64,000 nt of DNA from a virus. Location of the stretch: IMG/VR virus record IMGVR_UViG_3300042305_001561, positions 1 through 64,000 of that record; one strand, given 5' to 3'. Below the pieces are notes generated by a model. It did not search any database and was not told the origin of the DNA. It saw only the letters and a list, made by a program, of their open reading frames with translations. The translations under genes were made by a program, and so were the position numbers. How positions within the stretch are numbered: position 1 is the stretch's first letter; each line of letters opens with the position of its first letter. This document shows, one piece after another, positions 1-64,000 of this stretch.

Positions 1-476
1 GGCGTATTCGTAGGCGTAGAGCTTGGAACAGGTGTCGGTGTGGGCGTATTCGTAGGCGTAGAGCTTGGAACAGGCGTTGCCGTAGGCGTAGAGCTTGGAA
101 CAGGTGTAGGGGTTGGGGTCGGAGGTGTTACATATGGCGTGGGCGTAGGTATGGGTATTTCTGTAATACGAAGTTTATTGTTTGACACAAAACTCCAGCC
201 TGCCGCGTTATTTCCTTCACCCTTTTTTACCCACAGTTCGTATGGTTCAGAAAATACTATACTATCATTTTGTATAGTAGGAAACCATATTTCATTTTGA
301 TAATCTAATGTAAAACTGCGCTTTTTTACATCTATTCTTTGATGTATATTGTTGCGTATAAGATAAAATCTATCATTACCTTCACGATAAAAATATGTGC
401 CAGGAAAAGCAGAAATAATTCTTTCTGGATTCGCAGATTCCAACTCAACTTGTCTCGTCAAAGGCAAAAATCTCAT
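1..476 (-). CDS. Thr/Pro-rich repeat protein, cut by left edge
   Basis: The frame starts at an ATG at 476 and is still open at base 1, so only the first 158 codons are present. The first ~105 residues look globular and are not recognised (start MRFLPLTRQVELES). After about residue 108 the protein turns into a Thr/Pro/Ser tail (TPVPSSTPT) encoded by a 24-bp direct repeat at 9-32, 51-74 and 81-104. The AT-rich element AATATTTATT sits just before the ATG. Such tails usually act as flexible, often surface-exposed spacers; the role here is inference. The opposite strand also carries an open frame (Gly/Val repeats), which is only the shadow of this repeat. Confidence 0.8.
   Translation of the reverse strand, partial: MRFLPLTRQVELESANPERIISAFPGTYFYREGNDRFYLIRNNIHQRIDVKKRSFTLDYQNEIWFPTIQNDSIVFSEPYELWVKKGEGNNAAGWSFVSNNKLRITEIPIPTPTPYVTPPTPTPTPVPSSTPTATPVPSSTPTNTPTPTPVPSSTPTNT
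9..104. repeat. Three copies of a 24-bp direct repeat
   Basis: Identical units at 9-32, 51-74 and 81-104 encode the Thr/Pro/Ser tail of the leftward gene. Spacing differs between units, as expected after slippage or unequal recombination. The array continues to the window edge, so the copy number is unknown. Confidence 0.9.
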
Positions 477-517
477 ATATAATAAATATTAGATTGTTAC
501 ACCTTTGAGTTATTATA

Positions 518-823
518 TTATTGCTGCGGAGGCGTGGTCAAGTTCTCTATTTCTTTTATGACCTCGTTGAGTACCTTTTTGCGACTATTGATGACAGCGT
601 CGTATTTCTTCATCTTCTTCAACTTTACGCCAAGTATCTTATCAAACTTGTCTTTTTGCTTTTTATAAACCTGAAAAATCTTGTCTTTTTCGGTATTGTA
701 GTCAGAGATTTCTTCTTCTACCTTCTTCTTCCACTCGTTGAGCAAATATATCTTCTTTTCATCAGTTATTTGATCGTTTGGCGTCGCCTTGATTTCGTCC
801 TGTATAACATTTTCTGTGCTCAT
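518..823 (-). CDS. Small coiled-coil protein, unknown function
   Basis: 101 aa, highly charged and Lys/Glu-rich, with heptad-like spacing from about residue 22 to 95, so probably one long coiled coil. No signal peptide or membrane segment. The start overlaps the stop of the upstream gene by ATGA, so the two are translationally coupled. The overall shape resembles the 63-aa coiled-coil protein at 25.6 kb, but I see no real sequence similarity. Function not recognised. Confidence 0.75.
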   Translation of the reverse strand: MSTENVIQDEIKATPNDQITDEKKIYLLNEWKKKVEEEISDYNTEKDKIFQVYKKQKDKFDKILGVKLKKMKKYDAVINSRKKVLNEVIKEIENLTTPPQQ

Positions 824-1446
824 GGTTGGTTTTCGTTTTGAACTTGTATCTTGATGTCGTTTAGTTCTTCTTCAGATAGTTGTATGTTTTCTGGCGATAT
901 TTCATTTGGCTGCGGCGTTTCAGCTTCTTCACCATCTTCAACTGCTGTATCTAGTTCTTTTATCTTGAATGTCTTTTTACAGCCGAATGGATTATTTACA
1001 TATAAAAAGTAGCAGTTATAGCACAATAATTCAAGATTATCTCGCAGTTTGTTTTTTCTGTTACCGTCTATATAGTTCAGCAATAATGGTGTGGCATTAT
1101 CTATTCTGCGTGTATCAAAATTACACTTATTACATTTTTCTTCTATGCGGTTAGAACGTATCAATCTTACTTTGAGCCTGTTTGTGCTATAGTTTGGATG
1201 TTTGTTGGCTAATATTTGAGCAAGTGGATACTTTCCGCTGTCTTCATTCTTGATGGCTTTGCTTATACCTTTGCCAGCCATATTAGCAACTCTGCCATAC
1301 ACTCCATACATTTTGGCATATTTTCTATATGTCATGAACGAAACGCCCAACTTGCGGGCACATTCGGCTTCTGTCTTGCTTATACTTTGTGCCGCAAGAA
1401 CTTCGCTTTCAAGCAGCATTTTTCTTGGTCTTCCTTTTATTAGCAT
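820..1446 (-). CDS. HTH plus degenerate HNH / zinc-binding protein
   Basis: 208 aa. Residues ~20-50 look like a helix-turn-helix (SKTEAECARKLGVSFMTYRK). Residues ~105-150 follow the HNH layout with two Cys pairs (CNKC and CYNC) and the IDGNR..N..DNLELLC core. The positions that are His in active HNH nucleases (compare LEVHHIDGDR and CNCH in the protein at 43.0 kb) are Asn-Tyr and Tyr here. The zinc fold is kept while catalysis is probably lost, so a DNA-binding or regulatory role is more likely than a homing nuclease. The C-terminal ~45 residues are acidic and probably disordered. Start overlaps the next gene by ATGA. Confidence 0.75.
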   Translation of the reverse strand: MLIKGRPRKMLLESEVLAAQSISKTEAECARKLGVSFMTYRKYAKMYGVYGRVANMAGKGISKAIKNEDSGKYPLAQILANKHPNYSTNRLKVRLIRSNRIEEKCNKCNFDTRRIDNATPLLLNYIDGNRKNKLRDNLELLCYNCYFLYVNNPFGCKKTFKIKELDTAVEDGEEAETPQPNEISPENIQLSEEELNDIKIQVQNENQP

Positions 1447-1449
1447 ATA

Positions 1450-1719
1450 TTATACAACCTTTTTATTGTTTGCTTTTGAAATGATAGTATCTGTTGGATT
1501 TACTACAGCGACAAAGTCGCCAAGGTGTTTTTTATTTACAAGAAAACTTTCATTCTTTGTCCATATGAAAATATAGTTGTCTTGTTCGTGATAGCAGCAT
1601 TGCTTGAATACTTGTGTGCCTACATCCTTGATATGTAGATAAAGCGTTTCACTAAAGTCTTCTGGTGTTATATGACTTCCCCAATCTGATTGTAGTTGTA
1701 ACGCTTGTTTTTTTGTCAT
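1450..1719 (-). CDS. Hypothetical protein
   Basis: 89 aa, not recognised; mixed alpha/beta composition with a Cys-Cys pair (KQCCYHEQ). I start it at the ATG at 1719 because it overlaps the upstream stop as ATGA; an extension three codons further upstream is possible but lacks that coupling. It lies in a tight leftward string with the helicase, so it may be a replication or recombination accessory (inference). Confidence 0.7.
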   Translation of the reverse strand: MTKKQALQLQSDWGSHITPEDFSETLYLHIKDVGTQVFKQCCYHEQDNYIFIWTKNESFLVNKKHLGDFVAVVNPTDTIISKANNKKVV

Positions 1720-2075
1720 TTGTCCCACTCCGACATTCCCATATCATCAACAGCCAAATCGTTTCCGGTTTGTGCCTTGTAGTTTTTTCGCAAATCTTGT
1801 GCCAATGAGTATTGAGCCGCATTGTTTAGACACAGATAGGCATTCACAAACTTTTCCGTCTTTGCTTTCTTGCTTTTTCTAATTACAAGCATGGCACCAA
1901 TATTGAAATTGTCTGTCTTCTCCATTTCTTGTTCAATGGCTCGTGTGCCCGCTTCGATGATTTGAACTTCTTCTGTATCAAATGCATTAGTATCCAATGA
2001 TACTGTTTGTACCCAGTCCGGGCCTTCAACATAGTATGTTACATTCTTTGTTTTAGAACTCATTTCATTATTCAT
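1716..2075 (-). CDS. Hypothetical protein
   Basis: 119 aa, not recognised; no signal peptide or membrane helix. The AT-rich element GATATTTATAT lies directly upstream of the ATG. It is 9 nt downstream of the helicase gene and overlaps the following gene by ATGA. The segment FVNAYLCLNNAAQYSLAQDL looks helical. The next Met (MSSK) is a possible alternative start. Confidence 0.7.
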   Translation of the reverse strand: MNNEMSSKTKNVTYYVEGPDWVQTVSLDTNAFDTEEVQIIEAGTRAIEQEMEKTDNFNIGAMLVIRKSKKAKTEKFVNAYLCLNNAAQYSLAQDLRKNYKAQTGNDLAVDDMGMSEWDK

Positions 2076-2084
2076 ATATAAATA

Positions 2085-3728
2085 TCAGTTAAAATCTGTT
2101 CCTATTGAAACATCGCCATCATTTATTGTGTCGAGTGCTTGTAGTTTTATTTTTACTTTTTCGCATACTTCTTCTTCGACGGTGTTGGCAACAAACACTA
2201 TTTTTTGTAGTGCCTTTGTCTTACCACCTTCACGCCATACTCTACCAAGTGCCTGTCGTAAGTCAACAGCAGAAGGTGTTGGAGACAATAAAGCTATTCT
2301 TGGATAGTTTCCATTTAGATCGTGCAGAGATAAGCCAGCGCCGCCAGCCTTTACATTGATTATAATAACTCTTTTTTTATCTGCTTGGAAGTCGGCAATG
2401 TTTCTATCACGCTCTTCGCCCTTGTTTTCTCCCCATACAACGCAGTTTGTATCCAATCTCTTGCTAAGTGCTCGCACAGTTTCGCTGAAGTTTACAAATA
2501 TTGCTACACTCATGCCATCTTCTATGGCATCTTCTGCCATTTCAACAAACAACGGAACCTTGATAAGTTCTGCCTGCTGTCTGGCACGCAGCATGATTGT
2601 CATAGCATTTAGTTTATATTCTTTGGTATTCTTACATACAGCCTTTAGATATGCGAGTTCTTTGTCCATTTCCTCGTATATCTTCTTTAGTTCTTTCTCT
2701 GATTGTTCATCTATGTTATATGCTTCAGCAAGCACATCGCAGTCGGGAAATCCTTTGATGTCTTCACGGCGTATTCTTACGCCACGTTCCAAAAACAAAT
2801 CAGCGTGTAGTTTTCTCAATACATCCTTGTCTCCATTGAACTCCCAACCAAATCTACCTTTTTCACAACCGTGTTCACGCAAAAATGTTGTCCATTTGCC
2901 GTTCTTGTATATTCCTGTAATAAGTCCTACAGTTTTTAGTTCTATAGGATTGATGGCGTTAGTGGCACTACAGCATAGTATCTTATAACCTTGCTTGTGT
3001 GCCGCAATGGCGATTTCAGAGTTAATAGTACCATGTCCTTTTAGACGATGACTCTCATCAAATATGATAAGAGTATTCTTGGCTATGTTCCATTGAAAAT
3101 ACTCTCGGTTGCTTGTACGACTAATCGGCTTCCAACATCCAATTTCCTTATATTTCCCCGTCTTTACAGATTCATAGTTGAGTATAAACTCTGGCTTCAA
3201 TCCGTAATGCTTGGTAATAACTTTTTGCCACGAAGATATAACTGCTTTGGGACATACCACGGCGATTTTCATACCAAGTTCTCTGGCAACAGCAACCGCA
3301 GCATATGTTTTTCCTGCACCAGTATCACTGCCATCCAGTGCTGCTCCGTGAGCCTTGATTGCTGAACACAACTTGGCTACTATAGGAACTTGAAACTCCC
3401 TCAACCCCGCCGTCTGCTTAACCTGATAATCTTCAAGACTGCTCTTTGTAGGAATATCAACCTTCTTAGCAGGATTATCTTGCCCAAAATCTTGACGAAA
3501 ATCTGACTTATAAGTCTGCCATTCATATAATGCCCATTGATTGAGTTTGTTTTTTCCGATGCTATATCCCTGTGCCTTCAGCTTTACTTTATTATTGTTC
3601 CAAAATACAAAAAATCCCTCAAGATAGTCTTGAGGTATAACCCACCAGCGAACCCACTTTTGACCATACTTGGTGTATGTCTTATTGGGCTCTGACCAGT
3701 TGATGAATAGTTTTTTGTCAGTTCCCAT
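2085..3728 (-). CDS. SF2 helicase / SNF2-like ATPase
   Basis: About 547 aa. Helicase motifs in order: Walker A GSDTGAGKT, motif II DESHRLKG (DEAH-type), motif III CCSAT, motif V NVKAGGAGLSL and motif VI QALGRVWREGG. This is the full two-RecA-domain SNF2/UvsW-like core, an ATP-driven translocase acting on duplex or branched DNA in replication, recombination or repair. The ~130 residues before Walker A are not recognised. I start at the ATG at 3728, overlapping the upstream gene by 11 nt; the frame is open to a TTG at 3764 but that would lengthen the overlap. Confidence 0.93.
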   Translation of the reverse strand: MGTDKKLFINWSEPNKTYTKYGQKWVRWWVIPQDYLEGFFVFWNNNKVKLKAQGYSIGKNKLNQWALYEWQTYKSDFRQDFGQDNPAKKVDIPTKSSLEDYQVKQTAGLREFQVPIVAKLCSAIKAHGAALDGSDTGAGKTYAAVAVARELGMKIAVVCPKAVISSWQKVITKHYGLKPEFILNYESVKTGKYKEIGCWKPISRTSNREYFQWNIAKNTLIIFDESHRLKGHGTINSEIAIAAHKQGYKILCCSATNAINPIELKTVGLITGIYKNGKWTTFLREHGCEKGRFGWEFNGDKDVLRKLHADLFLERGVRIRREDIKGFPDCDVLAEAYNIDEQSEKELKKIYEEMDKELAYLKAVCKNTKEYKLNAMTIMLRARQQAELIKVPLFVEMAEDAIEDGMSVAIFVNFSETVRALSKRLDTNCVVWGENKGEERDRNIADFQADKKRVIIINVKAGGAGLSLHDLNGNYPRIALLSPTPSAVDLRQALGRVWREGGKTKALQKIVFVANTVEEEVCEKVKIKLQALDTINDGDVSIGTDFN

Positions 3729-4035
3729 GAACGTCTTTGCTGCGAATAAATCTGTCCGCTTCAAAGATATTACATTTTACAGGACTAGAGTCCTTACGAA
3801 TAACGCCAATATTGAAATATTGTTCCATCATTTCGTAAAATGCTCTGCCGGTAGGTTCGTCGGCAGAATGCCCAACACTCTCAGCATTGTTCATATATTG
3901 AGCACGAGTATGCTTAAACTGACGCTGACACATTACTTCTAAATGTTTAATAACGCCAGGTATGCTTTCAAACAGCATTACTGGATTTTTACCGTTTTGT
4001 TTGACGGTACTATCTACGATATAATATTTTGACAT
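3718..4035 (-). CDS. Hypothetical protein upstream of helicase
   Basis: 105 aa, not recognised. Starts MSKYYIVDSTVKQNGKNPVM; probably an alpha/beta protein. It overlaps the helicase start, so the two are likely co-translated. No transmembrane segment or nuclease motif seen. Confidence 0.7.
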   Translation of the reverse strand: MSKYYIVDSTVKQNGKNPVMLFESIPGVIKHLEVMCQRQFKHTRAQYMNNAESVGHSADEPTGRAFYEMMEQYFNIGVIRKDSSPVKCNIFEADRFIRSKDVHGN

Positions 4036-4057
4036 ATGACCTTTGTATAAGTTGTTT

Positions 4058-4213
4058 TTAGCCTAATCTCAAATCGCCCGTGATCCTAACAAGATGAGTA
4101 ACGTCGTTCTTGAGCCAAATATCACCATTTGCGTCAACGTCTATTAGATTGAGATCAACCGCCTGTTGAACAGTGATAGGATTATTTTGATAATAAATTT
4201 GTCCGGTGTACAT
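4058..4213 (-). CDS. Small hypothetical protein, 51 aa
   Basis: Short complete frame (starts MYTGQIYYQNNPITVQQAVD, ends GDLRLG) that fills the gap between its neighbours with 1 nt to the upstream stop. The context (no other gene, same strand, tight spacing) and normal codon use support it. The peptide VDANGDIWLKNDVTHLVRITG looks like a small beta unit. Function unknown. Confidence 0.65.
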   Translation of the reverse strand: MYTGQIYYQNNPITVQQAVDLNLIDVDANGDIWLKNDVTHLVRITGDLRLG

Positions 4214-4214
4214 A

Positions 4215-4787
4215 TTATTTTAGTTCTAAGGTTATATCTGAATTAAAATTTACAAACCCGGTTCCGGAACCGTGTCCATACTTTGTTATGTCTTGCTTTG
4301 GATGCGACAATTCATTCCAAAATCTACGCATTTCATCGTTTAGATAAATATCATCACACAACATAATACCTGTCCAGTTATTTTTTGTTAAAAATTGATA
4401 CAGCCAGATCTCATTGTTGTATAAATGGTCAATGTCCAAAAAAATAAAAGAGGAAGCAAGAATAGTATCTTGAATATTTTTATCTGTATGAAAATCTCCT
4501 ACACAAAAGTTAATGTTTTTTAATGGTATTTTTTCCTTAAATACGCCCACGTCCAGACTAAATACTTGATTGCTTTTATTTTGTGCCAATGCCGTTGCTG
4601 ATGCCCCTCTGTACGTTCCTATATCTGCAATTTTTATATTGTTAAAACAATTCGTTAAATAGATCAACAATCTGTAATGCTCTCTTCCCGATTGGAGGTG
4701 AAACCATTGCTGCATTTGTGGATGCACATAATCTACTCGTGTTGTATCTATTGCATCCAACACATCGTTTGATAACGTAATATTCAT
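4215..4787 (-). CDS. Class I SAM-dependent methyltransferase-like protein
   Basis: 190 aa. The glycine-rich SAM loop is IADIGTYRGASATALA, followed by an acidic end of beta2 (VFSLDVG) and beta4 region FIFLDIDHLYNNEIW, as in small-molecule/sugar O-methyltransferases of the CmcI/rhamnosyl type. The substrate cannot be read from the sequence. A sigma70-like promoter (4812-4840) precedes it. It may methylate a glycan from the cluster at 11-27 kb (inference). Confidence 0.7.
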   Translation of the reverse strand: MNITLSNDVLDAIDTTRVDYVHPQMQQWFHLQSGREHYRLLIYLTNCFNNIKIADIGTYRGASATALAQNKSNQVFSLDVGVFKEKIPLKNINFCVGDFHTDKNIQDTILASSFIFLDIDHLYNNEIWLYQFLTKNNWTGIMLCDDIYLNDEMRRFWNELSHPKQDITKYGHGSGTGFVNFNSDITLELK

Positions 4788-4811
4788 ATGTATATATATA
4801 AGATTGAAAGC

Positions 4812-4840
4812 ATAATGAACGTTGATAATGTGTTTGTCAA
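4812..4840 (-). promoter_or_regulatory. Sigma70-like promoter for methyltransferase gene
   Basis: On the minus strand TTGACA, 17-bp spacer, CATTAT, 25 nt before the ATG at 4787. It lies between two divergent genes and abuts the AT-rich element of the rightward acetyltransferase. Confidence 0.5.
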
Positions 4841-4855
4841 CATATATTTATATAC

Positions 4856-5257
4856 ATGGCTTTACTAAAGAAAATACTAGAACAACAAGGTGGTGATATA
4901 GAAAATAAAGTGGCGGCATTTGAACGCACGCTACAATCATCATACCCAGAGTTGGATAAAGTAGGAATGTATTATGATCGTAGTAATGGCAGTTTGTTTC
5001 TTAGCGACCTTTATGTAAAAGAAGAGCACAGAGGAACTGGTGTAGGCACAAAAGTGATGAATAGCATTACAAAGTTTGCTGATACTGAAAACTTGCCTAT
5101 TGTGCTAATACCAGAGCCAGATGATGATAATGTTTCGCCAAAAAAGTTGATGGATTTTTATAAGAAGTTTGGATTTATAATAAACAAAGGCAAACGTATG
5201 GATTATACATTTAGTATGCCTTTTGCTACAACGATGTATAGAATGCCAAAAAGTTGA
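4856..5257 (+). CDS. GNAT-family N-acetyltransferase
   Basis: 133 aa. The acetyl-CoA binding motif A is VKEEHRGTGVGTKVM (R/Q-x-x-G-x-G/A pattern), followed by motif B-like LMDFYKKFGF near the C-terminus. It should transfer an acetyl group to an amine; substrate unknown. One of few rightward genes here, with ATATATTTATATAC directly before the ATG. The N-terminus MALLKKILE fits the (I/L)xE leader seen in several proteins of this window. A degenerate GNAT-like stretch (GTGTSFMKK, RLMDFYKRFGF) also occurs in the 509-aa protein at 6.7-8.3 kb. Confidence 0.85.
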   Translation: MALLKKILEQQGGDIENKVAAFERTLQSSYPELDKVGMYYDRSNGSLFLSDLYVKEEHRGTGVGTKVMNSITKFADTENLPIVLIPEPDDDNVSPKKLMDFYKKFGFIINKGKRMDYTFSMPFATTMYRMPKS

Positions 5258-6373
5258 TTACTTCTTTTTGGTTGTTAGCCTGCCGTATTCAGCAAGTTTT
5301 TGATCTATATACTTTTCTATAGTCTTGTCTGCCACTTCAACAACTTCTCCACTCTTATTGGTCTTGTATTTTGTGTTCCATTCTTGCAGGCTCTTTTTTA
5401 CCTGACCATATGTTTCGCCAGAAGTTTCCTTGAGATCTTGTATGGCGTTGACCATATTGTCATTACTTGTTTCAGCAATATTGTGTCTGTATAATACATA
5501 ACCAATGGCAGCGGCGGCTCCAACCAATCCGACCGTAAGTACCATCCAAGGTTGAATATACATTATTGCTACGGCTACAAATGCAAGCACAAATGATATA
5601 ACTGCTAATCCACCCTTACCAACCGGAGAATATACTGCACCAGCCATCGCTATTGCTGCTCCTATGCCACACCATATCATTATTTCACGTTTGGTCTTTT
5701 CAAGTTTTTCCGCACTTTCGCGTCTTTCTTTTTCGGCAGTAATGGCTGCGGCGGATGAAGCAAGTGCTTCGCTGTTTGCTTGATTCACTTTTTCCTGTGC
5801 TACTGTTATTTGTTTGGCAGCAGTTTCTTTGATTTCTTCTTTTTGTACTTGAAGTTGTTTTACTTCTTGCTTTGCTTCTTCTGTAGTTTTTACTAATACT
5901 CCCTTTTCCGCCAACAACTTTTCGTTTTCTTCCTGAAGTCGCTTTATTTCATCCTTGTTATCTTTATCAAACGCATCAATGTATTCTTGTAGTTTTTTTG
6001 GACCATTCAGTATTTCGTCGATAGTTGGAGATTTACCAAGAGCAGCAAAGCCAAGTCCAGTTTCACGCTTTGAATACTCAAATGCACCAACCTTTGGAAA
6101 AAAAGCATATGCTTGGTTTATAGAATATAACGAGTTTGCCGCACTCTGTATCTGCTTTTCTTGAGCGGTTATAACACTGTCTTTTGCAGCAGATATACGT
6201 TCTTGAACTTCAATCAAATCCTTGTTGTATTTGTCTTTTAGTTCTTTTAGTTGCGACTCTGCTTGTGCTTTTTTGACATACTTATCTTCCAAGTCTTTTT
6301 GTGTCATTGCCACATACGATTGGCAACCAGTAAGCATCAATAGCATCGCAAACAATAAAACCGTTGCTTTCAT
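5258..6373 (-). CDS. Lipoprotein with long coiled coil and membrane helices
   Basis: 371 aa. The N-terminus is a lipoprotein signal peptide (hydrophobic run then LTGC, lipid on Cys17). Residues ~20-90 and ~130-230 are Lys/Glu/Gln-rich coiled coil. Residues ~232-300 hold two or three hydrophobic membrane helices (MIWCGIGAAIAMAG, VISFVLAFVAVAIM, GLVGAAAAIGYVLY). The last ~70 residues are soluble and charged. A phage lipoprotein of this layout could sit in the host envelope (superinfection exclusion or lysis), but this is inference. It converges with the acetyltransferase gene with no gap. Confidence 0.8.
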   Translation of the reverse strand: MKATVLLFAMLLMLTGCQSYVAMTQKDLEDKYVKKAQAESQLKELKDKYNKDLIEVQERISAAKDSVITAQEKQIQSAANSLYSINQAYAFFPKVGAFEYSKRETGLGFAALGKSPTIDEILNGPKKLQEYIDAFDKDNKDEIKRLQEENEKLLAEKGVLVKTTEEAKQEVKQLQVQKEEIKETAAKQITVAQEKVNQANSEALASSAAAITAEKERRESAEKLEKTKREIMIWCGIGAAIAMAGAVYSPVGKGGLAVISFVLAFVAVAIMYIQPWMVLTVGLVGAAAAIGYVLYRHNIAETSNDNMVNAIQDLKETSGETYGQVKKSLQEWNTKYKTNKSGEVVEVADKTIEKYIDQKLAEYGRLTTKKK

Positions 6374-6374
6374 A

Positions 6375-6731
6375 TTATTGTAGTGTTAGATCGCCTTGAA
6401 ACTTTACACCCAAAACTTTTTCTACAAGTTTTAATGCGGCATTTTGATTTCCGGCATTTACAAGATCATCAAACTGTTGTTTTTCGGCGTCAGTTGCTTT
6501 CTCAAAAAACTTGAACACTTCCATTATACCAGCATTGTTGGCATAAATCGCTTCTTTCATCGCAGGCGTTTCTTTTTTATTATGCTTATCAGTATCAAAC
6601 GCATTTATTGTCCAACGACCAGACATATCACTAGTAATGCCAGCGTGCGGTTCTTTTATCTCCGAACCTCCTTCGTTTATTGCTTCCTGTATAAGAAAGC
6701 AATAATGGTCAATTGGATCATAGTTTACCAT
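6375..6731 (-). CDS. Hypothetical protein
   Basis: 118 aa, not recognised; helical, ends in a segment rich in Ala/Leu/Lys (FDDLVNAGNQNAALKLVEKV). The start overlaps the end of the upstream 509-aa gene by 7 nt and it is separated by 1 nt from the lipoprotein gene, so the three are probably one operon. Confidence 0.7.
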   Translation of the reverse strand: MVNYDPIDHYCFLIQEAINEGGSEIKEPHAGITSDMSGRWTINAFDTDKHNKKETPAMKEAIYANNAGIMEVFKFFEKATDAEKQQFDDLVNAGNQNAALKLVEKVLGVKFQGDLTLQ

Positions 6732-8254
6732 TTTTCGTGAATGCCTGCTTGGATTTGGCTTGCGAAGTGGTTTAGTGGATCTGCTATACCAGTGATGGTT
6801 GGTGTTTTTCCATACACCACCGTATTCTTGTCATTGACTACCTTTGTTTCCGGTGCGGTTAGGTTGGTTGACTTCAATGGTTTTGGCGATCCACTTCCTA
6901 AACCGGACGTAGTTAATTTGCTTTGACTATCTGTGTCCGAACATATAGGAGCAGCAAGTGTTACTACTACTGTATCTATGTTGCCTGGCTCTTGTTCGAT
7001 TTCGGAATCTTGTTCGTCTCCGTGACCAAGTCCAGCAGCGTTCAGTTTACTGTAATATCTAGGATCTTCTGCCAAATGATCCATAGCAATTTTTCTTGCC
7101 AGTTCTTCATCTTGGGTATGTTCTTTTTCAACGTCAATACCCATTGCTAACTCTGTGGTGTCAATGTTTTCCATAATTTTTCCTTGTTTGTCTGATTTAA
7201 AATACATATCCAAGTCGCTATAATACTTGGGATTGGTTTCTAGGTTTTTGATTACGATTGGGCGAGCAACATCTTTGCTTGGATATTCCATATGTTTCAT
7301 TTCCCAACGTAGTCCCGCCATAATTTCATCTGAATCAAATCTGTCATCTTTCAGGTCATCTTGTGTGATTGTATCATATAATGAACTACCAATCACGGTA
7401 TTGCCTTGCATATATGTGTATCTACGGCTTGCTGGATAATCTTTTAGTCGGCGTGATGTTTGATTGCTTGAGAATGTGCCTGCCCAGTTAGTTGGAGCAA
7501 CTCCGCCACCAGCCATTGCTCCGCCGCCATATCCTGCCGATTGACCAACGTAATATTCCGACAAGGTCAGTTGAGAATTCAATACCATCAATTTTTGTCC
7601 CGTCCCGCCGAGCTTTATGACCGATCCATCTTGAGTCATTTGCACCACTGTTCCGGTTTTGCCGTGCCAATCCAAATCATCTGGCGTATTCATCGTGACT
7701 TTGTCGCCAACTTTTATTGTTTTTTCAGTATCGTCCATAATGATTGTTTCGTTCGTAAACGGGTCGTCGGTTGATTCGTTCGCGGATATAACCGCGTGTG
7801 GCATTCTATGAATGTTGCCGAACGGAAATACTGGATCAGCAACAGCTTTAGCCCCGCGCTTGAATCCAAATCTTTTGTAAAAATCCATCAATCTTTTGGA
7901 TGACTCAGTCGATTTATACACTTTTTTGTCAATGATATCATAGCCGGGATCTCCAGACCATCCTTTGTCTGCAAGATATCCCGTAATCACAAGATCGTTG
8001 TCGTCCGCTATTTTGCACAACTTTTTCATGAAACTCGTGCCCGTTCCTTTTTCTGCACGTTTCAATGCTCGCATAGACATTATCTGCATTTCTTTAGCAG
8101 TTGGATTTTCTTCCCGTTTTACAATTTTTGGTACTATTTCAATTGTAGCCTCCAGCTTTCCGGCATATGAGTTGATCAATTCATCAACTTCATTTTGGAT
8201 ATCCCAAGATCCTTTTCTCGCCGTTGCTTCATCCGATATGCGCAAATCATCCAT
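6725..8254 (-). CDS. Multidomain protein with DUF5661-like repeats
   Basis: 509 aa. Residues ~75-150 resemble a worn GNAT fold (GTGTSFMKKLCKIADDNDL, RLMDFYKRFGF), related to the acetyltransferase at 4.9 kb. Then a KOW/SH3-like stretch (GDKVTMNTPDDLDWHGKTGT) and a Gly-rich linker. The C-terminal half has two copies of the pattern A..IV..L...P.YYS.L; the second (EHTQDEELARKIAMDHLAED) looks like the phage family DUF5661. I start at the ATG at 8254 because AAGGAA precedes it; a Met ten codons upstream would overlap the previous gene more. Probably structural or scaffolding, but no function is established. Confidence 0.65.
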   Translation of the reverse strand: MDDLRISDEATARKGSWDIQNEVDELINSYAGKLEATIEIVPKIVKREENPTAKEMQIMSMRALKRAEKGTGTSFMKKLCKIADDNDLVITGYLADKGWSGDPGYDIIDKKVYKSTESSKRLMDFYKRFGFKRGAKAVADPVFPFGNIHRMPHAVISANESTDDPFTNETIIMDDTEKTIKVGDKVTMNTPDDLDWHGKTGTVVQMTQDGSVIKLGGTGQKLMVLNSQLTLSEYYVGQSAGYGGGAMAGGGVAPTNWAGTFSSNQTSRRLKDYPASRRYTYMQGNTVIGSSLYDTITQDDLKDDRFDSDEIMAGLRWEMKHMEYPSKDVARPIVIKNLETNPKYYSDLDMYFKSDKQGKIMENIDTTELAMGIDVEKEHTQDEELARKIAMDHLAEDPRYYSKLNAAGLGHGDEQDSEIEQEPGNIDTVVVTLAAPICSDTDSQSKLTTSGLGSGSPKPLKSTNLTAPETKVVNDKNTVVYGKTPTITGIADPLNHFASQIQAGIHEKW

Positions 8255-8540
8255 AAAGCATTCCTTTTTTGATTGTTGGCTCATTACGCACTCCTATTTT
8301 TCCTTTTAGCATATTGAGTGCTGCTCTTGGATTCATCTTGCCAAAATTCACGCCAAGAATACCGTGTTCATTACAAAATTTTTCCAGTTCCTTTACATCT
8401 TCGGGATTATATTCCATAGTGGCTGGTTCAGATGAACGATTCTTCAGCATATTTGTAATATCTGATAAAGATACTTCGTCCTTTGCTTTACCAGATGGTC
8501 TAAGCATAGATCTATTTAGCATTGGCCAAGATTCGTTCAT
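8247..8540 (-). CDS. Hypothetical protein
   Basis: 97 aa, not recognised. Start placed at the ATG at 8540 (MNESWPMLNRSMLRP) because the AT-rich element TTATATTTATATAAG lies just upstream; a longer in-frame reading would place that element inside the coding sequence. Its end overlaps the next gene by 8 nt. Confidence 0.7.
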   Translation of the reverse strand: MNESWPMLNRSMLRPSGKAKDEVSLSDITNMLKNRSSEPATMEYNPEDVKELEKFCNEHGILGVNFGKMNPRAALNMLKGKIGVRNEPTIKKGMLYG

Positions 8541-8583
8541 ATATATGGTCTTATATAAATATAATCCAACAGCACTAATACGA

Positions 8584-9009
8584 TTATTTATAACTGCCAA
8601 GACCCAACTTCTTCTTTTCGTCGTCTGTTAGTATATTTTTGATGAAATGTTTGGTGTATCTGCCAGAAAGTATGTTTGCCTCATCTTCTATCTCGCCGCC
8701 GATCTCTTGTTGTGGACCAGATATTCTGCCATCAACATCCTGCTTCATATGAGCCAGTTCATGTGCAATTGTTCTACAATAATCTACAAGATGTCGCCCG
8801 CCCGCTATACTACTTACTGTTTTATCTTTTGGACTATATGCCCCAGTAGTAATAGGTTCACTTGGATTAGGTCCAAGCAATCTGATAGTAATAGGCGTAT
8901 CATCCAATCCAAGTTGCTCAACAGCATATTTTACATACTTGGCAATAAGACGTTGACTATCTTCGTCTATTTTAGGGCATCCTTTGACTATTACTAACTT
9001 AGCATTCAT
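8584..9009 (-). CDS. Zinc-metallopeptidase-like protein (HExxH)
   Basis: 141 aa. IAHELAHMKQDVDGR carries the HExxH zinc motif, and a third ligand could be the Glu in GGEIEDEANILSGRY, giving a gluzincin-like arrangement as in small SprT/ImmA-type and phage peptidase-like proteins. Substrate unknown. The ATG at 9009 is chosen because TATATATTTATTATT ends directly at it. No signal peptide, so a cytoplasmic or virion role is more likely than secretion. Confidence 0.75.
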   Translation of the reverse strand: MNAKLVIVKGCPKIDEDSQRLIAKYVKYAVEQLGLDDTPITIRLLGPNPSEPITTGAYSPKDKTVSSIAGGRHLVDYCRTIAHELAHMKQDVDGRISGPQQEIGGEIEDEANILSGRYTKHFIKNILTDDEKKKLGLGSYK

Positions 9010-9038
9010 AATAATAAATATATACCACTTTATATAAA

Positions 9039-9081
9039 TTGACACTTTTTTAGGTGCCCCTAAAATAGGTGACCTAAAATA
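9039..9081 (+). promoter_or_regulatory. Sigma70-like promoter overlapped by tandem operator-like repeats
   Basis: TTGACA (9039-9044), 16-bp spacer, TAAAAT (9061-9066), 20 nt before the ATG at 9086. Two near copies of TAGGTGnCCTAAAATA (9051-9066 and 9066-9080) overlap the spacer, -10 and start region, and each half is palindromic (TTTTAGG/CCTAAAA). This is the classic layout of a repressor site over a promoter. Confidence 0.65.
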
Positions 9082-9085
9082 AATT

Positions 9086-10165
9086 ATGCAAAAATCACAA
9101 TATCTATCATATCAGGACGTTTTTCTAAAGCCGCACTACTCAAAGTATCATTCTCGTTCAGACGCAGATGTTTCTGTAGAATTTGGACCAAAGAAGTTCA
9201 AGTTGCCTGTTACTCCCGCTAATATGAAATGCACCATTGATGCCAAGACGGCAAAATGGATGAGTGAAAATGACTATTTTTATGTGATGCATCGCTTCAA
9301 TATCAGCCATCACGACACTCCTAATACTGATAATATCAACTTCATTGAGAAAGCCAATGAAGAGAACTGGAAGAACATCAGCATCAGCCTTGGCGTAAAG
9401 CAGGAAGATATGGATCTGGTTGAGCATTGTATCAAAAAGAATCTTCGTATTGATTATATCACAATTGATATTGCTCACGCACACAGCGTGCGAATGAAGG
9501 AAATGCTTGCTTATATTATGCGTATGTATCGCAGCAGCATTTGCTCGGTTGAAAAGCCTTTTATCATCGCGGGAAATGTGGCAACACCCGCAGCGGTTGT
9601 TGATCTTGAAAACTGGGGAGCAGACAGCGTGAAGGTTGGTATTGCTCAAGGCGATGCCTGCACTACATATGGTCAGACTGGATTTGGTATGCCTATGTTT
9701 ACTTGTATGCTGGAATGTTCTGCTGCTGCCAGAAAGCCATTGGTCGCTGATGGTGGAATTAGAATGAATGGAGATATTGCCAAGGCTATTCGTGCTGGCG
9801 GTCAGATGGTTATGGTAGGCAGTGTGTTTGCTGCTTGCGTTGATTCTCCCGCCGAAACTATCCAGAAGGTTGTAAGAATGAACGAACTTAAAGAAACAAT
9901 GAAGGTCAGCCCAAAAGGAGTTCTTGAACAAAGTCTGGATGAAATGCTTGCCAAGAAAAAGTATAAGCAGTATTACGGCTCTGCTTCTGCCATCAACAAA
10001 GGCTCAAATACTCACGTCGAGGGAAGATTGGTTACGCTCGAATGTAATGGATTTACATACGAACAGAAACTCAAGGAAATGACCGAAAGCCTACAAAGCA
10101 GTATGTCATATGCCGGTGGAGACATTCGCCTCGCTGATTGGGGTATTATCTACCACAAACACTAA
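9086..10165 (+). CDS. IMP dehydrogenase / GMP reductase family enzyme
   Basis: 359 aa, the length of GMP reductase rather than of CBS-containing IMPDH. TIM-barrel core with the catalytic Cys loop KVGIAQGDACTTYGQTG, the phosphate-binding VADGGIRMNGDIAKAI and the GG.MVMVGSVFA segment. The pathway is guanine/adenine nucleotide interconversion (GMP to IMP by GuaC, or IMP to XMP by GuaB), steering host purines for phage DNA synthesis. IMPDH loops usually read GSICTT, so direction should be tested. It has its own promoter with operator-like repeats and a strong terminator at 10224. Confidence 0.88.
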   Translation: MQKSQYLSYQDVFLKPHYSKYHSRSDADVSVEFGPKKFKLPVTPANMKCTIDAKTAKWMSENDYFYVMHRFNISHHDTPNTDNINFIEKANEENWKNISISLGVKQEDMDLVEHCIKKNLRIDYITIDIAHAHSVRMKEMLAYIMRMYRSSICSVEKPFIIAGNVATPAAVVDLENWGADSVKVGIAQGDACTTYGQTGFGMPMFTCMLECSAAARKPLVADGGIRMNGDIAKAIRAGGQMVMVGSVFAACVDSPAETIQKVVRMNELKETMKVSPKGVLEQSLDEMLAKKKYKQYYGSASAINKGSNTHVEGRLVTLECNGFTYEQKLKEMTESLQSSMSYAGGDIRLADWGIIYHKH

Positions 10166-10335
10166 AGCAACTTACGGAGAAAATCCAAGTGATTTACTCC
10201 TTCATACTTGCTCAAATAATAACAAAACGCCGCTACAACAGCGGCGTTTTCTTTTTCTAGTTTTTGAGACAGTTCCAGATATTTGCTATCACGGAACAAT
10301 TCAAGATAGTCTACACACTTATCATCAACGCTCAT
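10162..10335 (-). CDS. Small hypothetical protein antisense to a terminator, 57 aa
   Basis: Complete frame starting MSVDDKCVDYLELFRDSKYL and ending HLDFLRKLL, overlapping the upstream 53-aa gene by 11 nt and converging on the purine gene with a 4-nt overlap. Composition looks like a helical protein. The perfect hairpin that terminates the rightward purine gene lies inside this frame (encoding ENAAVVAAF). Either a real small gene shares DNA with that terminator, or the frame is fortuitous. Confidence 0.5.
   Translation of the reverse strand: MSVDDKCVDYLELFRDSKYLELSQKLEKENAAVVAAFCYYLSKYEGVNHLDFLRKLL
10224..10257 (+). terminator. Rho-independent terminator of the purine gene
   Basis: AAAACGCCGCT (10224-10234) pairs perfectly with AGCGGCGTTTT (10240-10250) across a 5-nt loop, followed by CTTTTTC. 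An 11-bp stem with a U-run fits a terminator for the rightward gene ending at 10165. Confidence 0.85.
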
Positions 10336-10486
10336 CTTCTTCTATATGAGCGTCTTTTTGTTTAGGCTTATTCTTTCCTTTTTTCTTGGGACGAAATTTT
10401 TCAAACTTTTCAGTTTCAATTTCGTCGAGTTCTTCTACGTCAATGTTTGAATAATCTTCTTTGTATCTATAATTATTTTTGCTCAT
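10325..10486 (-). CDS. Small charged protein, 53 aa
   Basis: Starts MSKNNYRYKEDYSNIDVEEL, then a Lys-rich middle (RPKKKGKNKPKQKD) and an acidic end. The AT-rich element TTATATTTATATTTG lies ~25 nt upstream. Probably disordered; not recognised. The gene after it overlaps by 11 nt. Confidence 0.6.
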   Translation of the reverse strand: MSKNNYRYKEDYSNIDVEELDEIETEKFEKFRPKKKGKNKPKQKDAHIEEDER

Positions 10487-10550
10487 GTTATTCTGCAATA
10501 AACTTTACAAATATAAATATAAGGCAAAAAATAAAACAATTAACTATAAA

Positions 10551-11204
10551 TTATAGTTTTACAATTAGAGTTTTGGAATAAGGATGAACTGTACCAGAAT
10601 CATCCACAACACAAAGTCCTTTCATTCCACTTTCTTCATACTCATATATTTCACCATGAAAATTTCCCATATAAACTTCAACTTTTTCCATGTTGAGTTC
10701 TCCGGTTTTATTTTCCGCAAAAAATTTTTTAACGGTTGTTGCTTTTTTTAGAGTGAATTTTTTAAATGCCGGTTTGGATAGTATATCTGTTGACCCAAAC
10801 CCACCTTCGCCTCTTTGAGTATTATCCAATCCAGTCGTCTCGACAAAATCAACGGGATTATAAAATTCAAATATGATTTGAGCAATCTTGTCTCCAATAA
10901 CGACGTTGACATCTTCTTGGCCAAGATTGATAAGAATGACTCCAATTTCTCCGCGATAATCTTCGTCAATGACACCTGCCATAACATCTATGCCTTTTTT
11001 GTATGCGAGACCGCTTCTTGGCGCAATTCTACCATACATCCCAGACGGAATAGACATAGACAACCCAGTCTTGAATAGTTTTCTTTCACCGGGCTTCAAA
11101 ATATGAAACTCTGTGGTATACAGGTCATATCCTGCTGCTCCAGCGCTTCCCCGAGTAGGAATGATTGCTTTGCTTTCTAGTTTTGTAATAGATACTTTTT
11201 TCAT
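10551..11204 (-). CDS. dut: dUTPase with C-terminal extension
   Basis: 217 aa. All five trimeric dUTPase motifs are present: AGYDLY, PRSGLA, GVIDEDYRGE, DKIAQ and RGEGGFGST. It hydrolyses dUTP to dUMP and pyrophosphate, limiting uracil in phage DNA and feeding dTMP synthesis. The usual enzyme ends at motif 5; here ~75 further residues follow (FKKFTLKKATTVKK onward, ending SKTLIVKL), a separate small domain that I do not recognise. The start codon lies inside one copy of a 50-bp direct repeat that flanks the next gene upstream. Confidence 0.93.
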   Translation of the reverse strand: MKKVSITKLESKAIIPTRGSAGAAGYDLYTTEFHILKPGERKLFKTGLSMSIPSGMYGRIAPRSGLAYKKGIDVMAGVIDEDYRGEIGVILINLGQEDVNVVIGDKIAQIIFEFYNPVDFVETTGLDNTQRGEGGFGSTDILSKPAFKKFTLKKATTVKKFFAENKTGELNMEKVEVYMGNFHGEIYEYEESGMKGLCVVDDSGTVHPYSKTLIVKL

Positions 11205-11980
11205 AAAATTTTAATATACACTAACTATCAAGTCTGTGTGTGTCAAACTCATAATAGATGGGCAATTTTTAAAGTATTTTCGGTGAATGGACCGTTATCG
11301 TGCACCATTATAGGATTTGACTCTATAATAAATTTTTCATTTCCTTGTTTAACAAGATTTTTGTTTTCTAACGTGCTAAAAAACAGTTTGTTTGATTGAT
11401 CTACTTTAATATCATTAGTATACAAATACTCCAATGTCCAATGCCCTTGGTCGTCACATGAAGTTCTGTTCAACTTTATTATTTCTTCCATATGATTTAT
11501 AATTTTATCCGTATATCCGAAATATATTCCCGAGTTTAAAAAGAAACTGTCAGAAAATTTTTCTTTAGTTTCATATAAATTTCTTTCCTGTATAGGTGGC
11601 CACATCCACTTTTCTGCACAAAAAACTATATTACAGTTGTACGATTTGAATATATCAACTATGTCATTCGGTTCTCTGTAAAAATTTGTATCCTTGGCGT
11701 CAGCAAATAATATGTACTCATATTTTCCCAAAAAATGTTCTTTGTAATATTCTATATTTTTTACTACTTTGTAATAATATAATTTTTCGGCCAAAGATAA
11801 CTCTCTGCGTGACTCGTCAAAATATCTAATTATATGAATATCATTTTCATCAAAATACTTTCTAGCATTATTGTAAAAACAAGGAATATAACTGGCCAGA
11901 TAGTCAAATAATGTTGTTACTAAAGCTATGTTTTTCATAAAATTTTAATATACACTAACTACCAAGTCTGTGTGTGTCAA
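11197..11980. repeat. 50-bp direct repeat flanking a glycosyltransferase gene
   Basis: Copies at 11197-11246 and 11931-11980 match at 49 of 50 positions. Each covers a start codon with its upstream region and the last codons of a gene (THTDL-V/I-VSVY). The left copy retains a remnant of the 3' end of the 102-aa gene. The glycosyltransferase gene lies exactly between them, so it looks like an inserted or duplicated cassette of 734 bp. Confidence 0.9.
11249..11938 (-). CDS. PLOD-type glycosyltransferase
   Basis: 229 aa. The pattern YILFADAKDTNF (metal-binding DxxD region), LNSGIYFGYTDKI, CDDQGHWTLEYL and the late HDNGP resembles the GT domain of procollagen lysyl glycosyltransferases and their viral homologues. 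It should transfer a sugar from a nucleotide donor; the acceptor is unknown. The gene is bounded by the 50-bp direct repeat, so it seems to have entered the operon separately from its neighbours. Confidence 0.75.
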   Translation of the reverse strand: MKNIALVTTLFDYLASYIPCFYNNARKYFDENDIHIIRYFDESRRELSLAEKLYYYKVVKNIEYYKEHFLGKYEYILFADAKDTNFYREPNDIVDIFKSYNCNIVFCAEKWMWPPIQERNLYETKEKFSDSFFLNSGIYFGYTDKIINHMEEIIKLNRTSCDDQGHWTLEYLYTNDIKVDQSNKLFFSTLENKNLVKQGNEKFIIESNPIMVHDNGPFTENTLKIAHLL

Positions 11981-12253
11981 TCCGTAATCGCCTTTCCAGC
12001 CTTCTTCACTCAACCCAAATATTATATGCTCTTCAGTTCCTTCCACTCTATATATCACCATATTTGGATGTTCTTCCGATGTTACTTTCTTGTATTTTAC
12101 AAACTTGGCTATTTCTGGTTCTAGTAGGAACTCATCAAACAACTTAGTGATCTGCTCCAACGGAGTTTTTCTTACAATAACAACTCCACGACCATTTCCG
12201 CCAAGGCCACGAACATAATCGACTACAAATATAAAAAGATTTCTAGGGTTCAT
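11945..12253 (-). CDS. Hypothetical protein in glycan operon
   Basis: 102 aa, not recognised; beta-rich with a Gly-rich start (VRGLGGNGRGVVIVRK). It ends THTDLVVSVY, and a copy of that end lies 734 bp downstream in front of the dUTPase gene, so originally this gene probably sat next to dut. Confidence 0.65.
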   Translation of the reverse strand: MNPRNLFIFVVDYVRGLGGNGRGVVIVRKTPLEQITKLFDEFLLEPEIAKFVKYKKVTSEEHPNMVIYRVEGTEEHIIFGLSEEGWKGDYGLTHTDLVVSVY

Positions 12254-12254
12254 A

Positions 12255-13466
12255 TTATACCTTTATAAGTGTTTTGCTTAAATCTTTTACAACCTTTGTT
12301 TTAAGCTTAAATATTCCAAGTTCAAAGTCCGAGTTATTTTCTACACCATCTTCCGAAAGAATGTCTGTTATTTTCATGAGTATACCCGCATTACTATTAC
12401 CGTCTTTCATAAACTCATCTTGGCTGAAATAAAGTAATATGTCGTTATTTACTTCTTTAATATAACCGTGATTGAGTATACGCTTCCGGAGATCAATCTT
12501 TGTGGTTTGCTGTTCTTTTTCTATATATCTTTCAGCACAACCCATATTGTCTACAAAGATATTCGTGGCCCAAGGTTCAACAAAGTGTAGAAAATCTTCT
12601 GTTATAACATTTGTTAGTACAAATCCAATATTATACACAGGATGCTTTATTGGATGATGGTTTTCATCAAATGCCATCCAATGATGCCATTTTCTAATAT
12701 AGTTTCTACGTGCTCTGTTCTGATAGAACTTGAACATATCATCATCTTTACCTACTCCATTCTTGGCCCAACTTCTGTGTCCTCTGCTGATCCAATGCCA
12801 GCACAAGCTATCTCTGCTTTGTATAAGCTTATATCCAGCAAGATGAAAACGTAGAAACAAGTCCGCATCTTCTTCCGGGTATGGAGCAAAACTTTTAGCA
12901 TCGTGACCGCCAATAGCCAAGAAATCATCTTTGCCTATCATCCAAGGAGCAAATATCCCGTTTGTTGTGACATCTTTTCTATCTTTTTGTTCTTGTTCAA
13001 CAAATGCATCAAATTCGTTTTTCTTGAATTCGTGAAACTCTATACCAAAAGGTTTTAGTATCTTCTCTTTTCCCGGTGGATATATCCCTTCCGGTTCAAT
13101 TCGTGTAGCACACACCACCGTTTTTTCTTTATAATGCTTGAGCATATTCTCAAGATAGTTTTTTCCACAAATCATGTCGCTATGGAAAATAGTAACAAGT
13201 GGGGTTTTTGCCATCTTTATTCCTAGATCATATGTTATTGTATGTCCGAGAATATTTCCCGTGGTGTTCTTCCAACCGCGAAGATTGTTATCTAAATTTA
13301 TTTGAGCGTCCAGATAATCAGCACTCCCGTCTGTACTACCATCATCCAATATAATAATTTCGTTGTTCGGATAATATTCCCGAATACTTCGGTATGCCAT
13401 CAATGTATAATTTAATGTATTATACGATGGTATTATGATTGAAATGTCTTTTGTAGTATATTTCAT
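12255..13466 (-). CDS. Family 2 glycosyltransferase with C-terminal extension
   Basis: 403 aa. GT-A fold of family 2: ISIIIPSYN at the start, IILDDGSTDGS (UDP-binding Asp), FHSDM as DxD-like motif and PEEDADLFLRF as the ED catalytic region. Residues ~280-403 form an extra domain of unknown role. It forms part of the leftward glycan operon and ends just before the 102-aa gene (1 nt). Overlaps the preceding small gene by ATGA. Confidence 0.9.
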   Translation of the reverse strand: MKYTTKDISIIIPSYNTLNYTLMAYRSIREYYPNNEIIILDDGSTDGSADYLDAQINLDNNLRGWKNTTGNILGHTITYDLGIKMAKTPLVTIFHSDMICGKNYLENMLKHYKEKTVVCATRIEPEGIYPPGKEKILKPFGIEFHEFKKNEFDAFVEQEQKDRKDVTTNGIFAPWMIGKDDFLAIGGHDAKSFAPYPEEDADLFLRFHLAGYKLIQSRDSLCWHWISRGHRSWAKNGVGKDDDMFKFYQNRARRNYIRKWHHWMAFDENHHPIKHPVYNIGFVLTNVITEDFLHFVEPWATNIFVDNMGCAERYIEKEQQTTKIDLRKRILNHGYIKEVNNDILLYFSQDEFMKDGNSNAGILMKITDILSEDGVENNSDFELGIFKLKTKVVKDLSKTLIKV

Positions 13467-13648
13467 GTTTTTCCGTGTTCTATACCAACTACATCAAGTA
13501 GTTGTTGTTCTTTTTCAGTCATTTCGTTGTATACTCTATACAACTCTTTTCGCGTCTTGTTAGCAAGCAATCCGTCCTTCTCGCCTTCATCAATGCAGCG
13601 TTGCAGTTTATAATACAACTCAAAATATTTTTTAGCAGCTTCTGTCAT
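13463..13648 (-). CDS. Small helical protein, MTEAAKKY leader copy 1
   Basis: 61 aa, helical and charged. Its first eight residues and the DNA around the start (about 25 bp) are shared with the next gene upstream, although the remainder of the two proteins differs. Coupled by ATGA overlaps on both sides. Function unknown. Confidence 0.65.
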   Translation of the reverse strand: MTEAAKKYFELYYKLQRCIDEGEKDGLLANKTRKELYRVYNEMTEKEQQLLDVVGIEHGKT

Positions 13649-13941
13649 ATTTTTTCATTTACTATAGTTGCGTCAAATTCTTCAATATAGCACCATTCAC
13701 CATCCCACCGTTCTTCTCCAACCGCATAACCAATGTTCTGTTCGCCAACATTATCTCCACACACCCGAACTCCTCTAACAAATAGACCTGCCTCCTTTAT
13801 TGCCGTTTGCCATTGCTCCAATGTAATGCGATACAAATTATTCGGCGGATTAGAATAATAATCATATACCTCAGTTCCTTCTTTGAACCAAGTATCATGT
13901 TTGGCAATCAATTTTACATATTTTTTAGCAGCCTCTGTCAT
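13645..13941 (-). CDS. Small protein, MTEAAKKY leader copy 2
   Basis: 98 aa. Begins MTEAAKKYVKLIAKHDTWFK, then a beta-rich part with two Cys and several Trp (EERWDGEWCYIEEFD). Shares its leader with the following gene, suggesting a local duplication. Overlaps the upstream glycosyltransferase end by 17 nt. Function unknown. Confidence 0.65.
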   Translation of the reverse strand: MTEAAKKYVKLIAKHDTWFKEGTEVYDYYSNPPNNLYRITLEQWQTAIKEAGLFVRGVRVCGDNVGEQNIGYAVGEERWDGEWCYIEEFDATIVNEKI

Positions 13942-14827
13942 ATAATTCCGGATTGTTATTATAACGGGTTCGCATTTGTTCTGAAACTTTTATAAAACCA
14001 ACTTCATCATATGATGGCGGTTCTCCCCATAATGTCAACCAAGTTTTAAAGTTTTTCTGTTCGCTCAACTTTTGTCTATCGGATGTACCAACCAGTTTGT
14101 CGTGTTGTCCAAGGAAATGACTGCTACGTGCACCAAAGTGCCATACAAGTGCTTTACCAGATACAACAAAATCGTATCCTTTTAGTTGCATAAGCACACT
14201 TTGCATATGATCCTCAAAACTTGACGGGGCGAATCTTTCGTCGTTGGGTATAAAATGCTTTGTTCGCATCATATATGATACGCCTTCAACTTTTCTAAAG
14301 TCGGGAGCGTTGGACGATTTTACAAACTCATCGGCCCAATATAAAAATTCTTCTTTTAAGAAATCGTGATGATATACACCAAATCCGCCATTTACTGGAG
14401 CAAATGCTGTTCCTAGCCTATCTTGATTGTTAAATATGTTGGGCTCAAGACGCCAAGCACAACCGACTATTTTCCTGTCAGTAGATGATACAATGCCATA
14501 CAAAGGTTTGTCGTAATGGCGACTGATGTACATATCACTATGTATAAGACTAAAGAATTCAGTCTGCACTCGTTTGATTGCTTCATTGACTCCGCCGCCG
14601 ATTCCTTTTGGGTTTTCATTTTGTTCGTAAATAGTTTCTATATCTTTTTGTTCTAATAACCAATCTCGTGTTTCAGTATCATTTTCTGTATAAACAATGA
14701 TTGGTTGGTTCTTGTAATAAGCATTTTCTCTTATAGATTCAACCGCCAACTTCAAATATGGAAGCGATTTATAGCTATTGATTATCCAAGTATACTTGGC
14801 ATCGGCTTGATTTTCATTCATATTCAT
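13925..14827 (-). CDS. GT-A type glycosyltransferase
   Basis: 300 aa. Start YTWIINSYKSLPYLKLAVES and the FSLIHSDMYI segment (metal-binding region) give a family-2-like fold, with SSFEDHMQSVLMQLKGYDFV as the acceptor/catalytic region. Acceptor unknown. Start overlaps the previous gene's stop. Confidence 0.78.
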   Translation of the reverse strand: MNMNENQADAKYTWIINSYKSLPYLKLAVESIRENAYYKNQPIIVYTENDTETRDWLLEQKDIETIYEQNENPKGIGGGVNEAIKRVQTEFFSLIHSDMYISRHYDKPLYGIVSSTDRKIVGCAWRLEPNIFNNQDRLGTAFAPVNGGFGVYHHDFLKEEFLYWADEFVKSSNAPDFRKVEGVSYMMRTKHFIPNDERFAPSSFEDHMQSVLMQLKGYDFVVSGKALVWHFGARSSHFLGQHDKLVGTSDRQKLSEQKNFKTWLTLWGEPPSYDEVGFIKVSEQMRTRYNNNPELYDRGC

Positions 14828-15590
14828 ACGTTTCCGCTTTTTTTCTCAAGTCTAGATAATCTTGCATCAAATTATTCTTTTTGAAAAACTTATACTGTCC
14901 CTCTTCCGCTCTACGACAATATGTTGGAATATCAAGACCAGCAACTCCTTTTTTTATAGTAACTGAGTTATGATGTAAGATACAGCATCTATCAACAATA
15001 CCAAGCTTGTATCCTTTTTTCTTGGCTACCAACGCAAAATAAAAACAAACTCCCCAACCATACATCAGATCAGAATCTATCTCTTTTACTTCTTCCAACA
15101 TTCTGCGTGAAATCAACGGAGTTTGAAAGTCGATATAATCGACCTGCCTGATGCCATTTGCATTCCAATTGTGCATGCTTTTCCAATGGCACTGTTGATT
15201 CGGTTCTATGTTGTAAATGGAGGGAGATACAATGTCATACTTTATTTCTAGACTTCCCCACTTTCCGGCGAATATCTCCCCGAACATTTCCTCTCTTAGT
15301 GTTCTTACGTGATTGTATGGATGAATCGTAAGATCGTTATTGGAAAATATCATACTGTCATATTGCGGATTTTCCAACACATACTGCATTCCTGCATTGA
15401 ATCCTCCTCCCATATATACATTATTTTCTAGTTCAAAACTGCTGTATTTGCTTTTTCCTTCGAGAGAAGACCCATTATCTAACACAAACAAGTCATAATC
15501 ATTTCTTTCATATGGCTTGAGAGATTCATACAGCATATCTGTATAATCTGGTAAGTTATGATTTAATATAAAAAATGCAGTTTTACCCAT
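14814..15590 (-). CDS. Family 2 glycosyltransferase
   Basis: 258 aa. FFILNHNLPDYTDMLYES, LFVLDNGS, GGGFNAGMQYVL and IFSNNDLTI are the typical rhamnosyltransferase-like GT2 motifs. I start it at the ATG at 15590 because GGAGG stands about 10 nt before it, inside the end of the upstream gene; a start five codons further upstream lacks that site. Part of the glycan operon. Confidence 0.88.
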   Translation of the reverse strand: MGKTAFFILNHNLPDYTDMLYESLKPYERNDYDLFVLDNGSSLEGKSKYSSFELENNVYMGGGFNAGMQYVLENPQYDSMIFSNNDLTIHPYNHVRTLREEMFGEIFAGKWGSLEIKYDIVSPSIYNIEPNQQCHWKSMHNWNANGIRQVDYIDFQTPLISRRMLEEVKEIDSDLMYGWGVCFYFALVAKKKGYKLGIVDRCCILHHNSVTIKKGVAGLDIPTYCRRAEEGQYKFFKKNNLMQDYLDLRKKAETYEYE

Positions 15591-16008
15591 AACTGGTTCC
15601 TCCATTGAATATTTTCATTTTGATACTTTTACCAGACATCTCGGCGGGTTCTATAAAAAACTTCTTGTCTGGTTGCGTGATGCTAAAAAATAGTTCAAGT
15701 TCTTCTTCATCGTCCGCAAACATCATAAATGATTCATCTGTGCCACTTTCTCTGCACTTGAACAGGTTGTACTTCGTAGTAGCCACCGTAGTATATCCTT
15801 CTCTGTGTTTCATTGCTTCGGATATAATCATAAATTCGGCTGCGATGATTGCCGCGACTTGTATGGTTGTTACAATATTAGTACGCCAAGTATCAGCCAA
15901 TATGGCGTCTTTTATATAGAATAAAGACATAACCATTAGTGGCAGACCAATGATGGAAAATAAAACCATCAAATAAAAATACAAACTTTTCTTTGGTTTA
16001 GAAGTCAT
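15583..16008 (-). CDS. Two-helix membrane protein
   Basis: 141 aa. Two hydrophobic helices near the N-terminus (YFYLMVLFSIIGLPLMVMSL and TNIVTTIQVAAIIAAEFMII), then an acidic soluble part (FADDEEELELFF). Not recognised. It is the first gene after an intergenic promoter (16020-16047), so it begins a sub-operon of the glycan cluster. I use the ATG at 16008; an upstream TTG would lie in the promoter. Confidence 0.7.
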   Translation of the reverse strand: MTSKPKKSLYFYLMVLFSIIGLPLMVMSLFYIKDAILADTWRTNIVTTIQVAAIIAAEFMIISEAMKHREGYTTVATTKYNLFKCRESGTDESFMMFADDEEELELFFSITQPDKKFFIEPAEMSGKSIKMKIFNGGTSYG

Positions 16009-16019
16009 ATAATCTTGCA

Positions 16020-16047
16020 ATCATAGCTAATTATGTCATATTGTCAA
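16020..16047 (-). promoter_or_regulatory. Sigma70-like promoter inside the glycan cluster
   Basis: Minus strand TTGACA, 16-bp spacer, TATGAT; the predicted start is only a few bases before the ATG at 16008. It would let the distal half of the cluster (towards dut) be expressed separately. Confidence 0.65.
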
Positions 16048-16056
16048 TCTATAGTA

Positions 16057-16935
16057 TCATACAGATTTTATTATATCTATGATTTGTTGAGCACGAGTTT
16101 CTGCACGATGATGTACATTTACTTTACTGTATATTCTTTCTGCCAAAGTTTCACGAACATATTCATTATTTAGCAAATACTCTATTTGCTCGACTGCTTC
16201 CGTTGGATTGGAATAATACATTATGTCTTTTCCATCTACAAACAGGTCATATATACCTGTAGCGGCTGATATGCGATTTGTAACTACAGCAAGCTTACAT
16301 CCGCCAGCTTCAAACAACCGTCGAGTGATTTCGTCATATCTGGCATACTGAAACGCAACTGTGCCAGAATTATAAAATGATGTATTTTCCTGCGGTGGTA
16401 TTTTTTTATTGACGAATTTATCTCCAAGTGAAGATTGAATATAATTTATTCCCGGCCTATCTCCGCAAGTTGTGACACAGACATTTTTTCTTGGTATTTC
16501 TTCTTTATATTTGAATAAAAATTCATCTCCCCAATGATTCAACCAACTCACATGGTTAAGACCCATCTCCTTATATTTTTGAAAACATCTAAAATCTGGA
16601 GTAAATGCCGCATCAACATATTTAATTCTCTCAAAAGCTTGACCAAAAGTCTGTGGTTCGTCTCCAAGCTCTATTATTATTTTTCCATTATAACACGTTC
16701 TTATTTTTTTTATCTGATTATCCAGTGAATTGGAAGTCCAAGGCCAAAAAACACTTATGAATTCATATTTTGCTATGTTTGAATACAATCTATCCAAATT
16801 GCAATTCGCCGCATCAAACTTATATATATCTATGCTGTGTCCCAATCGCTTGAAGGCAAATGAAAGTCCGAGAGGACAATTCCAGTAATCTTCCGGCCCA
16901 CTGTCATCTCCGTGCCATAACATTGCTATGTTCAT
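16057..16935 (-). CDS. GT-B glycosyltransferase, CgeB/group 1_2 type
   Basis: 292 aa. The C-terminal half (ARYDEITRRLFEAGGCKLAV ... IMYYSNPTEAVEQIEYLL) is the conserved nucleotide-sugar binding part of CgeB-like glycosyltransferases. The N-terminal half is weaker, as is usual for the acceptor domain. The ATG overlaps the SDR gene stop (ATGA). Confidence 0.8.
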   Translation of the reverse strand: MNIAMLWHGDDSGPEDYWNCPLGLSFAFKRLGHSIDIYKFDAANCNLDRLYSNIAKYEFISVFWPWTSNSLDNQIKKIRTCYNGKIIIELGDEPQTFGQAFERIKYVDAAFTPDFRCFQKYKEMGLNHVSWLNHWGDEFLFKYKEEIPRKNVCVTTCGDRPGINYIQSSLGDKFVNKKIPPQENTSFYNSGTVAFQYARYDEITRRLFEAGGCKLAVVTNRISAATGIYDLFVDGKDIMYYSNPTEAVEQIEYLLNNEYVRETLAERIYSKVNVHHRAETRAQQIIDIIKSV

Positions 16936-17756
16936 AGTTTTTCAAGTATTTTATCTACCGCTTGAAATATAGTGTATTTTTGACGAAAGCCAAGATTTCT
17001 TATCTTTTCACAATCCATGAAGAAGTTCGGTGCTTGAACTATTTGATGAAACTCTGGCACATCTACGTATGTTATTTTACTCGTTGATCCGGTTTTTTTG
17101 ATTACATAATCAATGATATCTATGAGTTTAATGCTTTCTTCTGCGCCAATGTTATATATTTCATTAAATTTTCCACTATGCGTTGCCAAGTTTATAGCAG
17201 CACATACATCTTCAACGTGCATGAAATTTCTGTAATTGTCTCCTTTGTATATGCTTATTGGCTCGTTTCTAACAACGTTTCCAATGAGATATTCAAGTGC
17301 ATTCTTTTTCTTTCCTGCACCAACATCGCCACCAATTACATTGCACAAACGTAATATTCTATAATTTCTATGGAATGTACGGCAAAATGACTCTGTAAGA
17401 TCCTCTGCGGTTTTTTTTGTGATTGAATAAAACCCCTTTGGATTGCACGGGTCGCCTTCTTTGGCTGGACGATATTTGGTATATCCCTCGCCATATACAA
17501 ACCAGCTACTTACGAAATTGAATGTACCTTGAACGTTTGGCAATACATCCATTAGCTTATTCAGATTGGTGTTGATGTCTTTATGAAGATCATCAAACAC
17601 ATGATAGTTGTGAGTTGTGCTGATAAGATATAGCACATCTTTCATATTCTCGGACCAATTTTCGTCGCGAGGCATTATTATGCTTTTTTGAGGATATAGT
17701 TTGGCAAAATTACTGCCAACAAATCCAGATCCGCCAAATATTGTTAGTTCGTCCAT
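16932..17756 (-). CDS. NAD(P)-dependent nucleotide-sugar SDR
   Basis: 274 aa. Extended SDR: dinucleotide loop GGSGFVG, active-site Ser in VSSWFVYGE, YSITKK (YxxxK) and NFMHVEDVCAA typical of nucleotide-sugar epimerases/reductases. Lying directly after an RfbH-type dehydrase, it could be the C4 reductase step of a CDP-3,6-dideoxyhexose pathway (as RfbJ/RfbS are in Salmonella); this is inference from context, since SDRs look alike. Overlaps the dehydrase gene by 13 nt. Confidence 0.85.
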   Translation of the reverse strand: MDELTIFGGSGFVGSNFAKLYPQKSIIMPRDENWSENMKDVLYLISTTHNYHVFDDLHKDINTNLNKLMDVLPNVQGTFNFVSSWFVYGEGYTKYRPAKEGDPCNPKGFYSITKKTAEDLTESFCRTFHRNYRILRLCNVIGGDVGAGKKKNALEYLIGNVVRNEPISIYKGDNYRNFMHVEDVCAAINLATHSGKFNEIYNIGAEESIKLIDIIDYVIKKTGSTSKITYVDVPEFHQIVQAPNFFMDCEKIRNLGFRQKYTIFQAVDKILEKL

Positions 17757-19054
17757 GTTGATAATGCAGTTTCAATATGATTTAGATTGTCCGAAGATAT
17801 TGTTGGAGCACAGCCGACGAAGAATACGAGATCAAGAACTTTATTTGATTCTGGATATTTCTTATAATCATCGAGATGCTTGTATCCATTATGTACGAGC
17901 AAGTTTCCAGCAAAATAGTTTCTGGTCTGCACACCGTTCTTTTCCAAGAACGCAACAAGCGTTTCCTTTTGCTTTTTATCTCTACAAATAATAGGCACAC
18001 CGAAAGGAACCCAATCTGTTTCAGCAAATGTGTTTGGAAAATTCAAACCATCAACATACTTCTTCAATGCGGATTGTATCGCGTCCTTGTTAGATTGTCT
18101 TGTCTTACAGATATAATCAAGTTTCTTCAACTGCTCTAGACCTATGGCAGCTTGTAGGTCCAGTGGCTTCAAATTCCAGCCAATTCTATTGAATACATAT
18201 TTGTGGTCGATAATAAGTTCTGGGAACTCTGGTAGCCAGTTTGAAAATCTCTTATTACACGAACCATTGCACAACAAGTTTGCTGCCCCCACGCAATAAC
18301 AATCTCTGCCCCAAGTACCAAAGCTTCTGGCCAAATCAACAATTTCTTGTATGTCCGAAGACACCATTCCGCCTTCAAGAGTTGTTATTTCGTGTGCTGG
18401 ATAAAAAGAACAACTGGATACTATAGCATATTCGTTTAGGTATTTTCCACGCCATTTTGACCCAAGAGAATCGCAATTGTCCAGCAAGAGTTTCAGGTTA
18501 TGTTTTTTGGTAATAGCAAGCATTTCGTCCATATCTGGAGGATTACCCAACACTGGGCTAAGAAATACTGCCTTGGTTTTTTCAGTTATCTTTTCTTCAA
18601 TCTTTACCAAATCAAAATTCAACGTTGACCATTCAATGTCTATAAACACTGGCTTTAGATTATTATGTACAATTGCAGACACGGTAGTTGGAAATCCTAC
18701 CGCAGAAACGATGATCTGATCACCATCTTTCCATCCAAAATATTCCTTGCACGCAGCAATCAAAAGCAAATTGGCACTCGATCCGCTATTGCAAAAGAAC
18801 GAGAATTTATTATCAATGTGTCGTCCGAACTCTCGCTCAAATCTTGCACAAGTTTCTCCGGAAGAAGACCACTTTCCGAATAATAGTGCTTCTATGGCAG
18901 CTACCAGTTCGTTATTATCAAAGTACGGACCTGAATAGTATACCTTCTTCTTATCTTTTGCCACAATATTGTGAGCAAACTTTGGCACAAATCCATATTT
19001 GGATGTCATACTTTCTATGAATTTATAAATTTCTTCTCGTTGATTGTTTTCCAT
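17744..19054 (-). CDS. rfbH: RfbH-type CDP-4-keto-6-deoxyglucose 3-dehydrase (PLP + Fe-S)
   Basis: 436 aa, the size of RfbH/E1. DegT/DnrJ aminotransferase fold, but the PLP-lysine position reads SFYPAHEITTLEGG: His instead of Lys, the hallmark of the 3-dehydrase that uses PMP. The Cys-rich segment GRDCYC...CNGSC matches the extra loop that holds the [2Fe-2S] cluster in E1. It removes the C3 hydroxyl of CDP-4-keto-6-deoxyglucose, giving 3,6-dideoxyhexose precursors. No ddhA/B or E3 reductase gene lies in the window; host enzymes or genes outside it would be needed. Confidence 0.85.
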   Translation of the reverse strand: MENNQREEIYKFIESMTSKYGFVPKFAHNIVAKDKKKVYYSGPYFDNNELVAAIEALLFGKWSSSGETCARFEREFGRHIDNKFSFFCNSGSSANLLLIAACKEYFGWKDGDQIIVSAVGFPTTVSAIVHNNLKPVFIDIEWSTLNFDLVKIEEKITEKTKAVFLSPVLGNPPDMDEMLAITKKHNLKLLLDNCDSLGSKWRGKYLNEYAIVSSCSFYPAHEITTLEGGMVSSDIQEIVDLARSFGTWGRDCYCVGAANLLCNGSCNKRFSNWLPEFPELIIDHKYVFNRIGWNLKPLDLQAAIGLEQLKKLDYICKTRQSNKDAIQSALKKYVDGLNFPNTFAETDWVPFGVPIICRDKKQKETLVAFLEKNGVQTRNYFAGNLLVHNGYKHLDDYKKYPESNKVLDLVFFVGCAPTISSDNLNHIETALSTWTN

Positions 19055-19059
19055 AAATT

Positions 19060-19638
19060 TTATTTTTTTATTGCCGTTGTGTTTAACCCTTGCGGATCTC
19101 CTACGTTATATCCCATACTTCCTAAAAACAGAATAAGGTCAGTATATCTTTGTTCTTTTCTGTGTACCCCGTCGATGTGCATAGATTCAAATTTAATACA
19201 TTTAATATTACACTTTCCAAAGTCTATGCTTTTTATTATTTCATAATCATATCCTTCTGCGTCGATAACTAGAAAATCCAAGTTTCTAATATCATATTTA
19301 TCAACGATATTTGAAATTGTCAAACAATTAACGCTAATTGATCTTATCAATTTATCTTCAACGCCGTGATCGGTCAAGTGCTGTTTTTTCAAAGAACTTA
19401 CTTGGTAATTGCTTTCGTTTATATAATAAAATGTCTGCTCTTTTATGTCGGGGTTATTGGTTATTGCTATATTTTCTATATATACGTTTTTTATTTCGGC
19501 GTATCTATTTTGTAGTGCGGGAATACAATATGGTATTGGTTCTATCAACACTGCTTTACTTATTTTATCCCGATTTGAAGATATTAGTTCATAAACCTCA
19601 TCATCTCCATCATTCGCTCCTATTTGAATTATATTCAT
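19060..19638 (-). CDS. FkbM-family methyltransferase
   Basis: 192 aa. IIQIGANDGDDEVYELI is the SAM-binding loop, followed by VLIEPIPYCIPALQNRY, and FLVIDAEGYDYEIIKSIDF is the signature DxEGxE/D..L of FkbM methyltransferases, which usually O-methylate sugars. The start at 19638 overlaps the previous stop as ATGA; the ten residues upstream are not needed. Confidence 0.88.
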   Translation of the reverse strand: MNIIQIGANDGDDEVYELISSNRDKISKAVLIEPIPYCIPALQNRYAEIKNVYIENIAITNNPDIKEQTFYYINESNYQVSSLKKQHLTDHGVEDKLIRSISVNCLTISNIVDKYDIRNLDFLVIDAEGYDYEIIKSIDFGKCNIKCIKFESMHIDGVHRKEQRYTDLILFLGSMGYNVGDPQGLNTTAIKK

Positions 19639-20351
19639 ACTAATGATTTTTCTAAAATATGATTCCAATCTTTAAACGGACTTAGCCACGCAGTTTCTCC
19701 GTGTGTGGAATATCCTGGCATGCTGGATACTAGGAGCTTTCCATTAGCCTTGAGTTCCAAAAACATTCTATAATCGTCTGGATGTTTTCCGGAGACCCAT
19801 TTGTTTATAATAGAAAAATCTCGTTTTATGGTTTGCACTTTGGCCGCGTGAGTCATCGTGGTTGCTTCACAAGTCCTCCAATACGAATTAATAGATCTAA
19901 AAACGTATTCGGGTATTATTCTGTCCGGCGTTGCTTCTTTGTCTGGATGAGCATACAACGTGACATAATCAACTTCTGCCCCCATCAAGTTGAATCCTTC
20001 TTCTAGTATTTTTTTAGAGTCAATGTCGTGGATATAGTCTCCTTCAACAAAATAAACAATTTCGTCGTCAGAGAAATTTTCCATCGCATATTGCAACGCA
20101 TACTTGTAAGAACCTGCGTTTCCATTGAGCGTGGTTATTATTTTTGGTGTACCTCCGCGACTCATTTTGTTGATGATTGTTTTAAACTTTTCAACCGTAT
20201 GTTCGTAACAATTGTCCATTATTATGGTTACTCCGTCAAAGTTTCCATTCAAAAAATTGTTACAGAAGTTAATAAAGCAGTTTTCATTATTTACCAACGG
20301 TAATTTTTGCTTATCGTATCCAAGATCACTAAATCTATATATAATTTTCAT
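19635..20351 (-). CDS. GT-A type glycosyltransferase-like protein
   Basis: 238 aa. IIYRFSDLGYDKQKLP start, IITTLNGNAGSYKYALQYA and EIVYFVEGDYIHD (DxD-like acidic motif) fit a GT-A fold that handles a nucleotide sugar. The family is not certain. ATG at 20351 overlaps the methyltransferase stop. Confidence 0.7.
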   Translation of the reverse strand: MKIIYRFSDLGYDKQKLPLVNNENCFINFCNNFLNGNFDGVTIIMDNCYEHTVEKFKTIINKMSRGGTPKIITTLNGNAGSYKYALQYAMENFSDDEIVYFVEGDYIHDIDSKKILEEGFNLMGAEVDYVTLYAHPDKEATPDRIIPEYVFRSINSYWRTCEATTMTHAAKVQTIKRDFSIINKWVSGKHPDDYRMFLELKANGKLLVSSMPGYSTHGETAWLSPFKDWNHILEKSLV

Positions 20352-21040
20352 ATTTTTTGTATGGTGAACGCCCAAATTACGTTCGGTGTAAATGCGCTAT
20401 ACAAGTTATAATTTTTTGGGTCATTTATAGTGTTGTCCGATTCATACCATTCTGCAAAGTTAGCAGAATAATAAAATTTTTCATCTGTAATAGAATATCC
20501 TCTGCTCACAACTTCATTTTTTAATATACTCTGACGCCTATGGTCATAAGACCTAAGAAATGGTTCGCCAGTTTTTTCATAATTCATATATGGCCCAGCG
20601 GGTAATGTAATTATAAACTTAGACCTTTCGTCTTTAAGTAATTTGCAACCTTTTAATATTCCTTTTATGTCGTGATTCCACCGACATACATCTTCTTCAT
20701 ATACGCCGCTAGCCATCTTATTGCCAGAAAACCAAAACCCAAAATGTTCAAATACAGATACGGCTACAATATAATCATACTTCAAGTTTTCATCATATTG
20801 TATAAAATCCGCCTCTACGTGCTTCCATTCCTTGCCATTCAAATCAAGCCAAGAATCTTTTTGTATTGAAACAATGTCCGTGGTTGTTACGTTTCTTGCG
20901 CCCAGTCCGAATAACGTTTCGCTCACGCCTTCTCCTCCGTGTCTTTCTCCTACAATCAAGATGGATTTTTTTATATCATCTATCTGATCAATGAAGTATG
21001 GAACTTCTACTATTTTTGTACCTGATAATTTTATGTTCAT
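20348..21040 (-). CDS. Class I SAM methyltransferase-like protein
   Basis: 230 aa. SILIVGERHGGEGVSETLFG (SAM loop), VTTTDI (acidic beta2), ADFIQYDENLKYDYIVAVSVFEHFG (motifs II/III). Substrate unknown; the operon suggests a sugar or glycolipid. Coupled by ATGA on both sides. Confidence 0.75.
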   Translation of the reverse strand: MNIKLSGTKIVEVPYFIDQIDDIKKSILIVGERHGGEGVSETLFGLGARNVTTTDIVSIQKDSWLDLNGKEWKHVEADFIQYDENLKYDYIVAVSVFEHFGFWFSGNKMASGVYEEDVCRWNHDIKGILKGCKLLKDERSKFIITLPAGPYMNYEKTGEPFLRSYDHRRQSILKNEVVSRGYSITDEKFYYSANFAEWYESDNTINDPKNYNLYSAFTPNVIWAFTIQKI

Positions 21041-21798
21041 GTAATTGAAATATTTATGTATGGATCCACTGTATTATACTCATATCCAAGTACAACATCT
21101 TTTCCGCGAAATGGTGCAGAAAATTCCTCGTGAATTGCCGACACCCAATCTCGATCTTTACTGTGTCCCCAACAAGTTACTTTTTTTATCATAGCTTCTT
21201 TGGATCTTACCCAGGAATAATGATGTATGAAAGGTTTTCCACTATAAATTACATTTCTCGCTCGTTCGTTTTTTGGAACATAATCGTAAAATGCGGAACG
21301 TTCGTTTTCGTGGAATATAAAAATATCTTCTGTAAATGTTCCTTTTTTAACCAATACTACCGAATCTTGCCATTCTTTTGCCTGATATATAACATCCCTG
21401 AAATAAAAATAATTGGCAAGCTTATAACTCGTTAATAGTTGATATTGTTGATGCGACCACCAATCCTTGAATTGATCTGGAACAATTATCTCATCAACGT
21501 CCAAAAATAAAAAATAATCTGTATCTTGCGGTGCCATAGAAATGCCGACTTTTCTTGCAGCATTATGGTGCCACCGAGAGGTTTGCGATGGAGAATATTG
21601 GAATTCAAAAAATTGAGCATTTTTATTCTCTTTAATGCCTCTATTAATAAGTTCCTTGTTTTCGGGAGTTCCGTCCAAGAAATGGTCGCAGTAAGGAACT
21701 ATTACAGAGTCTGAAAGTGCCAGTGCACTATCGATACACGGTTTCAAAAATACGTAATCGTTGCTACAGTAATTTATGATTGTGGTTATTTTTTTCAT
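21037..21798 (-). CDS. Family 2-like glycosyltransferase
   Basis: 253 aa. TTIINYCSNDYVFLKPCIDS start and YFLFLDVDEIIVPDQF, an unambiguous DxD-type motif of GT-A enzymes; a His-rich C-terminal part (GKPFIHHYSWVRSKEAM) is typical of this subfamily. Acceptor unknown. Confidence 0.82.
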   Translation of the reverse strand: MKKITTIINYCSNDYVFLKPCIDSALALSDSVIVPYCDHFLDGTPENKELINRGIKENKNAQFFEFQYSPSQTSRWHHNAARKVGISMAPQDTDYFLFLDVDEIIVPDQFKDWWSHQQYQLLTSYKLANYFYFRDVIYQAKEWQDSVVLVKKGTFTEDIFIFHENERSAFYDYVPKNERARNVIYSGKPFIHHYSWVRSKEAMIKKVTCWGHSKDRDWVSAIHEEFSAPFRGKDVVLGYEYNTVDPYINISIT

Positions 21799-22733
21799 TT
21801 TATAAAAACTTCATCAAATCGCTGAATAACATTTTGTGGAGAAAATTTGATAGAATATCTATCCCAATCAATATTATTGACATATGTTTTATTAATTTGC
21901 AATAGATAAGAAGTCAATTCGTCCGATGTTTTGTAAAGAATTCCGCGATCTCCGAGCATATCGATGTGAGCCCTCATATACCACCAATATTGTGCATCGT
22001 ATGTGAATATTGGTTTGTTGAAGGATGAAAATTCCGCAACCGCGAGTCCAAAGGTCTCTCCGTCCGAGCGACCGTGTATCATTGCATCACAAGTATTTAT
22101 AAACTTCGATTTATAATCCAAGCTTGGACTGAAAGGAAGGAATTTTGCTCTAGGATGATCAGTGAATTGTTTGGTATTTAAAAATATTGCCCATAGATCA
22201 TTTCTCTGTTGCAACGCATTAAACACACCGGACTGAGCCTCACGCACGTCGAATTGATTATATCCACCAAGTCGGCCAATAACAAAATGATTTTTTGGTA
22301 TTCCAAGTTCGTCATGAAGAGTTTGGGTTGTTTTTGGAAGATTTATTATGTGAGGAACCCATTTATCTTTTTTGAAATATTTGGCAAGCCACTCGCTTAC
22401 ACCGGCATATACGTCACCATGGGGCTCGGCCATACTAAATACACAATGGATTGCGGTCTTGCAGTTTTTTGGAAAATATTCTACGCCACCGGCGCGAGTC
22501 ATATACAATACATCTATTTTTCTTTCATCAATTATTTTTTCCAATTCACTAATATCATTATACATGGCACACTCAAATCCAGAATATCTTTCCAAAAAAA
22601 TAGATTTATTTATGTCACTGGAAATAACCACCTCATATCCAAGTATGTTTTTTAATGCGGAAGCGTAATCGTATATTACAGTACCATTTCCCCTATCGTC
22701 TAGTACATTTGCGTGCAAACATATTTTTTTCAT
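21795..22733 (-). CDS. Family 4 (GT-B) glycosyltransferase
   Basis: 312 aa. C-terminal Rossmann part with HFVIGRLGGYNQFD, and AMIHGRSDGETFGLAVAEFS is the E-x7-E motif of GT4. The N-terminal domain is short. Retaining transferase; donor unknown. Confidence 0.85.
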   Translation of the reverse strand: MKKICLHANVLDDRGNGTVIYDYASALKNILGYEVVISSDINKSIFLERYSGFECAMYNDISELEKIIDERKIDVLYMTRAGGVEYFPKNCKTAIHCVFSMAEPHGDVYAGVSEWLAKYFKKDKWVPHIINLPKTTQTLHDELGIPKNHFVIGRLGGYNQFDVREAQSGVFNALQQRNDLWAIFLNTKQFTDHPRAKFLPFSPSLDYKSKFINTCDAMIHGRSDGETFGLAVAEFSSFNKPIFTYDAQYWWYMRAHIDMLGDRGILYKTSDELTSYLLQINKTYVNNIDWDRYSIKFSPQNVIQRFDEVFIK

Positions 22734-23425
22734 AAATATTTTTTAATTTTGGAGTAATTGTGCTCGTGCCAACATCCCCACAAACAAGGTCTCCTTGGCC
22801 ACCAAGACTCATTATCAAACCTTTTAACGACCGCATATGAGACGTTATGTTTTTCTAGCTCCGTTTGTAAAATCAATTCGCACCATGGATTGACCATATT
22901 GCCATCTACACAGACGTTTGGTTGATTGTATTCGGGTAAAACGTAATTTGCAAACACATTCGTGTTGAGTAATTTTGGGCGAATAACAAATATATCCGTA
23001 CTAATCATCCGATTCTGTGGAAAGTTTTTATAAAGAACTGGGTCTGGTGGGTTGCACATAGAAAATACAAATGCGTGGTCCATATTACTCACCATCACCT
23101 GAAGAAGTTTATTTTCATCTACTACAAAAACGTCACAGTGCAGATGGAGAACGTTGTCATATTGTTTCCATTCATCATATAAATCGCTGAGGGTTTGGTG
23201 TAATCCTTGAACATATCCCGCATTCTTTTCCGTATGGATAAGCTTTTTGTTTGCATTGGGAAATAAATCAAAGCAATTACGAAGATACTTTTGATCTATG
23301 TTTTTATTATTGTTGTGTAATATTAAATCAAATTGCCATAAAAAATTTGTTTTTTTGAGAAGGGTTGGCGCAATCATGAACTCTTCGGTCTGATTATGTG
23401 ATGTAATTAAAATTAAATTTTTCAT
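22730..23425 (-). CDS. GT-A type glycosyltransferase-like protein
   Basis: 231 aa. LILITSHNQTEEFMIAPTLL start and VLHLHCDVFVVDENKL (DxD-like) suggest a GT-A fold; ends with a Trp/Cys-rich tail (ESWWPRRPCLWGCWHEHNY). I start at the ATG at 23425; the longer open frame covers the end of the neighbouring gene. Function assigned from motif and context only. Confidence 0.65.
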   Translation of the reverse strand: MKNLILITSHNQTEEFMIAPTLLKKTNFLWQFDLILHNNNKNIDQKYLRNCFDLFPNANKKLIHTEKNAGYVQGLHQTLSDLYDEWKQYDNVLHLHCDVFVVDENKLLQVMVSNMDHAFVFSMCNPPDPVLYKNFPQNRMISTDIFVIRPKLLNTNVFANYVLPEYNQPNVCVDGNMVNPWCELILQTELEKHNVSYAVVKRFDNESWWPRRPCLWGCWHEHNYSKIKKYL

Positions 23426-23427
23426 TT

Positions 23428-24111
23428 TTAACCTTGCCCCATGTTGGCCTGTTTCGACCAATTTTGGTTGTAAAACTTGTTTTGAGAAAGCTGTCTCTGG
23501 ATCGTTTTGTCGTGTATAATTGCCCATTCCACTTCTTTAGGCAATGTTGCAACATATTCTGCACCTTCTATGGTCTCGTGCAATGGCTTCTTCCATTGAA
23601 TTTTTTGACTATTCTTATAAATACGAGATTGATAGTCCCCGTGATTCCAATTGATTATTTGTTCGTTTCCAAAATATTTTGGTAATGTGCTTAGATGCCA
23701 TCCCCACATAGCCGCATCTTGTGGAGTACATCCTCTCACAATATTGACTCTCGGCACTCTGTATAATTCGACTTGCGGATTGGACGTGATCAACTCTTGC
23801 ATATTTTGCAACAGTTCGGGCCAAAGATACTCGTCAGCATCAAGTTGGACAATATAATCGCCGACACAACGTTTTGAGCCATAGTTCTTATGCTCGGCAA
23901 AGTTCTTGTTTAATGCATGCTGAACAATAGAAAATCCATATCCTCTCGCGTTTTCTAATATATTCTTTGTATCTTCGTTGTCTGAGAAGTCGTCTAAAAT
24001 AACAACTTCGTCATTCGATGCATTAGACTTCAAGTGAGTGTTGAGTTTCTCGGTCAATTCGAGAAGTTCGCGTGTCTCGTTGTGGCAAGAAATTAAATAA
24101 CTGATTTTCAT
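23428..24111 (-). CDS. Family 2 glycosyltransferase
   Basis: 227 aa. ISYLISCHNETRELLELTEK, VVILDDFSDNEDTKNIL and GDYIVQLDADEYLWPEL (DxD) make a clear GT2 catalytic domain, similar to KdtX/WaaE-like enzymes. Next gene starts 2 nt after its stop. Confidence 0.9.
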   Translation of the reverse strand: MKISYLISCHNETRELLELTEKLNTHLKSNASNDEVVILDDFSDNEDTKNILENARGYGFSIVQHALNKNFAEHKNYGSKRCVGDYIVQLDADEYLWPELLQNMQELITSNPQVELYRVPRVNIVRGCTPQDAAMWGWHLSTLPKYFGNEQIINWNHGDYQSRIYKNSQKIQWKKPLHETIEGAEYVATLPKEVEWAIIHDKTIQRQLSQNKFYNQNWSKQANMGQG

Positions 24112-24164
24112 CTTTTTATAAAGTTAAATAAATGAGATACTAAAGTTGCTTCATATTGATATCT

Positions 24165-24299
24165 CTAAATCCAAGCGGGGTCTTTGTATCTATCCAGCCC
24201 CGCGTCTGGTTCCCATTCATTCTCTATTAATACGTGCTTTTTACGGTCGTCTCCGTAGTTCTTGAAAGAACTGTCGTTAACGTGAATGTAAAGAGCCAT
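24165..24299 (-). CDS. Small hypothetical protein, 44 aa
   Basis: Complete frame 5 nt after the GT4 gene stop: starts MALYIHVNDSSFKNYGDDRK and ends RYKDPAWI. Same strand and spacing as its neighbours support translation. Function unknown. Confidence 0.6.
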   Translation of the reverse strand: MALYIHVNDSSFKNYGDDRKKHVLIENEWEPDAGLDRYKDPAWI

Positions 24300-24304
24300 A
24301 AAGA

Positions 24305-25615
24305 TCAGGCAACAGTGGGCGCTTCAGCGGGAGTTATTTTCTTAAATTTTGGCAAAGTAATTGCAACCTTCTTCTCGAACACTGGAAGATGCTTGTCAAG
24401 GACTTCGAACAACTTATTCCCCGCTTCATCCAGATTAAACTTCTGAGAATTTTGTACGCGCAACTTTTCGGAATTTGGGACGTAATTTATGTAATTTTCA
24501 TACATGTCTTCCAATTTTTGTGCAGCAATGCTGTAGTTGGCGTTGAACCATTGACCTTCCTTCACTAGCCATTCGTTACAAGCACTTGGATGAATATTTA
24601 CCAGTGTACCAGGCAATAAATTTGAGAGATTCTCCGGTAGAAAATCTACGTGTCCACTCCAACCAGTGGTAAGAAGTGGTTTTCCACTAAGAGTCGCTTC
24701 CAATAGCGGTCTTCCAAACCCCTCGCCATGTGTAAGACTAACGTGAGCTTTCACCTTCGGATGATTATATAAACGATTCAACTCAACCGGAGTCAATTCT
24801 CCGTGTATAATATATATATTTGGGAGATTGCCAGACAGCGAAGCACGAATATCATTGATTTTCTTTAATATTTCAGCTTTATCTATCTTAGAAAAAGTTG
24901 CTCCACTTGTTTTGAGAATCAACGCTGGTGCATTTTTCTTGTTTTTAAATACTTCACTAAAGATTTTCACTAGCATTCCGACATCTTTTCTATCTGCGCC
25001 GAGATCGCCCTGAATCCAATGTCCTACGAATAGATAACAAAATGTTTCTGGAATTGCGTTTAGTGCAGAATCTATTTCTTCAGACGGTTCATTAGTTTTT
25101 TTGTAAATATTTGTATCTACGCCTTCGAACACAACTTCAATTGGTTTATTAACTTGAATCTTATCCGTGACGCCTGTTCTTTCATCTCTGCGGTCATATG
25201 CAGTTTTTACGAATACTTCCTTCGAGAAATTGGATGGAACTATGTTTAGATTCATTCTATTAAGCCCTTCTATCCATTCTGGTTTTGGTACCGTACTTTC
25301 AATACCCGCCGTTACACCTATATTGTATTTTCCTTTTGGTTGAAATTCGTTCGGAATAGATACTTGAACAAATAATTCCGGCTGCGAAGTAAGATTTGTT
25401 GTCAATATTCTACTTTTGATTTCTTTCACCATAGGACGAGTTTCGTCATCCAACATCGTATTGGGGCATACTCCCCATCGCATCGGTACGATTTTAACGT
25501 CAAACTTATCATACTTGATAATGTCAGTCGCTAATGCAAAGCAATGGTCGCCATATCCAGAGCGAGATGCTATTGGACCTTGTATGACACATACTGGTTT
25601 AATTTCGTTGCTCAT
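24305..25615 (-). CDS. Family 4 (GT-B) glycosyltransferase
   Basis: 436 aa. VIQGPIASRSGYGDHCFALA (N-terminal donor/acceptor cleft), IEVVFEGVDTNIY, LFVGHWIQG, and HVSLTHGEGFGRPLLEATLSG with the GT4 E-x7-E signature. Ends in a Pro/Lys tail. Retaining transferase of the glycan operon. Confidence 0.9.
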   Translation of the reverse strand: MSNEIKPVCVIQGPIASRSGYGDHCFALATDIIKYDKFDVKIVPMRWGVCPNTMLDDETRPMVKEIKSRILTTNLTSQPELFVQVSIPNEFQPKGKYNIGVTAGIESTVPKPEWIEGLNRMNLNIVPSNFSKEVFVKTAYDRRDERTGVTDKIQVNKPIEVVFEGVDTNIYKKTNEPSEEIDSALNAIPETFCYLFVGHWIQGDLGADRKDVGMLVKIFSEVFKNKKNAPALILKTSGATFSKIDKAEILKKINDIRASLSGNLPNIYIIHGELTPVELNRLYNHPKVKAHVSLTHGEGFGRPLLEATLSGKPLLTTGWSGHVDFLPENLSNLLPGTLVNIHPSACNEWLVKEGQWFNANYSIAAQKLEDMYENYINYVPNSEKLRVQNSQKFNLDEAGNKLFEVLDKHLPVFEKKVAITLPKFKKITPAEAPTVA

Positions 25616-25634
25616 TTATATAACCTTTTGTTTG

Positions 25635-25826
25635 TTAGGGTGCTGTGCCTGGTGTGTTTTGACCTTCTTGCTCTTGAATAATAGCTTCCATCTCGGATTT
25701 AACATCGTTGATGCGATCCTTGAAGTCAGTCATAACAACTCGCTTTTCCATTTCAATTTCACGAAGTTGCTTGGCAAGTTCGTAGATTTTTGTCTTTGCT
25801 TCTTCCTTAGTTAATGCTTTAGCCAT
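25635..25826 (-). CDS. Small coiled-coil protein
   Basis: 63 aa, starts MAKALTKEEAKTKIYELAKQ; helical with heptads, Pro/Thr tail. Lies between two GT4 genes on the same strand, 8 nt from the upstream one, so it could be a partner or scaffold (inference). Confidence 0.65.
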   Translation of the reverse strand: MAKALTKEEAKTKIYELAKQLREIEMEKRVVMTDFKDRINDVKSEMEAIIQEQEGQNTPGTAP

Positions 25827-25834
25827 AATATTTC

Positions 25835-27313
25835 TTATTTGTTATATTTTTTTAGTACTTCATCTTTATTGATCTTAGGAATTGGAAATCCAAGACTATT
25901 GTTTGGCATGTTGTGTCCAACATATTCATCGTGACGATGAATGTTAAATCTTTCACGACCTTTCCAGTTTGCCATCATATTGTCCAGTCCATTTGCCATT
26001 TTTTCACACATACTTTCTGCACTTAGTCCGCCAACTCCGCACATCCATTCTCTACCTTCTAATGCATATTCACGACGCTTTTCCTTACCGGTTAGATACC
26101 AATACATGAATGCTTCAGCACAATCTTCCCACTTGGCATAATCGGCAAGAATGTATGGAGTAGGAATACTACCTTGCATCATTCTTGCGCCCGGAAAGAT
26201 TGGTGTAACCCATCTGCCGTGATTCTTGTATCTACCATCGGCATTAGTTCCCCATCCATTTTCAAATTGCACCGGATTTCCTGCATCGTCCGTAAATCCA
26301 CACTGATCCTGCAATCCTCCAGTAACCGTGACAATTATTGGAGTACCTGCCATTACGCTTTCCGCAGTAGCAATACCAAATCCTTCGTTGTCGGAAAGAT
26401 TCACTGTTACATCTGCAATGTTATATAACTGATTCATTCTTTCTGGAAGAACCTTGTCAACACTGAACACTACATCATAATTCGGGCAAAATGCCTGCTT
26501 GCACGCTGGCAAATCGGTACCCGCTTCATCTACTGGATGTGTATGTAGGAATAATACGCACTTTGCTGCTTCTTCTTTTGGTAGATTGTCACAGAATGCT
26601 CTATACGCAAGTAGTATTGTGCTGGTTTGCTTGCGACGAATATTTCTATTATTATAGAATATTACGAACTTATAGTCCTTCTTGAAATACTGTCTGCGTA
26701 TTAGTTGCAATTCGCTCAATTCAGCTTCGGTAGTCAACGGTCTAAACATCTTACGATTAATACCGTGCGGCACATACGATACAGTTGTAGGATTATTTAG
26801 TGTAGTTCCAAGAATGTTCTTTACAATGTTTTCTGTCTGCTTGCTGATACAGCCAATCCAATCGCACGACTCATAGTATGGACGATTATACATTGGATAT
26901 GGAAGATCGTCCCAGATGCTATAAAACCCGATTGGAATTTTTTGACGCAATTCACGCTCAATCTGATATAGCCAAATCCAAAAACGAGGGTCAGTAAAAT
27001 GAAGCAACGCATCTGGTTTTTCCATCTTGATAACTTCGTTTAGAAGATTGGCGTCCCCATAACCATCAACTGGATATAGGCGAACATACGAATCATCTAT
27101 ACCAGCAACTTGGTTGGTGGCTTGGTCAAGATTCATTATCTTGCCTTTTTCGGGATGCGTTACGCTGCCTGCCATTTGCACCCAGTTGTATTTGCCCGCC
27201 AGACCTGTTACAAACTCTCTTGCCATTGTAGCAATACCAGAATGCATTCTCAGGTCATCGCAAAGCAGTATAATCTTTTTTCTGTCCTTCTGAGGAATAT
27301 AACTATTTACCAT
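25835..27313 (-). CDS. Family 4 (GT-B) glycosyltransferase, large
   Basis: 492 aa. IILLCDDLRMHSGIATMARE start, VSYVPHGINRKMFRP, FVIFYNNRNIRRKQ and VNLSDNEGFGIATAESVMAG (E-x7-E). A long C-terminal arm after residue ~400 contains MYWYLTGKEKRREYALEG. First gene of the glycan operon, behind a good sigma70-like promoter at 27326-27353. Confidence 0.9.
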   Translation of the reverse strand: MVNSYIPQKDRKKIILLCDDLRMHSGIATMAREFVTGLAGKYNWVQMAGSVTHPEKGKIMNLDQATNQVAGIDDSYVRLYPVDGYGDANLLNEVIKMEKPDALLHFTDPRFWIWLYQIERELRQKIPIGFYSIWDDLPYPMYNRPYYESCDWIGCISKQTENIVKNILGTTLNNPTTVSYVPHGINRKMFRPLTTEAELSELQLIRRQYFKKDYKFVIFYNNRNIRRKQTSTILLAYRAFCDNLPKEEAAKCVLFLHTHPVDEAGTDLPACKQAFCPNYDVVFSVDKVLPERMNQLYNIADVTVNLSDNEGFGIATAESVMAGTPIIVTVTGGLQDQCGFTDDAGNPVQFENGWGTNADGRYKNHGRWVTPIFPGARMMQGSIPTPYILADYAKWEDCAEAFMYWYLTGKEKRREYALEGREWMCGVGGLSAESMCEKMANGLDNMMANWKGRERFNIHRHDEYVGHNMPNNSLGFPIPKINKDEVLKKYNK

Positions 27314-27325
27314 ATATAACCTTGT

Positions 27326-27353
27326 ATTATGTTTTAAATCTGCGTTATGTCAA
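27326..27353 (-). promoter_or_regulatory. Sigma70-like promoter of the glycan operon
   Basis: Minus strand TTGACA, 16-bp spacer, CATAAT, 12 nt before the ATG at 27313. All genes leftwards to 10.5 kb run in the same direction with little space, so this may drive a very long transcript. Confidence 0.7.
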
Positions 27354-27358
27354 ATTAT

Positions 27359-27568
27359 TTAAAATGCAGAACCGCTGATTTGTAAAGAATTTTCTTCGTT
27401 GAGCTTCTTTCTGAACTCTGGATCGTTGATATAAAGATATACACAACGATTTACAAGTTTTTGTAGCGTCATTCCACTTGATACACCTGCTTCCTTAAAA
27501 GCAGTATATTTGTCCTTGAACAGGTGTACAGAAGTGAATGATGTTTCGTGGCTAGTTTTTAGTTTCAT
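27359..27568 (-). CDS. Ribbon-helix-helix-like small protein
   Basis: 69 aa. TSFTSVHLFKDKYTAFKEAG then SGMTLQKLVNRCVYLYINDP looks like a beta strand plus two helices of the Arc/CopG kind. It sits directly upstream of the glycan operon promoter and could regulate it; this is inference. Confidence 0.6.
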   Translation of the reverse strand: MKLKTSHETSFTSVHLFKDKYTAFKEAGVSSGMTLQKLVNRCVYLYINDPEFRKKLNEENSLQISGSAF

Positions 27569-27695
27569 ATATATGATTGTTAGATTTCTCTATATACATA
27601 TATATGAGATTAGGTTTTCCGTATATATAAAAAACTATTGGCGTATAGAAACTAACAATTTTATTTTCCGTTTAATTATACCATATTTATTGATT

Positions 27696-28088
27696 ATGAT
27701 TAAACTAATAGAAATATTACAAGATGTTATAGACGACGAAATAAAATTCAGTAACAAGGGTGACGGAGCAGGCTACGAGTTAGTTAAAAAAAATCCGTTT
27801 AATATTAAAAAATTAGTTGATCGTGGTATTATATTTGTTACTAAACCCGGCAATGGTAAAGGTGGAGTAGATGAACCAAACTGGGAGGGCGATGCTAGTA
27901 TTATTACATTAAAAAACCTATCCAATCCAGATCCTTGGATGAAAATAGCAATAAAAAGTCCAATGCCAAAATCCATTCCATATATACAAAAAGATCAAGA
28001 TAAATTACTTTATAATGGAAAATATAATCAAATACTTTGGGGTATTGAAAAAAAGGGATTCAAGCCCGAAGATTTTTATTTGAAGTGA
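27696..28088 (+). CDS. Hypothetical protein with (I/L)xE-type leader
   Basis: 130 aa, not recognised. The start at 27696 (MIKLIEILQDVIDDE) is preceded directly by CCATATTTATTGATT; the frame is open for 62 codons further upstream but that part is AT-rich intergenic DNA. The body (FVTKPGNGKGGVDEPNWEGD) looks globular. The N-terminus resembles the leaders of other proteins in this window. Confidence 0.7.
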   Translation: MIKLIEILQDVIDDEIKFSNKGDGAGYELVKKNPFNIKKLVDRGIIFVTKPGNGKGGVDEPNWEGDASIITLKNLSNPDPWMKIAIKSPMPKSIPYIQKDQDKLLYNGKYNQILWGIEKKGFKPEDFYLK

Positions 28089-28103
28089 AATTAAAGTGAT
28101 ATA

Positions 28104-29108
28104 TCAGCCTTCTTTTCCGTTACAATAAAGTTCGCCTTTATCGTTCTTGAGTGTCTTGAAGATACAATACTTACAGTTTTTGCGGCCCTTGCCAGGATTC
28201 TTTAGAAACACAGCGTCTTTATTATATTCACCGTTGTCATCAAAGCCATTTTTTATAAAGTCAAGAAAAGCAGATTCTACTTCTTTCATGCTCATCTTGC
28301 CATCTGGCGGCGATATGCGTTGAATACGCTGCTGCGGAAACTCAGCATCTTCAAGTAACTTACGCTTGACTACAAAGAACTCAACTTCTATGTCAGACAT
28401 CGGTACCTTGAACATTTGATGATAAAAACGCTTATACAACAGTAGTTGGTCAATCTTCGTGCGATCCGCTTTTTGGTACTTGTTCCAGCCTCTACTGCTA
28501 GTCTTGAAGTCGAGAATAAGAATCTTTTGCGTTGTTTTATCTCTGAAAACGATGTCAAGAAAGCCTTTGTATAATATCGTATTGCTTCTCAGTGGAATCT
28601 CCAACGGCAGTTCAATGCCAACAATTTCATACTTCTTGCTAGGAAAATGCTTGCTACGCTGAGAATAACTCAATACGTGATCAAGAATAATCTTACCATC
28701 GTTCTCAAATTCAGATACAAGTTGCGGAGTAATCAATCCTAATGCCTCAAGATCTTCTTCATTCAACTTGGATTGTTCTGCATCCGCAATCTTGAGATCT
28801 TTCAATCCCTCTTCATACGACTTCTTAAAAATAGAAAAAGTATCAAGTGCGTCTGCTTCTGTGGCACCCACCGTATATAGCACTCGCAGATACTCTTGCA
28901 AGGCTTCGTGGATACCTGTGCCAAAAACTGTGTGAATGCTTGCCTCATATGGAGCAAGCTTGTCTATATACGACAGTTTCCATTGCTGGGGGCATTTCAG
29001 CCACATAGCATATTGACTGAAGCTTACTGTTTTCAGTTTTTTTGTTTCTTCTTGCGTAGGCAAAGGAGTTTCTGCTACTGGTTCGGCGTAAAAATCATTT
29101 ATAGACAT
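28104..29108 (-). CDS. PD-(D/E)XK nuclease, RecB/Cas4 type
   Basis: 334 aa. SFSQYAMWLKCPQQWKLSYI, TGIHEALQEYL (His of motif I), KGFLDIVFRD...ILILDFKTSSRG (D...DxK) and the Gln/Tyr helix after it form the RecB-like core. Cys residues at both ends (WLKCPQQW, NCKYC, ELYC) could bind an Fe-S cluster as in Cas4/AddB. Acts on DNA ends in recombination or genome processing. Start at 29108 is chosen since a promoter -10 lies just upstream (29115-29142), making the transcript nearly leaderless. Confidence 0.88.
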   Translation of the reverse strand: MSINDFYAEPVAETPLPTQEETKKLKTVSFSQYAMWLKCPQQWKLSYIDKLAPYEASIHTVFGTGIHEALQEYLRVLYTVGATEADALDTFSIFKKSYEEGLKDLKIADAEQSKLNEEDLEALGLITPQLVSEFENDGKIILDHVLSYSQRSKHFPSKKYEIVGIELPLEIPLRSNTILYKGFLDIVFRDKTTQKILILDFKTSSRGWNKYQKADRTKIDQLLLYKRFYHQMFKVPMSDIEVEFFVVKRKLLEDAEFPQQRIQRISPPDGKMSMKEVESAFLDFIKNGFDDNGEYNKDAVFLKNPGKGRKNCKYCIFKTLKNDKGELYCNGKEG

Positions 29109-29114
29109 AAAATC

Positions 29115-29142
29115 AGTATATATCAAGTATTGTTGATGTCAA
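29115..29142 (-). promoter_or_regulatory. Sigma70-like promoter of the nuclease gene
   Basis: Minus strand TTGACA, 16-bp spacer, TATACT. The -10 ends 6 nt before the ATG at 29108, so the message should have almost no leader. Confidence 0.65.
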
Positions 29143-29189
29143 TTGTAAAGAGTTTATATTTATTTAGATAAACAAAAAATATATCATAT

Positions 29190-29657
29190 ATGGATAACAA
29201 AACATTCACACACGTTCTACAGAAAAAGGGAGTATTACGTACTTTTTCAGTGGCAAAGGTTGTAAAGAAGAAAGACATAGATGAGTTGAAAAGTTTAATT
29301 AAAAGTATTGCGGCGAATGATGCAGAGTATAATCAGATGCTAAAGGAAGAAATGGCTAAACTATCAGACATGCATAGCGATAAAAATCCAATACCTGGCA
29401 TCATATACAACAATGATGAGTTGTCGGCACGCAGAAACTTGATATATGCCATCGCAAACAAGTTCTCAAAAAATATCAAGAGCATGAACTTTGAGAAGGG
29501 AGAACTTGCCTTCTTGATTTCTTCTATCGTGGCAAAACTTGAGTTAGAGCACGAAGACTTTACCAAACTAAGCGAAGAACTTGAAAACGAACTTGGCGAC
29601 GAAGATGATGAAGATGGCGAAGACCAAGAAGAAGATGGTGATGAATACAAATACTAA
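29190..29657 (+). CDS. Hypothetical acidic-tailed protein
   Basis: 155 aa, not recognised. Helical body and a C-terminal acidic run (GDEDDEDGEDQEEDGDEY). Preceded by TTATATTTATTTAG. Convergent with the dNMP kinase gene (4-nt overlap). Acidic tails of this sort occur in DNA-mimic and scaffold proteins; no assignment made. Confidence 0.75.
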   Translation: MDNKTFTHVLQKKGVLRTFSVAKVVKKKDIDELKSLIKSIAANDAEYNQMLKEEMAKLSDMHSDKNPIPGIIYNNDELSARRNLIYAIANKFSKNIKSMNFEKGELAFLISSIVAKLELEHEDFTKLSEELENELGDEDDEDGEDQEEDGDEYKY

Positions 29658-30271
29658 AACTTTTGTATCCAAATCTTCATAAACTTTTCTACGTGTTCAT
29701 TCAGTTTTGGATTCAGTAATAGTTCTTCGGCTGTCATCTTGCCTTCATCTTCCCATTCTATGCGGTGTTGTGCGGCGGCTTTGATTTTTGGATTGTTGGC
29801 TTCTTCGTGGTCATTGGCGGGCAATACAAACTTCTTTACGCCATCAACAATGCTATACTTGCTGATATGACACAGCACTCCTTTGGTCTCTTTCTTCAAG
29901 AAGTATAGTTCATCTTTTTCATATACATCATATCGCACATCCGTAACGATATAAAAGTCATAGTTGGATTCATCAATAGTTTTCTTGGCAAGATCAACCC
30001 AGTATCTGCCATTTGTGCGTTTGCGTTGAGCATCGCCATACCATACAAGCATAGGACGAATAAGAATCTTTTCTTCAGGAACTTGTGTAAAAGCAGATAT
30101 GCCAAGATTTTCCAATAAAAACTTATCGCAATGCTGCTTTAGCGGGTCAGCAAATGCGACCTTCTTGACGCTATAACCAGCCTGCTGTAGTTTCATTTCT
30201 ACAATAGAAGCAAATGTATCTTTACCGCTGCGGGCTGCGCCTCCAACTCCTATAACATTTTTATTAGACAT
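29654..30271 (-). CDS. Deoxynucleoside-monophosphate kinase-like P-loop protein
   Basis: 205 aa. Walker A GVGGAARSGKDTFASIVE is typical of the T4 gp1/phage dNMP kinase group, with KVAFADPLKQHCDKF after it and IVTDVRYDVYEKDEL as a conserved acidic/Arg region. It should phosphorylate dNMPs (including modified ones) to dNDPs. The start at 30271 fits 4 nt after the upstream gene. Confidence 0.85.
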   Translation of the reverse strand: MSNKNVIGVGGAARSGKDTFASIVEMKLQQAGYSVKKVAFADPLKQHCDKFLLENLGISAFTQVPEEKILIRPMLVWYGDAQRKRTNGRYWVDLAKKTIDESNYDFYIVTDVRYDVYEKDELYFLKKETKGVLCHISKYSIVDGVKKFVLPANDHEEANNPKIKAAAQHRIEWEDEGKMTAEELLLNPKLNEHVEKFMKIWIQKF

Positions 30272-30275
30272 ATGT

Positions 30276-30710
30276 TTATTCCCATTTACGATGATCTTCT
30301 GCCACCCATTCCCAACCATCATATTCAGCAATATGCCATTTTACATCGTCGGGTACTTCAACGATTTTTATTTTACAACTGCTTCCGCTTGCTGCCTCTG
30401 ATCCAAGTTCTTCAATCGCCTCAATCAAAAACTTGTTGGTTCTGTCATTTGTAAACCTTTCGTTTACGCGATAATCGTGTGGATTTTTTTGCTCTTGAGG
30501 GTTTGGTATAGAAAACGCAATATAGTCACCGCCATAGCCACGACGGTCAGTCAAATCATGTGCAGGAACAAGTTTACTCGTGAACGTATGATCGGTAGTA
30601 TATTCATACTTGAAGAAATAACAACTAACGCCTGCTTTTTCGCAGTATAGTTTCAGTGCTTCGGGTGATAGACCAAACCCTCCATAAGATGCGTTGATGG
30701 CTACTTTCAT
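30276..30710 (-). CDS. Conserved phage-type hypothetical protein
   Basis: 144 aa. Starts MKVAINASYGGFGLSPEALK and ends with KIKIVEVPDDVKWHIAEYDG and WVAEDHRKW, a pattern I recall from uncharacterised phage and bacterial proteins, without known function. Tightly spaced between clamp-loader-like and kinase genes (3 and 4 nt). Confidence 0.75.
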   Translation of the reverse strand: MKVAINASYGGFGLSPEALKLYCEKAGVSCYFFKYEYTTDHTFTSKLVPAHDLTDRRGYGGDYIAFSIPNPQEQKNPHDYRVNERFTNDRTNKFLIEAIEELGSEAASGSSCKIKIVEVPDDVKWHIAEYDGWEWVAEDHRKWE

Positions 30711-30713
30711 ATG

Positions 30714-31184
30714 TTATACTTCCATTAGTTCTTTGATTTGCTTTTCGTTATATCCGTATTTGCCAACAATGCCAACAATATCGGCCTTTGTCAAGATGGA
30801 TATATACTCAAGCACATTTCTTTCGCTGTCTTGAAAATGATTGGATAGCAGAGTGAGTAAAGCAGGATTATACTTCTCACTCTTGCTCTTGATATATGGA
30901 TAAAATGCCCTACGCTTTGGCACAAAAGCAATCAGCACCTTGTAAAACTCTTTAGGAGATAATACGCCGCTATATTTCTGTACGTGATTCAATGTATCAA
31001 TAAGTTCAGGTTGCATACTTAGAAAACGGCACACCATAAAGTTGGACCAACTCTTTTTGTCTGCGTCGGTAAGTTTGTCAAAATAATCAATGTCCTGCTT
31101 TTCGCGGACATGATTGATATGATCAAACAATCCCTTGGGCTTTGTTATGACAGCACCAGTTTCTGTTGCTTTTTTTCTTGGCAT
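30714..31184 (-). CDS. 62: Clamp loader A subunit, T4 gp62-like
   Basis: 156 aa. LFDHINHVREKQDIDYFDKL, DKKSWSNFMVCRFLSMQPEL and the C-terminal IVGIVGKYGYNEKQIKELM match the phage clamp loader A subunit, which with gp44 loads the sliding clamp at primer ends. In T4 genes 44 and 62 are adjacent; here the gp44-like gene is 32 kb away. ATG at 31184, 1 nt after the upstream stop. Confidence 0.75.
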   Translation of the reverse strand: MPRKKATETGAVITKPKGLFDHINHVREKQDIDYFDKLTDADKKSWSNFMVCRFLSMQPELIDTLNHVQKYSGVLSPKEFYKVLIAFVPKRRAFYPYIKSKSEKYNPALLTLLSNHFQDSERNVLEYISILTKADIVGIVGKYGYNEKQIKELMEV

Positions 31185-31185
31185 T

Positions 31186-31395
31186 TTACGATTTGGTCCA
31201 GACACGCTTATCGTATTGTACAAAGGTTGTCAATCCAAAGCCGTTCTTGGCATTGGACCATACACCAGCATCATTTTTTGACGATGTTATCTTTGTGAAT
31301 ACAGCAGAAGTTGATTCTACAGGCTTAGTCAAGTAAAACTTGCTGCCAATAGCCAACTTGCCAAACTCAATCTGCTTTGTTGTTTCGTCGCTCAT
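31186..31395 (-). CDS. Small hypothetical protein
   Basis: 69 aa (start MSDETTKQIEFGKLAIGSKF), beta-rich, one small domain. AGAGGA stands 9 nt before the ATG at 31395, inside the end of the upstream gene. Function unknown; gene order suggests a replication accessory. Confidence 0.7.
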   Translation of the reverse strand: MSDETTKQIEFGKLAIGSKFYLTKPVESTSAVFTKITSSKNDAGVWSNAKNGFGLTTFVQYDKRVWTKS

Positions 31396-31711
31396 TTTTG
31401 TTTTCCTCTTTTGGTAGTTCAACAGATTCTTTGTCTTTGGATAAAAGACGCTGAACGTGCTGCTCTAATCTATGAAATCGTGATTGATATTCCGTATGTT
31501 TGCCCGATAGTTTATCTACCTTACTGGTTTGACGCTTTAGATTGTCAAATATTATTCTTAGTGTTTCTGTGATGGCGTTGCCATTTTCAACTATAGTAGT
31601 TTTATTTGTCTTATCCATCTTCTTTATCATAAGATAAAACTTATAACAAGAATACGCCAGACACAACTCAATAATGAATATCGCAACCAGAAGTATATAA
31701 AAATAAGTCAT
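31367..31711 (-). CDS. Single-pass membrane protein with coiled coil
   Basis: 114 aa. One N-terminal membrane helix (YFYILLVAIFIIELCLAYSC), then a Lys/Gln/Glu-rich cytoplasmic or periplasmic coiled coil. Topology resembles small phage membrane anchors but no family is recognised. Has its own promoter at 31728-31756. Confidence 0.75.
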   Translation of the reverse strand: MTYFYILLVAIFIIELCLAYSCYKFYLMIKKMDKTNKTTIVENGNAITETLRIIFDNLKRQTSKVDKLSGKHTEYQSRFHRLEQHVQRLLSKDKESVELPKEENKNERRNNKAD

Positions 31712-31716
31712 AAATA

Positions 31717-31756
31717 AATACCCCGATAATATAGATCAGGGTATTGTTGTTGTCAA
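31717..31756 (-). promoter_or_regulatory. Sigma70-like promoter within an inverted repeat
   Basis: Minus strand TTGACA (31751-31756), 17-bp spacer, TATATT (31728-31733). AATACCC (31717-31723) and GGGTATT (31739-31745) flank the -10, so a repressor could bind here or the message could fold. Confidence 0.6.
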
Positions 31757-32412
31757 GATGCTATTTCTTGCCTTACTTCAGTAACATTATCCAAGAAATG
31801 TATCCAACTTGGATGATGTGCGATTTGTATGGTTGAACTTACTGGCACAGCCCTTGGTGCCTTTGGCTTGCGAATAAGTTTTAGACCAGCCTGTTCTGGC
31901 GTTTTATCACCTTTCTTGCTGTTGATTTCTTTATGACACCATACCATATTCTCAAACGTATTCTTGCCGCCCTTGGTACGAGGAATAACGTGGTCAATGT
32001 TGCCATCTTTCCAAGAAATCTGACGACCCGTATATTGACATACTCCACCATCACGTTTACGAATGCTTTCTTTGGTCGGACGAGGAGTAACTACAGGCAT
32101 CTTGCTATAGTTTGGCTGTATGATTACTCGCGGAGCCCGAATAGTCATATTAGAAGTATGTATAGCCAAATCATAATCTCTTATAGGCAGATTCTTCCAA
32201 GTTTCCCAATCAACCGGCTGTACATATTCTGGATTATCCCAATCTACGCTGCCATTTTCATCCACACGAAAGTTCATATCTATGGCAAGAGCAGGCGGAT
32301 TGTTGCCATCAACCCCACCCAGCATAGAAATAAGAGCCTCCTTGACAGTCTTTGTATTCAAAGCCTGCCATAAGTTATTTAGGCACAATACTGGTTGAGA
32401 GATAACATTCAT
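31753..32412 (-). CDS. HNH endonuclease family protein
   Basis: 219 aa. Starts MNVISQPVLCLNNLWQALNT, the typical start of the HNH family with an N-terminal domain. Core: IRKRDGGVCQYTGRQI then IDHVIPRTKGGKNTFENMVW and CHKEINSKKGDKTPEQAGL. Catalytic His and Asn are intact. AGGA lies before the ATG. Could act in genome processing or as a mobile nuclease. Confidence 0.85.
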   Translation of the reverse strand: MNVISQPVLCLNNLWQALNTKTVKEALISMLGGVDGNNPPALAIDMNFRVDENGSVDWDNPEYVQPVDWETWKNLPIRDYDLAIHTSNMTIRAPRVIIQPNYSKMPVVTPRPTKESIRKRDGGVCQYTGRQISWKDGNIDHVIPRTKGGKNTFENMVWCHKEINSKKGDKTPEQAGLKLIRKPKAPRAVPVSSTIQIAHHPSWIHFLDNVTEVRQEIAS

Positions 32413-32464
32413 AATATATCCTTTCAGATATAACTATGACTACAATAATATAAAAAGTCAAGTG

Positions 32465-32668
32465 TTATTTCTTGGCAGGTATAACTTTTTCAATCCTGAA
32501 GTATGGGTCAAAGTCAATCTCCATATCATCATCAAATAATACAACGGTTCTATTAACCTTTTGTATTACGGCGGTTACTTTCATTTTTTTACCTGTTGAA
32601 GATATTACAACATCTCCAACTTCAAGACGCTTGGCGATTTTGTCTGTATGTGCTGTTTTTGTCATCAT
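32465..32668 (-). CDS. Small SH3/KOW-like protein
   Basis: 67 aa. RLEVGDVVISSTGKKMKVTA and VLFDDDMEIDFDPYFRIEKV look like a small beta barrel that could bind nucleic acid. Preceded by AATATTTATTTATG. Not assigned to a family. Confidence 0.65.
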   Translation of the reverse strand: MMTKTAHTDKIAKRLEVGDVVISSTGKKMKVTAVIQKVNRTVVLFDDDMEIDFDPYFRIEKVIPAKK

Positions 32669-32677
32669 AAATAAATA

Positions 32678-32869
32678 TTAGTATTTTGTAGCAAGATGCC
32701 AATATCCGCAATAACTACATTTGTATGGTATTCTATCACTACGATACTCTGTCAGTATTCTTTTAGCATCACGAATAGCATCGTTGCGAGATTCATAGTT
32801 TGTTTTAGTTTCGCAGGAAAGTTTGTGATGATCATTTAAGAACTTGGTATAAGATTTTCTTGTAGTCAT
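32678..32869 (-). CDS. Small zinc-knuckle-like protein
   Basis: 63 aa. Basic helical part followed by PYKCSYCGYWHLATKY: a CxxC plus His, typical of short phage zinc-finger proteins. Its start overlaps the end of the RNA ligase gene by 38 nt. Function unknown. Confidence 0.7.
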   Translation of the reverse strand: MTTRKSYTKFLNDHHKLSCETKTNYESRNDAIRDAKRILTEYRSDRIPYKCSYCGYWHLATKY

Positions 32870-33947
32870 CTGCTGTTATTGGCTTACCGTCAAGCACTTT
32901 GAATACAATCGCAGATCTGCCTGTGCTGCCATGTGCTTGTAATATTTCTGCGGCAGCAAACTTGCGTGGCATTTTAGAACGAGCGGCGGCAAAAGCAAAC
33001 AGTGCGTTCATTATGGTATGAACTTCTTTCATCGCATCGCATATGCGTGAAATATGCCCGATTGCCATATTTGCTATTTCGTAGTCAAACTTATGCGTAA
33101 GATAATCAAAGAACTCAGTATAGCCAGTAGGTTCGTGAGATAGTGTATGACGGTCCATAAACCAATCAATATATACATCAATTACCTTTTCTATGCTTGA
33201 GATTTCACTCTTGGCGCGATGCAGATACAAGTATTGAGCACTCTTGATCTTTAGAATATCCTGTTCGTCGTTGTAATACAGGCATATGCCCTCAAAGTCC
33301 CGCATATCAACCACTGCCTTCTGTAATTCGTCGATGGAGTTATAATTATAAAACTTTGGGCGGCGAAAGTTATAGTTTCTGGCAATATGGTTTAGTGAGT
33401 GCTGGTCTACAAGCGAATAGTCATCGTGTACAATTGCGGCAATAAGAACCATATCGGGCTCTTTGCCATAATCTAATACAATACGATTGGTAGGAGATAG
33501 CCACTCAAAGATATAAGAATGCTGAGTGGTGTCTTGCTTTTCAAGATATGATATAAACTTGGCATACTTATTTAGCAATACATCTATTTCGTGTGCGTTT
33601 TCTTGCCTACGAGCATCTGTCGTTCCTCTTGTACGAATAACAGTATGCCCCTTATATCTTGAGAATATAAGCGTAGAACCGTCCAACTTCTCAATCATTC
33701 TTGAACCAACGAGAGAAGACGGTGTGGGTGATATGTCAGGCTTTTCACCAAGGTTAAAAAACTTCTTGAAACTCAGTGAAACAGGATTTCCTTCCTTATC
33801 CCACAGTGAAGATCTAAAGATAAGATTCTGCTTGTTCCAAGTCGCTCCGATATGAATAGGTTGAATCAAATAGCACTCGTGCTCACCAACGAGATGCTGG
33901 TGAACCATAAAAGAGTTTCTATCTATAGACTGTATGTCTATTTTCAT
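32832..33947 (-). CDS. rnlA: T4 Rnl1-like RNA ligase
   Basis: 371 aa, almost the length of T4 Rnl1 (374). Nucleotidyl motif I is EKLDGST with Lys87 as predicted AMP-bound lysine; motif III-like HSYIFEWLSP and motif IV DFEGICLYY; motif V KIKSAQYL. It joins 5'-phosphate and 3'-hydroxyl RNA ends, in T4 to repair tRNA cut by host anticodon nucleases. Fits the tRNA/tmRNA array of this genome. A sigma70-like promoter is at 33954-33981. Confidence 0.88.
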   Translation of the reverse strand: MKIDIQSIDRNSFMVHQHLVGEHECYLIQPIHIGATWNKQNLIFRSSLWDKEGNPVSLSFKKFFNLGEKPDISPTPSSLVGSRMIEKLDGSTLIFSRYKGHTVIRTRGTTDARRQENAHEIDVLLNKYAKFISYLEKQDTTQHSYIFEWLSPTNRIVLDYGKEPDMVLIAAIVHDDYSLVDQHSLNHIARNYNFRRPKFYNYNSIDELQKAVVDMRDFEGICLYYNDEQDILKIKSAQYLYLHRAKSEISSIEKVIDVYIDWFMDRHTLSHEPTGYTEFFDYLTHKFDYEIANMAIGHISRICDAMKEVHTIMNALFAFAAARSKMPRKFAAAEILQAHGSTGRSAIVFKVLDGKPITADDYKKILYQVLK

Positions 33948-33953
33948 AGAACA

Positions 33954-33981
33954 AGCATACTATGGATATACTAAGTGTCAA
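33954..33981 (-). promoter_or_regulatory. Sigma70-like promoter of the RNA ligase gene
   Basis: Minus strand TTGACA, 16-bp spacer, TATGCT; 6 nt from the -10 end to the ATG at 33947. Overlaps the far side of the terminator for the next gene upstream. Confidence 0.6.
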
Positions 33982-33982
33982 T

Positions 33983-34014
33983 AAAAAATCCCCCAAAATA
34001 ACTTGGGGGATTTT
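33983..34014 (-). terminator. Rho-independent terminator
   Basis: AAAATCCCCCAA (33985-33996) and TTGGGGGATTTT (34003-34014) form a 12-bp stem with a 6-nt loop, with a U-run on the minus strand, ending the small basic gene at 34037. Confidence 0.85.
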
Positions 34015-34036
34015 GATATATCAATATTCTACAATA

Positions 34037-34252
34037 TTACTTGGTAAGAATACGGCGCAAAGCAGCAACTGCTCTACCATCAAGGCGAACCTTGTTCATC
34101 TTCTTGGTGACGGGATTGATACCAGTCACACTAAGATGCATAATCTCATCCTTTACACCCTTTACAGGGCGAGTAAAAGAAAGAGAATACTTTCCGTTCT
34201 TGACGAATGTATTGATTTTGCGGCCATTCTTTGTCTTGGTTGTCTTAGTCAT
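34037..34252 (-). CDS. Small basic protein
   Basis: 71 aa, strongly basic (starts MTKTTKTKNGRKINTFVKNG; ends RLDGRAVAALRRILTK). Could bind nucleic acid; not recognised. Monocistronic: promoter at 34304-34331, terminator directly after it. Confidence 0.7.
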   Translation of the reverse strand: MTKTTKTKNGRKINTFVKNGKYSLSFTRPVKGVKDEIMHLSVTGINPVTKKMNKVRLDGRAVAALRRILTK

Positions 34253-34303
34253 ATGCGTATATTTTTTGTGTTTTATTATTCTTATATTGAATAAGATAAA
34301 TAC

Positions 34304-34331
34304 AGTATGTAGATTACTCGCAGATTGTCAA
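34304..34331 (-). promoter_or_regulatory. Sigma70-like promoter of the small basic gene
   Basis: Minus strand TTGACA, 16-bp spacer, CATACT. The -35 lies inside the last codons of the UV endonuclease gene. Confidence 0.5.
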
Positions 34332-35273
34332 TAAACTTTCGCGTGAAATCTTATTTATAGCAAGTTCTTTCATCTTGAACTCGAAGTCAAGATGTAGATT
34401 GCCTTTGTAGTTAGCATAAATAGACGGCATCATAGTAGGAAAGTCGGCGTGAGCACGCGGATTTTTGCCAGGCAATGACTCGCTGAAATGAAACAACGGA
34501 ATAACTCCAGTTGGCCAAGTTGATAGTGCTGTATCAAACGCAAACTCTTCGCTGGTTGAGTCTGAATTACACATATGGTGCAGATTATCAAATGTAATTG
34601 GAATACCCAGTCGCTTGTATGTGTTTTCATATAATGCCATTACACTCCAACTCTTTAGTTTGTCTTCGTTCTCCAACACTAAACGACTACGCACACCGTC
34701 GCTCATATTATGATATACTTTCTGGAATCTATCTGTTGTTTCGGCATAGTTACCATTGTTATAACAGTTCATATGAATATTAATCGGTGCTTCGTATGAA
34801 CGAGGTAAATTAAGCATATCCATAATCATGGCGTGTTGATCCAAGTCTCGTATAGAGTTTTCAACAACTTTTGGATTTGGACTGGCAGGTACAACAAACT
34901 GGTCAGGATGCATGCTACAACGAATGTTATTGTCCTGTATGATCTTAGCGGCTGCTCTGAATTCCGAGTATATTTCTTCGGCGTTATAAAAATCATCCAC
35001 AGTAAACTCCAGATCTGGGTGCGTCATCAATGGAAAAACATTACTACCAATGCGGTAATTCCAGTTATTAACCTCACACTCTCCAAGAATAGCACGAATA
35101 GTCTTAATATTATTCAATGAACGATCAGCAAGCACTTTCATAGCAACCTTGCTACCCAACTTCTTATATTGGGCATATGTCATTACATTGAACTTGATTT
35201 TATGCTCTTGTAGTCCTGTATGGATACAGCATAGCGATGGAGTAATATTAGATGGTAAAATCATAGCATACAT
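34314..35273 (-). CDS. uvsE: UV damage endonuclease, UvsE/UvdE type
   Basis: 319 aa. The TIM-barrel metal sites are visible: NIRCSMHPDQFVV, INIHMNCYNNG, RLVLENEDKLKSW, PITFDNLHHMC, PLFHFSES and LHLDFEFKMKELA. It nicks DNA 5' to UV photoproducts and some abasic sites. A phage enzyme would protect the genome without light or host repair. Alternative start three codons in (MILPSN). Followed on the minus strand by the small basic gene. Confidence 0.92.
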   Translation of the reverse strand: MYAMILPSNITPSLCCIHTGLQEHKIKFNVMTYAQYKKLGSKVAMKVLADRSLNNIKTIRAILGECEVNNWNYRIGSNVFPLMTHPDLEFTVDDFYNAEEIYSEFRAAAKIIQDNNIRCSMHPDQFVVPASPNPKVVENSIRDLDQHAMIMDMLNLPRSYEAPINIHMNCYNNGNYAETTDRFQKVYHNMSDGVRSRLVLENEDKLKSWSVMALYENTYKRLGIPITFDNLHHMCNSDSTSEEFAFDTALSTWPTGVIPLFHFSESLPGKNPRAHADFPTMMPSIYANYKGNLHLDFEFKMKELAINKISRESLLTICE

Positions 35274-35304
35274 ATTATACGGTAAAATGCTGTTGTCAAA
35301 TCAA

Positions 35305-35330
35305 TAAAAAAGAGCCTCGTGTGAGGCTCT
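35305..35330 (-). terminator. Rho-independent terminator of the porin-like gene
   Basis: AGAGCCTC (35311-35318) and GAGGCTCT (35323-35330), loop GTGT, then a U-run on the minus strand. Confidence 0.85.
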
Positions 35331-35357
35331 TGATTATAACCAGTTTATGATATGTTA

Positions 35358-36074
35358 TTAAAACTTGACGGTAACAAATCCACCAAGCCAACTATTGTTG
35401 GTTGTGACAGAGTTGTTGAGGTAGTTATGGCGATAGCCAGCACCAACAACAACATTCTTGGCTTCATACACCAAGTCCAGTTTACCAGTTAGGTAATAAT
35501 ACGAATCCTTGACTGGGCCACCACGGCGCTCTGGTAGAGCATCCTTGGCACCAACCCATCCAAGAGTAGCAGCAGGAACCAGCTTGAATCCCTTGGCGAG
35601 CAGGAAGAGGTTGATTGGCTGGCTGAGAGAGCCTTCAGCAAACACCTGACGCAGATTCAGGTCATATCCTGCTGCTACGGTTGGGCTCAAAAAAGCATCG
35701 TAAGCCAGAGATCCGAACACTTCAACACTATAATTTGTTTCGCCCTTTGCTGGTGCAGCCTTGGGGTAAAAATATCCCACGCCACCAACCTTGAGTGTAG
35801 TTGCCTTGTCAATAGTATATCCTTGAGTCAAGGCCACATCAAGTTCACGAACGGTTGTATTTAGATTATCAAAATCCCATAGACCGACGACACTCAAGCT
35901 GGTCTTAGATGGTAGATTGACGGTGACTTCGGAAGTACCTACATTGGTTCCTCCAGCTACACCACGAAATACATAGTCACTCTCAAATCCAGCAGTAGCC
36001 GATACTGTCTGGGAGAAAGAAACTGATGTGATCGCAATCAATCCTACGATTAGTTTAGTAATATATTTCTTCAT
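35358..36074 (-). CDS. Porin-like outer-membrane beta-barrel
   Basis: 238 aa. Signal peptide (MKKYITKLIVGLIAITSVSF) and then SATAGFESDYVFRGVAGGTN, the N-terminal pattern of TorF-type putative porins. Alternating hydrophobic strands follow and the protein ends WLGGFVTVKF with the C-terminal Phe used by the BAM machinery. It would insert in the host outer membrane. Single gene with its own sigma70-like promoter (TTGACA-17-TATAGT) and terminator. Very unusual cargo for a phage; could change uptake or block receptors (inference). Confidence 0.8.
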   Translation of the reverse strand: MKKYITKLIVGLIAITSVSFSQTVSATAGFESDYVFRGVAGGTNVGTSEVTVNLPSKTSLSVVGLWDFDNLNTTVRELDVALTQGYTIDKATTLKVGGVGYFYPKAAPAKGETNYSVEVFGSLAYDAFLSPTVAAGYDLNLRQVFAEGSLSQPINLFLLAKGFKLVPAATLGWVGAKDALPERRGGPVKDSYYYLTGKLDLVYEAKNVVVGAGYRHNYLNNSVTTNNSWLGGFVTVKF

Positions 36075-36126
36075 ATTTATTTTATATTTAGTTATTATTC
36101 TTCACGGTTTTCGCAAAGTACCGATA

Positions 36127-36155
36127 ACTATATGATATAAAATCTTTTATGTCAA
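36127..36155 (-). promoter_or_regulatory. Sigma70-like promoter of the porin-like gene
   Basis: Minus strand TTGACA, 17-bp spacer, TATAGT, ~50 nt leader to the ATG at 36074. The best promoter match in the window. It lies right after the 3' end of the tmRNA. Confidence 0.75.
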
Positions 36156-36164
36156 TATATAAAA

Positions 36165-36545
36165 TGGTGGACGTGAGGGGAGTTGAACCCCTGTGCTGTA
36201 TAATATAACTACAACCATATACATGCTTATCTCTTATAATCCGACTAAGTTTGGTAGAGCACCACTTAGAAGTTGAGGACTCGTGTTTCTCGCTGTTGTT
36301 ACGACCCTCGTCCTTACAACAGCAAGCAGATGGTCGAGCGTTTTATTCTATATATCTGCGTCAATAGATAAAACGGGTAGCAACTTAGGCTACAGCAACT
36401 TCGCTCTTACGGCTTACGCTTAGGAACGATGTCTTAGCAAGATTTCTCTTAGCATTTATTTTTTCCAACGGGTATTATACAGAGGCATTAGACTCTGTGC
36501 ATGCGGACTGCATCTACACTATATAGTAGAATCCAGAACACGCCC
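36165..36545 (-). ncRNA. ssrA: tmRNA (transfer-messenger RNA)
   Basis: 381 nt. Acceptor stem GGGCGTG (36539-36545) pairs with CACGTCC (36169-36175), then A and encoded CCA. The T arm is GGGGTTCAACTCCCC, and the 5' part has TTCTGGATTC as in bacterial tmRNA. The tag frame (36385-36453) starts with GCT after AAATAAAT and codes 22 residues, starting AKRNLAKT and ending KSEVAVA, with its TAA in the loop of a GTAGC/GCTAC hairpin. Non-permuted, one-piece form. It would rescue ribosomes stalled on broken messages; tmRNA in a phage is rare. Confidence 0.9.
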
Positions 36546-36562
36546 ATAATAAAGATAGAAAA

Positions 36563-36733
36563 CGTGTAGGGGCTAGGTGTTTGGGCACCGGCACCGGAAA
36601 TACATTCGGGTATTTCATCCTATCCCAACAACTTCGGCTATTTAGACAAGAATAAAACTTGATGCCTACTATGATGTTATGTGAGAATAGTCGCAAGTTT
36701 TACAAACAACGACTCTTTTAACTACCCTACACG
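36563..36733 (-). ncRNA. Structured RNA candidate upstream of tmRNA (RNA C)
   Basis: CGTGTAGGG (36563-36571) and CCCTACACG (36725-36733) close a 171-nt domain with a perfect 9-bp helix. Inside are a 7-bp hairpin GAAATAC/GTATTTC (36597-36603, 36610-36616), an 8-bp pair AAAACTTG/CAAGTTTT (36654-36661, 36694-36701) and AGTCG/CGACT. No open frame. A sigma70-like promoter (36765-36792) precedes it, so it is probably the 5' part of the tmRNA transcript. I recognise no RNA family. Confidence 0.6.
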
Positions 36734-36764
36734 CTTCTAAAAGTGATTCAAAGAACGACAACTA

Positions 36765-36792
36765 TAATTATCTAGATATATCGTCTTGTCAA
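36765..36792 (-). promoter_or_regulatory. Sigma70-like promoter for RNA C and tmRNA
   Basis: Minus strand TTGACA (36787-36792), 16-bp spacer, TAATTA. The -10 is weak, but no other promoter is seen before the tmRNA. Confidence 0.5.
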
Positions 36793-36834
36793 TACTTTTT
36801 ATTTGAGGAAATTTTTATAAAAATTATATTCTGG

Positions 36835-36862
36835 TTGACATATACAATACTTAGAATAATAT
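36835..36862 (+). promoter_or_regulatory. Sigma70-like promoter of the cyclic-phosphate operon
   Basis: TTGACA (36835-36840), 16-bp spacer, TAATAT (36857-36862), 9 nt before the ATG at 36872. Starts the rightward three-gene operon. Confidence 0.65.
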
Positions 36863-36871
36863 TTTATTTTT

Positions 36872-37225
36872 ATGTATAAACTATTTCTTGATGATGTAAG
36901 AGAACCGGAGCAAGTGACTTGGGTAAAACTACCAGATGGTCCTTGGGAAATTGTGCGTAATTATGATCAATTCGTTGAGCATATCTCAAAGAATGGCATT
37001 CCATCGTTTGTTGCCTTTGATCACGACCTCGCAGAAGAGCATTATGGTGCTAACCCAAGAAGTGAATTCAAAGAGAGAACGGGATATCATTGTGCTAAAT
37101 GGCTGATTGAAAAGTGTATGGATGAAGACACGAACTTTCCGCACTATGTTGTGCATAGCATGAACCCAGTAGGAAAGATGAATATCACCAGCTTGGTCGA
37201 AAACTTCAAGAGCACCATCAAGTGA
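36872..37225 (+). CDS. Cyclic-phosphate processing receiver-like protein (cpREC)
   Basis: 117 aa. Receiver-like fold with YKLFLDDVREP, FVAFDHDLAEEHYG and VVHSMNPVGKMNI, the acidic and His/Asn signature of the cpREC family, proposed to process cyclic phosphates made during RNA repair or ADP-ribose chemistry. Not a phospho-relay receiver: the LDDVR and DHDL pair differs. It starts an operon with a metallophosphoesterase (GTGA overlap) and a macro domain. Confidence 0.82.
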   Translation: MYKLFLDDVREPEQVTWVKLPDGPWEIVRNYDQFVEHISKNGIPSFVAFDHDLAEEHYGANPRSEFKERTGYHCAKWLIEKCMDEDTNFPHYVVHSMNPVGKMNITSLVENFKSTIK

Positions 37226-37887
37226 AGAAGTTATCATTCAAGAGTTCTGAACAAAAGATATGGTTTGTGTCCGACTTGCACGTTGGACACAACAAGCCAT
37301 TTATATTAAATCCTCGCTTTTACAACAATGTAAATGAGGCAGTTCAGCATACTTTTGATATGATGTATAGTCATATTGGTCCAGATGATATACTATTCAA
37401 TCTTGGCGATATGGTATGCGGTGCTGGAGCAAACTCGGAAGAATATGCGAAGCGAGTAATAACCATACCTTGTAAACAACATTACTATATTTGGGGCAAT
37501 CATAGTGCTGGTATCAAGGGACTATATGACAAAGTAAGAAATGATATTGGTTTGCTTGCAGATGATATTGATATGTATCCTCTTCCATATCCAAATAGTC
37601 CATTTATTTTTCTTGGTCATTATGCGGAAGTGTTTATTGATAGCACGCCAGTTGTATTGACTCATTATCCTATTGCTTCGTGGAATCATATGGGGGATGG
37701 TGGGTATAATATCCACGGTCATTGTCATAGAAGCATGAAAGAGGATAATAGTCTTAAGCGTCTTGATGTAGGATGGGATTGGAAAAAGCGACCTGTTGAA
37801 TGGAATGAGATTGTGCGAGAACTTAAATCAAACAAGTTTAGCCCAGTGGATCATCATGGTGCAGACACCAGTTCTTTTTTTGAATAA
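37222..37887 (+). CDS. Metallophosphoesterase
   Basis: 221 aa. Calcineurin-like motifs: VSDLHVGH, NLGDMVCGA, GNHS, LTHYPIAS and GHCHR. Start codon is GTG overlapping the previous stop (GTGA). Substrate likely a nucleotide or RNA-repair intermediate given its neighbours. Confidence 0.88.
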   Translation: MKKLSFKSSEQKIWFVSDLHVGHNKPFILNPRFYNNVNEAVQHTFDMMYSHIGPDDILFNLGDMVCGAGANSEEYAKRVITIPCKQHYYIWGNHSAGIKGLYDKVRNDIGLLADDIDMYPLPYPNSPFIFLGHYAEVFIDSTPVVLTHYPIASWNHMGDGGYNIHGHCHRSMKEDNSLKRLDVGWDWKKRPVEWNEIVRELKSNKFSPVDHHGADTSSFFE

Positions 37888-37892
37888 AATTT

Positions 37893-38375
37893 ATGAAAAA
37901 ACTAATACACAAAGATGGTAATCTGCTTACAGCAACGGACGTTGAAGTAATTGCTCATCAAGCCAACTGCCAAAACATATTTGGAGCAGGTATTGCCAAA
38001 AGCATAAAAGAAATGTATCCCAAGGCATATCACGCAGATACTATGGCATACAAGGATGGTAAGGCAGTGCTTGGAAGTTATAGTTTTTGTCATATGGATG
38101 GAAATCCTTTCAAGAAGATTTTTAACCTTTATGGTCAAAACTTGTATGGCTCAAAAACCAGAATGACAAACTACAATGCGTTGTATGATGCTCTTGAAGG
38201 AATGAAAAACTATCTTGTAGAGAATGATGAAGATTTACCAGTTCCAAATATTGGATTTCCATATCTTATGGGATGTGGATTAGGTGGCGGAGATTGGCGA
38301 ATCGTGGAAAGGTTAATTGAAGTCGCCTTTCACAATTATGAAGGTGATATAATAATCTATAAATTTAAAGGATAA
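37893..38375 (+). CDS. Macro domain, ADP-ribose-phosphate phosphatase-like
   Basis: 160 aa. Starts MKKLIHKDGNLLTATDVEVI and contains AHQANCQNIFGAGIAKSIKE and GFPYLMGCGLGGGDWRIVER, the two ADP-ribose binding loops. The Poa1-like group hydrolyses ADP-ribose-1''-phosphate. With cpREC it fits a two-step clearance of ADP-ribose cyclic phosphate, the by-product of Tpt1-type NAD-dependent 2'-phosphate removal, or detoxifies ADP-ribose made by host defence. Terminator at 38376. Confidence 0.85.
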   Translation: MKKLIHKDGNLLTATDVEVIAHQANCQNIFGAGIAKSIKEMYPKAYHADTMAYKDGKAVLGSYSFCHMDGNPFKKIFNLYGQNLYGSKTRMTNYNALYDALEGMKNYLVENDEDLPVPNIGFPYLMGCGLGGGDWRIVERLIEVAFHNYEGDIIIYKFKG

Positions 38376-38411
38376 TAAAAAAGCCCCGAGAAATCGGGGC
38401 TTTTGTTTTTT
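38376..38411. terminator. Bidirectional terminator
   Basis: AAAAGCCCCGA and TCGGGGCTTTT (38379-38404) with a GAAA loop and U-runs on both strands; serves the macro-domain operon and the leftward Thr/Pro-rich gene. Confidence 0.88.
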
Positions 38412-38421
38412 ACTGGATAAG

Positions 38422-38592
38422 TTATGGCGTTGGCGTTGCCGTTGGCGTTGCCGTTGGCGTTGCCGTTGGCGTTGCCGTTGGTGTTGCCGTTGGTGCCGGT
38501 GTAGCGGATTGAGTCGGCGTCGGAGTAGGCGTTGCCGTTGGTGCTGGGGTTGCCGTTGGTGCTGGGGTTGCCGTTGGGGTTGGGGTTGGTCC
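38422..38592. repeat. 12-bp tandem repeat region in Thr/Pro gene
   Basis: Imperfect tandem units of GGCGTTGCCGTT and variants. Prone to slippage, so length may vary between relatives. Open frames on other phases here are shadows. Confidence 0.85.
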
Positions 38593-38757
38593 CGTTCCGT
38601 CTTCTCCCCCAGCGCCTGCGCCAGGTGCAGCGTTTGCTTGTCTTGCCGCCATTTCTTCGTTGAAATCACGCACGATGCGAGCATATTGCTCCATCAGCTT
38701 ATTCAACGGCATTCTGTTTTTGTTTATTTGATAGTAGGTTTGCCAAGGTATTAACAT
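38422..38757 (-). CDS. Protein with (ATPT)n tail
   Basis: 111 aa. First ~45 residues helical ([20 protein letters not shown]), then a Gly/Ala linker and about 55 residues of Thr/Pro/Ala repeats encoded by a 12-bp DNA repeat (GGCGTTGCCGTT). Preceded by CATATATTTATACATATT. Similar tail to the protein at the left edge, with unrelated heads. Likely a virion or surface protein with a flexible spacer. Confidence 0.7.
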
Positions 38758-38784
38758 AATATGTATAAATATATGAATATTGTA

Positions 38785-39639
38785 CTAAAACTTCATGTTT
38801 CTGAAGCGTTTTGCTGCTTTTCCCTGAAACTTTCTTATGTCTGTTCCTGCGTTTGTTTTTAGGAACTCTATGATCTTTTTCAATACTTGCATAAGCATTT
38901 TGACATCTTCTTTGGCGTCGTGCCATCCATCAATCTTTACTCCAAGTGCTTGACCTAACTTACCAAGACTTGAGCTATAGCTTTTGTATTTTGTTTTAGC
39001 GAGCAAGCCGTCCAGAACTTGTTTGGCTTCTGGATTTGTTTCTAATGCTTGTAATGCTGGGATGAAGAAGAATCTGGATATATTCACTGTATCTAATACA
39101 GGATATGTCTTCATTGGCGGCAAGCCGTGTAGTTTTCTTCTCGCCGCAATAACTTTCATATCAAATGTGGCATTATGTGCTAATATCACAACATTCTGAT
39201 ATCTATCCAAAAACTTCTCAAACTCAATCAGTGCTTCTTTTTCATCAAGCTTTTCTGCGTTTGGCACATCATAACCAGTCATCTTGAGTGCGTCTCTTGG
39301 ATGAAGGTCTGGCTTACCATACTTCTTTTGTCTGCGTGCCATTTCTTTACCAAGATGTTTTGCTTCAGCACTATTTGGATCATTTAATGCGTTGTTTAGT
39401 GCAGGTCCAATATTTATCTTTTTGCTAAACTCGCCGATTTCATTGAATGTTGAACCATCATATACCATAGCAGCAATATGTGTTACTTGAATATATGATG
39501 TGTTTGGTTCTAAGCCAACGGTTTCTGTGTCAAACAATACTATTGTTTTACCGTCAAACTGCAAAAACTTTTCTAATACTTCACTTATATTGAAGGAATA
39601 TAGCTTGGCTTCTTTTAGTATGTCTTTGAGTTTGATCAT
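38785..39639 (-). CDS. DEDDh 3'-5' exonuclease
   Basis: 284 aa. ExoI VLFDTETVGLEP, ExoII VILAHNATFDMKVI, ExoIII GWHDAKEDVKMLMQVL make an intact DnaQ-like fold. The start at 39639 (MIKLKDILKEAKLYS) directly follows TATATTTATAGAT. The leader DILKEA has the (I/L)xE-A form of T4 prohead-protease sites, so the enzyme might be packaged and injected (inference). Acts on ssDNA or RNA 3' ends. Confidence 0.9.
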   Translation of the reverse strand: MIKLKDILKEAKLYSFNISEVLEKFLQFDGKTIVLFDTETVGLEPNTSYIQVTHIAAMVYDGSTFNEIGEFSKKINIGPALNNALNDPNSAEAKHLGKEMARRQKKYGKPDLHPRDALKMTGYDVPNAEKLDEKEALIEFEKFLDRYQNVVILAHNATFDMKVIAARRKLHGLPPMKTYPVLDTVNISRFFFIPALQALETNPEAKQVLDGLLAKTKYKSYSSSLGKLGQALGVKIDGWHDAKEDVKMLMQVLKKIIEFLKTNAGTDIRKFQGKAAKRFRNMKF

Positions 39640-39660
39640 ATCTATAAATATAAAGATATA

Positions 39661-39689
39661 AAAAAAGAGGGTGGAGAAATCCACCCTCT
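39661..39689 (-). terminator. Rho-independent terminator
   Basis: AGAGGGTGGA (39666-39675), GAAA loop, TCCACCCTCT (39680-39689), U-run on the minus strand. Separates the tiny membrane gene from the exonuclease gene. Confidence 0.88.
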
Positions 39690-39711
39690 ACTGGTTTTCT
39701 TTTTTATTGGC

Positions 39712-39783
39712 TTATTTTGAGTAATCTTGGTCGAAAATAATGACCAAGCCCAAAACTGCCCAACATACAACGGCTGCTACCAT
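39712..39783 (-). CDS. Tiny membrane peptide, 23 aa
   Basis: ATG at 39783 with AGGAG about 11 nt upstream; almost the whole peptide is one hydrophobic helix (VAAVVCWAVLGLVIIF) with a short charged end. Followed by a strong terminator. Good ribosome site and terminator on a minimal unit support it. Role unknown. Confidence 0.6.
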   Translation of the reverse strand: MVAAVVCWAVLGLVIIFDQDYSK

Positions 39784-39910
39784 GATATGTTTCTCCTATC
39801 TTAGAGCCACAGACCCATAGGTTTGGTGGCTGTTATAACTGAGCATATAACTATATACCCGATGTTATAATAAATCGCTAAAATAGCAAGTATATTTTAC
39901 TTTTTATAAA

Positions 39911-41410
39911 CTAACCTATGACTGAAAGCTTGAGGTTTCGTATCAACACATCATTCTTGAAGTTTACAAGTTTGAGTTGAAGTTCGAACTTATCGCCGTT
40001 TGGTATAACTTCTTTCATCTTTCCAAGATGTCCAACAGTCATAGTAAATGAGTGTGTAATGGTTTTGTTTGTTGTACTCGGATCTCCATCCATTATCTTT
40101 ACTCGACCAATATACTTTCCATTTACATATGCTTTGATGGCACATTTTCCAACGTGAAATACTGGTCCTGTTTCTATTTCCAATAATGATGTTCCGCCGT
40201 CTATTGCCTTACTAATCAAATCTTTTAACGTATTTTGCGGGCGAACATACAAAGATAACCCTTCACGTACTGTAGCATATTGATTTATTGGAGCAGATAC
40301 ACTGGCGTAGTTTGTTGATACGCTTGTGGGAACAGTCAAATTATTATCGGATGGTACAGCATATGATACTGTGTTCATCTTTGTCATAATATCTTTGATT
40401 GTTACAGTAACAGGAGAACCATCAATGTCTGGGAATGTATATACTTGTTGACCCCACGGACCATCAAGATCTGGCATTGGATTTCTGTATAGTGAGAATA
40501 TGCGATCTATATTTCCGTGATGCATAAAGAATATAGGATCATTTGCCGCATATCTTAGAGTTCCCATATTACGATTCTTACCATAACGAGTACCTACCCA
40601 ATCGTGGCCATCATTGTGTGGTCCAGATTCCACCAACCCTTGGCCAGTTGCTCTATCTGTAACAGGCTTCCCGCCAAATTGTTCCCAAGGGGTTGTAAGA
40701 ACAAGATTGATATATTCTGGACTCATATAGTTTTTGCACTCTTGAACGTGAGCTTTTGAATCTTGTGAAACTTCGTTGTTTGGATCCATTTTGCTCTTTT
40801 GTATTGTTGGTCCACGATTTCCGTCAAACAATGCAATGTTGTCAAATCCAAGATTATCGGCGTTTACCATATTCTCTTGAGTAAGATCATATCCAAACAG
40901 CGGACTCGCCAAACCTCTTGCTTCACGTTCTTTTGTGTTTGGTATTTCTTGATGTGCACACCAATCCCAGAATGGATATGCAAAGGGTACACCGTTGTAT
41001 CCCAACTTATCCAAACAGTTTGCGAGTATTCTTTCTAAGAAGAAAATATAGCCACGATGCCAAGGTAGAAAATGCCAACCCCAATGTACTTGAGGGTTTG
41101 CTGCATCCGAAGCTGTGCAGTGTTTCATATGAATATTTGCATATGATTCCCATTGGGTAGGTGTTCCCATAGGAAGAGTATTTCGCATATAGTCAACTGC
41201 TTTACACAGCGTTCTTACTTCTTCGTCGGTAAGATCATAAAAGCTTTTGCGAACTCTGTTTGGTTCTTTTCCAAATACAAAAGGTTTTGCGTTTGGATCA
41301 CACAGTTCAACGGGCTTATTTATTCCACCCGGTTGAGCCGAATTCAATGTAGCTACACTGGTCAATCCGATGGCACCAGTACCAATAAATTTTCTTCTTG
41401 ATATTTTCAT
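39911..41410 (-). CDS. Tat-exported tyrosinase / polyphenol oxidase
   Basis: 499 aa. Tat signal peptide SRRKFIGTGAIG. Copper site A: HMKHC and HFLPWHRGY; copper site B: GPHNDGHDW and DPIFFMHHGNIDR, all six His present plus the Cys beside the second His, as in catechol oxidases. C-terminal ~180 residues form a beta-rich domain. It oxidises phenols to quinones in the periplasm or outside. No phage tyrosinase is known to me; origin is probably bacterial transfer. Confidence 0.88.
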   Translation of the reverse strand: MKISRRKFIGTGAIGLTSVATLNSAQPGGINKPVELCDPNAKPFVFGKEPNRVRKSFYDLTDEEVRTLCKAVDYMRNTLPMGTPTQWESYANIHMKHCTASDAANPQVHWGWHFLPWHRGYIFFLERILANCLDKLGYNGVPFAYPFWDWCAHQEIPNTKEREARGLASPLFGYDLTQENMVNADNLGFDNIALFDGNRGPTIQKSKMDPNNEVSQDSKAHVQECKNYMSPEYINLVLTTPWEQFGGKPVTDRATGQGLVESGPHNDGHDWVGTRYGKNRNMGTLRYAANDPIFFMHHGNIDRIFSLYRNPMPDLDGPWGQQVYTFPDIDGSPVTVTIKDIMTKMNTVSYAVPSDNNLTVPTSVSTNYASVSAPINQYATVREGLSLYVRPQNTLKDLISKAIDGGTSLLEIETGPVFHVGKCAIKAYVNGKYIGRVKIMDGDPSTTNKTITHSFTMTVGHLGKMKEVIPNGDKFELQLKLVNFKNDVLIRNLKLSVIG

Positions 41411-41447
41411 AACCTATATAACTATAACTATAAAAAATAACAAAATA

Positions 41448-42056
41448 TCATCTGACTACTAAACTTGTAGTTTCACTTTTTACAAGTCCAGCAGTATTGC
41501 GTGCTTCTACTTTATAGTTTCCTGAATCAGCAGTTGTAATATTGGCTAGTTTTAGGCTTGCATTTGTTTTGCCCGCTAAAACTACATTATTTTTATACCA
41601 TACAAATCTTAAAGGTCCAGTTGCAGCAGCATCAACATTTGCTTTTATAGTAATATCATCGCCAACATATGCATCTGCTTGTAGACTATATAAATCACCT
41701 TCAAGCAACCAAAAGTTTCTGCTTATTCTGGTTAGTTTCCATTGCGAACCCATTTTTCGCGTTCTAAAAGCATCATCTGATTGTAGTATAACTACGCCAT
41801 TTTCACCAACAATATTTATTGTACCATCTGATAATGCTGTGCCATATATTTCTGTACCCGTGCCAAATACGTTGGTTCTTTCAAATGGCACAACAAATCT
41901 AACCGTTGAGTTATTTGGCGTCTGCATCGCAATCAAATAACCAGAATCTCTGTTTGTTATTTTATATTCGGTGCTTGTGCTTATGGTTTTTACATCCAAA
42001 GCATATGATGTAAGAGCAACTGTCAAGAATGTCAGTAGTAGAAATATCTTTTTCAT
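41448..42056 (-). CDS. Secreted Ig-domain protein
   Basis: 202 aa. Signal peptide (MKKIFLLLTFLTVALTSYAL), a ~100-residue N-terminal domain and a C-terminal Ig-like fold (ITIKANVDAAATGPLRFVWY, DSGNYKVEARNTAG). Preceded by TTATATTTATACGGTAT inside an inverted repeat. Ig domains in phage usually mediate weak carbohydrate binding on surfaces; here it is secreted. Confidence 0.75.
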   Translation of the reverse strand: MKKIFLLLTFLTVALTSYALDVKTISTSTEYKITNRDSGYLIAMQTPNNSTVRFVVPFERTNVFGTGTEIYGTALSDGTINIVGENGVVILQSDDAFRTRKMGSQWKLTRISRNFWLLEGDLYSLQADAYVGDDITIKANVDAAATGPLRFVWYKNNVVLAGKTNASLKLANITTADSGNYKVEARNTAGLVKSETTSLVVR

Positions 42057-42057
42057 A

Positions 42058-42085
42058 TACCGTATAAATATAATATATACGGTAT
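42058..42085. repeat. Inverted repeat around an AT-rich upstream element
   Basis: TACCGTATA and TATACGGTA flank ATATTTATA upstream of the Ig-domain gene. A protein could bind here. Confidence 0.6.
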
Positions 42086-42128
42086 GAAAATATTATAAAC
42101 CGTTGATTAGTTTCTAATCATACTGATT

Positions 42129-42154
42129 TTCACGCCACTAATATATGGCGTGAA
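42129..42154 (-). terminator. Possible terminator hairpin
   Basis: TTCACGCCA and TGGCGTGAA, 9-bp stem, 8-nt loop, in the gap between two Ig-domain genes. U-run is poor, so either a weak terminator or a processing hairpin. Confidence 0.5.
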
Positions 42155-42173
42155 TAATCAAACTTCAAGAATT

Positions 42174-42509
42174 TTATCCGCGAATAATTTGGATTCTAAC
42201 CTGATTAGGAGCAACTGGCGTAACAACAACAATAGCAAGAGGATCGCTATCAGCAGTGCCCCAGTTATTGGTTGCACGAAGCTTGTATGTGCCAGCATCT
42301 GTTAGAGCAATGGCATTGAATACAAGATTAGCACCAGTAGCAACTTGTACATCATTCTTGAACCACGCAAATGTGATTGGAGTTGTGCCCTGTGCTTCAC
42401 CAGCAAGTGTGATTTTTGTGCCAGTATATTCTGTTGATTGTGTTTGAGCAAACAAACTCGTAGCTGAAACTAACAACGCTAAAATGCCTGAGACTAGTAG
42501 TTTTTTCAT
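42174..42509 (-). CDS. Small secreted Ig-domain protein
   Basis: 111 aa. Signal peptide (LLVSGILALLVSATSLFAQ), single Ig-like domain (TPITFAWFKNDVQVATG, DAGTYKLRATNNWGTA). Probably a paralogue of the Ig domain in the next gene. The element GATATTTATGG stands 30-40 nt upstream. Confidence 0.75.
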   Translation of the reverse strand: MKKLLVSGILALLVSATSLFAQTQSTEYTGTKITLAGEAQGTTPITFAWFKNDVQVATGANLVFNAIALTDAGTYKLRATNNWGTADSDPLAIVVVTPVAPNQVRIQIIRG

Positions 42510-42588
42510 AATTTATGGATTTTATCTTTCAACCATAAATATCTTCGTATATATGAAAAACGTATATATAAAAACTCATTGGAAAATT

Positions 42589-42750
42589 TTACCAACGATG
42601 TATTACGCCAGCAATAATAAACATATTGGTGATGATGTAAAAAAGTACAATGAGCGTGCGAACAAATGCAACTTTATCTGCTTCACAATTATCTTCACTT
42701 GCTTTTTCACCAAGTGATTTTGCCCATATTCTCCAAAATGATTTTAGCAT
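42589..42750 (-). CDS. Small single-pass membrane protein
   Basis: 53 aa, start MLKSFWRIWAKSLGEKASED, one membrane helix (LIVLFYIITNMFIIAGVI). The frame extends upstream only because it reads through tRNA-Leu. The EADKVAFVRT segment before the helix recalls small phage membrane proteins. Function unknown. Confidence 0.65.
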   Translation of the reverse strand: MLKSFWRIWAKSLGEKASEDNCEADKVAFVRTLIVLFYIITNMFIIAGVIHRW

Positions 42751-42755
42751 AAAAT

Positions 42756-42841
42756 TGGTAGCCGCAGTGGGATTTGAACCCACAATCCCGAAGGCAATTG
42801 ATTTTAAGTCAATTATGTATATCCAGTTCCATCATACGGCC
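42756..42841 (-). tRNA. tRNA-Leu (TAA)
   Basis: 86 nt, class II with variable arm; acceptor GGCCGTA/TGCGGCT, T arm GTGGGTTCAAATCCCAC, anticodon loop CTTAAAA, CCA encoded. Confidence 0.93.
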
Positions 42842-42848
42842 ATAAAAA

Positions 42849-42925
42849 TGGTAGTCGCGAAGGGACTCGAACCCCTGACCCTCTCGGTGTAAACGAGATG
42901 CTCTAACCAACTGAGCTACACGACC
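42849..42925 (-). tRNA. tRNA-Val (TAC)
   Basis: 77 nt. Acceptor GGTCGTG/CGCGACT, anticodon stem TCTCG/CGAGA with loop TTTACAC, T arm AGGGGTTCGAGTCCCCT, CCA encoded. Confidence 0.94.
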
Positions 42926-42931
42926 ATACAT

Positions 42932-43015
42932 TGGTAGCCGAGGTGGGAATCGAACCCACAATGCTTTCGCGCTTGATTTTGAGTCAAGTGGATATACCAG
43001 TTCTCCTACACGGCC
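42932..43015 (-). tRNA. tRNA-Leu (CAA)
   Basis: 84 nt, class II; anticodon stem CTTGA/TCAAG, loop CTCAAAA, CCA encoded. Ends 1 nt before the stop of the HNH gene. Confidence 0.93.
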
Positions 43016-43016
43016 A

Positions 43017-43439
43017 TTATTTTTTTCTTTTCCAAGAATCTGTCAAAGCGTGACAATTACAGCATAATAACTGAAGATTGTCAATATTGTTATTAGTCCT
43101 ATCGCCATCAATATGATGGACCTCAAGAGGTATTTTATTTTCCATCCACGTTGTTTGCTTACACGATTCGCATTTGTGGGTTCTTTCACCTATTAAGTGA
43201 GGTTTTAAGTAGGCTGCTCTTGTATAATCCGTCCAATCTTTTAATCTTTGTCCACTATTCCATCCCTGCCCCGTCCAGTGCGACGTATCAACATTTAATC
43301 TTTGTAGATTTCTTTTCATATTATTGAAACTCCCACCAGCCGGTCGAAGTCCCAAGGATTTGAGTAATCCAGCAAGACTTTTTACGTTTGCTGCATTGGC
43401 GATTATGTCTTTATCAGTATAATTTTTGTATTGTCTCAT
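43017..43439 (-). CDS. HNH homing endonuclease between tRNA genes
   Basis: 140 aa, start MRQYKNYTDKDIIANAANVK after AATATTTATTAGT. Core: CESCKQTTWMENKIPLEVHH, IDGDRTNNNIDNLQLLCCNC, HAL with intact catalytic His. N-terminal half is a DNA-recognition region (KSLAGLLKSLGLRPAGGSFN). It sits between tRNA-Leu genes, a typical target for free-standing homing enzymes. Confidence 0.88.
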   Translation of the reverse strand: MRQYKNYTDKDIIANAANVKSLAGLLKSLGLRPAGGSFNNMKRNLQRLNVDTSHWTGQGWNSGQRLKDWTDYTRAAYLKPHLIGERTHKCESCKQTTWMENKIPLEVHHIDGDRTNNNIDNLQLLCCNCHALTDSWKRKK

Positions 43440-43519
43440 ACTAATAAATATTAGATTGGAAAACAAAACAACAAATATTTTTTCGTCTTCCATTTACCAC
43501 GCTCTAACAACTAAAAATT

Positions 43520-43603
43520 TGGTGGTCGAGAAGGGACTTGAACCCATACGCCTTGCGGCAAAAGCTTCTAAAACTTTCATGTCTGCCATTCCATCACTCG
43601 ACC
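43520..43603 (-). tRNA. tRNA-Leu (TAG)
   Basis: 84 nt, class II; acceptor GGTCGAG/CTCGACC, loop TTTAGAA, CCA encoded. Confidence 0.92.
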
Positions 43604-43638
43604 ATAATCAAAGAACACCTATACTCTACACACTTTAT

Positions 43639-43983
43639 TTATTTCGTCAAGAACTTTCTGCGATAAACTGCATATCCCAATCCAATCATTCCTGCAAACA
43701 ATGCATATGTAGATGGTTCAGGTACCGCAGGGCCACAATAATCTTTATCATAACCACCTCCGCCGCCATAATATGGACGCTTGTATTTATCGTCATCATC
43801 GTCATCATCTTCATCGTCATCATCCCAATCATAACTGCTGCTCATACTAATCATCTGCACAGGGTCTGTATATGACGGCTGAAATGTGCTCATAATATCA
43901 TAATTACCAAAATCTACAACAGAGTCATTGGCAAAAATGCCGCTAACAAACATAGTAAAGATAAACAATAGTTTCTTATTCAT
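43639..43983 (-). CDS. PEP-CTERM protein
   Basis: 114 aa. Signal peptide (LLFIFTMFVSGIFA), an acidic Asp-rich middle, Tyr/Gly stretch, then VPEPSTYALFAGMIGLGYAV with an RRK end: a full PEP-CTERM sorting signal (VPEP, membrane helix, basic tail). In bacteria exosortase (XrtA/EpsH) cleaves it and the protein goes to the surface or exopolysaccharide. The tail resembles those of Verrucomicrobia. I see no exosortase gene here, so the phage would use the host's. Confidence 0.88.
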   Translation of the reverse strand: MNKKLLFIFTMFVSGIFANDSVVDFGNYDIMSTFQPSYTDPVQMISMSSSYDWDDDDEDDDDDDDKYKRPYYGGGGGYDKDYCGPAVPEPSTYALFAGMIGLGYAVYRRKFLTK

Positions 43984-44049
43984 ATGCTATAACTATACAG
44001 ATTTTTATGCTATACTCAAGCATAAAATCTATAATAAGTAATAATACGG

Positions 44050-44496
44050 TTATATCTTATAATCTTCGTGCTCTATGCTTTTTAGACTATTGTATATGTA
44101 ATGTACCCAATAATCAAGTTCGTGCGATTCATCTACTTTCAAATGATATTCATTTGGTTGCGTAAACAACTTTGTTGTATCAGTAAAATCTCTAACTGGT
44201 TTTCTTGCCATTAATATTACATAAGCATCTTTGGCGCCAAATGCCTCTCGTGCTGCTGCCGTAGGGCATACAAAATCTGCTATGGCATATACACCTGTTC
44301 TATTTACTATATCACATAATACTCCCATTCTTCTGGCGTGTTCTATTCTATCAGCTACATCAAACGTAAGGTCTTTATTTATTTTAGTTCTTATTTCGTC
44401 GGCGTTGAAATGAACAGCGTTCATTGCTTTTGCTAAAGCAGTAGATAATGTTGTTTTACCCGAACCAGGCAATCCCATGACAAGTATCTTTTTCAT
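44050..44496 (-). CDS. P-loop kinase, APS-kinase-like
   Basis: 148 aa. Walker A MGLPGSGKTTLST, then VHFNADEIRTKINKDLTF and DRIEHARRMG...NRTGVYAIADFVCPTAAARE as in adenylylsulfate kinases and their small phage homologues. Could phosphorylate APS or another small molecule or nucleic-acid end; substrate undetermined. Monocistronic-looking. Confidence 0.78.
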   Translation of the reverse strand: MKKILVMGLPGSGKTTLSTALAKAMNAVHFNADEIRTKINKDLTFDVADRIEHARRMGVLCDIVNRTGVYAIADFVCPTAAAREAFGAKDAYVILMARKPVRDFTDTTKLFTQPNEYHLKVDESHELDYWVHYIYNSLKSIEHEDYKI

Positions 44497-44552
44497 AACT
44501 ACGGTTAGTGTTAATATTTATGTAAATTTTTACAGATTAAAAAACCAGTTCA

Positions 44553-45065
44553 TCAAACTTTACAATTTGTAAACAATTTTTTTTCTTTTACGTGCTCAAC
44601 TGGGCATTCGTAAAAATATCTTATTCTGTTTTTAAATCTATCTCTTTTTGAAACTTTTTTCCAATATTCGGAAGAGCTTGTAGTTACTATAAGAGCCGTA
44701 GTCATAGTGTCATTTAATATAACATATGCATACGGTTTTGGATCAGCATTATCGAATGTATGACATACGTCAACTATGATTGTTTTATAAGGAAAATCTT
44801 TTAGACCAGAAAATTTTAAAGATTTTCTATGTTTTACTTCTATTCTTTTATTTCCATTCAATTCATCAACAATTTCGAGATCTCCGTCGTCTGCATATTC
44901 TGCCATTTTCTCTACGCTTGGCCTTTCCTTGACTTCGAATATATTTACTTTTTTTCCTAATGAACGAAGCCAATCGGCGACGACTTCTACGGATTTTTTG
45001 CTTTCTCTCAAATCGGAGATAAAATTGGGATCTTCCTTTTCATACTTGGAAAAACTATATTTCAT
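44553..45065 (-). CDS. PD-(D/E)XK-like protein
   Basis: 170 aa. GDLEIVDELNGNKRIEVKHR gives a D...ExK nuclease-like core, followed by a beta-rich half (KTIIVDVCHTF, AYVILNDTMTTALIVTT). Possible endonuclease such as a Holliday-junction or restriction-like enzyme; weak assignment. I start at 45065 (MKYSFSKYEKEDPNF); the longer frame reads through tRNA-Met. Confidence 0.65.
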   Translation of the reverse strand: MKYSFSKYEKEDPNFISDLRESKKSVEVVADWLRSLGKKVNIFEVKERPSVEKMAEYADDGDLEIVDELNGNKRIEVKHRKSLKFSGLKDFPYKTIIVDVCHTFDNADPKPYAYVILNDTMTTALIVTTSSSEYWKKVSKRDRFKNRIRYFYECPVEHVKEKKLFTNCKV

Positions 45066-45069
45066 ATAA

Positions 45070-45144
45070 TGGTAGTGGGTGCGGCGTTTGAATCCGCTAT
45101 CTTGGCTTATGAGACCAGCATTATACCACATTAATTAACCCACC
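45070..45144 (-). tRNA. tRNA-Met (CAT)
   Basis: 75 nt. Acceptor GGTGGGT/ACCCACT, D stem ATTA/TAAT, loop CTCATAA, CCA encoded. T stem has one mismatch next to the loop. CAT could also be read as Ile2 if lysidine-modified. Confidence 0.82.
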
Positions 45145-45153
45145 CTAACAATT

Positions 45154-45247
45154 TGGTAGTCCCAGAGGGAATCGAACCCCCGCTCGGCACTAATCAGGTG
45201 CGCACAGTTTATAAGGCTGTCGGTGCTTCCAGTTACACTATGGGACC
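45154..45247 (-). tRNA. Class II tRNA with apparent UAU anticodon
   Basis: 94 nt with acceptor GGTCCCA/TGGGACT, T arm CGGGGGTTCGATTCCCTCT, CCA, and a long variable arm (GCAC/GTGC). The anticodon stem ACAGC/ACTGT has a C-A mismatch at the loop; with U33 kept the anticodon is TAT (Ile AUA). Long variable arms belong to Leu, Ser and Tyr tRNAs, so the amino acid identity is in doubt. Confidence 0.7.
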
Positions 45248-45266
45248 AAATCAACTAACAGTGACT

Positions 45267-45294
45267 AGTATGGATGTTATTTATCCAAAGTCAA
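45267..45294 (-). promoter_or_regulatory. Promoter for the class II tRNA and tRNA-Met
   Basis: Minus strand TTGACT, 16-bp spacer, CATACT, 20 nt before the tRNA. Confidence 0.55.
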
Positions 45295-45297
45295 TAA

Positions 45298-46290
45298 CTA
45301 TTTTTCAATTAAGTTTTGTTTGAATATTTTCCAGCAATTTTCCCAAGTCCAATATGAACCATTCATCGCGACTATATCACGATTTAGTTTTAGCGACTTG
45401 TTGATACAATCTTCAAGATTATCTCCCATATATCCTGTCAACCCATCTTGAACAATATCTATTGGACCAGAAACGGGATATGCGGCTATTGGCGTGCCTA
45501 AACTCATTGCTTCTATCAAAACTATACCAAATGTGTCTGTTTTGCTGGGAAAACAAAATACATCTGCGTTTATATATTCATTTGCTAAATCTTTTCCGGT
45601 TTTGTATCCAAGGAACTTTACATTTTTATATTTTTTCTCTAAATGTTTTCTATATGGACCATCACCAACCAAGCGAACTTCATATTTGTCTTGTAGAACA
45701 CACAAGTCATCCAGATTTTTTTCAAGGGATATTCTGCCAACATATAACACAACAGGAACTTCATTCTTTTTTCTTTGAGTTGTTGGCGTCAGCAGATTCT
45801 TATCAACTCCTCTTGTCCATATAACCATCTCAACGTCAAAATTGTTTTTACTCAGTTCATTCATCATTGACTTGGTAGTAACCAATACTCTACCAGAATG
45901 TTTATGAAACCATCTTACATAAGAATATGTGATACACTTTGGTATTTTATACATTTCATTCACATACTCTGGAAACTTTGTATGATATGAAGTGTTGTAT
46001 TTGTATTTCTTACTATCACAATATAGTTTGGCAAAAAGTCCAAGCGGGCCTTCTGTAGAAATATGAATATAATCTGGATTGTATTCTTCTATCTTTTTTC
46101 CTAATCCAAATGGCAGGCTCATTTTTACTTCCGGATATCTTGGCATACTAAAATGCTTATACATTTCCGGTGAAATAAAGCATACCGTATGTCCATCATT
46201 TTCCGCCTGTATCTTTATATTCTTGTATGTAGTTACAACGCCATTTATTTGCGTGAAAAGATTATCCGTTACTATTAGTATCTTTTTCAT
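45298..46290 (-). CDS. Family 4 (GT-B) glycosyltransferase
   Basis: 330 aa. ILIVTDNLFTQINGVVTTYK start, VLYVGRISLEKNLDDL, FCFPSKTDTFGIVLIEAMSL (E-x7-E). Similar to diacylglycerol- or lipid-type glycosyltransferases that are paired with LpxH-like phosphoesterases; here too the phosphoesterase gene overlaps its start by 29 nt. Confidence 0.9.
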   Translation of the reverse strand: MKKILIVTDNLFTQINGVVTTYKNIKIQAENDGHTVCFISPEMYKHFSMPRYPEVKMSLPFGLGKKIEEYNPDYIHISTEGPLGLFAKLYCDSKKYKYNTSYHTKFPEYVNEMYKIPKCITYSYVRWFHKHSGRVLVTTKSMMNELSKNNFDVEMVIWTRGVDKNLLTPTTQRKKNEVPVVLYVGRISLEKNLDDLCVLQDKYEVRLVGDGPYRKHLEKKYKNVKFLGYKTGKDLANEYINADVFCFPSKTDTFGIVLIEAMSLGTPIAAYPVSGPIDIVQDGLTGYMGDNLEDCINKSLKLNRDIVAMNGSYWTWENCWKIFKQNLIEK

Positions 46291-47029
46291 TGTAGTGTAT
46301 CAACTCAAATGTTCCATTGTGATGCTCTACTATGGCGGTCAATGATTCTACCCAATCGCCGCAGTTCATATAATGAACATCATTTATATGTTTCATTTCT
46401 GGATGATGTATATGACCGCATATTACGCCAACATATCCTTTTCTTTTACAATGATTAGATATATTAGTCTCAAACTTGAATATAAAATCAACGGCCTTTT
46501 TGACGCGATGCTTCAAAAACTTGCTGAAACTCCAATAACCAAATCCAAGTTTATGTCTTATCCAGTTATATTTTGTATTTAGGGCAAGAATAAAATCATA
46601 ACTTTTGTCTCCAAGAAAACTAAGCCACGGAGCCAATCTTGTTATACCATCAAATAAATCTCCGTGAACAACAAGATATTTTTCACCATATACACTAATA
46701 TGTTCTATTTCATTACATAACTTGATGTTTCCTACTTCAAGTTCATATGGCAGCATCAATCTGAAAAACTCATCGTGATTGCCAATAACATATACTATTT
46801 TGGTATCATTACGATGTAGTTTCAACAATCTTCTGATTACTTCAGAATGGCTGTTTTTCCATTTTGACCTGTTTTGTTGAAACTTCCAACCATCTATGAC
46901 ATCACCGACGAGATAAAGAGTCTCGCAACTGTTACATTTTAGAAAATTTTCTACCTCTTTCGCCTTGCTATTTTTAGAACCGAGATGTAGGTCGGATATA
47001 AAAATAGAGCGATATTTAGGTAGTTTCAT
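46262..47029 (-). CDS. LpxH-like metallophosphoesterase
   Basis: 255 aa. SIFISDLHLGSKNSKAKEVE, YLVGDVIDGW, VIGNHDEFF, VVHGDLFDGITR, GHIHHPEMK and CGDWVESL are the LpxH/UDP-2,3-diacylglucosamine pyrophosphatase motifs. It may act on a lipid- or sugar-diphosphate with the neighbouring transferase. Confidence 0.88.
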   Translation of the reverse strand: MKLPKYRSIFISDLHLGSKNSKAKEVENFLKCNSCETLYLVGDVIDGWKFQQNRSKWKNSHSEVIRRLLKLHRNDTKIVYVIGNHDEFFRLMLPYELEVGNIKLCNEIEHISVYGEKYLVVHGDLFDGITRLAPWLSFLGDKSYDFILALNTKYNWIRHKLGFGYWSFSKFLKHRVKKAVDFIFKFETNISNHCKRKGYVGVICGHIHHPEMKHINDVHYMNCGDWVESLTAIVEHHNGTFELIHYNEKDTNSNG

Positions 47030-47281
47030 TTAGTCCGCTTTATCTCCAAACATGAACTTGTTGGCAATAACATCTATGTTATGAAATGCTATGCTAACCT
47101 TATCTATAATCCAAGGATCTAACTTTACAGTTTCACTTGCCATAATCTCTTTTATACGCTTACACTTTTCTTCTATGGCAGTTAGTTGATATTCAATCAT
47201 ATCCTGCTGGCGTTCTGGATTTAATGTTACCATTTCATCCATTACTTCTTTGATAAGGTCTTTGAGTTCTGATTTTTTCAT
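47030..47281 (-). CDS. Small protein with KSELKDLIKE leader
   Basis: 83 aa. Start MKKSELKDLIKEVMDEMVTL at the ATG at 47281, right after TATATATTTATTATTAT. Helical; its start resembles the recurring KSELxxxIxE leader of phage proteins. Stop and next ATG abut (TAAATG). Confidence 0.75.
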   Translation of the reverse strand: MKKSELKDLIKEVMDEMVTLNPERQQDMIEYQLTAIEEKCKRIKEIMASETVKLDPWIIDKVSIAFHNIDVIANKFMFGDKAD

Positions 47282-47304
47282 ATAATAATAAATATATACA
47301 CATA

Positions 47305-47334
47305 AACAAAAACCCAGCATTTACGCTGGGTTTT
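47305..47334 (-). terminator. Rho-independent terminator of the adhesin gene
   Basis: AAAACCCAGC (47309-47318), loop ATTTAC, GCTGGGTTTT (47325-47334), U-run on the minus strand. Confidence 0.88.
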
Positions 47335-47359
47335 CGTGAGTTGATATATATTAACTATA

Positions 47360-49324
47360 TCAAGGCTTTGGAGGCAGGAATGTGCCTGTACCAGCATTGA
47401 CTGGATATACTCCACTCAAGTTGGCAGCAAAACTCAATGCACTCAAGTCTGTTACTCCCTTGGCATTGAATGTAAGTGCCGAGGTCTTTAACAGATTGGA
47501 CAGCGTGATACTGCCACCCGCAGTCAGGGTCAAGGGGCCGACCACAGAGTTGGTCGCCTGTGCAGATGTATTGAAGATATCCGCACCGCTGGTAACGCTA
47601 GTAACGCCGCCGTTCAATAGACCAATGTTAGCAGAAGCAAGTTCAACAACATTGATTGCACCGGTACCAGTAGTGATAGAGATCAAGCCAAAGTTGTTAT
47701 TTGGCTGAGTCAGTGCCACTTCAGCATTGTTGGTGTTTACAGTAACATTGCCACGAACATCGGCGGATGTAGCAGGTACTTGAGTAACTGTGGAGCCCTC
47801 AAGACCAACTGTAGATACAGTCAAGTTACCACCAACAACGGTAGTACCAAGAACTGTGCTGCGAGCCTGTGTGATATTAGCATCAGCAGTAGCAGTCAGC
47901 GTAACATTACCGAGGTTGTTTAGACCAGCAGGGTTGTTAAGAGTAACATTGCCACCAGACAGATTGCTAGTAGCAGCAGTCACGCGGCTAGTAGCCAGCA
48001 ACTGTACGATGTCGTTCTTGCTAGCAGCAACCAGATTGCCAGTAACAGCAACACGGTTCAAGTTCAGCGTAGCGTCTTCAAGGATAGTAGCATTACCACC
48101 AACGGTCAGACTTACAGGACCAAAACTGTGCTTGGCGCGTGTAATATTAGTGTCACCAGTTGTAACAAAGGCTGTTGGACCATATACGAACAGTCCTTCA
48201 GCACCATCAACGACGCTAGGAGCGGTGAATGTAGTGTTACCTGTGCTAGCAATAGCAACCTTATTCAGCGAGACGCGGGAGTTGGCAGATACATTAGTAT
48301 CACCAGTTCCGCTGCTGGCAACATCAGTAAGATTTACCATGTTACCAGACAATGTCAGGTTACCAGCAGCAAGTGCGGTATAGTTAGTAGTAGCAGCAGT
48401 GCTGGCTACAACAATATTGTTACCAGACACAGTCACATTTGTGCTAGAAACTCTGGGTAAAGAAATGTCCTTACCAGACACAGCCAGATTGGCAACATTG
48501 AGTGTACCAGTTCCCTGCGTAACTGCACCAGCAGCAATAGTACCGGTGGCATTGATAGTGATGTTACCCGTGGATGTAATAAATCCATTCGGAGCAATCA
48601 CGACGCTTCCGCCAGATGTAGACACATCAGTCTTGCCGTTGAGCACCATGGGAGCAGATGCAGACGAACCAATCGTGACTGTGCCACCATAGGTATTGAC
48701 AACAAGGTTACCAGTTACTACAGCACCACCGATATTAGCAGCACGCGAAGCAATTGTGATACTATCACCAACAGACTGAATGATGGCACCATCATTTACG
48801 GTGACACCGTTAACCAGAACGCTGGTGGGTAGATTGTCTTGGCTGGGCAACTTACCATTGGTATTCCAGTATCCAAGAGATACAGTGGGATCATCCACAG
48901 TGCTAACATATAGTCCAGCAACATTGATGGTGCTGGTGCCGCCGATCAAAACGCCACCCGGATTAAGGATAAACACTTTGCCATTGGACTCAATAGCACC
49001 GTTGATTGTAGATGCTGCTCCACCAGTAACAATGTTTAGAACAGATGAACCGGCAGACGGCAGTGTATATTCAATGCGTTCACCCGTATTGAATGTGCTT
49101 GTGCCGCTACCAAATGCCTGCCAAGACAACACGGCCTTGTTTGGTGCAGAAACATTCAGCGTGGTCGCTGTTCCTGTTACATTTACACCCGTTGTGGTTT
49201 GTAGATTGCTGACATCAATGCTAGGAATAGCAAAGACATAACCAGCGAATACAAACGCCATGAACAAAGAAAAAGTCTTTGTCCAAAACGAGTTATTTCG
49301 TGTATTAGTATTATTGTATTTCAT
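47360..49324 (-). CDS. Haemagglutinin-type secreted beta-helix protein
   Basis: 654 aa. The start at 49324 (MKYNNTNTRNNSFWTK) gives a signal peptide (SLFMAFVFAGYVFA) and then a TPS/filamentous haemagglutinin N-terminal domain (GKVFILNPGGVLIGG). Residues ~200-640 are Val/Thr/Asn-rich repeats of a right-handed beta-helix. It should use a two-partner secretion pore (none in the window) to cross the outer membrane. Promoter TTGACG-16-TATATT at 49366-49393, terminator after it. Unusual in a phage. Confidence 0.85.
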   Translation of the reverse strand: MKYNNTNTRNNSFWTKTFSLFMAFVFAGYVFAIPSIDVSNLQTTTGVNVTGTATTLNVSAPNKAVLSWQAFGSGTSTFNTGERIEYTLPSAGSSVLNIVTGGAASTINGAIESNGKVFILNPGGVLIGGTSTINVAGLYVSTVDDPTVSLGYWNTNGKLPSQDNLPTSVLVNGVTVNDGAIIQSVGDSITIASRAANIGGAVVTGNLVVNTYGGTVTIGSSASAPMVLNGKTDVSTSGGSVVIAPNGFITSTGNITINATGTIAAGAVTQGTGTLNVANLAVSGKDISLPRVSSTNVTVSGNNIVVASTAATTNYTALAAGNLTLSGNMVNLTDVASSGTGDTNVSANSRVSLNKVAIASTGNTTFTAPSVVDGAEGLFVYGPTAFVTTGDTNITRAKHSFGPVSLTVGGNATILEDATLNLNRVAVTGNLVAASKNDIVQLLATSRVTAATSNLSGGNVTLNNPAGLNNLGNVTLTATADANITQARSTVLGTTVVGGNLTVSTVGLEGSTVTQVPATSADVRGNVTVNTNNAEVALTQPNNNFGLISITTGTGAINVVELASANIGLLNGGVTSVTSGADIFNTSAQATNSVVGPLTLTAGGSITLSNLLKTSALTFNAKGVTDLSALSFAANLSGVYPVNAGTGTFLPPKP

Positions 49325-49365
49325 ATTTATTTTATGTATTTGTCTTTTACGACTTTGAACCGATA

Positions 49366-49393
49366 AATATACACGTATATACGACAGCGTCAA
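49366..49393 (-). promoter_or_regulatory. Sigma70-like promoter of the adhesin gene
   Basis: Minus strand TTGACG, 16-bp spacer, TATATT; overlaps the frequent ATATTTAT element. Confidence 0.65.
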
Positions 49394-49448
49394 GTAAAAA
49401 CTTCTTATATATATTTTTATATATACGATTTGATATATATTATCACTT

Positions 49449-49874
49449 ATGTACACATATAAATGCCGCATCAACAAAGTTTTAGACGGTGACACCGTTG
49501 AAATAGATTTGGACTTGGGTTTCAATACAACCCTAGCTAACCAAAAAGTAAGATTGCTTGGTATAGACGCACCAGAATCTCGTACAACAAACAAAGAAGA
49601 AAAAGTGCGTGGTGCTCTTTCTAAAAAGAAACTACAAGAAAAACTACCTGTAGGTTGTTCTGTAAAGATTATTACTCACAAGAATGATAATAACGACGAC
49701 AAGTTTGGCCGCATACTTGGCGAGTTTATTCTTGATGATGGCACCAATCTAAACAAGTGGATGATAGAGAATAACTATGCTGTTCCTTATCTTGGCGAAA
49801 ATAAGGAACTGGTGCAAGAAGCACATCAAATCAATAAGAAGAAACTTATTGAGCGTGGCGAGTTGACTGCTTAA
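49449..49874 (+). CDS. Thermonuclease (SNase-like)
   Basis: 141 aa. INKVLDGDTVEIDLDLG, KVRLLGIDAPES (catalytic Arg and Glu region) and DKFGRILGEFILDDG are the staphylococcal nuclease motifs. No signal peptide, so acts in the cell or virion, cutting DNA or RNA with Ca2+. Convergent with the beta-helix gene. Confidence 0.9.
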   Translation: MYTYKCRINKVLDGDTVEIDLDLGFNTTLANQKVRLLGIDAPESRTTNKEEKVRGALSKKKLQEKLPVGCSVKIITHKNDNNDDKFGRILGEFILDDGTNLNKWMIENNYAVPYLGENKELVQEAHQINKKKLIERGELTA

Positions 49875-50551
49875 TTGTCCAACTCTCTTGGGTCAAATAC
49901 ATTCCAGCCATCTGGCTTTCTTGTATCGCCAAACTTACGATTATACATCCAATATAGTTTGGTGACTATTTCTGGCCATACAAACACTTTTGCGTTTGTG
50001 CCAATCAAATTTAGTGTATTCTTATCAAAATATCTGCCGCGAATAATGATTGGACCGCCATCTTTGTTTTTACAGTTGATAAAAGTAAATCTGCGTGTCT
50101 TTGGACGATCTTGTTGGTCATAGATGCTATAATCACCAAGTAGTATGTCGTTAAATACACAACTACTGAAAGTAACATCGTGTACGCCGCCTTTTATACC
50201 AATATCACACACTTCATTTAGAGCATATGGCGATTTGATTGTTTGACGCACGCCATCATTTATAAATGTGCAATCTGTAAAAGCAACATTGCCGCCACGA
50301 ACCATATCAAATGCTCGTGCGGTTCCATTTTTGAATATACAGTTCTTATATTCAAGACCAAAAGTCAGTGATGCTTTACCACCCCATCTAGTGTCTTGAC
50401 CGTCTATAGTGCAGTTGTTTACAGCACTATCATCATTTTGACTAAAGCAGAAAACAGATAATCCGTCGGTTCTGTTGTCTGATGTGTTTGGATTAAACGT
50501 ATTTGATTTATCAAACGTTTGATTTTCTATTACGATATTTGTTATAGCCAT
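49871..50551 (-). CDS. Parallel beta-helix protein
   Basis: 226 aa. Repeating pattern of NCTIDGQDTRW, NCIFKNGTA, DCTFINDGV, SCVFNDI and NCKNKDGG strands fits a right-handed beta-helix of the tailspike/pectin-lyase type. No signal peptide. Likely a tail or sugar-binding protein; enzymatic residues not evident. CGATATTTATAGC precedes the ATG. Confidence 0.75.
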   Translation of the reverse strand: MAITNIVIENQTFDKSNTFNPNTSDNRTDGLSVFCFSQNDDSAVNNCTIDGQDTRWGGKASLTFGLEYKNCIFKNGTARAFDMVRGGNVAFTDCTFINDGVRQTIKSPYALNEVCDIGIKGGVHDVTFSSCVFNDILLGDYSIYDQQDRPKTRRFTFINCKNKDGGPIIIRGRYFDKNTLNLIGTNAKVFVWPEIVTKLYWMYNRKFGDTRKPDGWNVFDPRELDN

Positions 50552-50597
50552 AATAGCTATAAATATCGTTTATAAAAAATATTATATTATAACAAAC

Positions 50598-50687
50598 TGG
50601 CGGAAGAGGTGAGATTCGAACTCACGGTGACATTACTGCCACGACGGTTTTCAAGACCGTTGCCTTAAACCACTCAGCCACTCTTCC
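50598..50687 (-). tRNA. tRNA-Ser (TGA)
   Basis: 90 nt class II; acceptor GGAAGAG/CTCTTCC, loop CTTGAAA, CCA encoded with discriminator G. Confidence 0.94.
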
Positions 50688-50700
50688 ATAAAAATAACTA

Positions 50701-51342
50701 CTAAACTCTTCCTTTTTTCCAACCAAGCGGAATACTATCATTCCTCATTATCTTCTTATTGTCAACACCATTCGTTATCCACATCGTACCATACGCAGGG
50801 TTATTTTTCCCGTTATATTTTCCCGTTTTGGCTTTTTTCATTTTTTCTCTAGTTTCCAATGAATGTTTTCTGTTTGAAAATGTACCCCGATTGACCAAAT
50901 AATGAAGTTTCAATCCATTAGAAATTTTCTGTCCAAATTCTTTTTTGTATTCTTGATTTTCTAGCATCTTTTCAAATTTTGAATGCATCTCTCGTAATTC
51001 GTTCTTGTCTCTCACGCCCGATGCCCGTCCTGTCAAATTGCCCATTTTATTCCGATTGATGAAATCAAATCCACCACATCCTCCCAATTTTATATTGTAT
51101 GTGTCATCTCTTGCTATAAATTCTTCATCCACAATATCGGCTTCTTTTTGCCACATTTCTTCTTCACTCGAACATTCAAACAAAATTTCTTTTTCAAAAT
51201 TTTCTTTTCCGTGTTTAGCAACAGATCTTTCCAATATAAGACCGGATCCAAAATAAGCATCGTCTTTGTTGCCAGTTTTATGAGCACCAACATAAAACTT
51301 GTTGTTCAACTTATTGGTAATCTTATAAATCAAATAGTGCAT
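50701..51342 (-). CDS. GIY-YIG homing endonuclease between tRNA-Ser genes
   Basis: 213 aa. YLIYKITNKLNNKFYVGAHK (GIY-YIG as LIY...YVG), catalytic Glu in KHGKENFEKEILFE, then a DNA-binding half with NUMOD3-like segments (KISNGLKLHY, HSLETREKMKKAKTG). SegA-like free-standing homing enzyme. Placed between two tRNA-Ser genes. Confidence 0.9.
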   Translation of the reverse strand: MHYLIYKITNKLNNKFYVGAHKTGNKDDAYFGSGLILERSVAKHGKENFEKEILFECSSEEEMWQKEADIVDEEFIARDDTYNIKLGGCGGFDFINRNKMGNLTGRASGVRDKNELREMHSKFEKMLENQEYKKEFGQKISNGLKLHYLVNRGTFSNRKHSLETREKMKKAKTGKYNGKNNPAYGTMWITNGVDNKKIMRNDSIPLGWKKGRV

Positions 51343-51395
51343 ACCAATAAATATAGTTCAAAATGCTAATTTGAACTATTTTGAACTTATTATAA

Positions 51396-51489
51396 TGGCG
51401 GAAAAAGAGGGATTCGAACCCTCGGTAGGGATTTAAACCCCTACAACGGTTTAGCAAACCGTCTCTTTAGACCACTCAGACATTTTTCC
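51396..51489 (-). tRNA. tRNA-Ser (GCT)
   Basis: 94 nt class II; anticodon stem ACGGT/ACCGT, loop TTGCTAA, T arm AGGGTTCGAATCCCT, CCA encoded. Confidence 0.94.
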
Positions 51490-51493
51490 AAGA

Positions 51494-51524
51494 CAAAAGA
51501 ACCCTACGATATAAGTAGGGTTCT
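51494..51524 (-). terminator. Rho-independent terminator
   Basis: AGAACCCTAC (51498-51507) and GTAGGGTTCT (51515-51524), 7-nt loop, then UUUUGUC on the minus strand; ends the Cys-rich membrane gene. Confidence 0.82.
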
Positions 51525-51549
51525 GTCAAGATTATAACTTTATTATATT

Positions 51550-51936
51550 TTATTTAGAAGTGCTTACTTCTGGAGCATCTAGTGGCGTAGGTGCTGTTGT
51601 ATAACCCGGCTTTTTTGTTTCTCTTGCCTTACAGCAATCAGCACATTTGCAGGTAGTTGAACTGCCGCCGCCAACAAAAAATCCATATTCATGTTTTTCT
51701 GTGTTGGCGAAGATACCAACTTCTTTTCTGCCTCCAACAACAAGCAATCCGCATAGCAGAATAACAAGTAATAGCACGACAATGGGAGTAATCTTTGTTT
51801 TGCATTTGCCTGTGCAACAATCTGGCTCAGACACAAACAACGATACAATAAATGCCCATATTGCCAAAATAGCATTACGAATCGCACGAACAACACTACC
51901 AATCAATCCTAATATATAGTTTATTATAGTTTTCAT
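51550..51936 (-). CDS. Cys-rich membrane protein
   Basis: 128 aa. An N-terminal hydrophobic/amphipathic region (IINYILGLIGSVVRAI, AILAIWAFIVSLFV), a CC..GKCK motif, a second helix (IVVLLLVILLCGLLVV) and a Cys cluster CKCADCCKA. Ends in a Thr/Pro tail. Unknown role; CCATATTTATATATTAC stands ~30 nt upstream. Confidence 0.7.
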   Translation of the reverse strand: MKTIINYILGLIGSVVRAIRNAILAIWAFIVSLFVSEPDCCTGKCKTKITPIVVLLLVILLCGLLVVGGRKEVGIFANTEKHEYGFFVGGGSSTTCKCADCCKARETKKPGYTTAPTPLDAPEVSTSK

Positions 51937-51979
51937 ATGTTTAAAAAAGTTATGTAATATATAAATATGGATATGAAAA

Positions 51980-52147
51980 CTATTTATCTAGCCTTGTGTA
52001 TCTAGAATATACAGACTCTAGTACAGAGTTCTGTTTCAAGAACTTATCTGCCATCTTGGAAATTTTTTTATGACATACTCCGTCATAAAATGCGTCAGAT
52101 ATTTCTTTCGCAGTTACTGGTTTGATAGATTTTTTCTTTTTTGGCAT
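51980..52147 (-). CDS. Small basic protein, 55 aa
   Basis: Starts MPKKKKSIKPVTAKEISDAF; the rest is helical. Complete frame in an otherwise empty gap between the Cys-rich membrane gene and tRNA-Pro. Not recognised. Confidence 0.6.
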   Translation of the reverse strand: MPKKKKSIKPVTAKEISDAFYDGVCHKKISKMADKFLKQNSVLESVYSRYTRLDK

Positions 52148-52197
52148 ATGTTTACTTGTATATATTACACATCGCAGATATTATGCCAATTATAAAA

Positions 52198-52275
52198 TGG
52201 TACAGGTGGTGAGATTTGAACTCACAATCTTTCCGCCCCAAACGGAACGCGATAACCAGATTACGCTACACCTGT
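52198..52275 (-). tRNA. tRNA-Pro (TGG)
   Basis: 78 nt. Acceptor ACAGGTG/CACCTGT, anticodon stem TTCCG/CGGAA, loop TTTGGGG, CCA encoded. Confidence 0.93.
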
Positions 52276-52279
52276 ATAA

Positions 52280-52319
52280 GTGGTGTAATCAAATACACTA
52301 GTTATATCTATTACACCAC
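52280..52319. repeat. 10-bp inverted repeat before tRNA-Pro
   Basis: GTGGTGTAAT and ATTACACCAC with a 20-nt loop between the 74-aa gene and the tRNA. Terminator without a clear U-run, or a tRNA processing signal. Confidence 0.5.
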
Positions 52320-52329
52320 GATATAACTA

Positions 52330-52554
52330 TTACTTACCTTCCACAAATCGATAGAGTTTTGTAGCAATTTCCATTGCTTCCTCTACGCGATTATCTTTTG
52401 GCAATTCCCATGTTCCTTTATCACCAGCAACATGGCGACGGCGTTCGAGTTCGTTGAAATAAGCAGAATCTGCTTGACCTATTGCTAGACCAAGAATTTC
52501 CAATCTAATTTCATAACCATTCTTACCCGTCTTTTGTGTATTTGTGTCTTTCAT
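52330..52554 (-). CDS. Conserved phage-type hypothetical protein
   Basis: 74 aa. KNGYEIRLEILGLAIGQADS followed by LPKDNRVEEAMEIATKLYRF is a pattern I recall from short helical proteins of T4-like and cyanophages; function unknown. Possible promoter at 52603-52630. Confidence 0.72.
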   Translation of the reverse strand: MKDTNTQKTGKNGYEIRLEILGLAIGQADSAYFNELERRRHVAGDKGTWELPKDNRVEEAMEIATKLYRFVEGK

Positions 52555-52602
52555 TGTGTGTGTATGAAATGATTTGCGTTATTGCATCTCATTTCGCACA
52601 TC

Positions 52603-52630
52603 ATAATGAAGTAAAAATCTATTTTGTCAA
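52603..52630 (-). promoter_or_regulatory. Possible sigma70-like promoter of the 74-aa gene
   Basis: Minus strand TTGACA, 16-bp spacer, CATTAT, ~48 nt before the ATG at 52554, right after the 3' end of structured RNA A. Confidence 0.45.
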
Positions 52631-52636
52631 GTATAT

Positions 52637-52944
52637 AAAAAAGACTTGTCGTTAGTATCGTATGCGACGCCACGAAGGGACTGCCCTAGTTATGTGTGAA
52701 AATATTGGGAGGAATAATGATTACCTCCATTCCAACTCCGATATTTCAGTTATTCAGTCAGATGATACCGTCGCATCATAATGGTTCGCAATGTCATATG
52801 TTATTCTACATACAAACCATACCTCTGGTAGCTTCGGTTGGCCAACCTAGGCTTCAGCATAGTACCTTACTTACTACTCGGAGCAGAAACTTACCTATAC
52901 TCTTCGTATAGATAATGCGTTAGTCCCATTTGATAAGACTTTTT
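52637..52944 (-). ncRNA. Structured RNA candidate in the tRNA array (RNA A)
   Basis: 308 nt without a gene. The ends can pair over 13 positions with two mismatches (52932-52944 with 52637-52650). Inside: CTATAC/GTATAG with loop TCTTC (52895-52911), GGAGG/CCTCC (52708-52728), palindrome GGTTGGCCAACC (52836-52847) and ATGAT/ATCAT. A U-run follows the 3' end. It lies just after tRNA-Ala on the minus strand. No match to RNase P, SRP, 6S or group I intron signatures that I know. Confidence 0.55.
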
Positions 52945-52956
52945 CCGCCACAAAAA

Positions 52957-53032
52957 TGGTGGACCCAACAGGGTTCGAACCTGCGACCTTCTGCTTGCAA
53001 AGCAGCTTCTCTACCAACTGAGATATGAGCCC
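52957..53032 (-). tRNA. tRNA-Ala (TGC)
   Basis: 76 nt. Acceptor GGGCTCA/TGGGTCC, anticodon stem CTGCT/AGCAG, loop TTGCA core, T arm CAGGTTCGAACCCTG, CCA encoded. Confidence 0.94.
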
Positions 53033-53054
53033 ATTATTTGAAAGAACGAGAATA

Positions 53055-53082
53055 ACTATGTACTAGTTTAATAGAAAGTCAA
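53055..53082 (-). promoter_or_regulatory. Promoter for tRNA-Ala and RNA A
   Basis: Minus strand TTGACT, 16-bp spacer, CATAGT, ~22 nt before the tRNA. Confidence 0.55.
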
Positions 53083-53115
53083 CAACATTCTATCATTTTA
53101 TATATATTTATAATT

Positions 53116-53547
53116 GTGAAACTATATCTACTAGCTAAAAAAATATTAGAAAATGATTATAAAGGAACGCATAAAGCTCCAAGTAAATCAAACGGCTCTC
53201 CTTTACACGACCTTACGCAGATATATCCAGATGACATATACTCAAATAAAGCAGTAGCATATTATGGCGATAGAGCAACAGATTATAGTGACCAGTTGTC
53301 TATTAGCATAATGCATAATACCAAAGATAAACCAGACGCTAAAGTAAAGATATATCGTGCAGTTCCTTCAAATATACAAGGAGATATAAATGCGAGTGAT
53401 TGGGTGACTATCAATAAGCAATATGCAGTTACTCACGGCGAAAGAACACTTGGTGGAGATTATAAAATAATAACCAAAGTTGTGCCAGCAAAGCATCTAT
53501 ATACAGACGCTAATAGTATTCACGAGTTTGGATATGACCCAAGTTAA
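53116..53547 (+). CDS. ADP-ribosyltransferase-like phage protein
   Basis: 143 aa, starts with GTG (MKLYLLAKKILENDYKGT) after TATATATTTATAATT. AKVKIYRAVPSNIQGDINAS, DWVTINKQYAVTHGERTLGG and IHEFGYDPS follow the Arg - aromatic/Thr - Glu order of ART-fold phage proteins. The Arg and a late Glu are present, the STS motif is reduced (VTI). Catalytic activity is uncertain; the leader KILEN also fits the recurring (I/L)xE type. Confidence 0.6.
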   Translation: MKLYLLAKKILENDYKGTHKAPSKSNGSPLHDLTQIYPDDIYSNKAVAYYGDRATDYSDQLSISIMHNTKDKPDAKVKIYRAVPSNIQGDINASDWVTINKQYAVTHGERTLGGDYKIITKVVPAKHLYTDANSIHEFGYDPS

Positions 53548-53548
53548 A

Positions 53549-53623
53549 TGGTGGTAGAGGTGGATCCTGACACCACAACCTGTCCGTTATCAACAGACTG
53601 CTCTTCCTTTGAGCTACTCTACC
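53549..53623 (-). tRNA. tRNA-Ile (GAT)
   Basis: 75 nt. Acceptor GGTAGAG/CTCTACC, anticodon stem GTCTG/CGGAC, loop TTGATAA. The T loop is GTCAGGA, not the usual TTCRANN, so the tRNA is slightly degenerate. Confidence 0.8.
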
Positions 53624-53656
53624 ATAAAAACTATTTATAATTCATATATATGAAAT

Positions 53657-54415
53657 ATGAATAAAGAAAATGTTATAGTACACGCGGTGTGGGTTGGTGA
53701 CAGTTTAAGCTTAATGGAACAACTCACAATAAAATTATTGCAGCTACACGGTCACGAAGTACATCTTTGGTGTTATGACAAAATAAAAAATGTACCAGAC
53801 AAAACAATCTTACGAGACGCGGCGGATATAATGCCCAAAAGTTCAATTTTCTCATTTCAAGGAGAATATTTACCATATATTCCAAACGGGGGTATAGGTT
53901 CATTAAGTCATTGGTCTGATCAGTTTCAATGTAAGCTTCTTGCTATGGAAGGTGGAATATATTCCCAATTGGATGTAGCTTATTTGGCACCAATTAATTA
54001 TAACCCAGAATATCTATTTGTTGATATTTTGGATGCAAGAAAAACATTAAGCACTTTCTTGATGAAATGTCCAAAAGGTTCTTCATTTGCGATTGAAGCA
54101 TACAAAGAATTATCCATGAAAATAAATTATTTAACAATGCCATATCTACATTGGGATTGTTCTATGAATTTGTGTATGGACATACTGGTAAACAGAACAA
54201 ATATAACCACAAAGAAATGTCGAGAATGTTTTTTGCATCAAAAACATTATTTGGACCTTGGATGTAAAAAAACTGGCCCATTTTTTGGACCTTTCGAATT
54301 TCCGAAGGATTTATTGGCAATACACTGGTCGAATGCGACATTGAATGTATATAAAAATCATCCTATACCAAATTCATTTTACGAATCACTATTGAGATTC
54401 GTTGGACTAGTTTAG
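53657..54415 (+). CDS. Sugar-binding DxD glycosyltransferase (GT32/TcdB-like)
   Basis: 252 aa. LSHWSDQFQCKLLAMEGGIY and SQLDVAYL form the conserved GGIY.DxD site of Gly_transf_sug enzymes (GT32/toxin-type). N-terminal VIVHAVWVGDSLSLMEQLTI is the donor strand. Stand-alone rightward gene among the tRNAs; may glycosylate protein or glycan. Confidence 0.8.
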   Translation: MNKENVIVHAVWVGDSLSLMEQLTIKLLQLHGHEVHLWCYDKIKNVPDKTILRDAADIMPKSSIFSFQGEYLPYIPNGGIGSLSHWSDQFQCKLLAMEGGIYSQLDVAYLAPINYNPEYLFVDILDARKTLSTFLMKCPKGSSFAIEAYKELSMKINYLTMPYLHWDCSMNLCMDILVNRTNITTKKCRECFLHQKHYLDLGCKKTGPFFGPFEFPKDLLAIHWSNATLNVYKNHPIPNSFYESLLRFVGLV

Positions 54416-54589
54416 ATCAAGATCAGTAAAATCATTGAGTATACCTTCATATCGCTTATCTTGCTTGTATATTTCAAGTATACGTTGATGCTCATAATCA
54501 CTGGTTGGTATCCATTTAGGCGGTTCACCTTTTAGGAATATAACCGTGTATGCTCTATGTTTATCTACTGCTCTGCGTATTATTATCAT
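54407..54589 (-). CDS. Small hypothetical protein
   Basis: 60 aa, starts MIIIRRAVDKHRAYTVIFLK; beta-alpha mix, not recognised. Convergent with the glycosyltransferase, overlapping by 9 nt. Confidence 0.6.
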   Translation of the reverse strand: MIIIRRAVDKHRAYTVIFLKGEPPKWIPTSDYEHQRILEIYKQDKRYEGILNDFTDLDLN

Positions 54590-54603
54590 ATGAATATATA
54601 TAG

Positions 54604-54677
54604 TGGCTGTTCCTCATGGATTCGAACCATGACAAAGCGAGTCAAAGTCGCTTGTGCTACCATTACACCAAGGAACA
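54604..54677 (-). tRNA. tRNA-Gln (TTG)
   Basis: 74 nt. Acceptor TGTTCCT/AGGAACA, anticodon stem AGCGA/TCGCT, loop CTTTGAC, CCA encoded. Confidence 0.94.
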
Positions 54678-54685
54678 AAATAAAC

Positions 54686-54761
54686 TGGTAGCCCCAGTGG
54701 GTCACGATCCCACCTCTCCTGCTTGAAAGGCAGGCGAACTCAACCATTATTCTATGGGGCC
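54686..54761 (-). tRNA. tRNA-Glu (TTC)
   Basis: 76 nt. Acceptor GGCCCCA/TGGGGCT, stem CCTGC/GCAGG, loop CTTTCAA, CCA encoded. Confidence 0.92.
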
Positions 54762-54765
54762 AAAT

Positions 54766-54840
54766 TGGTAGGAGTACTAGGAATTTAACCTAGATTACAA
54801 CGTCCGTAGCGTTGCGTGTTATACATTACACTATACTCCC
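54766..54840 (-). tRNA. tRNA-Arg (ACG)
   Basis: 75 nt. Acceptor GGGAGTA/TACTCCT, stem CAACG/CGTTG, loop CTACGGA, CCA encoded. Wobble A34 would need a TadA-like deaminase. Confidence 0.92.
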
Positions 54841-54923
54841 ATAAATTGGTCCCTTCACTACCATAGGGGATCGCCACGGTTGGTAGGACAGCGGATCAGG
54901 CTGGTGGCTTCTTCATATGAAGT
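54841..54923. other. Unassigned 83-bp spacer in tRNA array
   Basis: tRNA-sized, but no T-arm (GGTTCRA) or cloverleaf. CTACCA/TGGTAG gives one hairpin, and a GGGACCA end is present on the minus strand. Possibly a decayed tRNA or a processing spacer. Confidence 0.4.
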
Positions 54924-55010
54924 TGGTGGTGCCGATTGGACTCGAACCAATGTAGACCGTTAGGTCGGGAAATTTACAGTCTCCTGCAATTGCCACTATG
55001 CGACGACACC
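54924..55010 (-). tRNA. tRNA-Tyr (GTA)
   Basis: 87 nt class II. Acceptor GGTGTCG/CGGCACC, loop CTGTAAA, variable arm, CCA encoded. Confidence 0.93.
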
Positions 55011-55020
55011 ATTAAAATTT

Positions 55021-55097
55021 TGGCGGGGTGCATCGGATTTGCACCGACTATCTATAGATTGACAATCTATCGCTTGTGCTTCATAAGCTCCCACCCC
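55021..55097 (-). tRNA. tRNA-Asp (GTC), with unusual arms
   Basis: 77 nt. Acceptor GGGGTGG/GCACCCC with one G-G mismatch, D stem GCTT/AAGC, anticodon stem ATAGA/TCTAT, loop TTGTCAA, CCA encoded. U8 is replaced and the T loop is TGCAAAT, so it departs from normal tRNA. Confidence 0.75.
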
Positions 55098-55107
55098 CAT
55101 AAATGAA

Positions 55108-55337
55108 TTACCAGTGTGGGGCTCTCACCCACCATACACTATTTTTCTCCGTTATGGCCCGAACATATCGTGCACTCTGTTCTTGGAACATTACCCGCTT
55201 CTTTTGCCTTGGCTCACGTTTAGCGAATAATGTCCGGCTTATCGGGCGTCGTACCTGTCACTTGGTCTTGCAGAAACGACCCACAAGATTGCTGATGTGT
55301 ATGCTACGACCGCTAAGACTCTGCGTCTTACTGGTAA
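55108..55337 (-). ncRNA. Structured RNA candidate in the tRNA array (RNA D)
   Basis: 230 nt, richer in GC than its surroundings. TTACCAGT (55108-55115) and ACTGGTAA (55330-55337) close it with 8 bp. Nested pairs: GTCGTA/TACGAC (55248-55253, 55305-55310), GCCCGA/TCGGGC (55157-55162, 55242-55247), GGAACATTA/TAATGTCC (55185-55193, 55228-55235) and AAGAC/GTCTT. The strand is taken from the surrounding tRNAs. An open frame on the plus strand is a by-product. No family recognised. Confidence 0.65.
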
Positions 55338-55346
55338 AGTAAAAAT

Positions 55347-55955
55347 TTAGCTTGCGTTTACTGGACATCCTTGACCAACGTTTGGTGGTCTTACCTCAAT
55401 ATACTGATCTACATGGTCGCCGTGGGTATTTTTGTCCAAATGATACGCAATAAAAAATGGTAATACATCTGCGACAAAATGAAATGGAGAATTTAGTTTG
55501 CTTGCTGGAGATTCTTTGTCGGCGGTTCCTGCACCTGGGCCACTCGTTAATAAGTTTCCGTCTGCATCATAACAGCACTGCTGTCCTTCTTTTGACCGCA
55601 ATTCCCACTTTGCACCTGGATGTAAAAACTGCTTTAAAATGGTGCTTGGTCCAGAAAATTCTTTGCTTGGACTTTTTGGTTCTCCGCCAGACATATCCAA
55701 CTTGCACGGGCAATCAGGTAAATCGTTCACCCAACCCATATCTTTTTTTTCTTTATTAAACCAGCGATTGAACCAAGCTTCTACTTTTTCCGTGCCATTT
55801 TTTTTAATAATTTCCATCGCTTTATCTATCGCATAGCCAACATCATCCGAAAACCTTTCATTCAACAGACTTTCGACGTATAATCTATTACGCTCAAGTT
55901 CTTGCTTTGTTTCAAGTAATAGACTGTCGTTATTATAAAAATCTTTGTATTTCAT
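55347..55955 (-). CDS. Cys-containing phage protein with GPGAGT motif
   Basis: 202 aa. Start at 55955 (MKYKDFYNNDSLLLETKQEL) after TTATATTTATAGTAGT. N-terminal helical part, then CPCKLDMSGGEP, EGQQCCYDADGNLLTSGPGA and GTADKESP: a Cys pair next to a conserved Asp/Gly turn seen in extracellular modules. LLLET near the start fits the (I/L)xE leader group. Unknown function. Confidence 0.68.
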   Translation of the reverse strand: MKYKDFYNNDSLLLETKQELERNRLYVESLLNERFSDDVGYAIDKAMEIIKKNGTEKVEAWFNRWFNKEKKDMGWVNDLPDCPCKLDMSGGEPKSPSKEFSGPSTILKQFLHPGAKWELRSKEGQQCCYDADGNLLTSGPGAGTADKESPASKLNSPFHFVADVLPFFIAYHLDKNTHGDHVDQYIEVRPPNVGQGCPVNAS

Positions 55956-55988
55956 ACTACTATAAATATAATAAAATTCGACAAAAAA

Positions 55989-56062
55989 TGGCACGGACGG
56001 AGAGAATCGCACTCTCGTCATCGGTTTTGGAGACCGAGGCACTACTAATATACCACGTCCGT
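55989..56062 (-). tRNA. tRNA-Trp (CCA)
   Basis: 74 nt. Acceptor ACGGACG/CGTCCGT, stem TCGGT/ACCGA, loop CTCCAAA, CCA encoded. Confidence 0.92.
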
Positions 56063-56068
56063 ATTAAA

Positions 56069-56143
56069 TGGTGGATCATCACGGTACTGCCCCGTGTTCT
56101 CAAGGTTAAGAGCCTAGAGCATCACTTCTTATGCTTATGATCC
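56069..56143 (-). tRNA. tRNA-Lys (CTT)
   Basis: 75 nt. Acceptor GGATCAT/ATGATCC, D stem GCAT/ATGC, loop CTCTTAA; one mismatch in the anticodon stem; T loop GGCAGTA unusual. Confidence 0.78.
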
Positions 56144-56149
56144 ATAAAA

Positions 56150-56225
56150 TGGTGGGAATGGACGGGTATGCTCCGTCTCACACAGATTCACAATCTGTTA
56201 TGCTTCTGATTACATCACAATCCCC
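56150..56225 (-). tRNA. tRNA-His (GTG)
   Basis: 76 nt with an extra 5' G (position -1). Anticodon stem ACAGA/TCTGT, loop TTGTGAA. Acceptor has one mismatch, discriminator A instead of C, T loop AGCATAC unusual. Confidence 0.78.
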
Positions 56226-56230
56226 GTAAA

Positions 56231-56306
56231 TGGCTGTCCCAGCACGGTTCGAACGTGCGACCTTGAAATTAACAATTTCTTGCTCTGCCAACTGAGCTAT
56301 GGGACA
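56231..56306 (-). tRNA. tRNA-Asn (GTT)
   Basis: 76 nt. Acceptor TGTCCCA/TGGGACA, D arm GCTCAGTTGGCAGAGC, loop TTGTTAA, CCA encoded. Confidence 0.93.
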
Positions 56307-56341
56307 ATAAATTGTAAAAAGTGTTTGGTCAAGAAACTTAC

Positions 56342-56476
56342 TCATTTAAGATACTTTTTGGCCAATGGGGTCAATTCCATTCCAGCATCTTGAAGTTGTT
56401 TGACTGCTTCTTTTCTGGTTCTTATCTTGTTTTTTAATCTACCTTCTAGCGTTGGCAATTTGATTTTATTTTTCAT
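56342..56476 (-). CDS. Small basic protein, 44 aa
   Basis: Starts MKNKIKLPTLEGRLKNKIRT, 2 nt after the CCA of tRNA-Cys; the longer frame upstream is only that tRNA. Lys/Arg-rich helix. Not recognised. Confidence 0.55.
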   Translation of the reverse strand: MKNKIKLPTLEGRLKNKIRTRKEAVKQLQDAGMELTPLAKKYLK

Positions 56477-56478
56477 AT

Positions 56479-56556
56479 TGGAGTATGTGACTGGACTTGC
56501 ACCAGCATAAATGTCTTTTGCAGAGACCGCCCTATCTATTTCGGGCACACACATAC
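56479..56556 (-). tRNA. tRNA-Cys (GCA)
   Basis: 78 nt. Acceptor GTATGTG/CACATAC, loop CTGCAAA, discriminator U as expected for Cys, CCA encoded. D arm GCCC/GGGC with a large loop. Confidence 0.82.
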
Positions 56557-56563
56557 ATAAATT

Positions 56564-56639
56564 TGGTGCGGTAGACAGGGCTCGAACCTGCGACATCAAG
56601 CTTGGAAGGATTGCGCTCTACCAACTGAGCTACTACCGC
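56564..56639 (-). tRNA. tRNA-Gly (TCC)
   Basis: 76 nt. Acceptor GCGGTAG/CTACCGC, D arm GCTCAGTTGGTAGAGC, loop CTTCCAA, T arm CAGGTTCGAGCCCTG, CCA encoded. Confidence 0.93.
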
Positions 56640-56646
56640 AAAAATT

Positions 56647-57309
56647 TTAGTATCTGTTTTTTATACGTTTGGTTGATCTACGCGGCTTTTTCTTTGCCAC
56701 ACAGTCCCCCTTACACCTGAATAATGCCACACCCAGTATAATTGTCAAGGCAGCAGTGAAATATACTACTTTTTCATATGCTACTAATTCATCCAACGCA
56801 ATTTTTCTTGAATTTTCCGCCGCATCAAACTTATTATCCAGTATCTTGTTTATGATTTCCGTTACGGGATCTATTAGACGATATAACTCTCCATTATACA
56901 ATTGTGCGTGTATTTCTTTTACATCTCCACGCACACTCAATACTTGTATCTTTTTGATATATTCTGTTACTCGCTGTGTGCGTATAAACAACTCTTTGTC
57001 GTCTATTGTTTCTTTTCCTTCTACATTTTTCTTGTATGACGTAAGTAAAGTTTGTTGCTGTTGTAGCGTTTTTGTTAGCGTGTTTCTAAACTGATCTAGT
57101 GTTATAAGATCGTGCGATACTTTGACTTGACTATCTACAAGCGTAAGACCATATGAGTCAAACAACGGACTAAGTGTATTTGTTACAACCTCAAATTCTT
57201 TATACGAATGATCAATCTTTGAACGCAGCATTGAACTTGTGTATAGCCCCTTTGATACAAAAATGGACACAATAAAAAGCATTACAATAATGGCGTGTTT
57301 TGATTTCAT
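56647..57309 (-). CDS. Two-helix membrane protein with coiled-coil middle
   Basis: 220 aa. N-terminal helix (AIIVMLFIVSIFVSKGLY), a helical ~150-residue ectodomain and a C-terminal helix (VVYFTAALTIILGVALF) followed by a basic tail (KKKPRRSTKRIKNRY). Coupled to the holin gene by ATGA, so it may act in lysis or membrane sensing, e.g. as antiholin or spanin-like partner (inference). Confidence 0.7.
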   Translation of the reverse strand: MKSKHAIIVMLFIVSIFVSKGLYTSSMLRSKIDHSYKEFEVVTNTLSPLFDSYGLTLVDSQVKVSHDLITLDQFRNTLTKTLQQQQTLLTSYKKNVEGKETIDDKELFIRTQRVTEYIKKIQVLSVRGDVKEIHAQLYNGELYRLIDPVTEIINKILDNKFDAAENSRKIALDELVAYEKVVYFTAALTIILGVALFRCKGDCVAKKKPRRSTKRIKNRY

Positions 57310-57626
57310 TTTTTATTGATAAACTTTGCTGGGTTTTTGGATACTTGCTTTGCTAATCTTGCCAATCCTTGTAATAACTCAGGTGATATTACACCAACAA
57401 CACCATATATTATTGCTTTGGTTAGGCTGGATATGTCAGTTTGTTCCAACATAAACCACGCTATTATAGAGCATATAGATGCAGCAAATATCTTTTTGAG
57501 TTGTTCTACCCACGGCATTTTACTGTCGTCTGTAAGTAATCTTGCGACCATTCCTGCCGCACCTACCAGTGCTACAAGCCATCCGCCAGTCAAAAACTCT
57601 CTTATCAGGTCTTTATCATCTGCCAT
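57306..57626 (-). CDS. Phage holin, multi-helix
   Basis: 106 aa. LTGGWLVALVGAAGMVARLL, KIFAASICSIIAWFMLEQTD and AIIYGVVGVISPELLQGLAR are three membrane helices in the layout of LydA-like phage holins, with a basic tail. It would form inner-membrane holes at lysis. No endolysin gene seen in the window. Confidence 0.78.
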   Translation of the reverse strand: MADDKDLIREFLTGGWLVALVGAAGMVARLLTDDSKMPWVEQLKKIFAASICSIIAWFMLEQTDISSLTKAIIYGVVGVISPELLQGLARLAKQVSKNPAKFINKK

Positions 57627-57717
57627 ATATTTGTATATCTATAGATATAATATATATGTCAAAAAACTATATAAAATTATTTACAATTAGCAAATACGTA
57701 ATACTACGTATTTCCCA

Positions 57718-57994
57718 TTCCGAACCGCGTGGAGGTTTGTAAAACTCGGAACACTAAAAGAATATATCTCAACGGGATTGATTACCCATCTTATTAATAT
57801 ATTCTTTCATTTATAAGAACAATATATTCACTTCGTGCTCACAACAAGTTATCTCTGTCACTATCCTAACCTAAACTTGTTGATTTGCTTCCCACAAAAC
57901 GGTCCTCTCTATTATGAGTCCGGTGGCTATTTTAACGCTTAAATAGGTGCGTTTTTACCTCTATCCCTAACAAAATTGATTTTTCTAAAGAACA
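57718..57994 (-). ncRNA. Structured RNA candidate (RNA B)
   Basis: No gene between 57627 and 58113. Perfect helices: TTCCGA/TCGGAA (57718-57723, 57746-57751), an 11-bp AAAGAATATAT/ATATATTCTTT (57757-57767, 57797-57807), a 9-bp CAACAAGTT/AACTTGTTG (57842-57850, 57874-57882) and CTATTT/AAATAG (57927-57946). A TTGACA-type promoter (58001-58028) reads into it on the minus strand. No family known to me. Confidence 0.62.
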
Positions 57995-58000
57995 ACTAAC

Positions 58001-58028
58001 ACTCTACACACTTTTTATACTTTGTCAA
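58001..58028 (-). promoter_or_regulatory. Sigma70-like promoter for RNA B
   Basis: Minus strand TTGACA, 16-bp spacer, TAGAGT. It lies directly after the terminator of the preceding 38-aa gene. Confidence 0.6.
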
Positions 58029-58053
58029 ATACTATTTTGATTTTTCTCCAAAT

Positions 58054-58085
58054 AAAAACCCCACCTTTTTTACGGGTGGGGCTTT
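58054..58085 (-). terminator. Rho-independent terminator
   Basis: CCCCACC/GGTGGGG stem (58059-58081) with U-run on the minus strand; ends the 38-aa gene. Confidence 0.82.
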
Positions 58086-58113
58086 ATAGGTTGGAAAATT
58101 TACTTTTCTCCTC

Positions 58114-58230
58114 TTAAGCCACACCCTCCTTTGTATCGCCTTCAGCGGCTCCAATGGATGGTTGTGCAATGAAGCAGATACCCCAATTGGAGCTTGTATT
58201 GCTATACTGTAGATGTGATGTGCTATTCAT
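58114..58230 (-). CDS. Small hypothetical protein, 38 aa
   Basis: ATG at 58230 after CATATTTATAG; start MNSTSHLQYSNTSSNWGICF, end GDTKEGVA. Own promoter (58248-58276) and terminator make a complete mini-unit. Not recognised. Confidence 0.6.
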   Translation of the reverse strand: MNSTSHLQYSNTSSNWGICFIAQPSIGAAEGDTKEGVA

Positions 58231-58247
58231 TTCTTACTATAAATATG

Positions 58248-58276
58248 ACTATGATACGAAAAAAGTGAGAAGTCAA
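58248..58276 (-). promoter_or_regulatory. Possible promoter of 38-aa gene
   Basis: Minus strand TTGACT, 17-bp spacer, CATAGT. Confidence 0.5.
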
Positions 58277-58488
58277 ACACTTTTTTCATTATTGTATAAC
58301 CGCCTAAACCTTTCAGTTATCTCATACGGATGATAAAAGAAAGTTTGGCCGTCATCAAACTTGATAAAGTCAAACTGTATGCCTTTTACTTGTTTCCTTG
58401 TACCTGTATATGTTGCCATTTTTCCCGTAGGAATATGAACAAGTCGTTCATTTTCAGCGAAATGATGTTCTGCGTATGCGTTTTTCAT
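58273..58488 (-). CDS. Hypothetical protein
   Basis: 71 aa (start MKNAYAEHHFAENERLVHIP). Beta-rich (GTRKQVKGIQFDFIKFDDGQ). Coupled by ATGA to the upstream RNA ligase. Function unknown. Confidence 0.7.
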   Translation of the reverse strand: MKNAYAEHHFAENERLVHIPTGKMATYTGTRKQVKGIQFDFIKFDDGQTFFYHPYEITERFRRLYNNEKSV

Positions 58489-59507
58489 TCTTTGTATTTC
58501 TCCAAGAAGCGGTTTGATATTGTCTTGAAACTCAAGCGACCTTTTAGCACATCGCTGTATGTCTCAACGCTTGGACGCCAAACAATACCTTCGGCTGGTG
58601 TACCGTTAGAATAGTTCAGTTCATTGGCAATGCTCAAAAAATAATCAACACTCTTGGGCACAACATCATTACCAAGTTGAATAATATGTACAGTATCTAC
58701 AATCTTGATGTTATGTTTCTTACCAAAGCCAATCAAATCTTCTCTGTTGAGATATTTGCCACTATCAATGTCATATAGATTGAAAAGATATAATTCAATC
58801 TCTTTGAACCCAAGACGATTTGCTTGTATGCCCGGTCCAACCATTTCACCTTGAATACACAGGTTGCGATGTTCACTGCGAAGAATCTCTTCAAGTTTGA
58901 GTTTGCGAGCCATCTTCCAATGAGCATTATCTTCTGTTTCTTTCAGGTTGAGATTGCGAGAGCATACACCAAACTCATCATCGCGACGATATGCCGTAAA
59001 ACTTGTGCCGTCCATCTTTAGTGTGCCAATGAGCACCAATCCTTTATTGCTTGCTTCAACAAGCACATTTGGTTCAGATTGCAGACGAACTTCATCTGTC
59101 TTATGTAAGAAAGATGGAAAGTTTCCTTTGACCATTCCGCTCAAATGAGCAGGTACAACAGGTTCATATTTTTCAACACCAACAAGCGATGTAACATCCT
59201 GACCAACTTCATATTCACCTTGGGGTAGAATAGAAAGCGGCAATGCCAATCCTTGCGAAAGTTGGCCGCGAAGACGAATAGTTTTTACACGCAGTTTCTT
59301 ATCTGCTTCCTTACGAAGATGATCATTCCAACTTGCGATAGGAAGTACAGAGTCAATCTCAAAATATACACACTTGTCATTTGGTTGAAACTCATTCTTT
59401 TTTACAACACATTCCCACCCAAGAACTTTAGCACAAAGAATAGCATCTGCTCCATTTATAGGGTTCAGTTCTTTGATAAGTTGAATAGATGCCAGTTTTC
59501 GGTCCAT
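58485..59507 (-). CDS. RNA ligase, DraRnl/Rnl5-like
   Basis: 340 aa. N-terminal OB-like domain (LASIQLIKELNPINGADAIL, VVKKNEF), then motif I LIGTLKMDGTSFTAYRR with the nucleotidyl Lys, motif III-like LCIQGEMVGPG, motif IV AEGIVWRP and motif V RLSFKTIS. This is the layout of the Deinococcus DRB0094 ligase that seals 3'-OH/5'-P nicks in RNA-containing duplexes. Second ligase besides Rnl1. Start at 59507 (MDRKLAS). Confidence 0.85.
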   Translation of the reverse strand: MDRKLASIQLIKELNPINGADAILCAKVLGWECVVKKNEFQPNDKCVYFEIDSVLPIASWNDHLRKEADKKLRVKTIRLRGQLSQGLALPLSILPQGEYEVGQDVTSLVGVEKYEPVVPAHLSGMVKGNFPSFLHKTDEVRLQSEPNVLVEASNKGLVLIGTLKMDGTSFTAYRRDDEFGVCSRNLNLKETEDNAHWKMARKLKLEEILRSEHRNLCIQGEMVGPGIQANRLGFKEIELYLFNLYDIDSGKYLNREDLIGFGKKHNIKIVDTVHIIQLGNDVVPKSVDYFLSIANELNYSNGTPAEGIVWRPSVETYSDVLKGRLSFKTISNRFLEKYKE

Positions 59508-59516
59508 AATGCTATT

Positions 59517-59544
59517 ACCATACACTATAATAACCTTTTGTCAA
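59517..59544 (-). promoter_or_regulatory. Sigma70-like promoter of second RNA ligase gene
   Basis: Minus strand TTGACA, 16-bp spacer, TATGGT, 9 nt before the ATG. Confidence 0.55.
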
Positions 59545-59588
59545 TATGTTTTTAGCCCTTGATATATATTTATTATAATCAAGCATAT

Positions 59589-61166
59589 ATGATTTCACTA
59601 CTTTCTCTATTACAAGAAGCACTTAGCGGCAAAGGATTTTATGACCAGCTTGTAAGTCCTTCGTTCAGAACACAGGATACATTCCCAGTAAAGATAGACT
59701 TTATTGTTGATAATAAGAAAGTAGAAGTAAGTATTCCTGTAAAGATTACCATGAATAATCTAAAGCGAGAAGTTGACCAATACTTGCGTGCGCCTGGTGA
59801 AATGAAAACCAAGCTTGATACATATGCCTACTGGTATGACAACTTCAATAAGCTTGTGTTTCAAAGTATGGGAGAAAGTGATGGTTGTTTGTTCTTGGCG
59901 GCTTGCGGTTATTGTTCTGCCAACACCGCACTTGACCAAAACATTCTTGAAGCCGCTAAACTATACACCGCAGTAAAAAAAGATTTTGGTAGTGAAGAAG
60001 GTAAGCAGGCACTTTCAGATATTGCCGCTAATGTAAAGAGTAATCTAAAAGATAAAGATCTGGCGTTCTTGGCAAAATATCCAAACAGTGCATATGCCAA
60101 TCTACTTCTTCCAAAGAAAGACTATACTGGAAAGAAGATTGAAAAGGGGCCAAAGAAAGGTCAAGATGACATCTTTAGTGAAGTTACCGTGTCAAACGCC
60201 AAGATTCCAAACTTCAATACATATGTAAAGTATTACCTTCAGCATAATGGAAATGTATCAAAAGAAGAACTATACAAAGATCTTGAATCTGGTGTATTTA
60301 CCATCAGCGGTACAAAAATCAACTCGTTCCTTATCAATCTTATATTTCCTGGCAAAAAATGGGCAGGCAAGATTGACCCTGCGACCATTGACCGCTGGAT
60401 GATACGTGTATTCTTTGATGAACCATTGAAGAACATGGTTGAAAATGACATCACAGATTGGATTGCTCATATCCCAGACGATGAAGATGAAGAAGAAAAG
60501 GTCGATGAAGCAAAGCCAAAGAAACCAAAAAAGCCAAAGCTTTCGCCGGAAGAAGAAATGCTTGCCAAGAAAAAGAAATCATTGGAAAAAAAGAAAAATG
60601 CCATCGTAAACAAAATAGTAATGAAGCTGTTTGGCGATGATTATATACGTCAGAACCTGGTAAAGATACTACACGAAGAAGCACAAAAGATTGGTCTTAC
60701 ATCATATCAACTACAGGCACTTGCTTGGGTAAATATACGTGAAAGATATGATGAACCTGCTGCCAAGTTCGCCAAGTTTGAAGATGTTATGGAATATGCC
60801 AGAGATGCTGCCAGCACAGTTATGGCAATAGATCCAAACATCAACTCGGTGATGAACACGATCAAGATACTTTCATCTGGACCAAGATTCAAGTTCACCA
60901 ATCCACAACAGGTTGTTGATACAATAGAAAACGCAGAAAGATATGAAAAGGTATATTTTCTGCCACCAAAAATCGCCAAAGCAAAGAAAGACAAGGGCTC
61001 TACGATTGATTATACCAAAATCAAAGTTGGTATGGTAAGCGACAATAAGGCGGATATATACAATCTGAAAATATCCAAAAAGAAGCCGATACAATCAATA
61101 GATGGAGCAAACAGAGCAGAAACACTCAAGAAAGTTCTTGATTGGATTTTAAACTATAAAACATAA
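59589..61166 (+). CDS. Large hypothetical protein with (I/L)xE leader
   Basis: 525 aa. Start MISLLSLLQEALSGKGFYDQ at 59589 after GATATATATTTATTAT. N-terminal ~280 residues globular (LFLAACGYCSANTALDQNIL), an acidic/Lys-Pro linker (~300-345), and a C-terminal helical domain (GLTSYQLQALAWVNIRERYD). LLQEA fits a prohead-protease site. Not recognised; a virion or injected protein is possible. Confidence 0.72.
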   Translation: MISLLSLLQEALSGKGFYDQLVSPSFRTQDTFPVKIDFIVDNKKVEVSIPVKITMNNLKREVDQYLRAPGEMKTKLDTYAYWYDNFNKLVFQSMGESDGCLFLAACGYCSANTALDQNILEAAKLYTAVKKDFGSEEGKQALSDIAANVKSNLKDKDLAFLAKYPNSAYANLLLPKKDYTGKKIEKGPKKGQDDIFSEVTVSNAKIPNFNTYVKYYLQHNGNVSKEELYKDLESGVFTISGTKINSFLINLIFPGKKWAGKIDPATIDRWMIRVFFDEPLKNMVENDITDWIAHIPDDEDEEEKVDEAKPKKPKKPKLSPEEEMLAKKKKSLEKKKNAIVNKIVMKLFGDDYIRQNLVKILHEEAQKIGLTSYQLQALAWVNIRERYDEPAAKFAKFEDVMEYARDAASTVMAIDPNINSVMNTIKILSSGPRFKFTNPQQVVDTIENAERYEKVYFLPPKIAKAKKDKGSTIDYTKIKVGMVSDNKADIYNLKISKKKPIQSIDGANRAETLKKVLDWILNYKT

Positions 61167-61174
61167 CCAAACAT

Positions 61175-61621
61175 ATGCCAGCACCAATCATACCAGGACC
61201 AAACAATCAACTGATTACAGGATCTTTACCCACTCAGTATGGATTTACTTCAAACTATGTACAATCGGATACAGGAAGTGTAACAATAGCAAGTGGTTCA
61301 ACTACTCCTGCGTCCGTTGTTAATGTTTCAATAACTACCACGGGAAATCCCGTATTTATTTCTTGTACCGGAGATGCAAACCCATCAACGGGTGGAGGGT
61401 GGTGTGTATTTCAACTATATAGAGACAGCACCGCAATTGGAAAGAAAATTCAAGCAGAAAGTTCCGATAGCAACGAGAATGTTCCATATGGAATTACATG
61501 TATTGATAATCTGCCCGCCGGTACATATACATATTCTCTCAAAGTTACATCAATTGCTGGTAGTAATTTTACATTCGGTGAGCCAGATGGCCCCAACTTA
61601 ACAGTGTTTGAAATAAGATGA
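61175..61621 (+). CDS. Beta-sandwich-like protein
   Basis: 148 aa. Thr/Ser/Gly-rich, alternating strands (VTIASGSTTPASVVNVSITT, CVFQLYRDSTAIGKKI, LPAGTYTYSLKVTSIAGSNF) as in tail or C1q/TNF-like jelly rolls. 8 nt after the 525-aa gene. Likely a virion decoration or fibre part; terminator follows. Confidence 0.65.
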   Translation: MPAPIIPGPNNQLITGSLPTQYGFTSNYVQSDTGSVTIASGSTTPASVVNVSITTTGNPVFISCTGDANPSTGGGWCVFQLYRDSTAIGKKIQAESSDSNENVPYGITCIDNLPAGTYTYSLKVTSIAGSNFTFGEPDGPNLTVFEIR

Positions 61622-61624
61622 TAC

Positions 61625-61653
61625 AAAAAAGCCCGCCAAATAGGCGGGCTTCT
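61625..61653. terminator. Bidirectional terminator
   Basis: AAGCCCGCC and GGCGGGCTT (61629-61651), loop AAATA, U-runs on both strands. Confidence 0.86.
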
Positions 61654-61671
61654 TGTTTATACATTATCGTA

Positions 61672-62655
61672 TTATTTGGTATATAGATTTTTGAACTTGT
61701 TGAAGGTAGATTCAAATAAAGTTTCAGTCATTGGGTCCACATTGATATTTCCGGATTTCATTGTATTGATAAATGTATCAAGTTTTCCGTCGCCACCTTT
61801 TTCTGTTTGAGGCATTATTGCTCTTTCATATTCACCGGGACGCTGCTTTATAAGTAGAACATTTTTCCAAAGATATGGTATTATTACATTACTAACAAAT
61901 TGTACGTTGTTTCCAGCGGCGGCATCATCGGCCTCTTGCAATTTGGATTTCATCTCAGCTTCAACTATTTTAAATGATTTTAATGCAGCTTCATTGTTAT
62001 CTAAGTTTGCGTGAATCCACTTGGCAAATCCATCCTGCGCTACTTTGAACAGGTCTGTGTCCGTTGATTGTCCACCCGTAGTTGGTAGTTCTTTTCTAGT
62101 GGCTGCTATTCCGAGGTGAATCTTTTTCAAAATTGTAGTTGGATCTGATTTTCCTTCGAAGGTAATATTATATACTGGGATGACTCCTTTTGGATTTAAA
62201 CAAAAAATTTGAGACCAACGATGGTGTCCGTCGATAACATAGTTTCCAGAAACAATTATGGGTAGCATACTTCCTTTGGCATCTCTTATATAAGATACAA
62301 TATTTTCGGGCTGCTTATTGAACGGCCAATTGAGAGATTTTTCCAAAAATACTTCATTTTGCGTCGGTATCAGCGACAAAACTGGCACCTCATTTTGTTG
62401 TATCCGTATAACATCATCGTCAGTTGCCCCATCTTCTTTAGCCGCCATCAAAAATGCTTGTACCTTTGGGTCAGTAATTGCACTCTGCAATTCTTTGACG
62501 AAAGAGCCCAAATCTTTTTTCAGCATTTGTCCAAATTTTATTTTGTATTGCTTTATTTCGGCGGGAGTGAGCGACGCCTCCTCACCAATCAATCCATTTC
62601 GGCTTTCTAATACCAATTTCTTATGCTTCTCAAAGGTAGATTCAAATATATTCAT
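61672..62655 (-). CDS. ParB/sulfiredoxin-like DGHHRW protein
   Basis: 327 aa. VSGNYVIDGHHRWSQIF is the ParB N-terminal (CTPase/nuclease-like) box, with flanking helices; long C-terminal part not recognised. The start (KLVLESRNG) has an (I/L)xE site. Could be a small-molecule kinase-like or DNA-binding factor. TATATATTTATACAC upstream. Confidence 0.72.
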   Translation of the reverse strand: MNIFESTFEKHKKLVLESRNGLIGEEASLTPAEIKQYKIKFGQMLKKDLGSFVKELQSAITDPKVQAFLMAAKEDGATDDDVIRIQQNEVPVLSLIPTQNEVFLEKSLNWPFNKQPENIVSYIRDAKGSMLPIIVSGNYVIDGHHRWSQIFCLNPKGVIPVYNITFEGKSDPTTILKKIHLGIAATRKELPTTGGQSTDTDLFKVAQDGFAKWIHANLDNNEAALKSFKIVEAEMKSKLQEADDAAAGNNVQFVSNVIIPYLWKNVLLIKQRPGEYERAIMPQTEKGGDGKLDTFINTMKSGNINVDPMTETLFESTFNKFKNLYTK

Positions 62656-62696
62656 ACTGGTCTATAATAAGGTTATGTGTATAAATATATATAAAA

Positions 62697-62730
62697 AACA
62701 AAACCCACCGTTTTTTGGTGGGTTTTTATA
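62697..62730. terminator. Terminator hairpin
   Basis: AAACCCACC (62701-62709) and GGTGGGTTT (62717-62725), loop GTTTTTT, U-runs on both strands. Confidence 0.85.
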
Positions 62731-62949
62731 TTACAACCACTTCTTTACTTCACTATCGTTGTTATATCCACCCTGCTTGGCAAGTGCTTTGATTTTCTTC
62801 ATTTCATCGCCTTTGATTTCTTCTGCCATCACATTTACAGGGTGCATATCGTATATCTTACCATTGTCGGTAAGATAATACTTTTTTTCGCCTGCTTCTA
62901 ATCTAACAACCTTATTGTCTGTAAAAAATACAGCGTCTGTTATTTTCAT
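62731..62949 (-). CDS. Small hypothetical protein
   Basis: 72 aa (start MKITDAVFFTDNKVVRLEAG), ends with a small helical part (KALAKQGGYNNDSEVKKWL). Coupled by ATGA to the 2H phosphoesterase. Confidence 0.7.
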   Translation of the reverse strand: MKITDAVFFTDNKVVRLEAGEKKYYLTDNGKIYDMHPVNVMAEEIKGDEMKKIKALAKQGGYNNDSEVKKWL

Positions 62950-63347
62950 GACACTTCTTTTACTTCGCCACTTAGTGTAACTAACCCATCAACTGGCGTC
63001 CAGTTTGTTATTTTGTTGCTATCTACTGGCTTGCCACCAATTCGTCTATTTACTGCTACCGTGATATGCGGTATAGTATTCTTGCTATAAAAACCAACTA
63101 CTCTTACGGCAATAGCCTTGTCGCTGATACCATAATGAGTAATATCCAGTTTTTGCTTGGTGCCAAGATATTGTTTTATAAACTCGGGAGCATTGCCCAT
63201 ACTTATGGTCATATGATGGCAGATCATTTCCCAGCCATTATCACGCACAAGAATAGGCAATCTAACGCCATTTAGCTTAATATTGTCATCTGCCCATTTG
63301 GTGAGCTTTAGATGTGACTTTTCGTCTAATACAACAGCGGTATACAT
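62946..63347 (-). CDS. 2H phosphoesterase-like protein
   Basis: 133 aa. Two HxT/S motifs, CHHMTISMG and IPHITVAVN, about 65 residues apart, give the 2H (LigT/CPDase) signature. Such enzymes open cyclic phosphates or hydrolyse 2'-5' bonds in RNA, and occur in RNA-repair or anti-2-5A roles. It completes a repair set with two ligases, cpREC and macro domain. Confidence 0.78.
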   Translation of the reverse strand: MYTAVVLDEKSHLKLTKWADDNIKLNGVRLPILVRDNGWEMICHHMTISMGNAPEFIKQYLGTKQKLDITHYGISDKAIAVRVVGFYSKNTIPHITVAVNRRIGGKPVDSNKITNWTPVDGLVTLSGEVKEVS

Positions 63348-63348
63348 A

Positions 63349-63522
63349 TTATTCTGGTAGTTTATAGTTGTCTGGAACTTCGTTCTTTATAACGAGCAAA
63401 GCATATTCTTCGAGCGACAACCCCAAAGATTCATGCAAGTCTTCGCCCTGTGGTGTATTTTTCCACACTTTGATGCGTGACTGGATCCTTGCTTCAAGTT
63501 TAGGATTGTCGGCTAACTTCAT
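63349..63522 (-). CDS. Small hypothetical protein, 57 aa
   Basis: Starts MKLADNPKLEARIQSRIKVW and ends VPDNYKLPE; 1 nt from each neighbouring gene, which strongly supports translation. Not recognised. Confidence 0.68.
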   Translation of the reverse strand: MKLADNPKLEARIQSRIKVWKNTPQGEDLHESLGLSLEEYALLVIKNEVPDNYKLPE

Positions 63523-63523
63523 A

Positions 63524-64000
63524 TTATTTGGTGATTGTTAGTACCTTATAAATAGTTGCCATAAAGCATATTTCTCTGTCTGCCACAGATGCTTCTTGAT
63601 ATTGACCTTCTGCAAGAGCAAGAATAACTTCACCTTGAACATTGCTGGCATATACATCAACCTTTTCATACATCTCTGTATAAAGATCGCTGAAGTTCTT
63701 TAGACTGTTATCTGCCACAAGTTGGCGAATGTCTGTGAATGCCTGCTTCTTGTTTGTATTCTTGAGCATATCAATCAGTTTGGACTTGATATCACCCTGT
63801 AATACATCTTCTTTGGCAAGTTTGAGTTGAGCATTGATTACTCCACGCTGTGCGGTATTGATAATGGCACGAATGTCTGGATAATGACTATTGACGAGCA
63901 ATACAACACTCTCCTTATCAAACTTGACATTTTCCTTTTGTAGAATCTTTACAAGATTGGCGGCAACATCCTTCTTGGTGGGAGGATGAATAGCATAAGA
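63524..64000 (-). CDS. 44: Clamp loader small subunit, T4 gp44-like (5' end outside window)
   Basis: Open to the right edge; 158 codons seen. AIHPPTKKDVAANLVKILQK, SHYPDIRAIINTAQ and the C-terminal helical collar (DREICFMATIYKVL) follow the lid and collar domains of RFC/gp44 clamp loaders. The P-loop part is outside. Together with the gp62-like protein it loads the sliding clamp. Confidence 0.72.
   Translation of the reverse strand, partial: SYAIHPPTKKDVAANLVKILQKENVKFDKESVVLLVNSHYPDIRAIINTAQRGVINAQLKLAKEDVLQGDIKSKLIDMLKNTNKKQAFTDIRQLVADNSLKNFSDLYTEMYEKVDVYASNVQGEVILALAEGQYQEASVADREICFMATIYKVLTITK

Follow-up and report, generated by a model that had tools for sequence, protein, structure and literature searches.

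The stretch of viral DNA analysed here (the window, 64,000 nucleotides) belongs to a virus record of 64,894 bases, which is itself a fragment. It was found to carry phage replication and T4-like genes, including those for a clamp-loader A subunit, RNA ligases, a Hoc-like protein, exonucleases and HNH endonucleases, together with many tRNAs and one tmRNA. The tRNAs lie within 42.7–56.7 kb (17 by ARAGORN, 19 by Rfam), and the tmRNA gene at 36165–36545 (minus strand) is complete, with an Rfam score of 91 bits. An IMP dehydrogenase/GMP reductase-like phage gene at 9086–10165 (plus strand) showed 42% identity to gp120 of Bacillus phage G. For positions 1–25000, no DNA-level relatives were found among named phages, and searches with the RNA-ligase and RnlA-like proteins returned scattered distant phages that pointed to no host. 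Positions 16932–19054 consist of exactly two overlapping minus-strand open reading frames, which sit within a glycosyltransferase-rich minus-strand gene run of about 11945–27313 that also contains an FkbM-type methyltransferase gene (19060–19668, minus strand).

The first gene of the pair (17744–19054, minus strand) encodes a 436-residue protein which homology, alignment, tree and predicted fold assigned as an RfbH/E1-like, PMP- and [2Fe-2S]-type nucleotide-sugar 3-dehydratase of a separate clade. It matched Pfam DegT at 2e-70, and the RfbH model search that a sequence-only reading of this DNA had suggested gave a match to NCBIfam NF011936 at 4e-105 and 352 bits, under the curated equivalog cut-off of 423 bits. 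The best PDB match was the E1 dehydrase (3bcx, 1e-72), with ColD (6e-43) and all aminotransferases far behind. The window motif FYPAHEIT aligned onto FYPAHHIT of E1. In the residue-numbered alignment, His221 (codon 18392–18394, minus strand), which replaces the PLP lysine of aminotransferases, corresponded to H220 of E1, and Cys194 (codon 18473–18475, minus strand) corresponded to the Fe-S ligand C193. Cys252, Cys254 and Cys266, located in codons 252–266 (18257–18301, minus strand), corresponded to C251, C253 and C261, with a 4-residue insertion giving C-X11-C in place of C-X7-C. The histidine and the four cysteines were kept in all 48 aligned proteins (the window protein and its viral relatives), and were invariant in a 22-row alignment to which bacterial and canonical RfbH proteins had been added. 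In the literature, E1 and SpnQ are defined by this histidine and by four cysteines that bind a [2Fe-2S] cluster; ColD has no such cluster (PMC8987622). The predicted monomer had a mean pLDDT of 84 and E1 as its best fold match (E 3.5e-35); the loop with the Fe-S cysteines (residues 248–265) had a pLDDT below 50, so that the model decides nothing on cluster geometry. Judged by these alignments, the protein is a homologue of the E1/RfbH 3-dehydrases. The histidine in place of the PLP lysine and the cysteine cluster, both claimed in the sequence-only reading, were thus borne out, and the alignment showed neither a catalytic lysine at the site nor a missing Fe-S cysteine, either of which would have counted against the claim.

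Because the DegT fold is present, and SpnQ is capable of transamination without a reductase (PMC8987622), an ordinary aminotransferase was considered, as was a degenerate gene; both appear very improbable. The former was rejected on the absence of the PLP lysine, since histidine occupies the DegT/ArnB site in every clade homologue examined and all four Fe-S cysteines are retained without exception. The latter was rejected on dN/dS. Values of 0.016–0.055 were obtained for both genes of the pair against the two closest relatives with unsaturated dS (L005 and L009), indicating purifying selection, and therefore that the pair has been maintained.

Scanning IMG/VR with this single protein yielded 48 loci; further relatives were found in Synechococcus phages and in an uncultured phage of 642 kb. 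Near-full-length clade members were present at 47 loci from IMG/VR and phage records and in some dozen bacteria. Cellular relatives with 47–57% identity were few (Polyangiaceae, Nitrosomonadaceae, Bacteriovoracales, Prochlorococcus, Rhodospirillales and Nitrospirales), the remainder being at 39% or less; the clade gene was carried by 4 of 350 sampled genomes of the Prochlorococcus family and by 6 of 340 of the Bdellovibrionota phylum. A match in Salmonella phage S.Kent 1-2-1 (33% identity, 2.6 kb record) was set aside as probable host DNA. In the tree, phage and bacterial members grouped together and apart from canonical RfbH, with an SH-aLRT support of 98 and of 100 for the next branch inward. 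The tree therefore places the window protein in a sister clade of RfbH, outside the RfbH clade itself. Compared with E1/AscC/RfbH (CDP-4-keto-6-deoxyglucose 3-dehydrase; 3bcx, NF011936), it shares the fold, the lysine-to-histidine replacement and the four Fe-S cysteine positions at ∼31–34% identity, but carries four additional residues between cysteines three and four and has a fixed SDR partner. The score below the RfbH cut-off was ascribed to membership of this separate clade with its insertion. The RfbH/E1 label given earlier was accordingly retained for the enzyme class, a Fe-S-type 3-dehydrase with histidine for lysine, and given up for the family, which is the sister clade. The clade signature is C-X-C-X11-C, that of E1 being C-X-C-X7-C. 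Loop length alone is not diagnostic, because longer loops were also seen in two small outlying groups on the canonical side (L067/L069 and L075/L106), which comprise RfbH-like proteins of Chloroflexota and Spirochaetota outside the phage clade. Another viral group (L045–L047) has a more RfbH-like 3-dehydratase, 43% identical to that of the window; it is encoded close to Gmd- and Fcl-like genes and falls between the clades in the tree.

The second gene (16932–17756, minus strand), which overlaps the first by 13 bases, encodes a 274-residue extended-SDR nucleotide-sugar oxidoreductase, probably a C4-ketoreductase. The nucleotide-sugar SDR reported earlier beside the DegT-type protein was recovered here with the motifs GxxGxxG, S83, Y110 and K114 (S-YxxxK), which are conserved in phage and bacterial partners. 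In NDP-4,6-dehydratases the catalytic Ser/Thr is followed by Asp-Glu, as in TDEVYG. The window SDR reads SSWFVYG at this place and lacks the Asp-Glu, and it scored 92 bits against TIGR01181, whose cut-off is 365. On this score and the missing motif, the idea that the SDR as a whole is a 4,6-dehydratase was rejected. Its predicted model was confident (pLDDT 91) and resembled GalE-type epimerases and the NADPH-dependent 4-ketoreductase RMD (TM 0.84–0.86).

The pair is met again in many phages unrelated to one another, as well as in a few bacteria. In most phages the SDR gene follows directly after the RfbH-like gene, usually with an overlap of 4–14 bases. In bacteria, a gene of the same SDR family stands ahead of it, with an overlap of 10–16 bases and 40–49% identity to the window SDR. 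The opposite order with the same partner implies that the two enzymes are probably coupled in function, rather than neighbours through shared ancestry of one arrangement. The pair was 93–97% identical to those of L005 and L009, whereas the adjoining glycosyltransferases were 39–90% identical or absent in the same phages; within a glycan cluster that changes fast, the pair forms a stable core. Where the usual SDR was missing, a different SDR type followed the RfbH-like gene in L002, L038, L040 and L051, as if the final reduction could be swapped to change the product. No adjacent ketoreductase could be identified in L025, L041 and L042. The 642-kb uncultured phage (LR756502) additionally encodes a second, ColD-sized DegT protein adjacent to a GDP-fucose-synthase-like SDR (L002:3456-5555), a gene pair that is possibly a second dideoxy- or amino-sugar route. 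At L042:7046-10786 the RfbH-like gene is followed by genes for a sugar formyltransferase and a DegT aminotransferase, and the product there may be an N-formylated amino-dideoxy sugar.

We consider it probable that the two genes form a self-contained sugar-deoxygenation module, a C3-dehydratase with a C4-ketoreductase, that converts a host NDP-4-keto-6-deoxyhexose, perhaps dTDP-linked, to an NDP-3,6-dideoxyhexose for use by the surrounding glycosyltransferases. The host would make the NDP-4-keto-6-deoxyhexose, and the RfbH-like enzyme, with PMP and its [2Fe-2S] cluster, would remove the C3 hydroxyl. The overlapping SDR would then reduce the 4-keto group, and one or more neighbouring phage glycosyltransferases would attach the dideoxyhexose to a glycan. 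We infer the activities, their order and the stereochemistry of the product, as well as the nucleotide, electron donor and acceptor discussed below.

E1 requires E3 as its reductase, and SpnQ runs on general ferredoxin or flavodoxin systems (PMC8987622). An E3-like FAD_binding_6 domain was found in none of the phage records searched, that of the window being a fragment, and some were present in all bacterial genomes searched; a phage-borne E3 was therefore rejected. Ferredoxin (Fer2) was detected among phage records only in Synechococcus phages. Because no E3 is encoded, it is likely that electrons for the C3 reduction come from the host, via a carrier of the ferredoxin or flavodoxin type, by analogy with SpnQ. 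By its published description (PMC8987622), SpnQ, the dTDP-4-keto-2,6-dideoxyglucose 3-dehydrase, resembles the proposed enzyme in its Fe-S type; the two may also share a dTDP-linked substrate and independence of E3, but SpnQ makes a 2,3,6-trideoxy antibiotic sugar. The Streptomyces RfbH-type loci in the tree fell inside the canonical clade.

Known 3,6-dideoxyhexoses are immunodominant and relevant to phages; abequose, paratose, tyvelose and ascarylose are made by CDP routes and colitose by a GDP route. In the classical CDP route, which the earlier label RfbH/E1 implied, the host would supply CDP-4-keto-6-deoxyglucose and the phage would complete abequose, paratose or ascarylose for the O-antigen, whereby superinfection would be blocked. 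We regard this as unlikely. E1 and RfbH are the closest characterized enzymes, and phage LPS gene clusters have been proposed to alter host surfaces (PMC2984593). Against this, the window protein lies outside the RfbH clade, and the gene neighbourhoods differ: rfbF/rfbG occurred within 8 kb of 42 of 62 canonical rfbH genes versus 0 of 39 clade loci (Fisher 2e-13), and in a stricter set with full 4-kb flanks near 27 of 39 versus 0 of 28 (1e-9), P values that are optimistic as the loci compared are not fully independent. The search for ddhA/B in the phage that the sequence-only reading had recommended was equally negative, as a CDP-glucose 4,6-dehydratase above cut-off was found in none of the ∼20 phage records searched, and a phage-borne CDP pathway was rejected on this ground. 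Some bacteria bearing the module do have this enzyme, encoded elsewhere in the genome in 4 of 13; it was absent from the other 9. Several of the genomes are incomplete MAGs or single cells. Among 14 control genomes, 4,6-dehydratases over cut-off comprised RmlB in 10, Gmd in 6 and the CDP enzyme in 1, so that few hosts could feed a CDP route.

It was observed that rmlA and/or rmlB lay within 8 kb of 5 of 13 bacterial and 3 of 26 phage clade loci, and in Bacteriovoracales they are adjacent divergent genes. RmlB exceeded its curated cut-off in Bacteriovoracales, Polyangiaceae, Synechococcus phages and phage L019. Of the five bacterial loci with rml linkage, however, three are closely related, and rml genes are common. 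The 297-kb record L023/G008, whose protein is 81% identical, contained none of the three kinds of 4,6-dehydratase, only weak matches to the SDR of the pair itself; the substrate should therefore come from the host. Because rfbF/rfbG are absent near the clade and rmlA/rmlB flank several loci, the nucleotide is more likely dTDP, drawn from the host RmlB pool, than CDP.

Four phage records encode a Gmd-type enzyme, either in place of RmlB or in addition to it; its gene shares the cluster in L019, L021 and L022 and is present in the record of L043. These occurrences would fit a pair acting on GDP-4-keto-6-deoxymannose to give a colitose-like or other GDP-dideoxy sugar, and the two-enzyme unit of 3-dehydratase and SDR reductase recalls ColD/ColC of GDP-colitose synthesis. 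Gmd, however, also serves fucose and perosamine routes, and was found within 8 kb of no bacterial clade locus. Known GDP 3-dehydrases such as ColD have no Fe-S cluster (PMC8987622), whereas the window protein retains all four cysteines, as does its clade, and is closer to E1 by sequence and fold. A GDP substrate is therefore quite unlikely, though possible. Returning to dTDP, we tentatively suggest an unrecognized dTDP-linked 3,6-dideoxyhexose route, a two-gene plug-in of phages and some bacteria that would branch off the near-universal RmlB product and use host ferredoxin, with neither CDP-glucose genes nor E3, the phages swapping glycosyltransferases and keeping the pair.

Concerning the acceptor, the many transferases claimed around the pair were confirmed. 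On the minus strand, a PF13524 glycosyltransferase (16057–16935; Pfam 4.6e-21) comes next after the pair in close relatives, its position being conserved in L005, L009, L013, L014 and L023, and is the candidate dideoxyhexosyl transferase. Family 2 glycosyltransferases are encoded at 12255–13466, 13925–14827 and 23428–24111, and a group 1 (GT4-type) enzyme at 25835–27313. Glycosyltransferase-like proteins are encoded at 14814–15605 (DUF707 just under cut-off), 21795–22733 (weak GT1 match) and 24305–25615 (GT1 under cut-off), all on the same strand. Outside the main cluster, a further glycosyltransferase-like gene (45298–46290, minus strand) matched phrog_2170. Only one ORF in the cluster is membrane-like (15583–16020, minus strand); it encodes a 145-residue protein with two TM-like segments and no Pfam match, which is fast-evolving and occupies the same place in relatives, with 40–97% identity. 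Phage serotype conversion of the Gtr type employs a GtrA flippase and a membrane-anchored GtrB, and both features are missing from the window cluster: no GtrA was found, and the enzyme at 12255–13466 matched the GtrB-like phrog_841 over its GT2 domain only and has no TM-like segment.

No flippase, polymerase or lipid-carrier transferase was recognized in the cluster of the window. Together with the many soluble glycosyltransferases and the Hoc-like head decoration gene, this raises a serious possibility, a little short of even, that the dideoxy sugar is placed on virion proteins or DNA of the phage itself instead of on a host glycan. Such a target bears on the acceptor alone and does not conflict with the pathway proposed above. 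On the other side, core-LPS glycosyltransferases are likewise soluble or peripheral, and the window showed no gene dedicated to protein or DNA glycosylation. The membrane steps may be supplied by the host, or the virion may be the target. The host O-antigen and blocking of superinfection, as first suggested, are possible; for the LPS genes of cyanophages, a role in changing the surface against superinfection has been put forward (PMC2984593).

RfbH-like genes are already annotated in phages, and rfbH/ddhC/ascC has been listed among marine viral AMGs (PMC10653327); the separate two-gene module is new as a variant. In the open-access literature, no description of the clade, the SDR pairing, the inverted order or the separation from CDP genes was found, and the 3-dehydratase name together with phage gave no match. 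If the proposal is true, a compact pair branching from a host pool explains how two phage genes suffice to impose a rare sugar, and the long-standing guess on phage LPS-like clusters, namely which sugar is made and where it is placed, becomes testable. Synechococcus phages S-H68 and RB11-B (MK016663, PV261925) encode an RfbH-like protein with 52% identity and an SDR of the same family in the cluster. They differ from the window in that the SDR gene is a few genes off, next to genes for RmlB and an RmlC-like protein, and in also encoding a ferredoxin. The MK016663 gene is already annotated as CDP-4-dehydro-6-deoxy-D-glucose 3-dehydratase, and the proposed route would correct automatic annotation as CDP-4-dehydro-6-deoxyglucose 3-dehydratase or aminotransferase.
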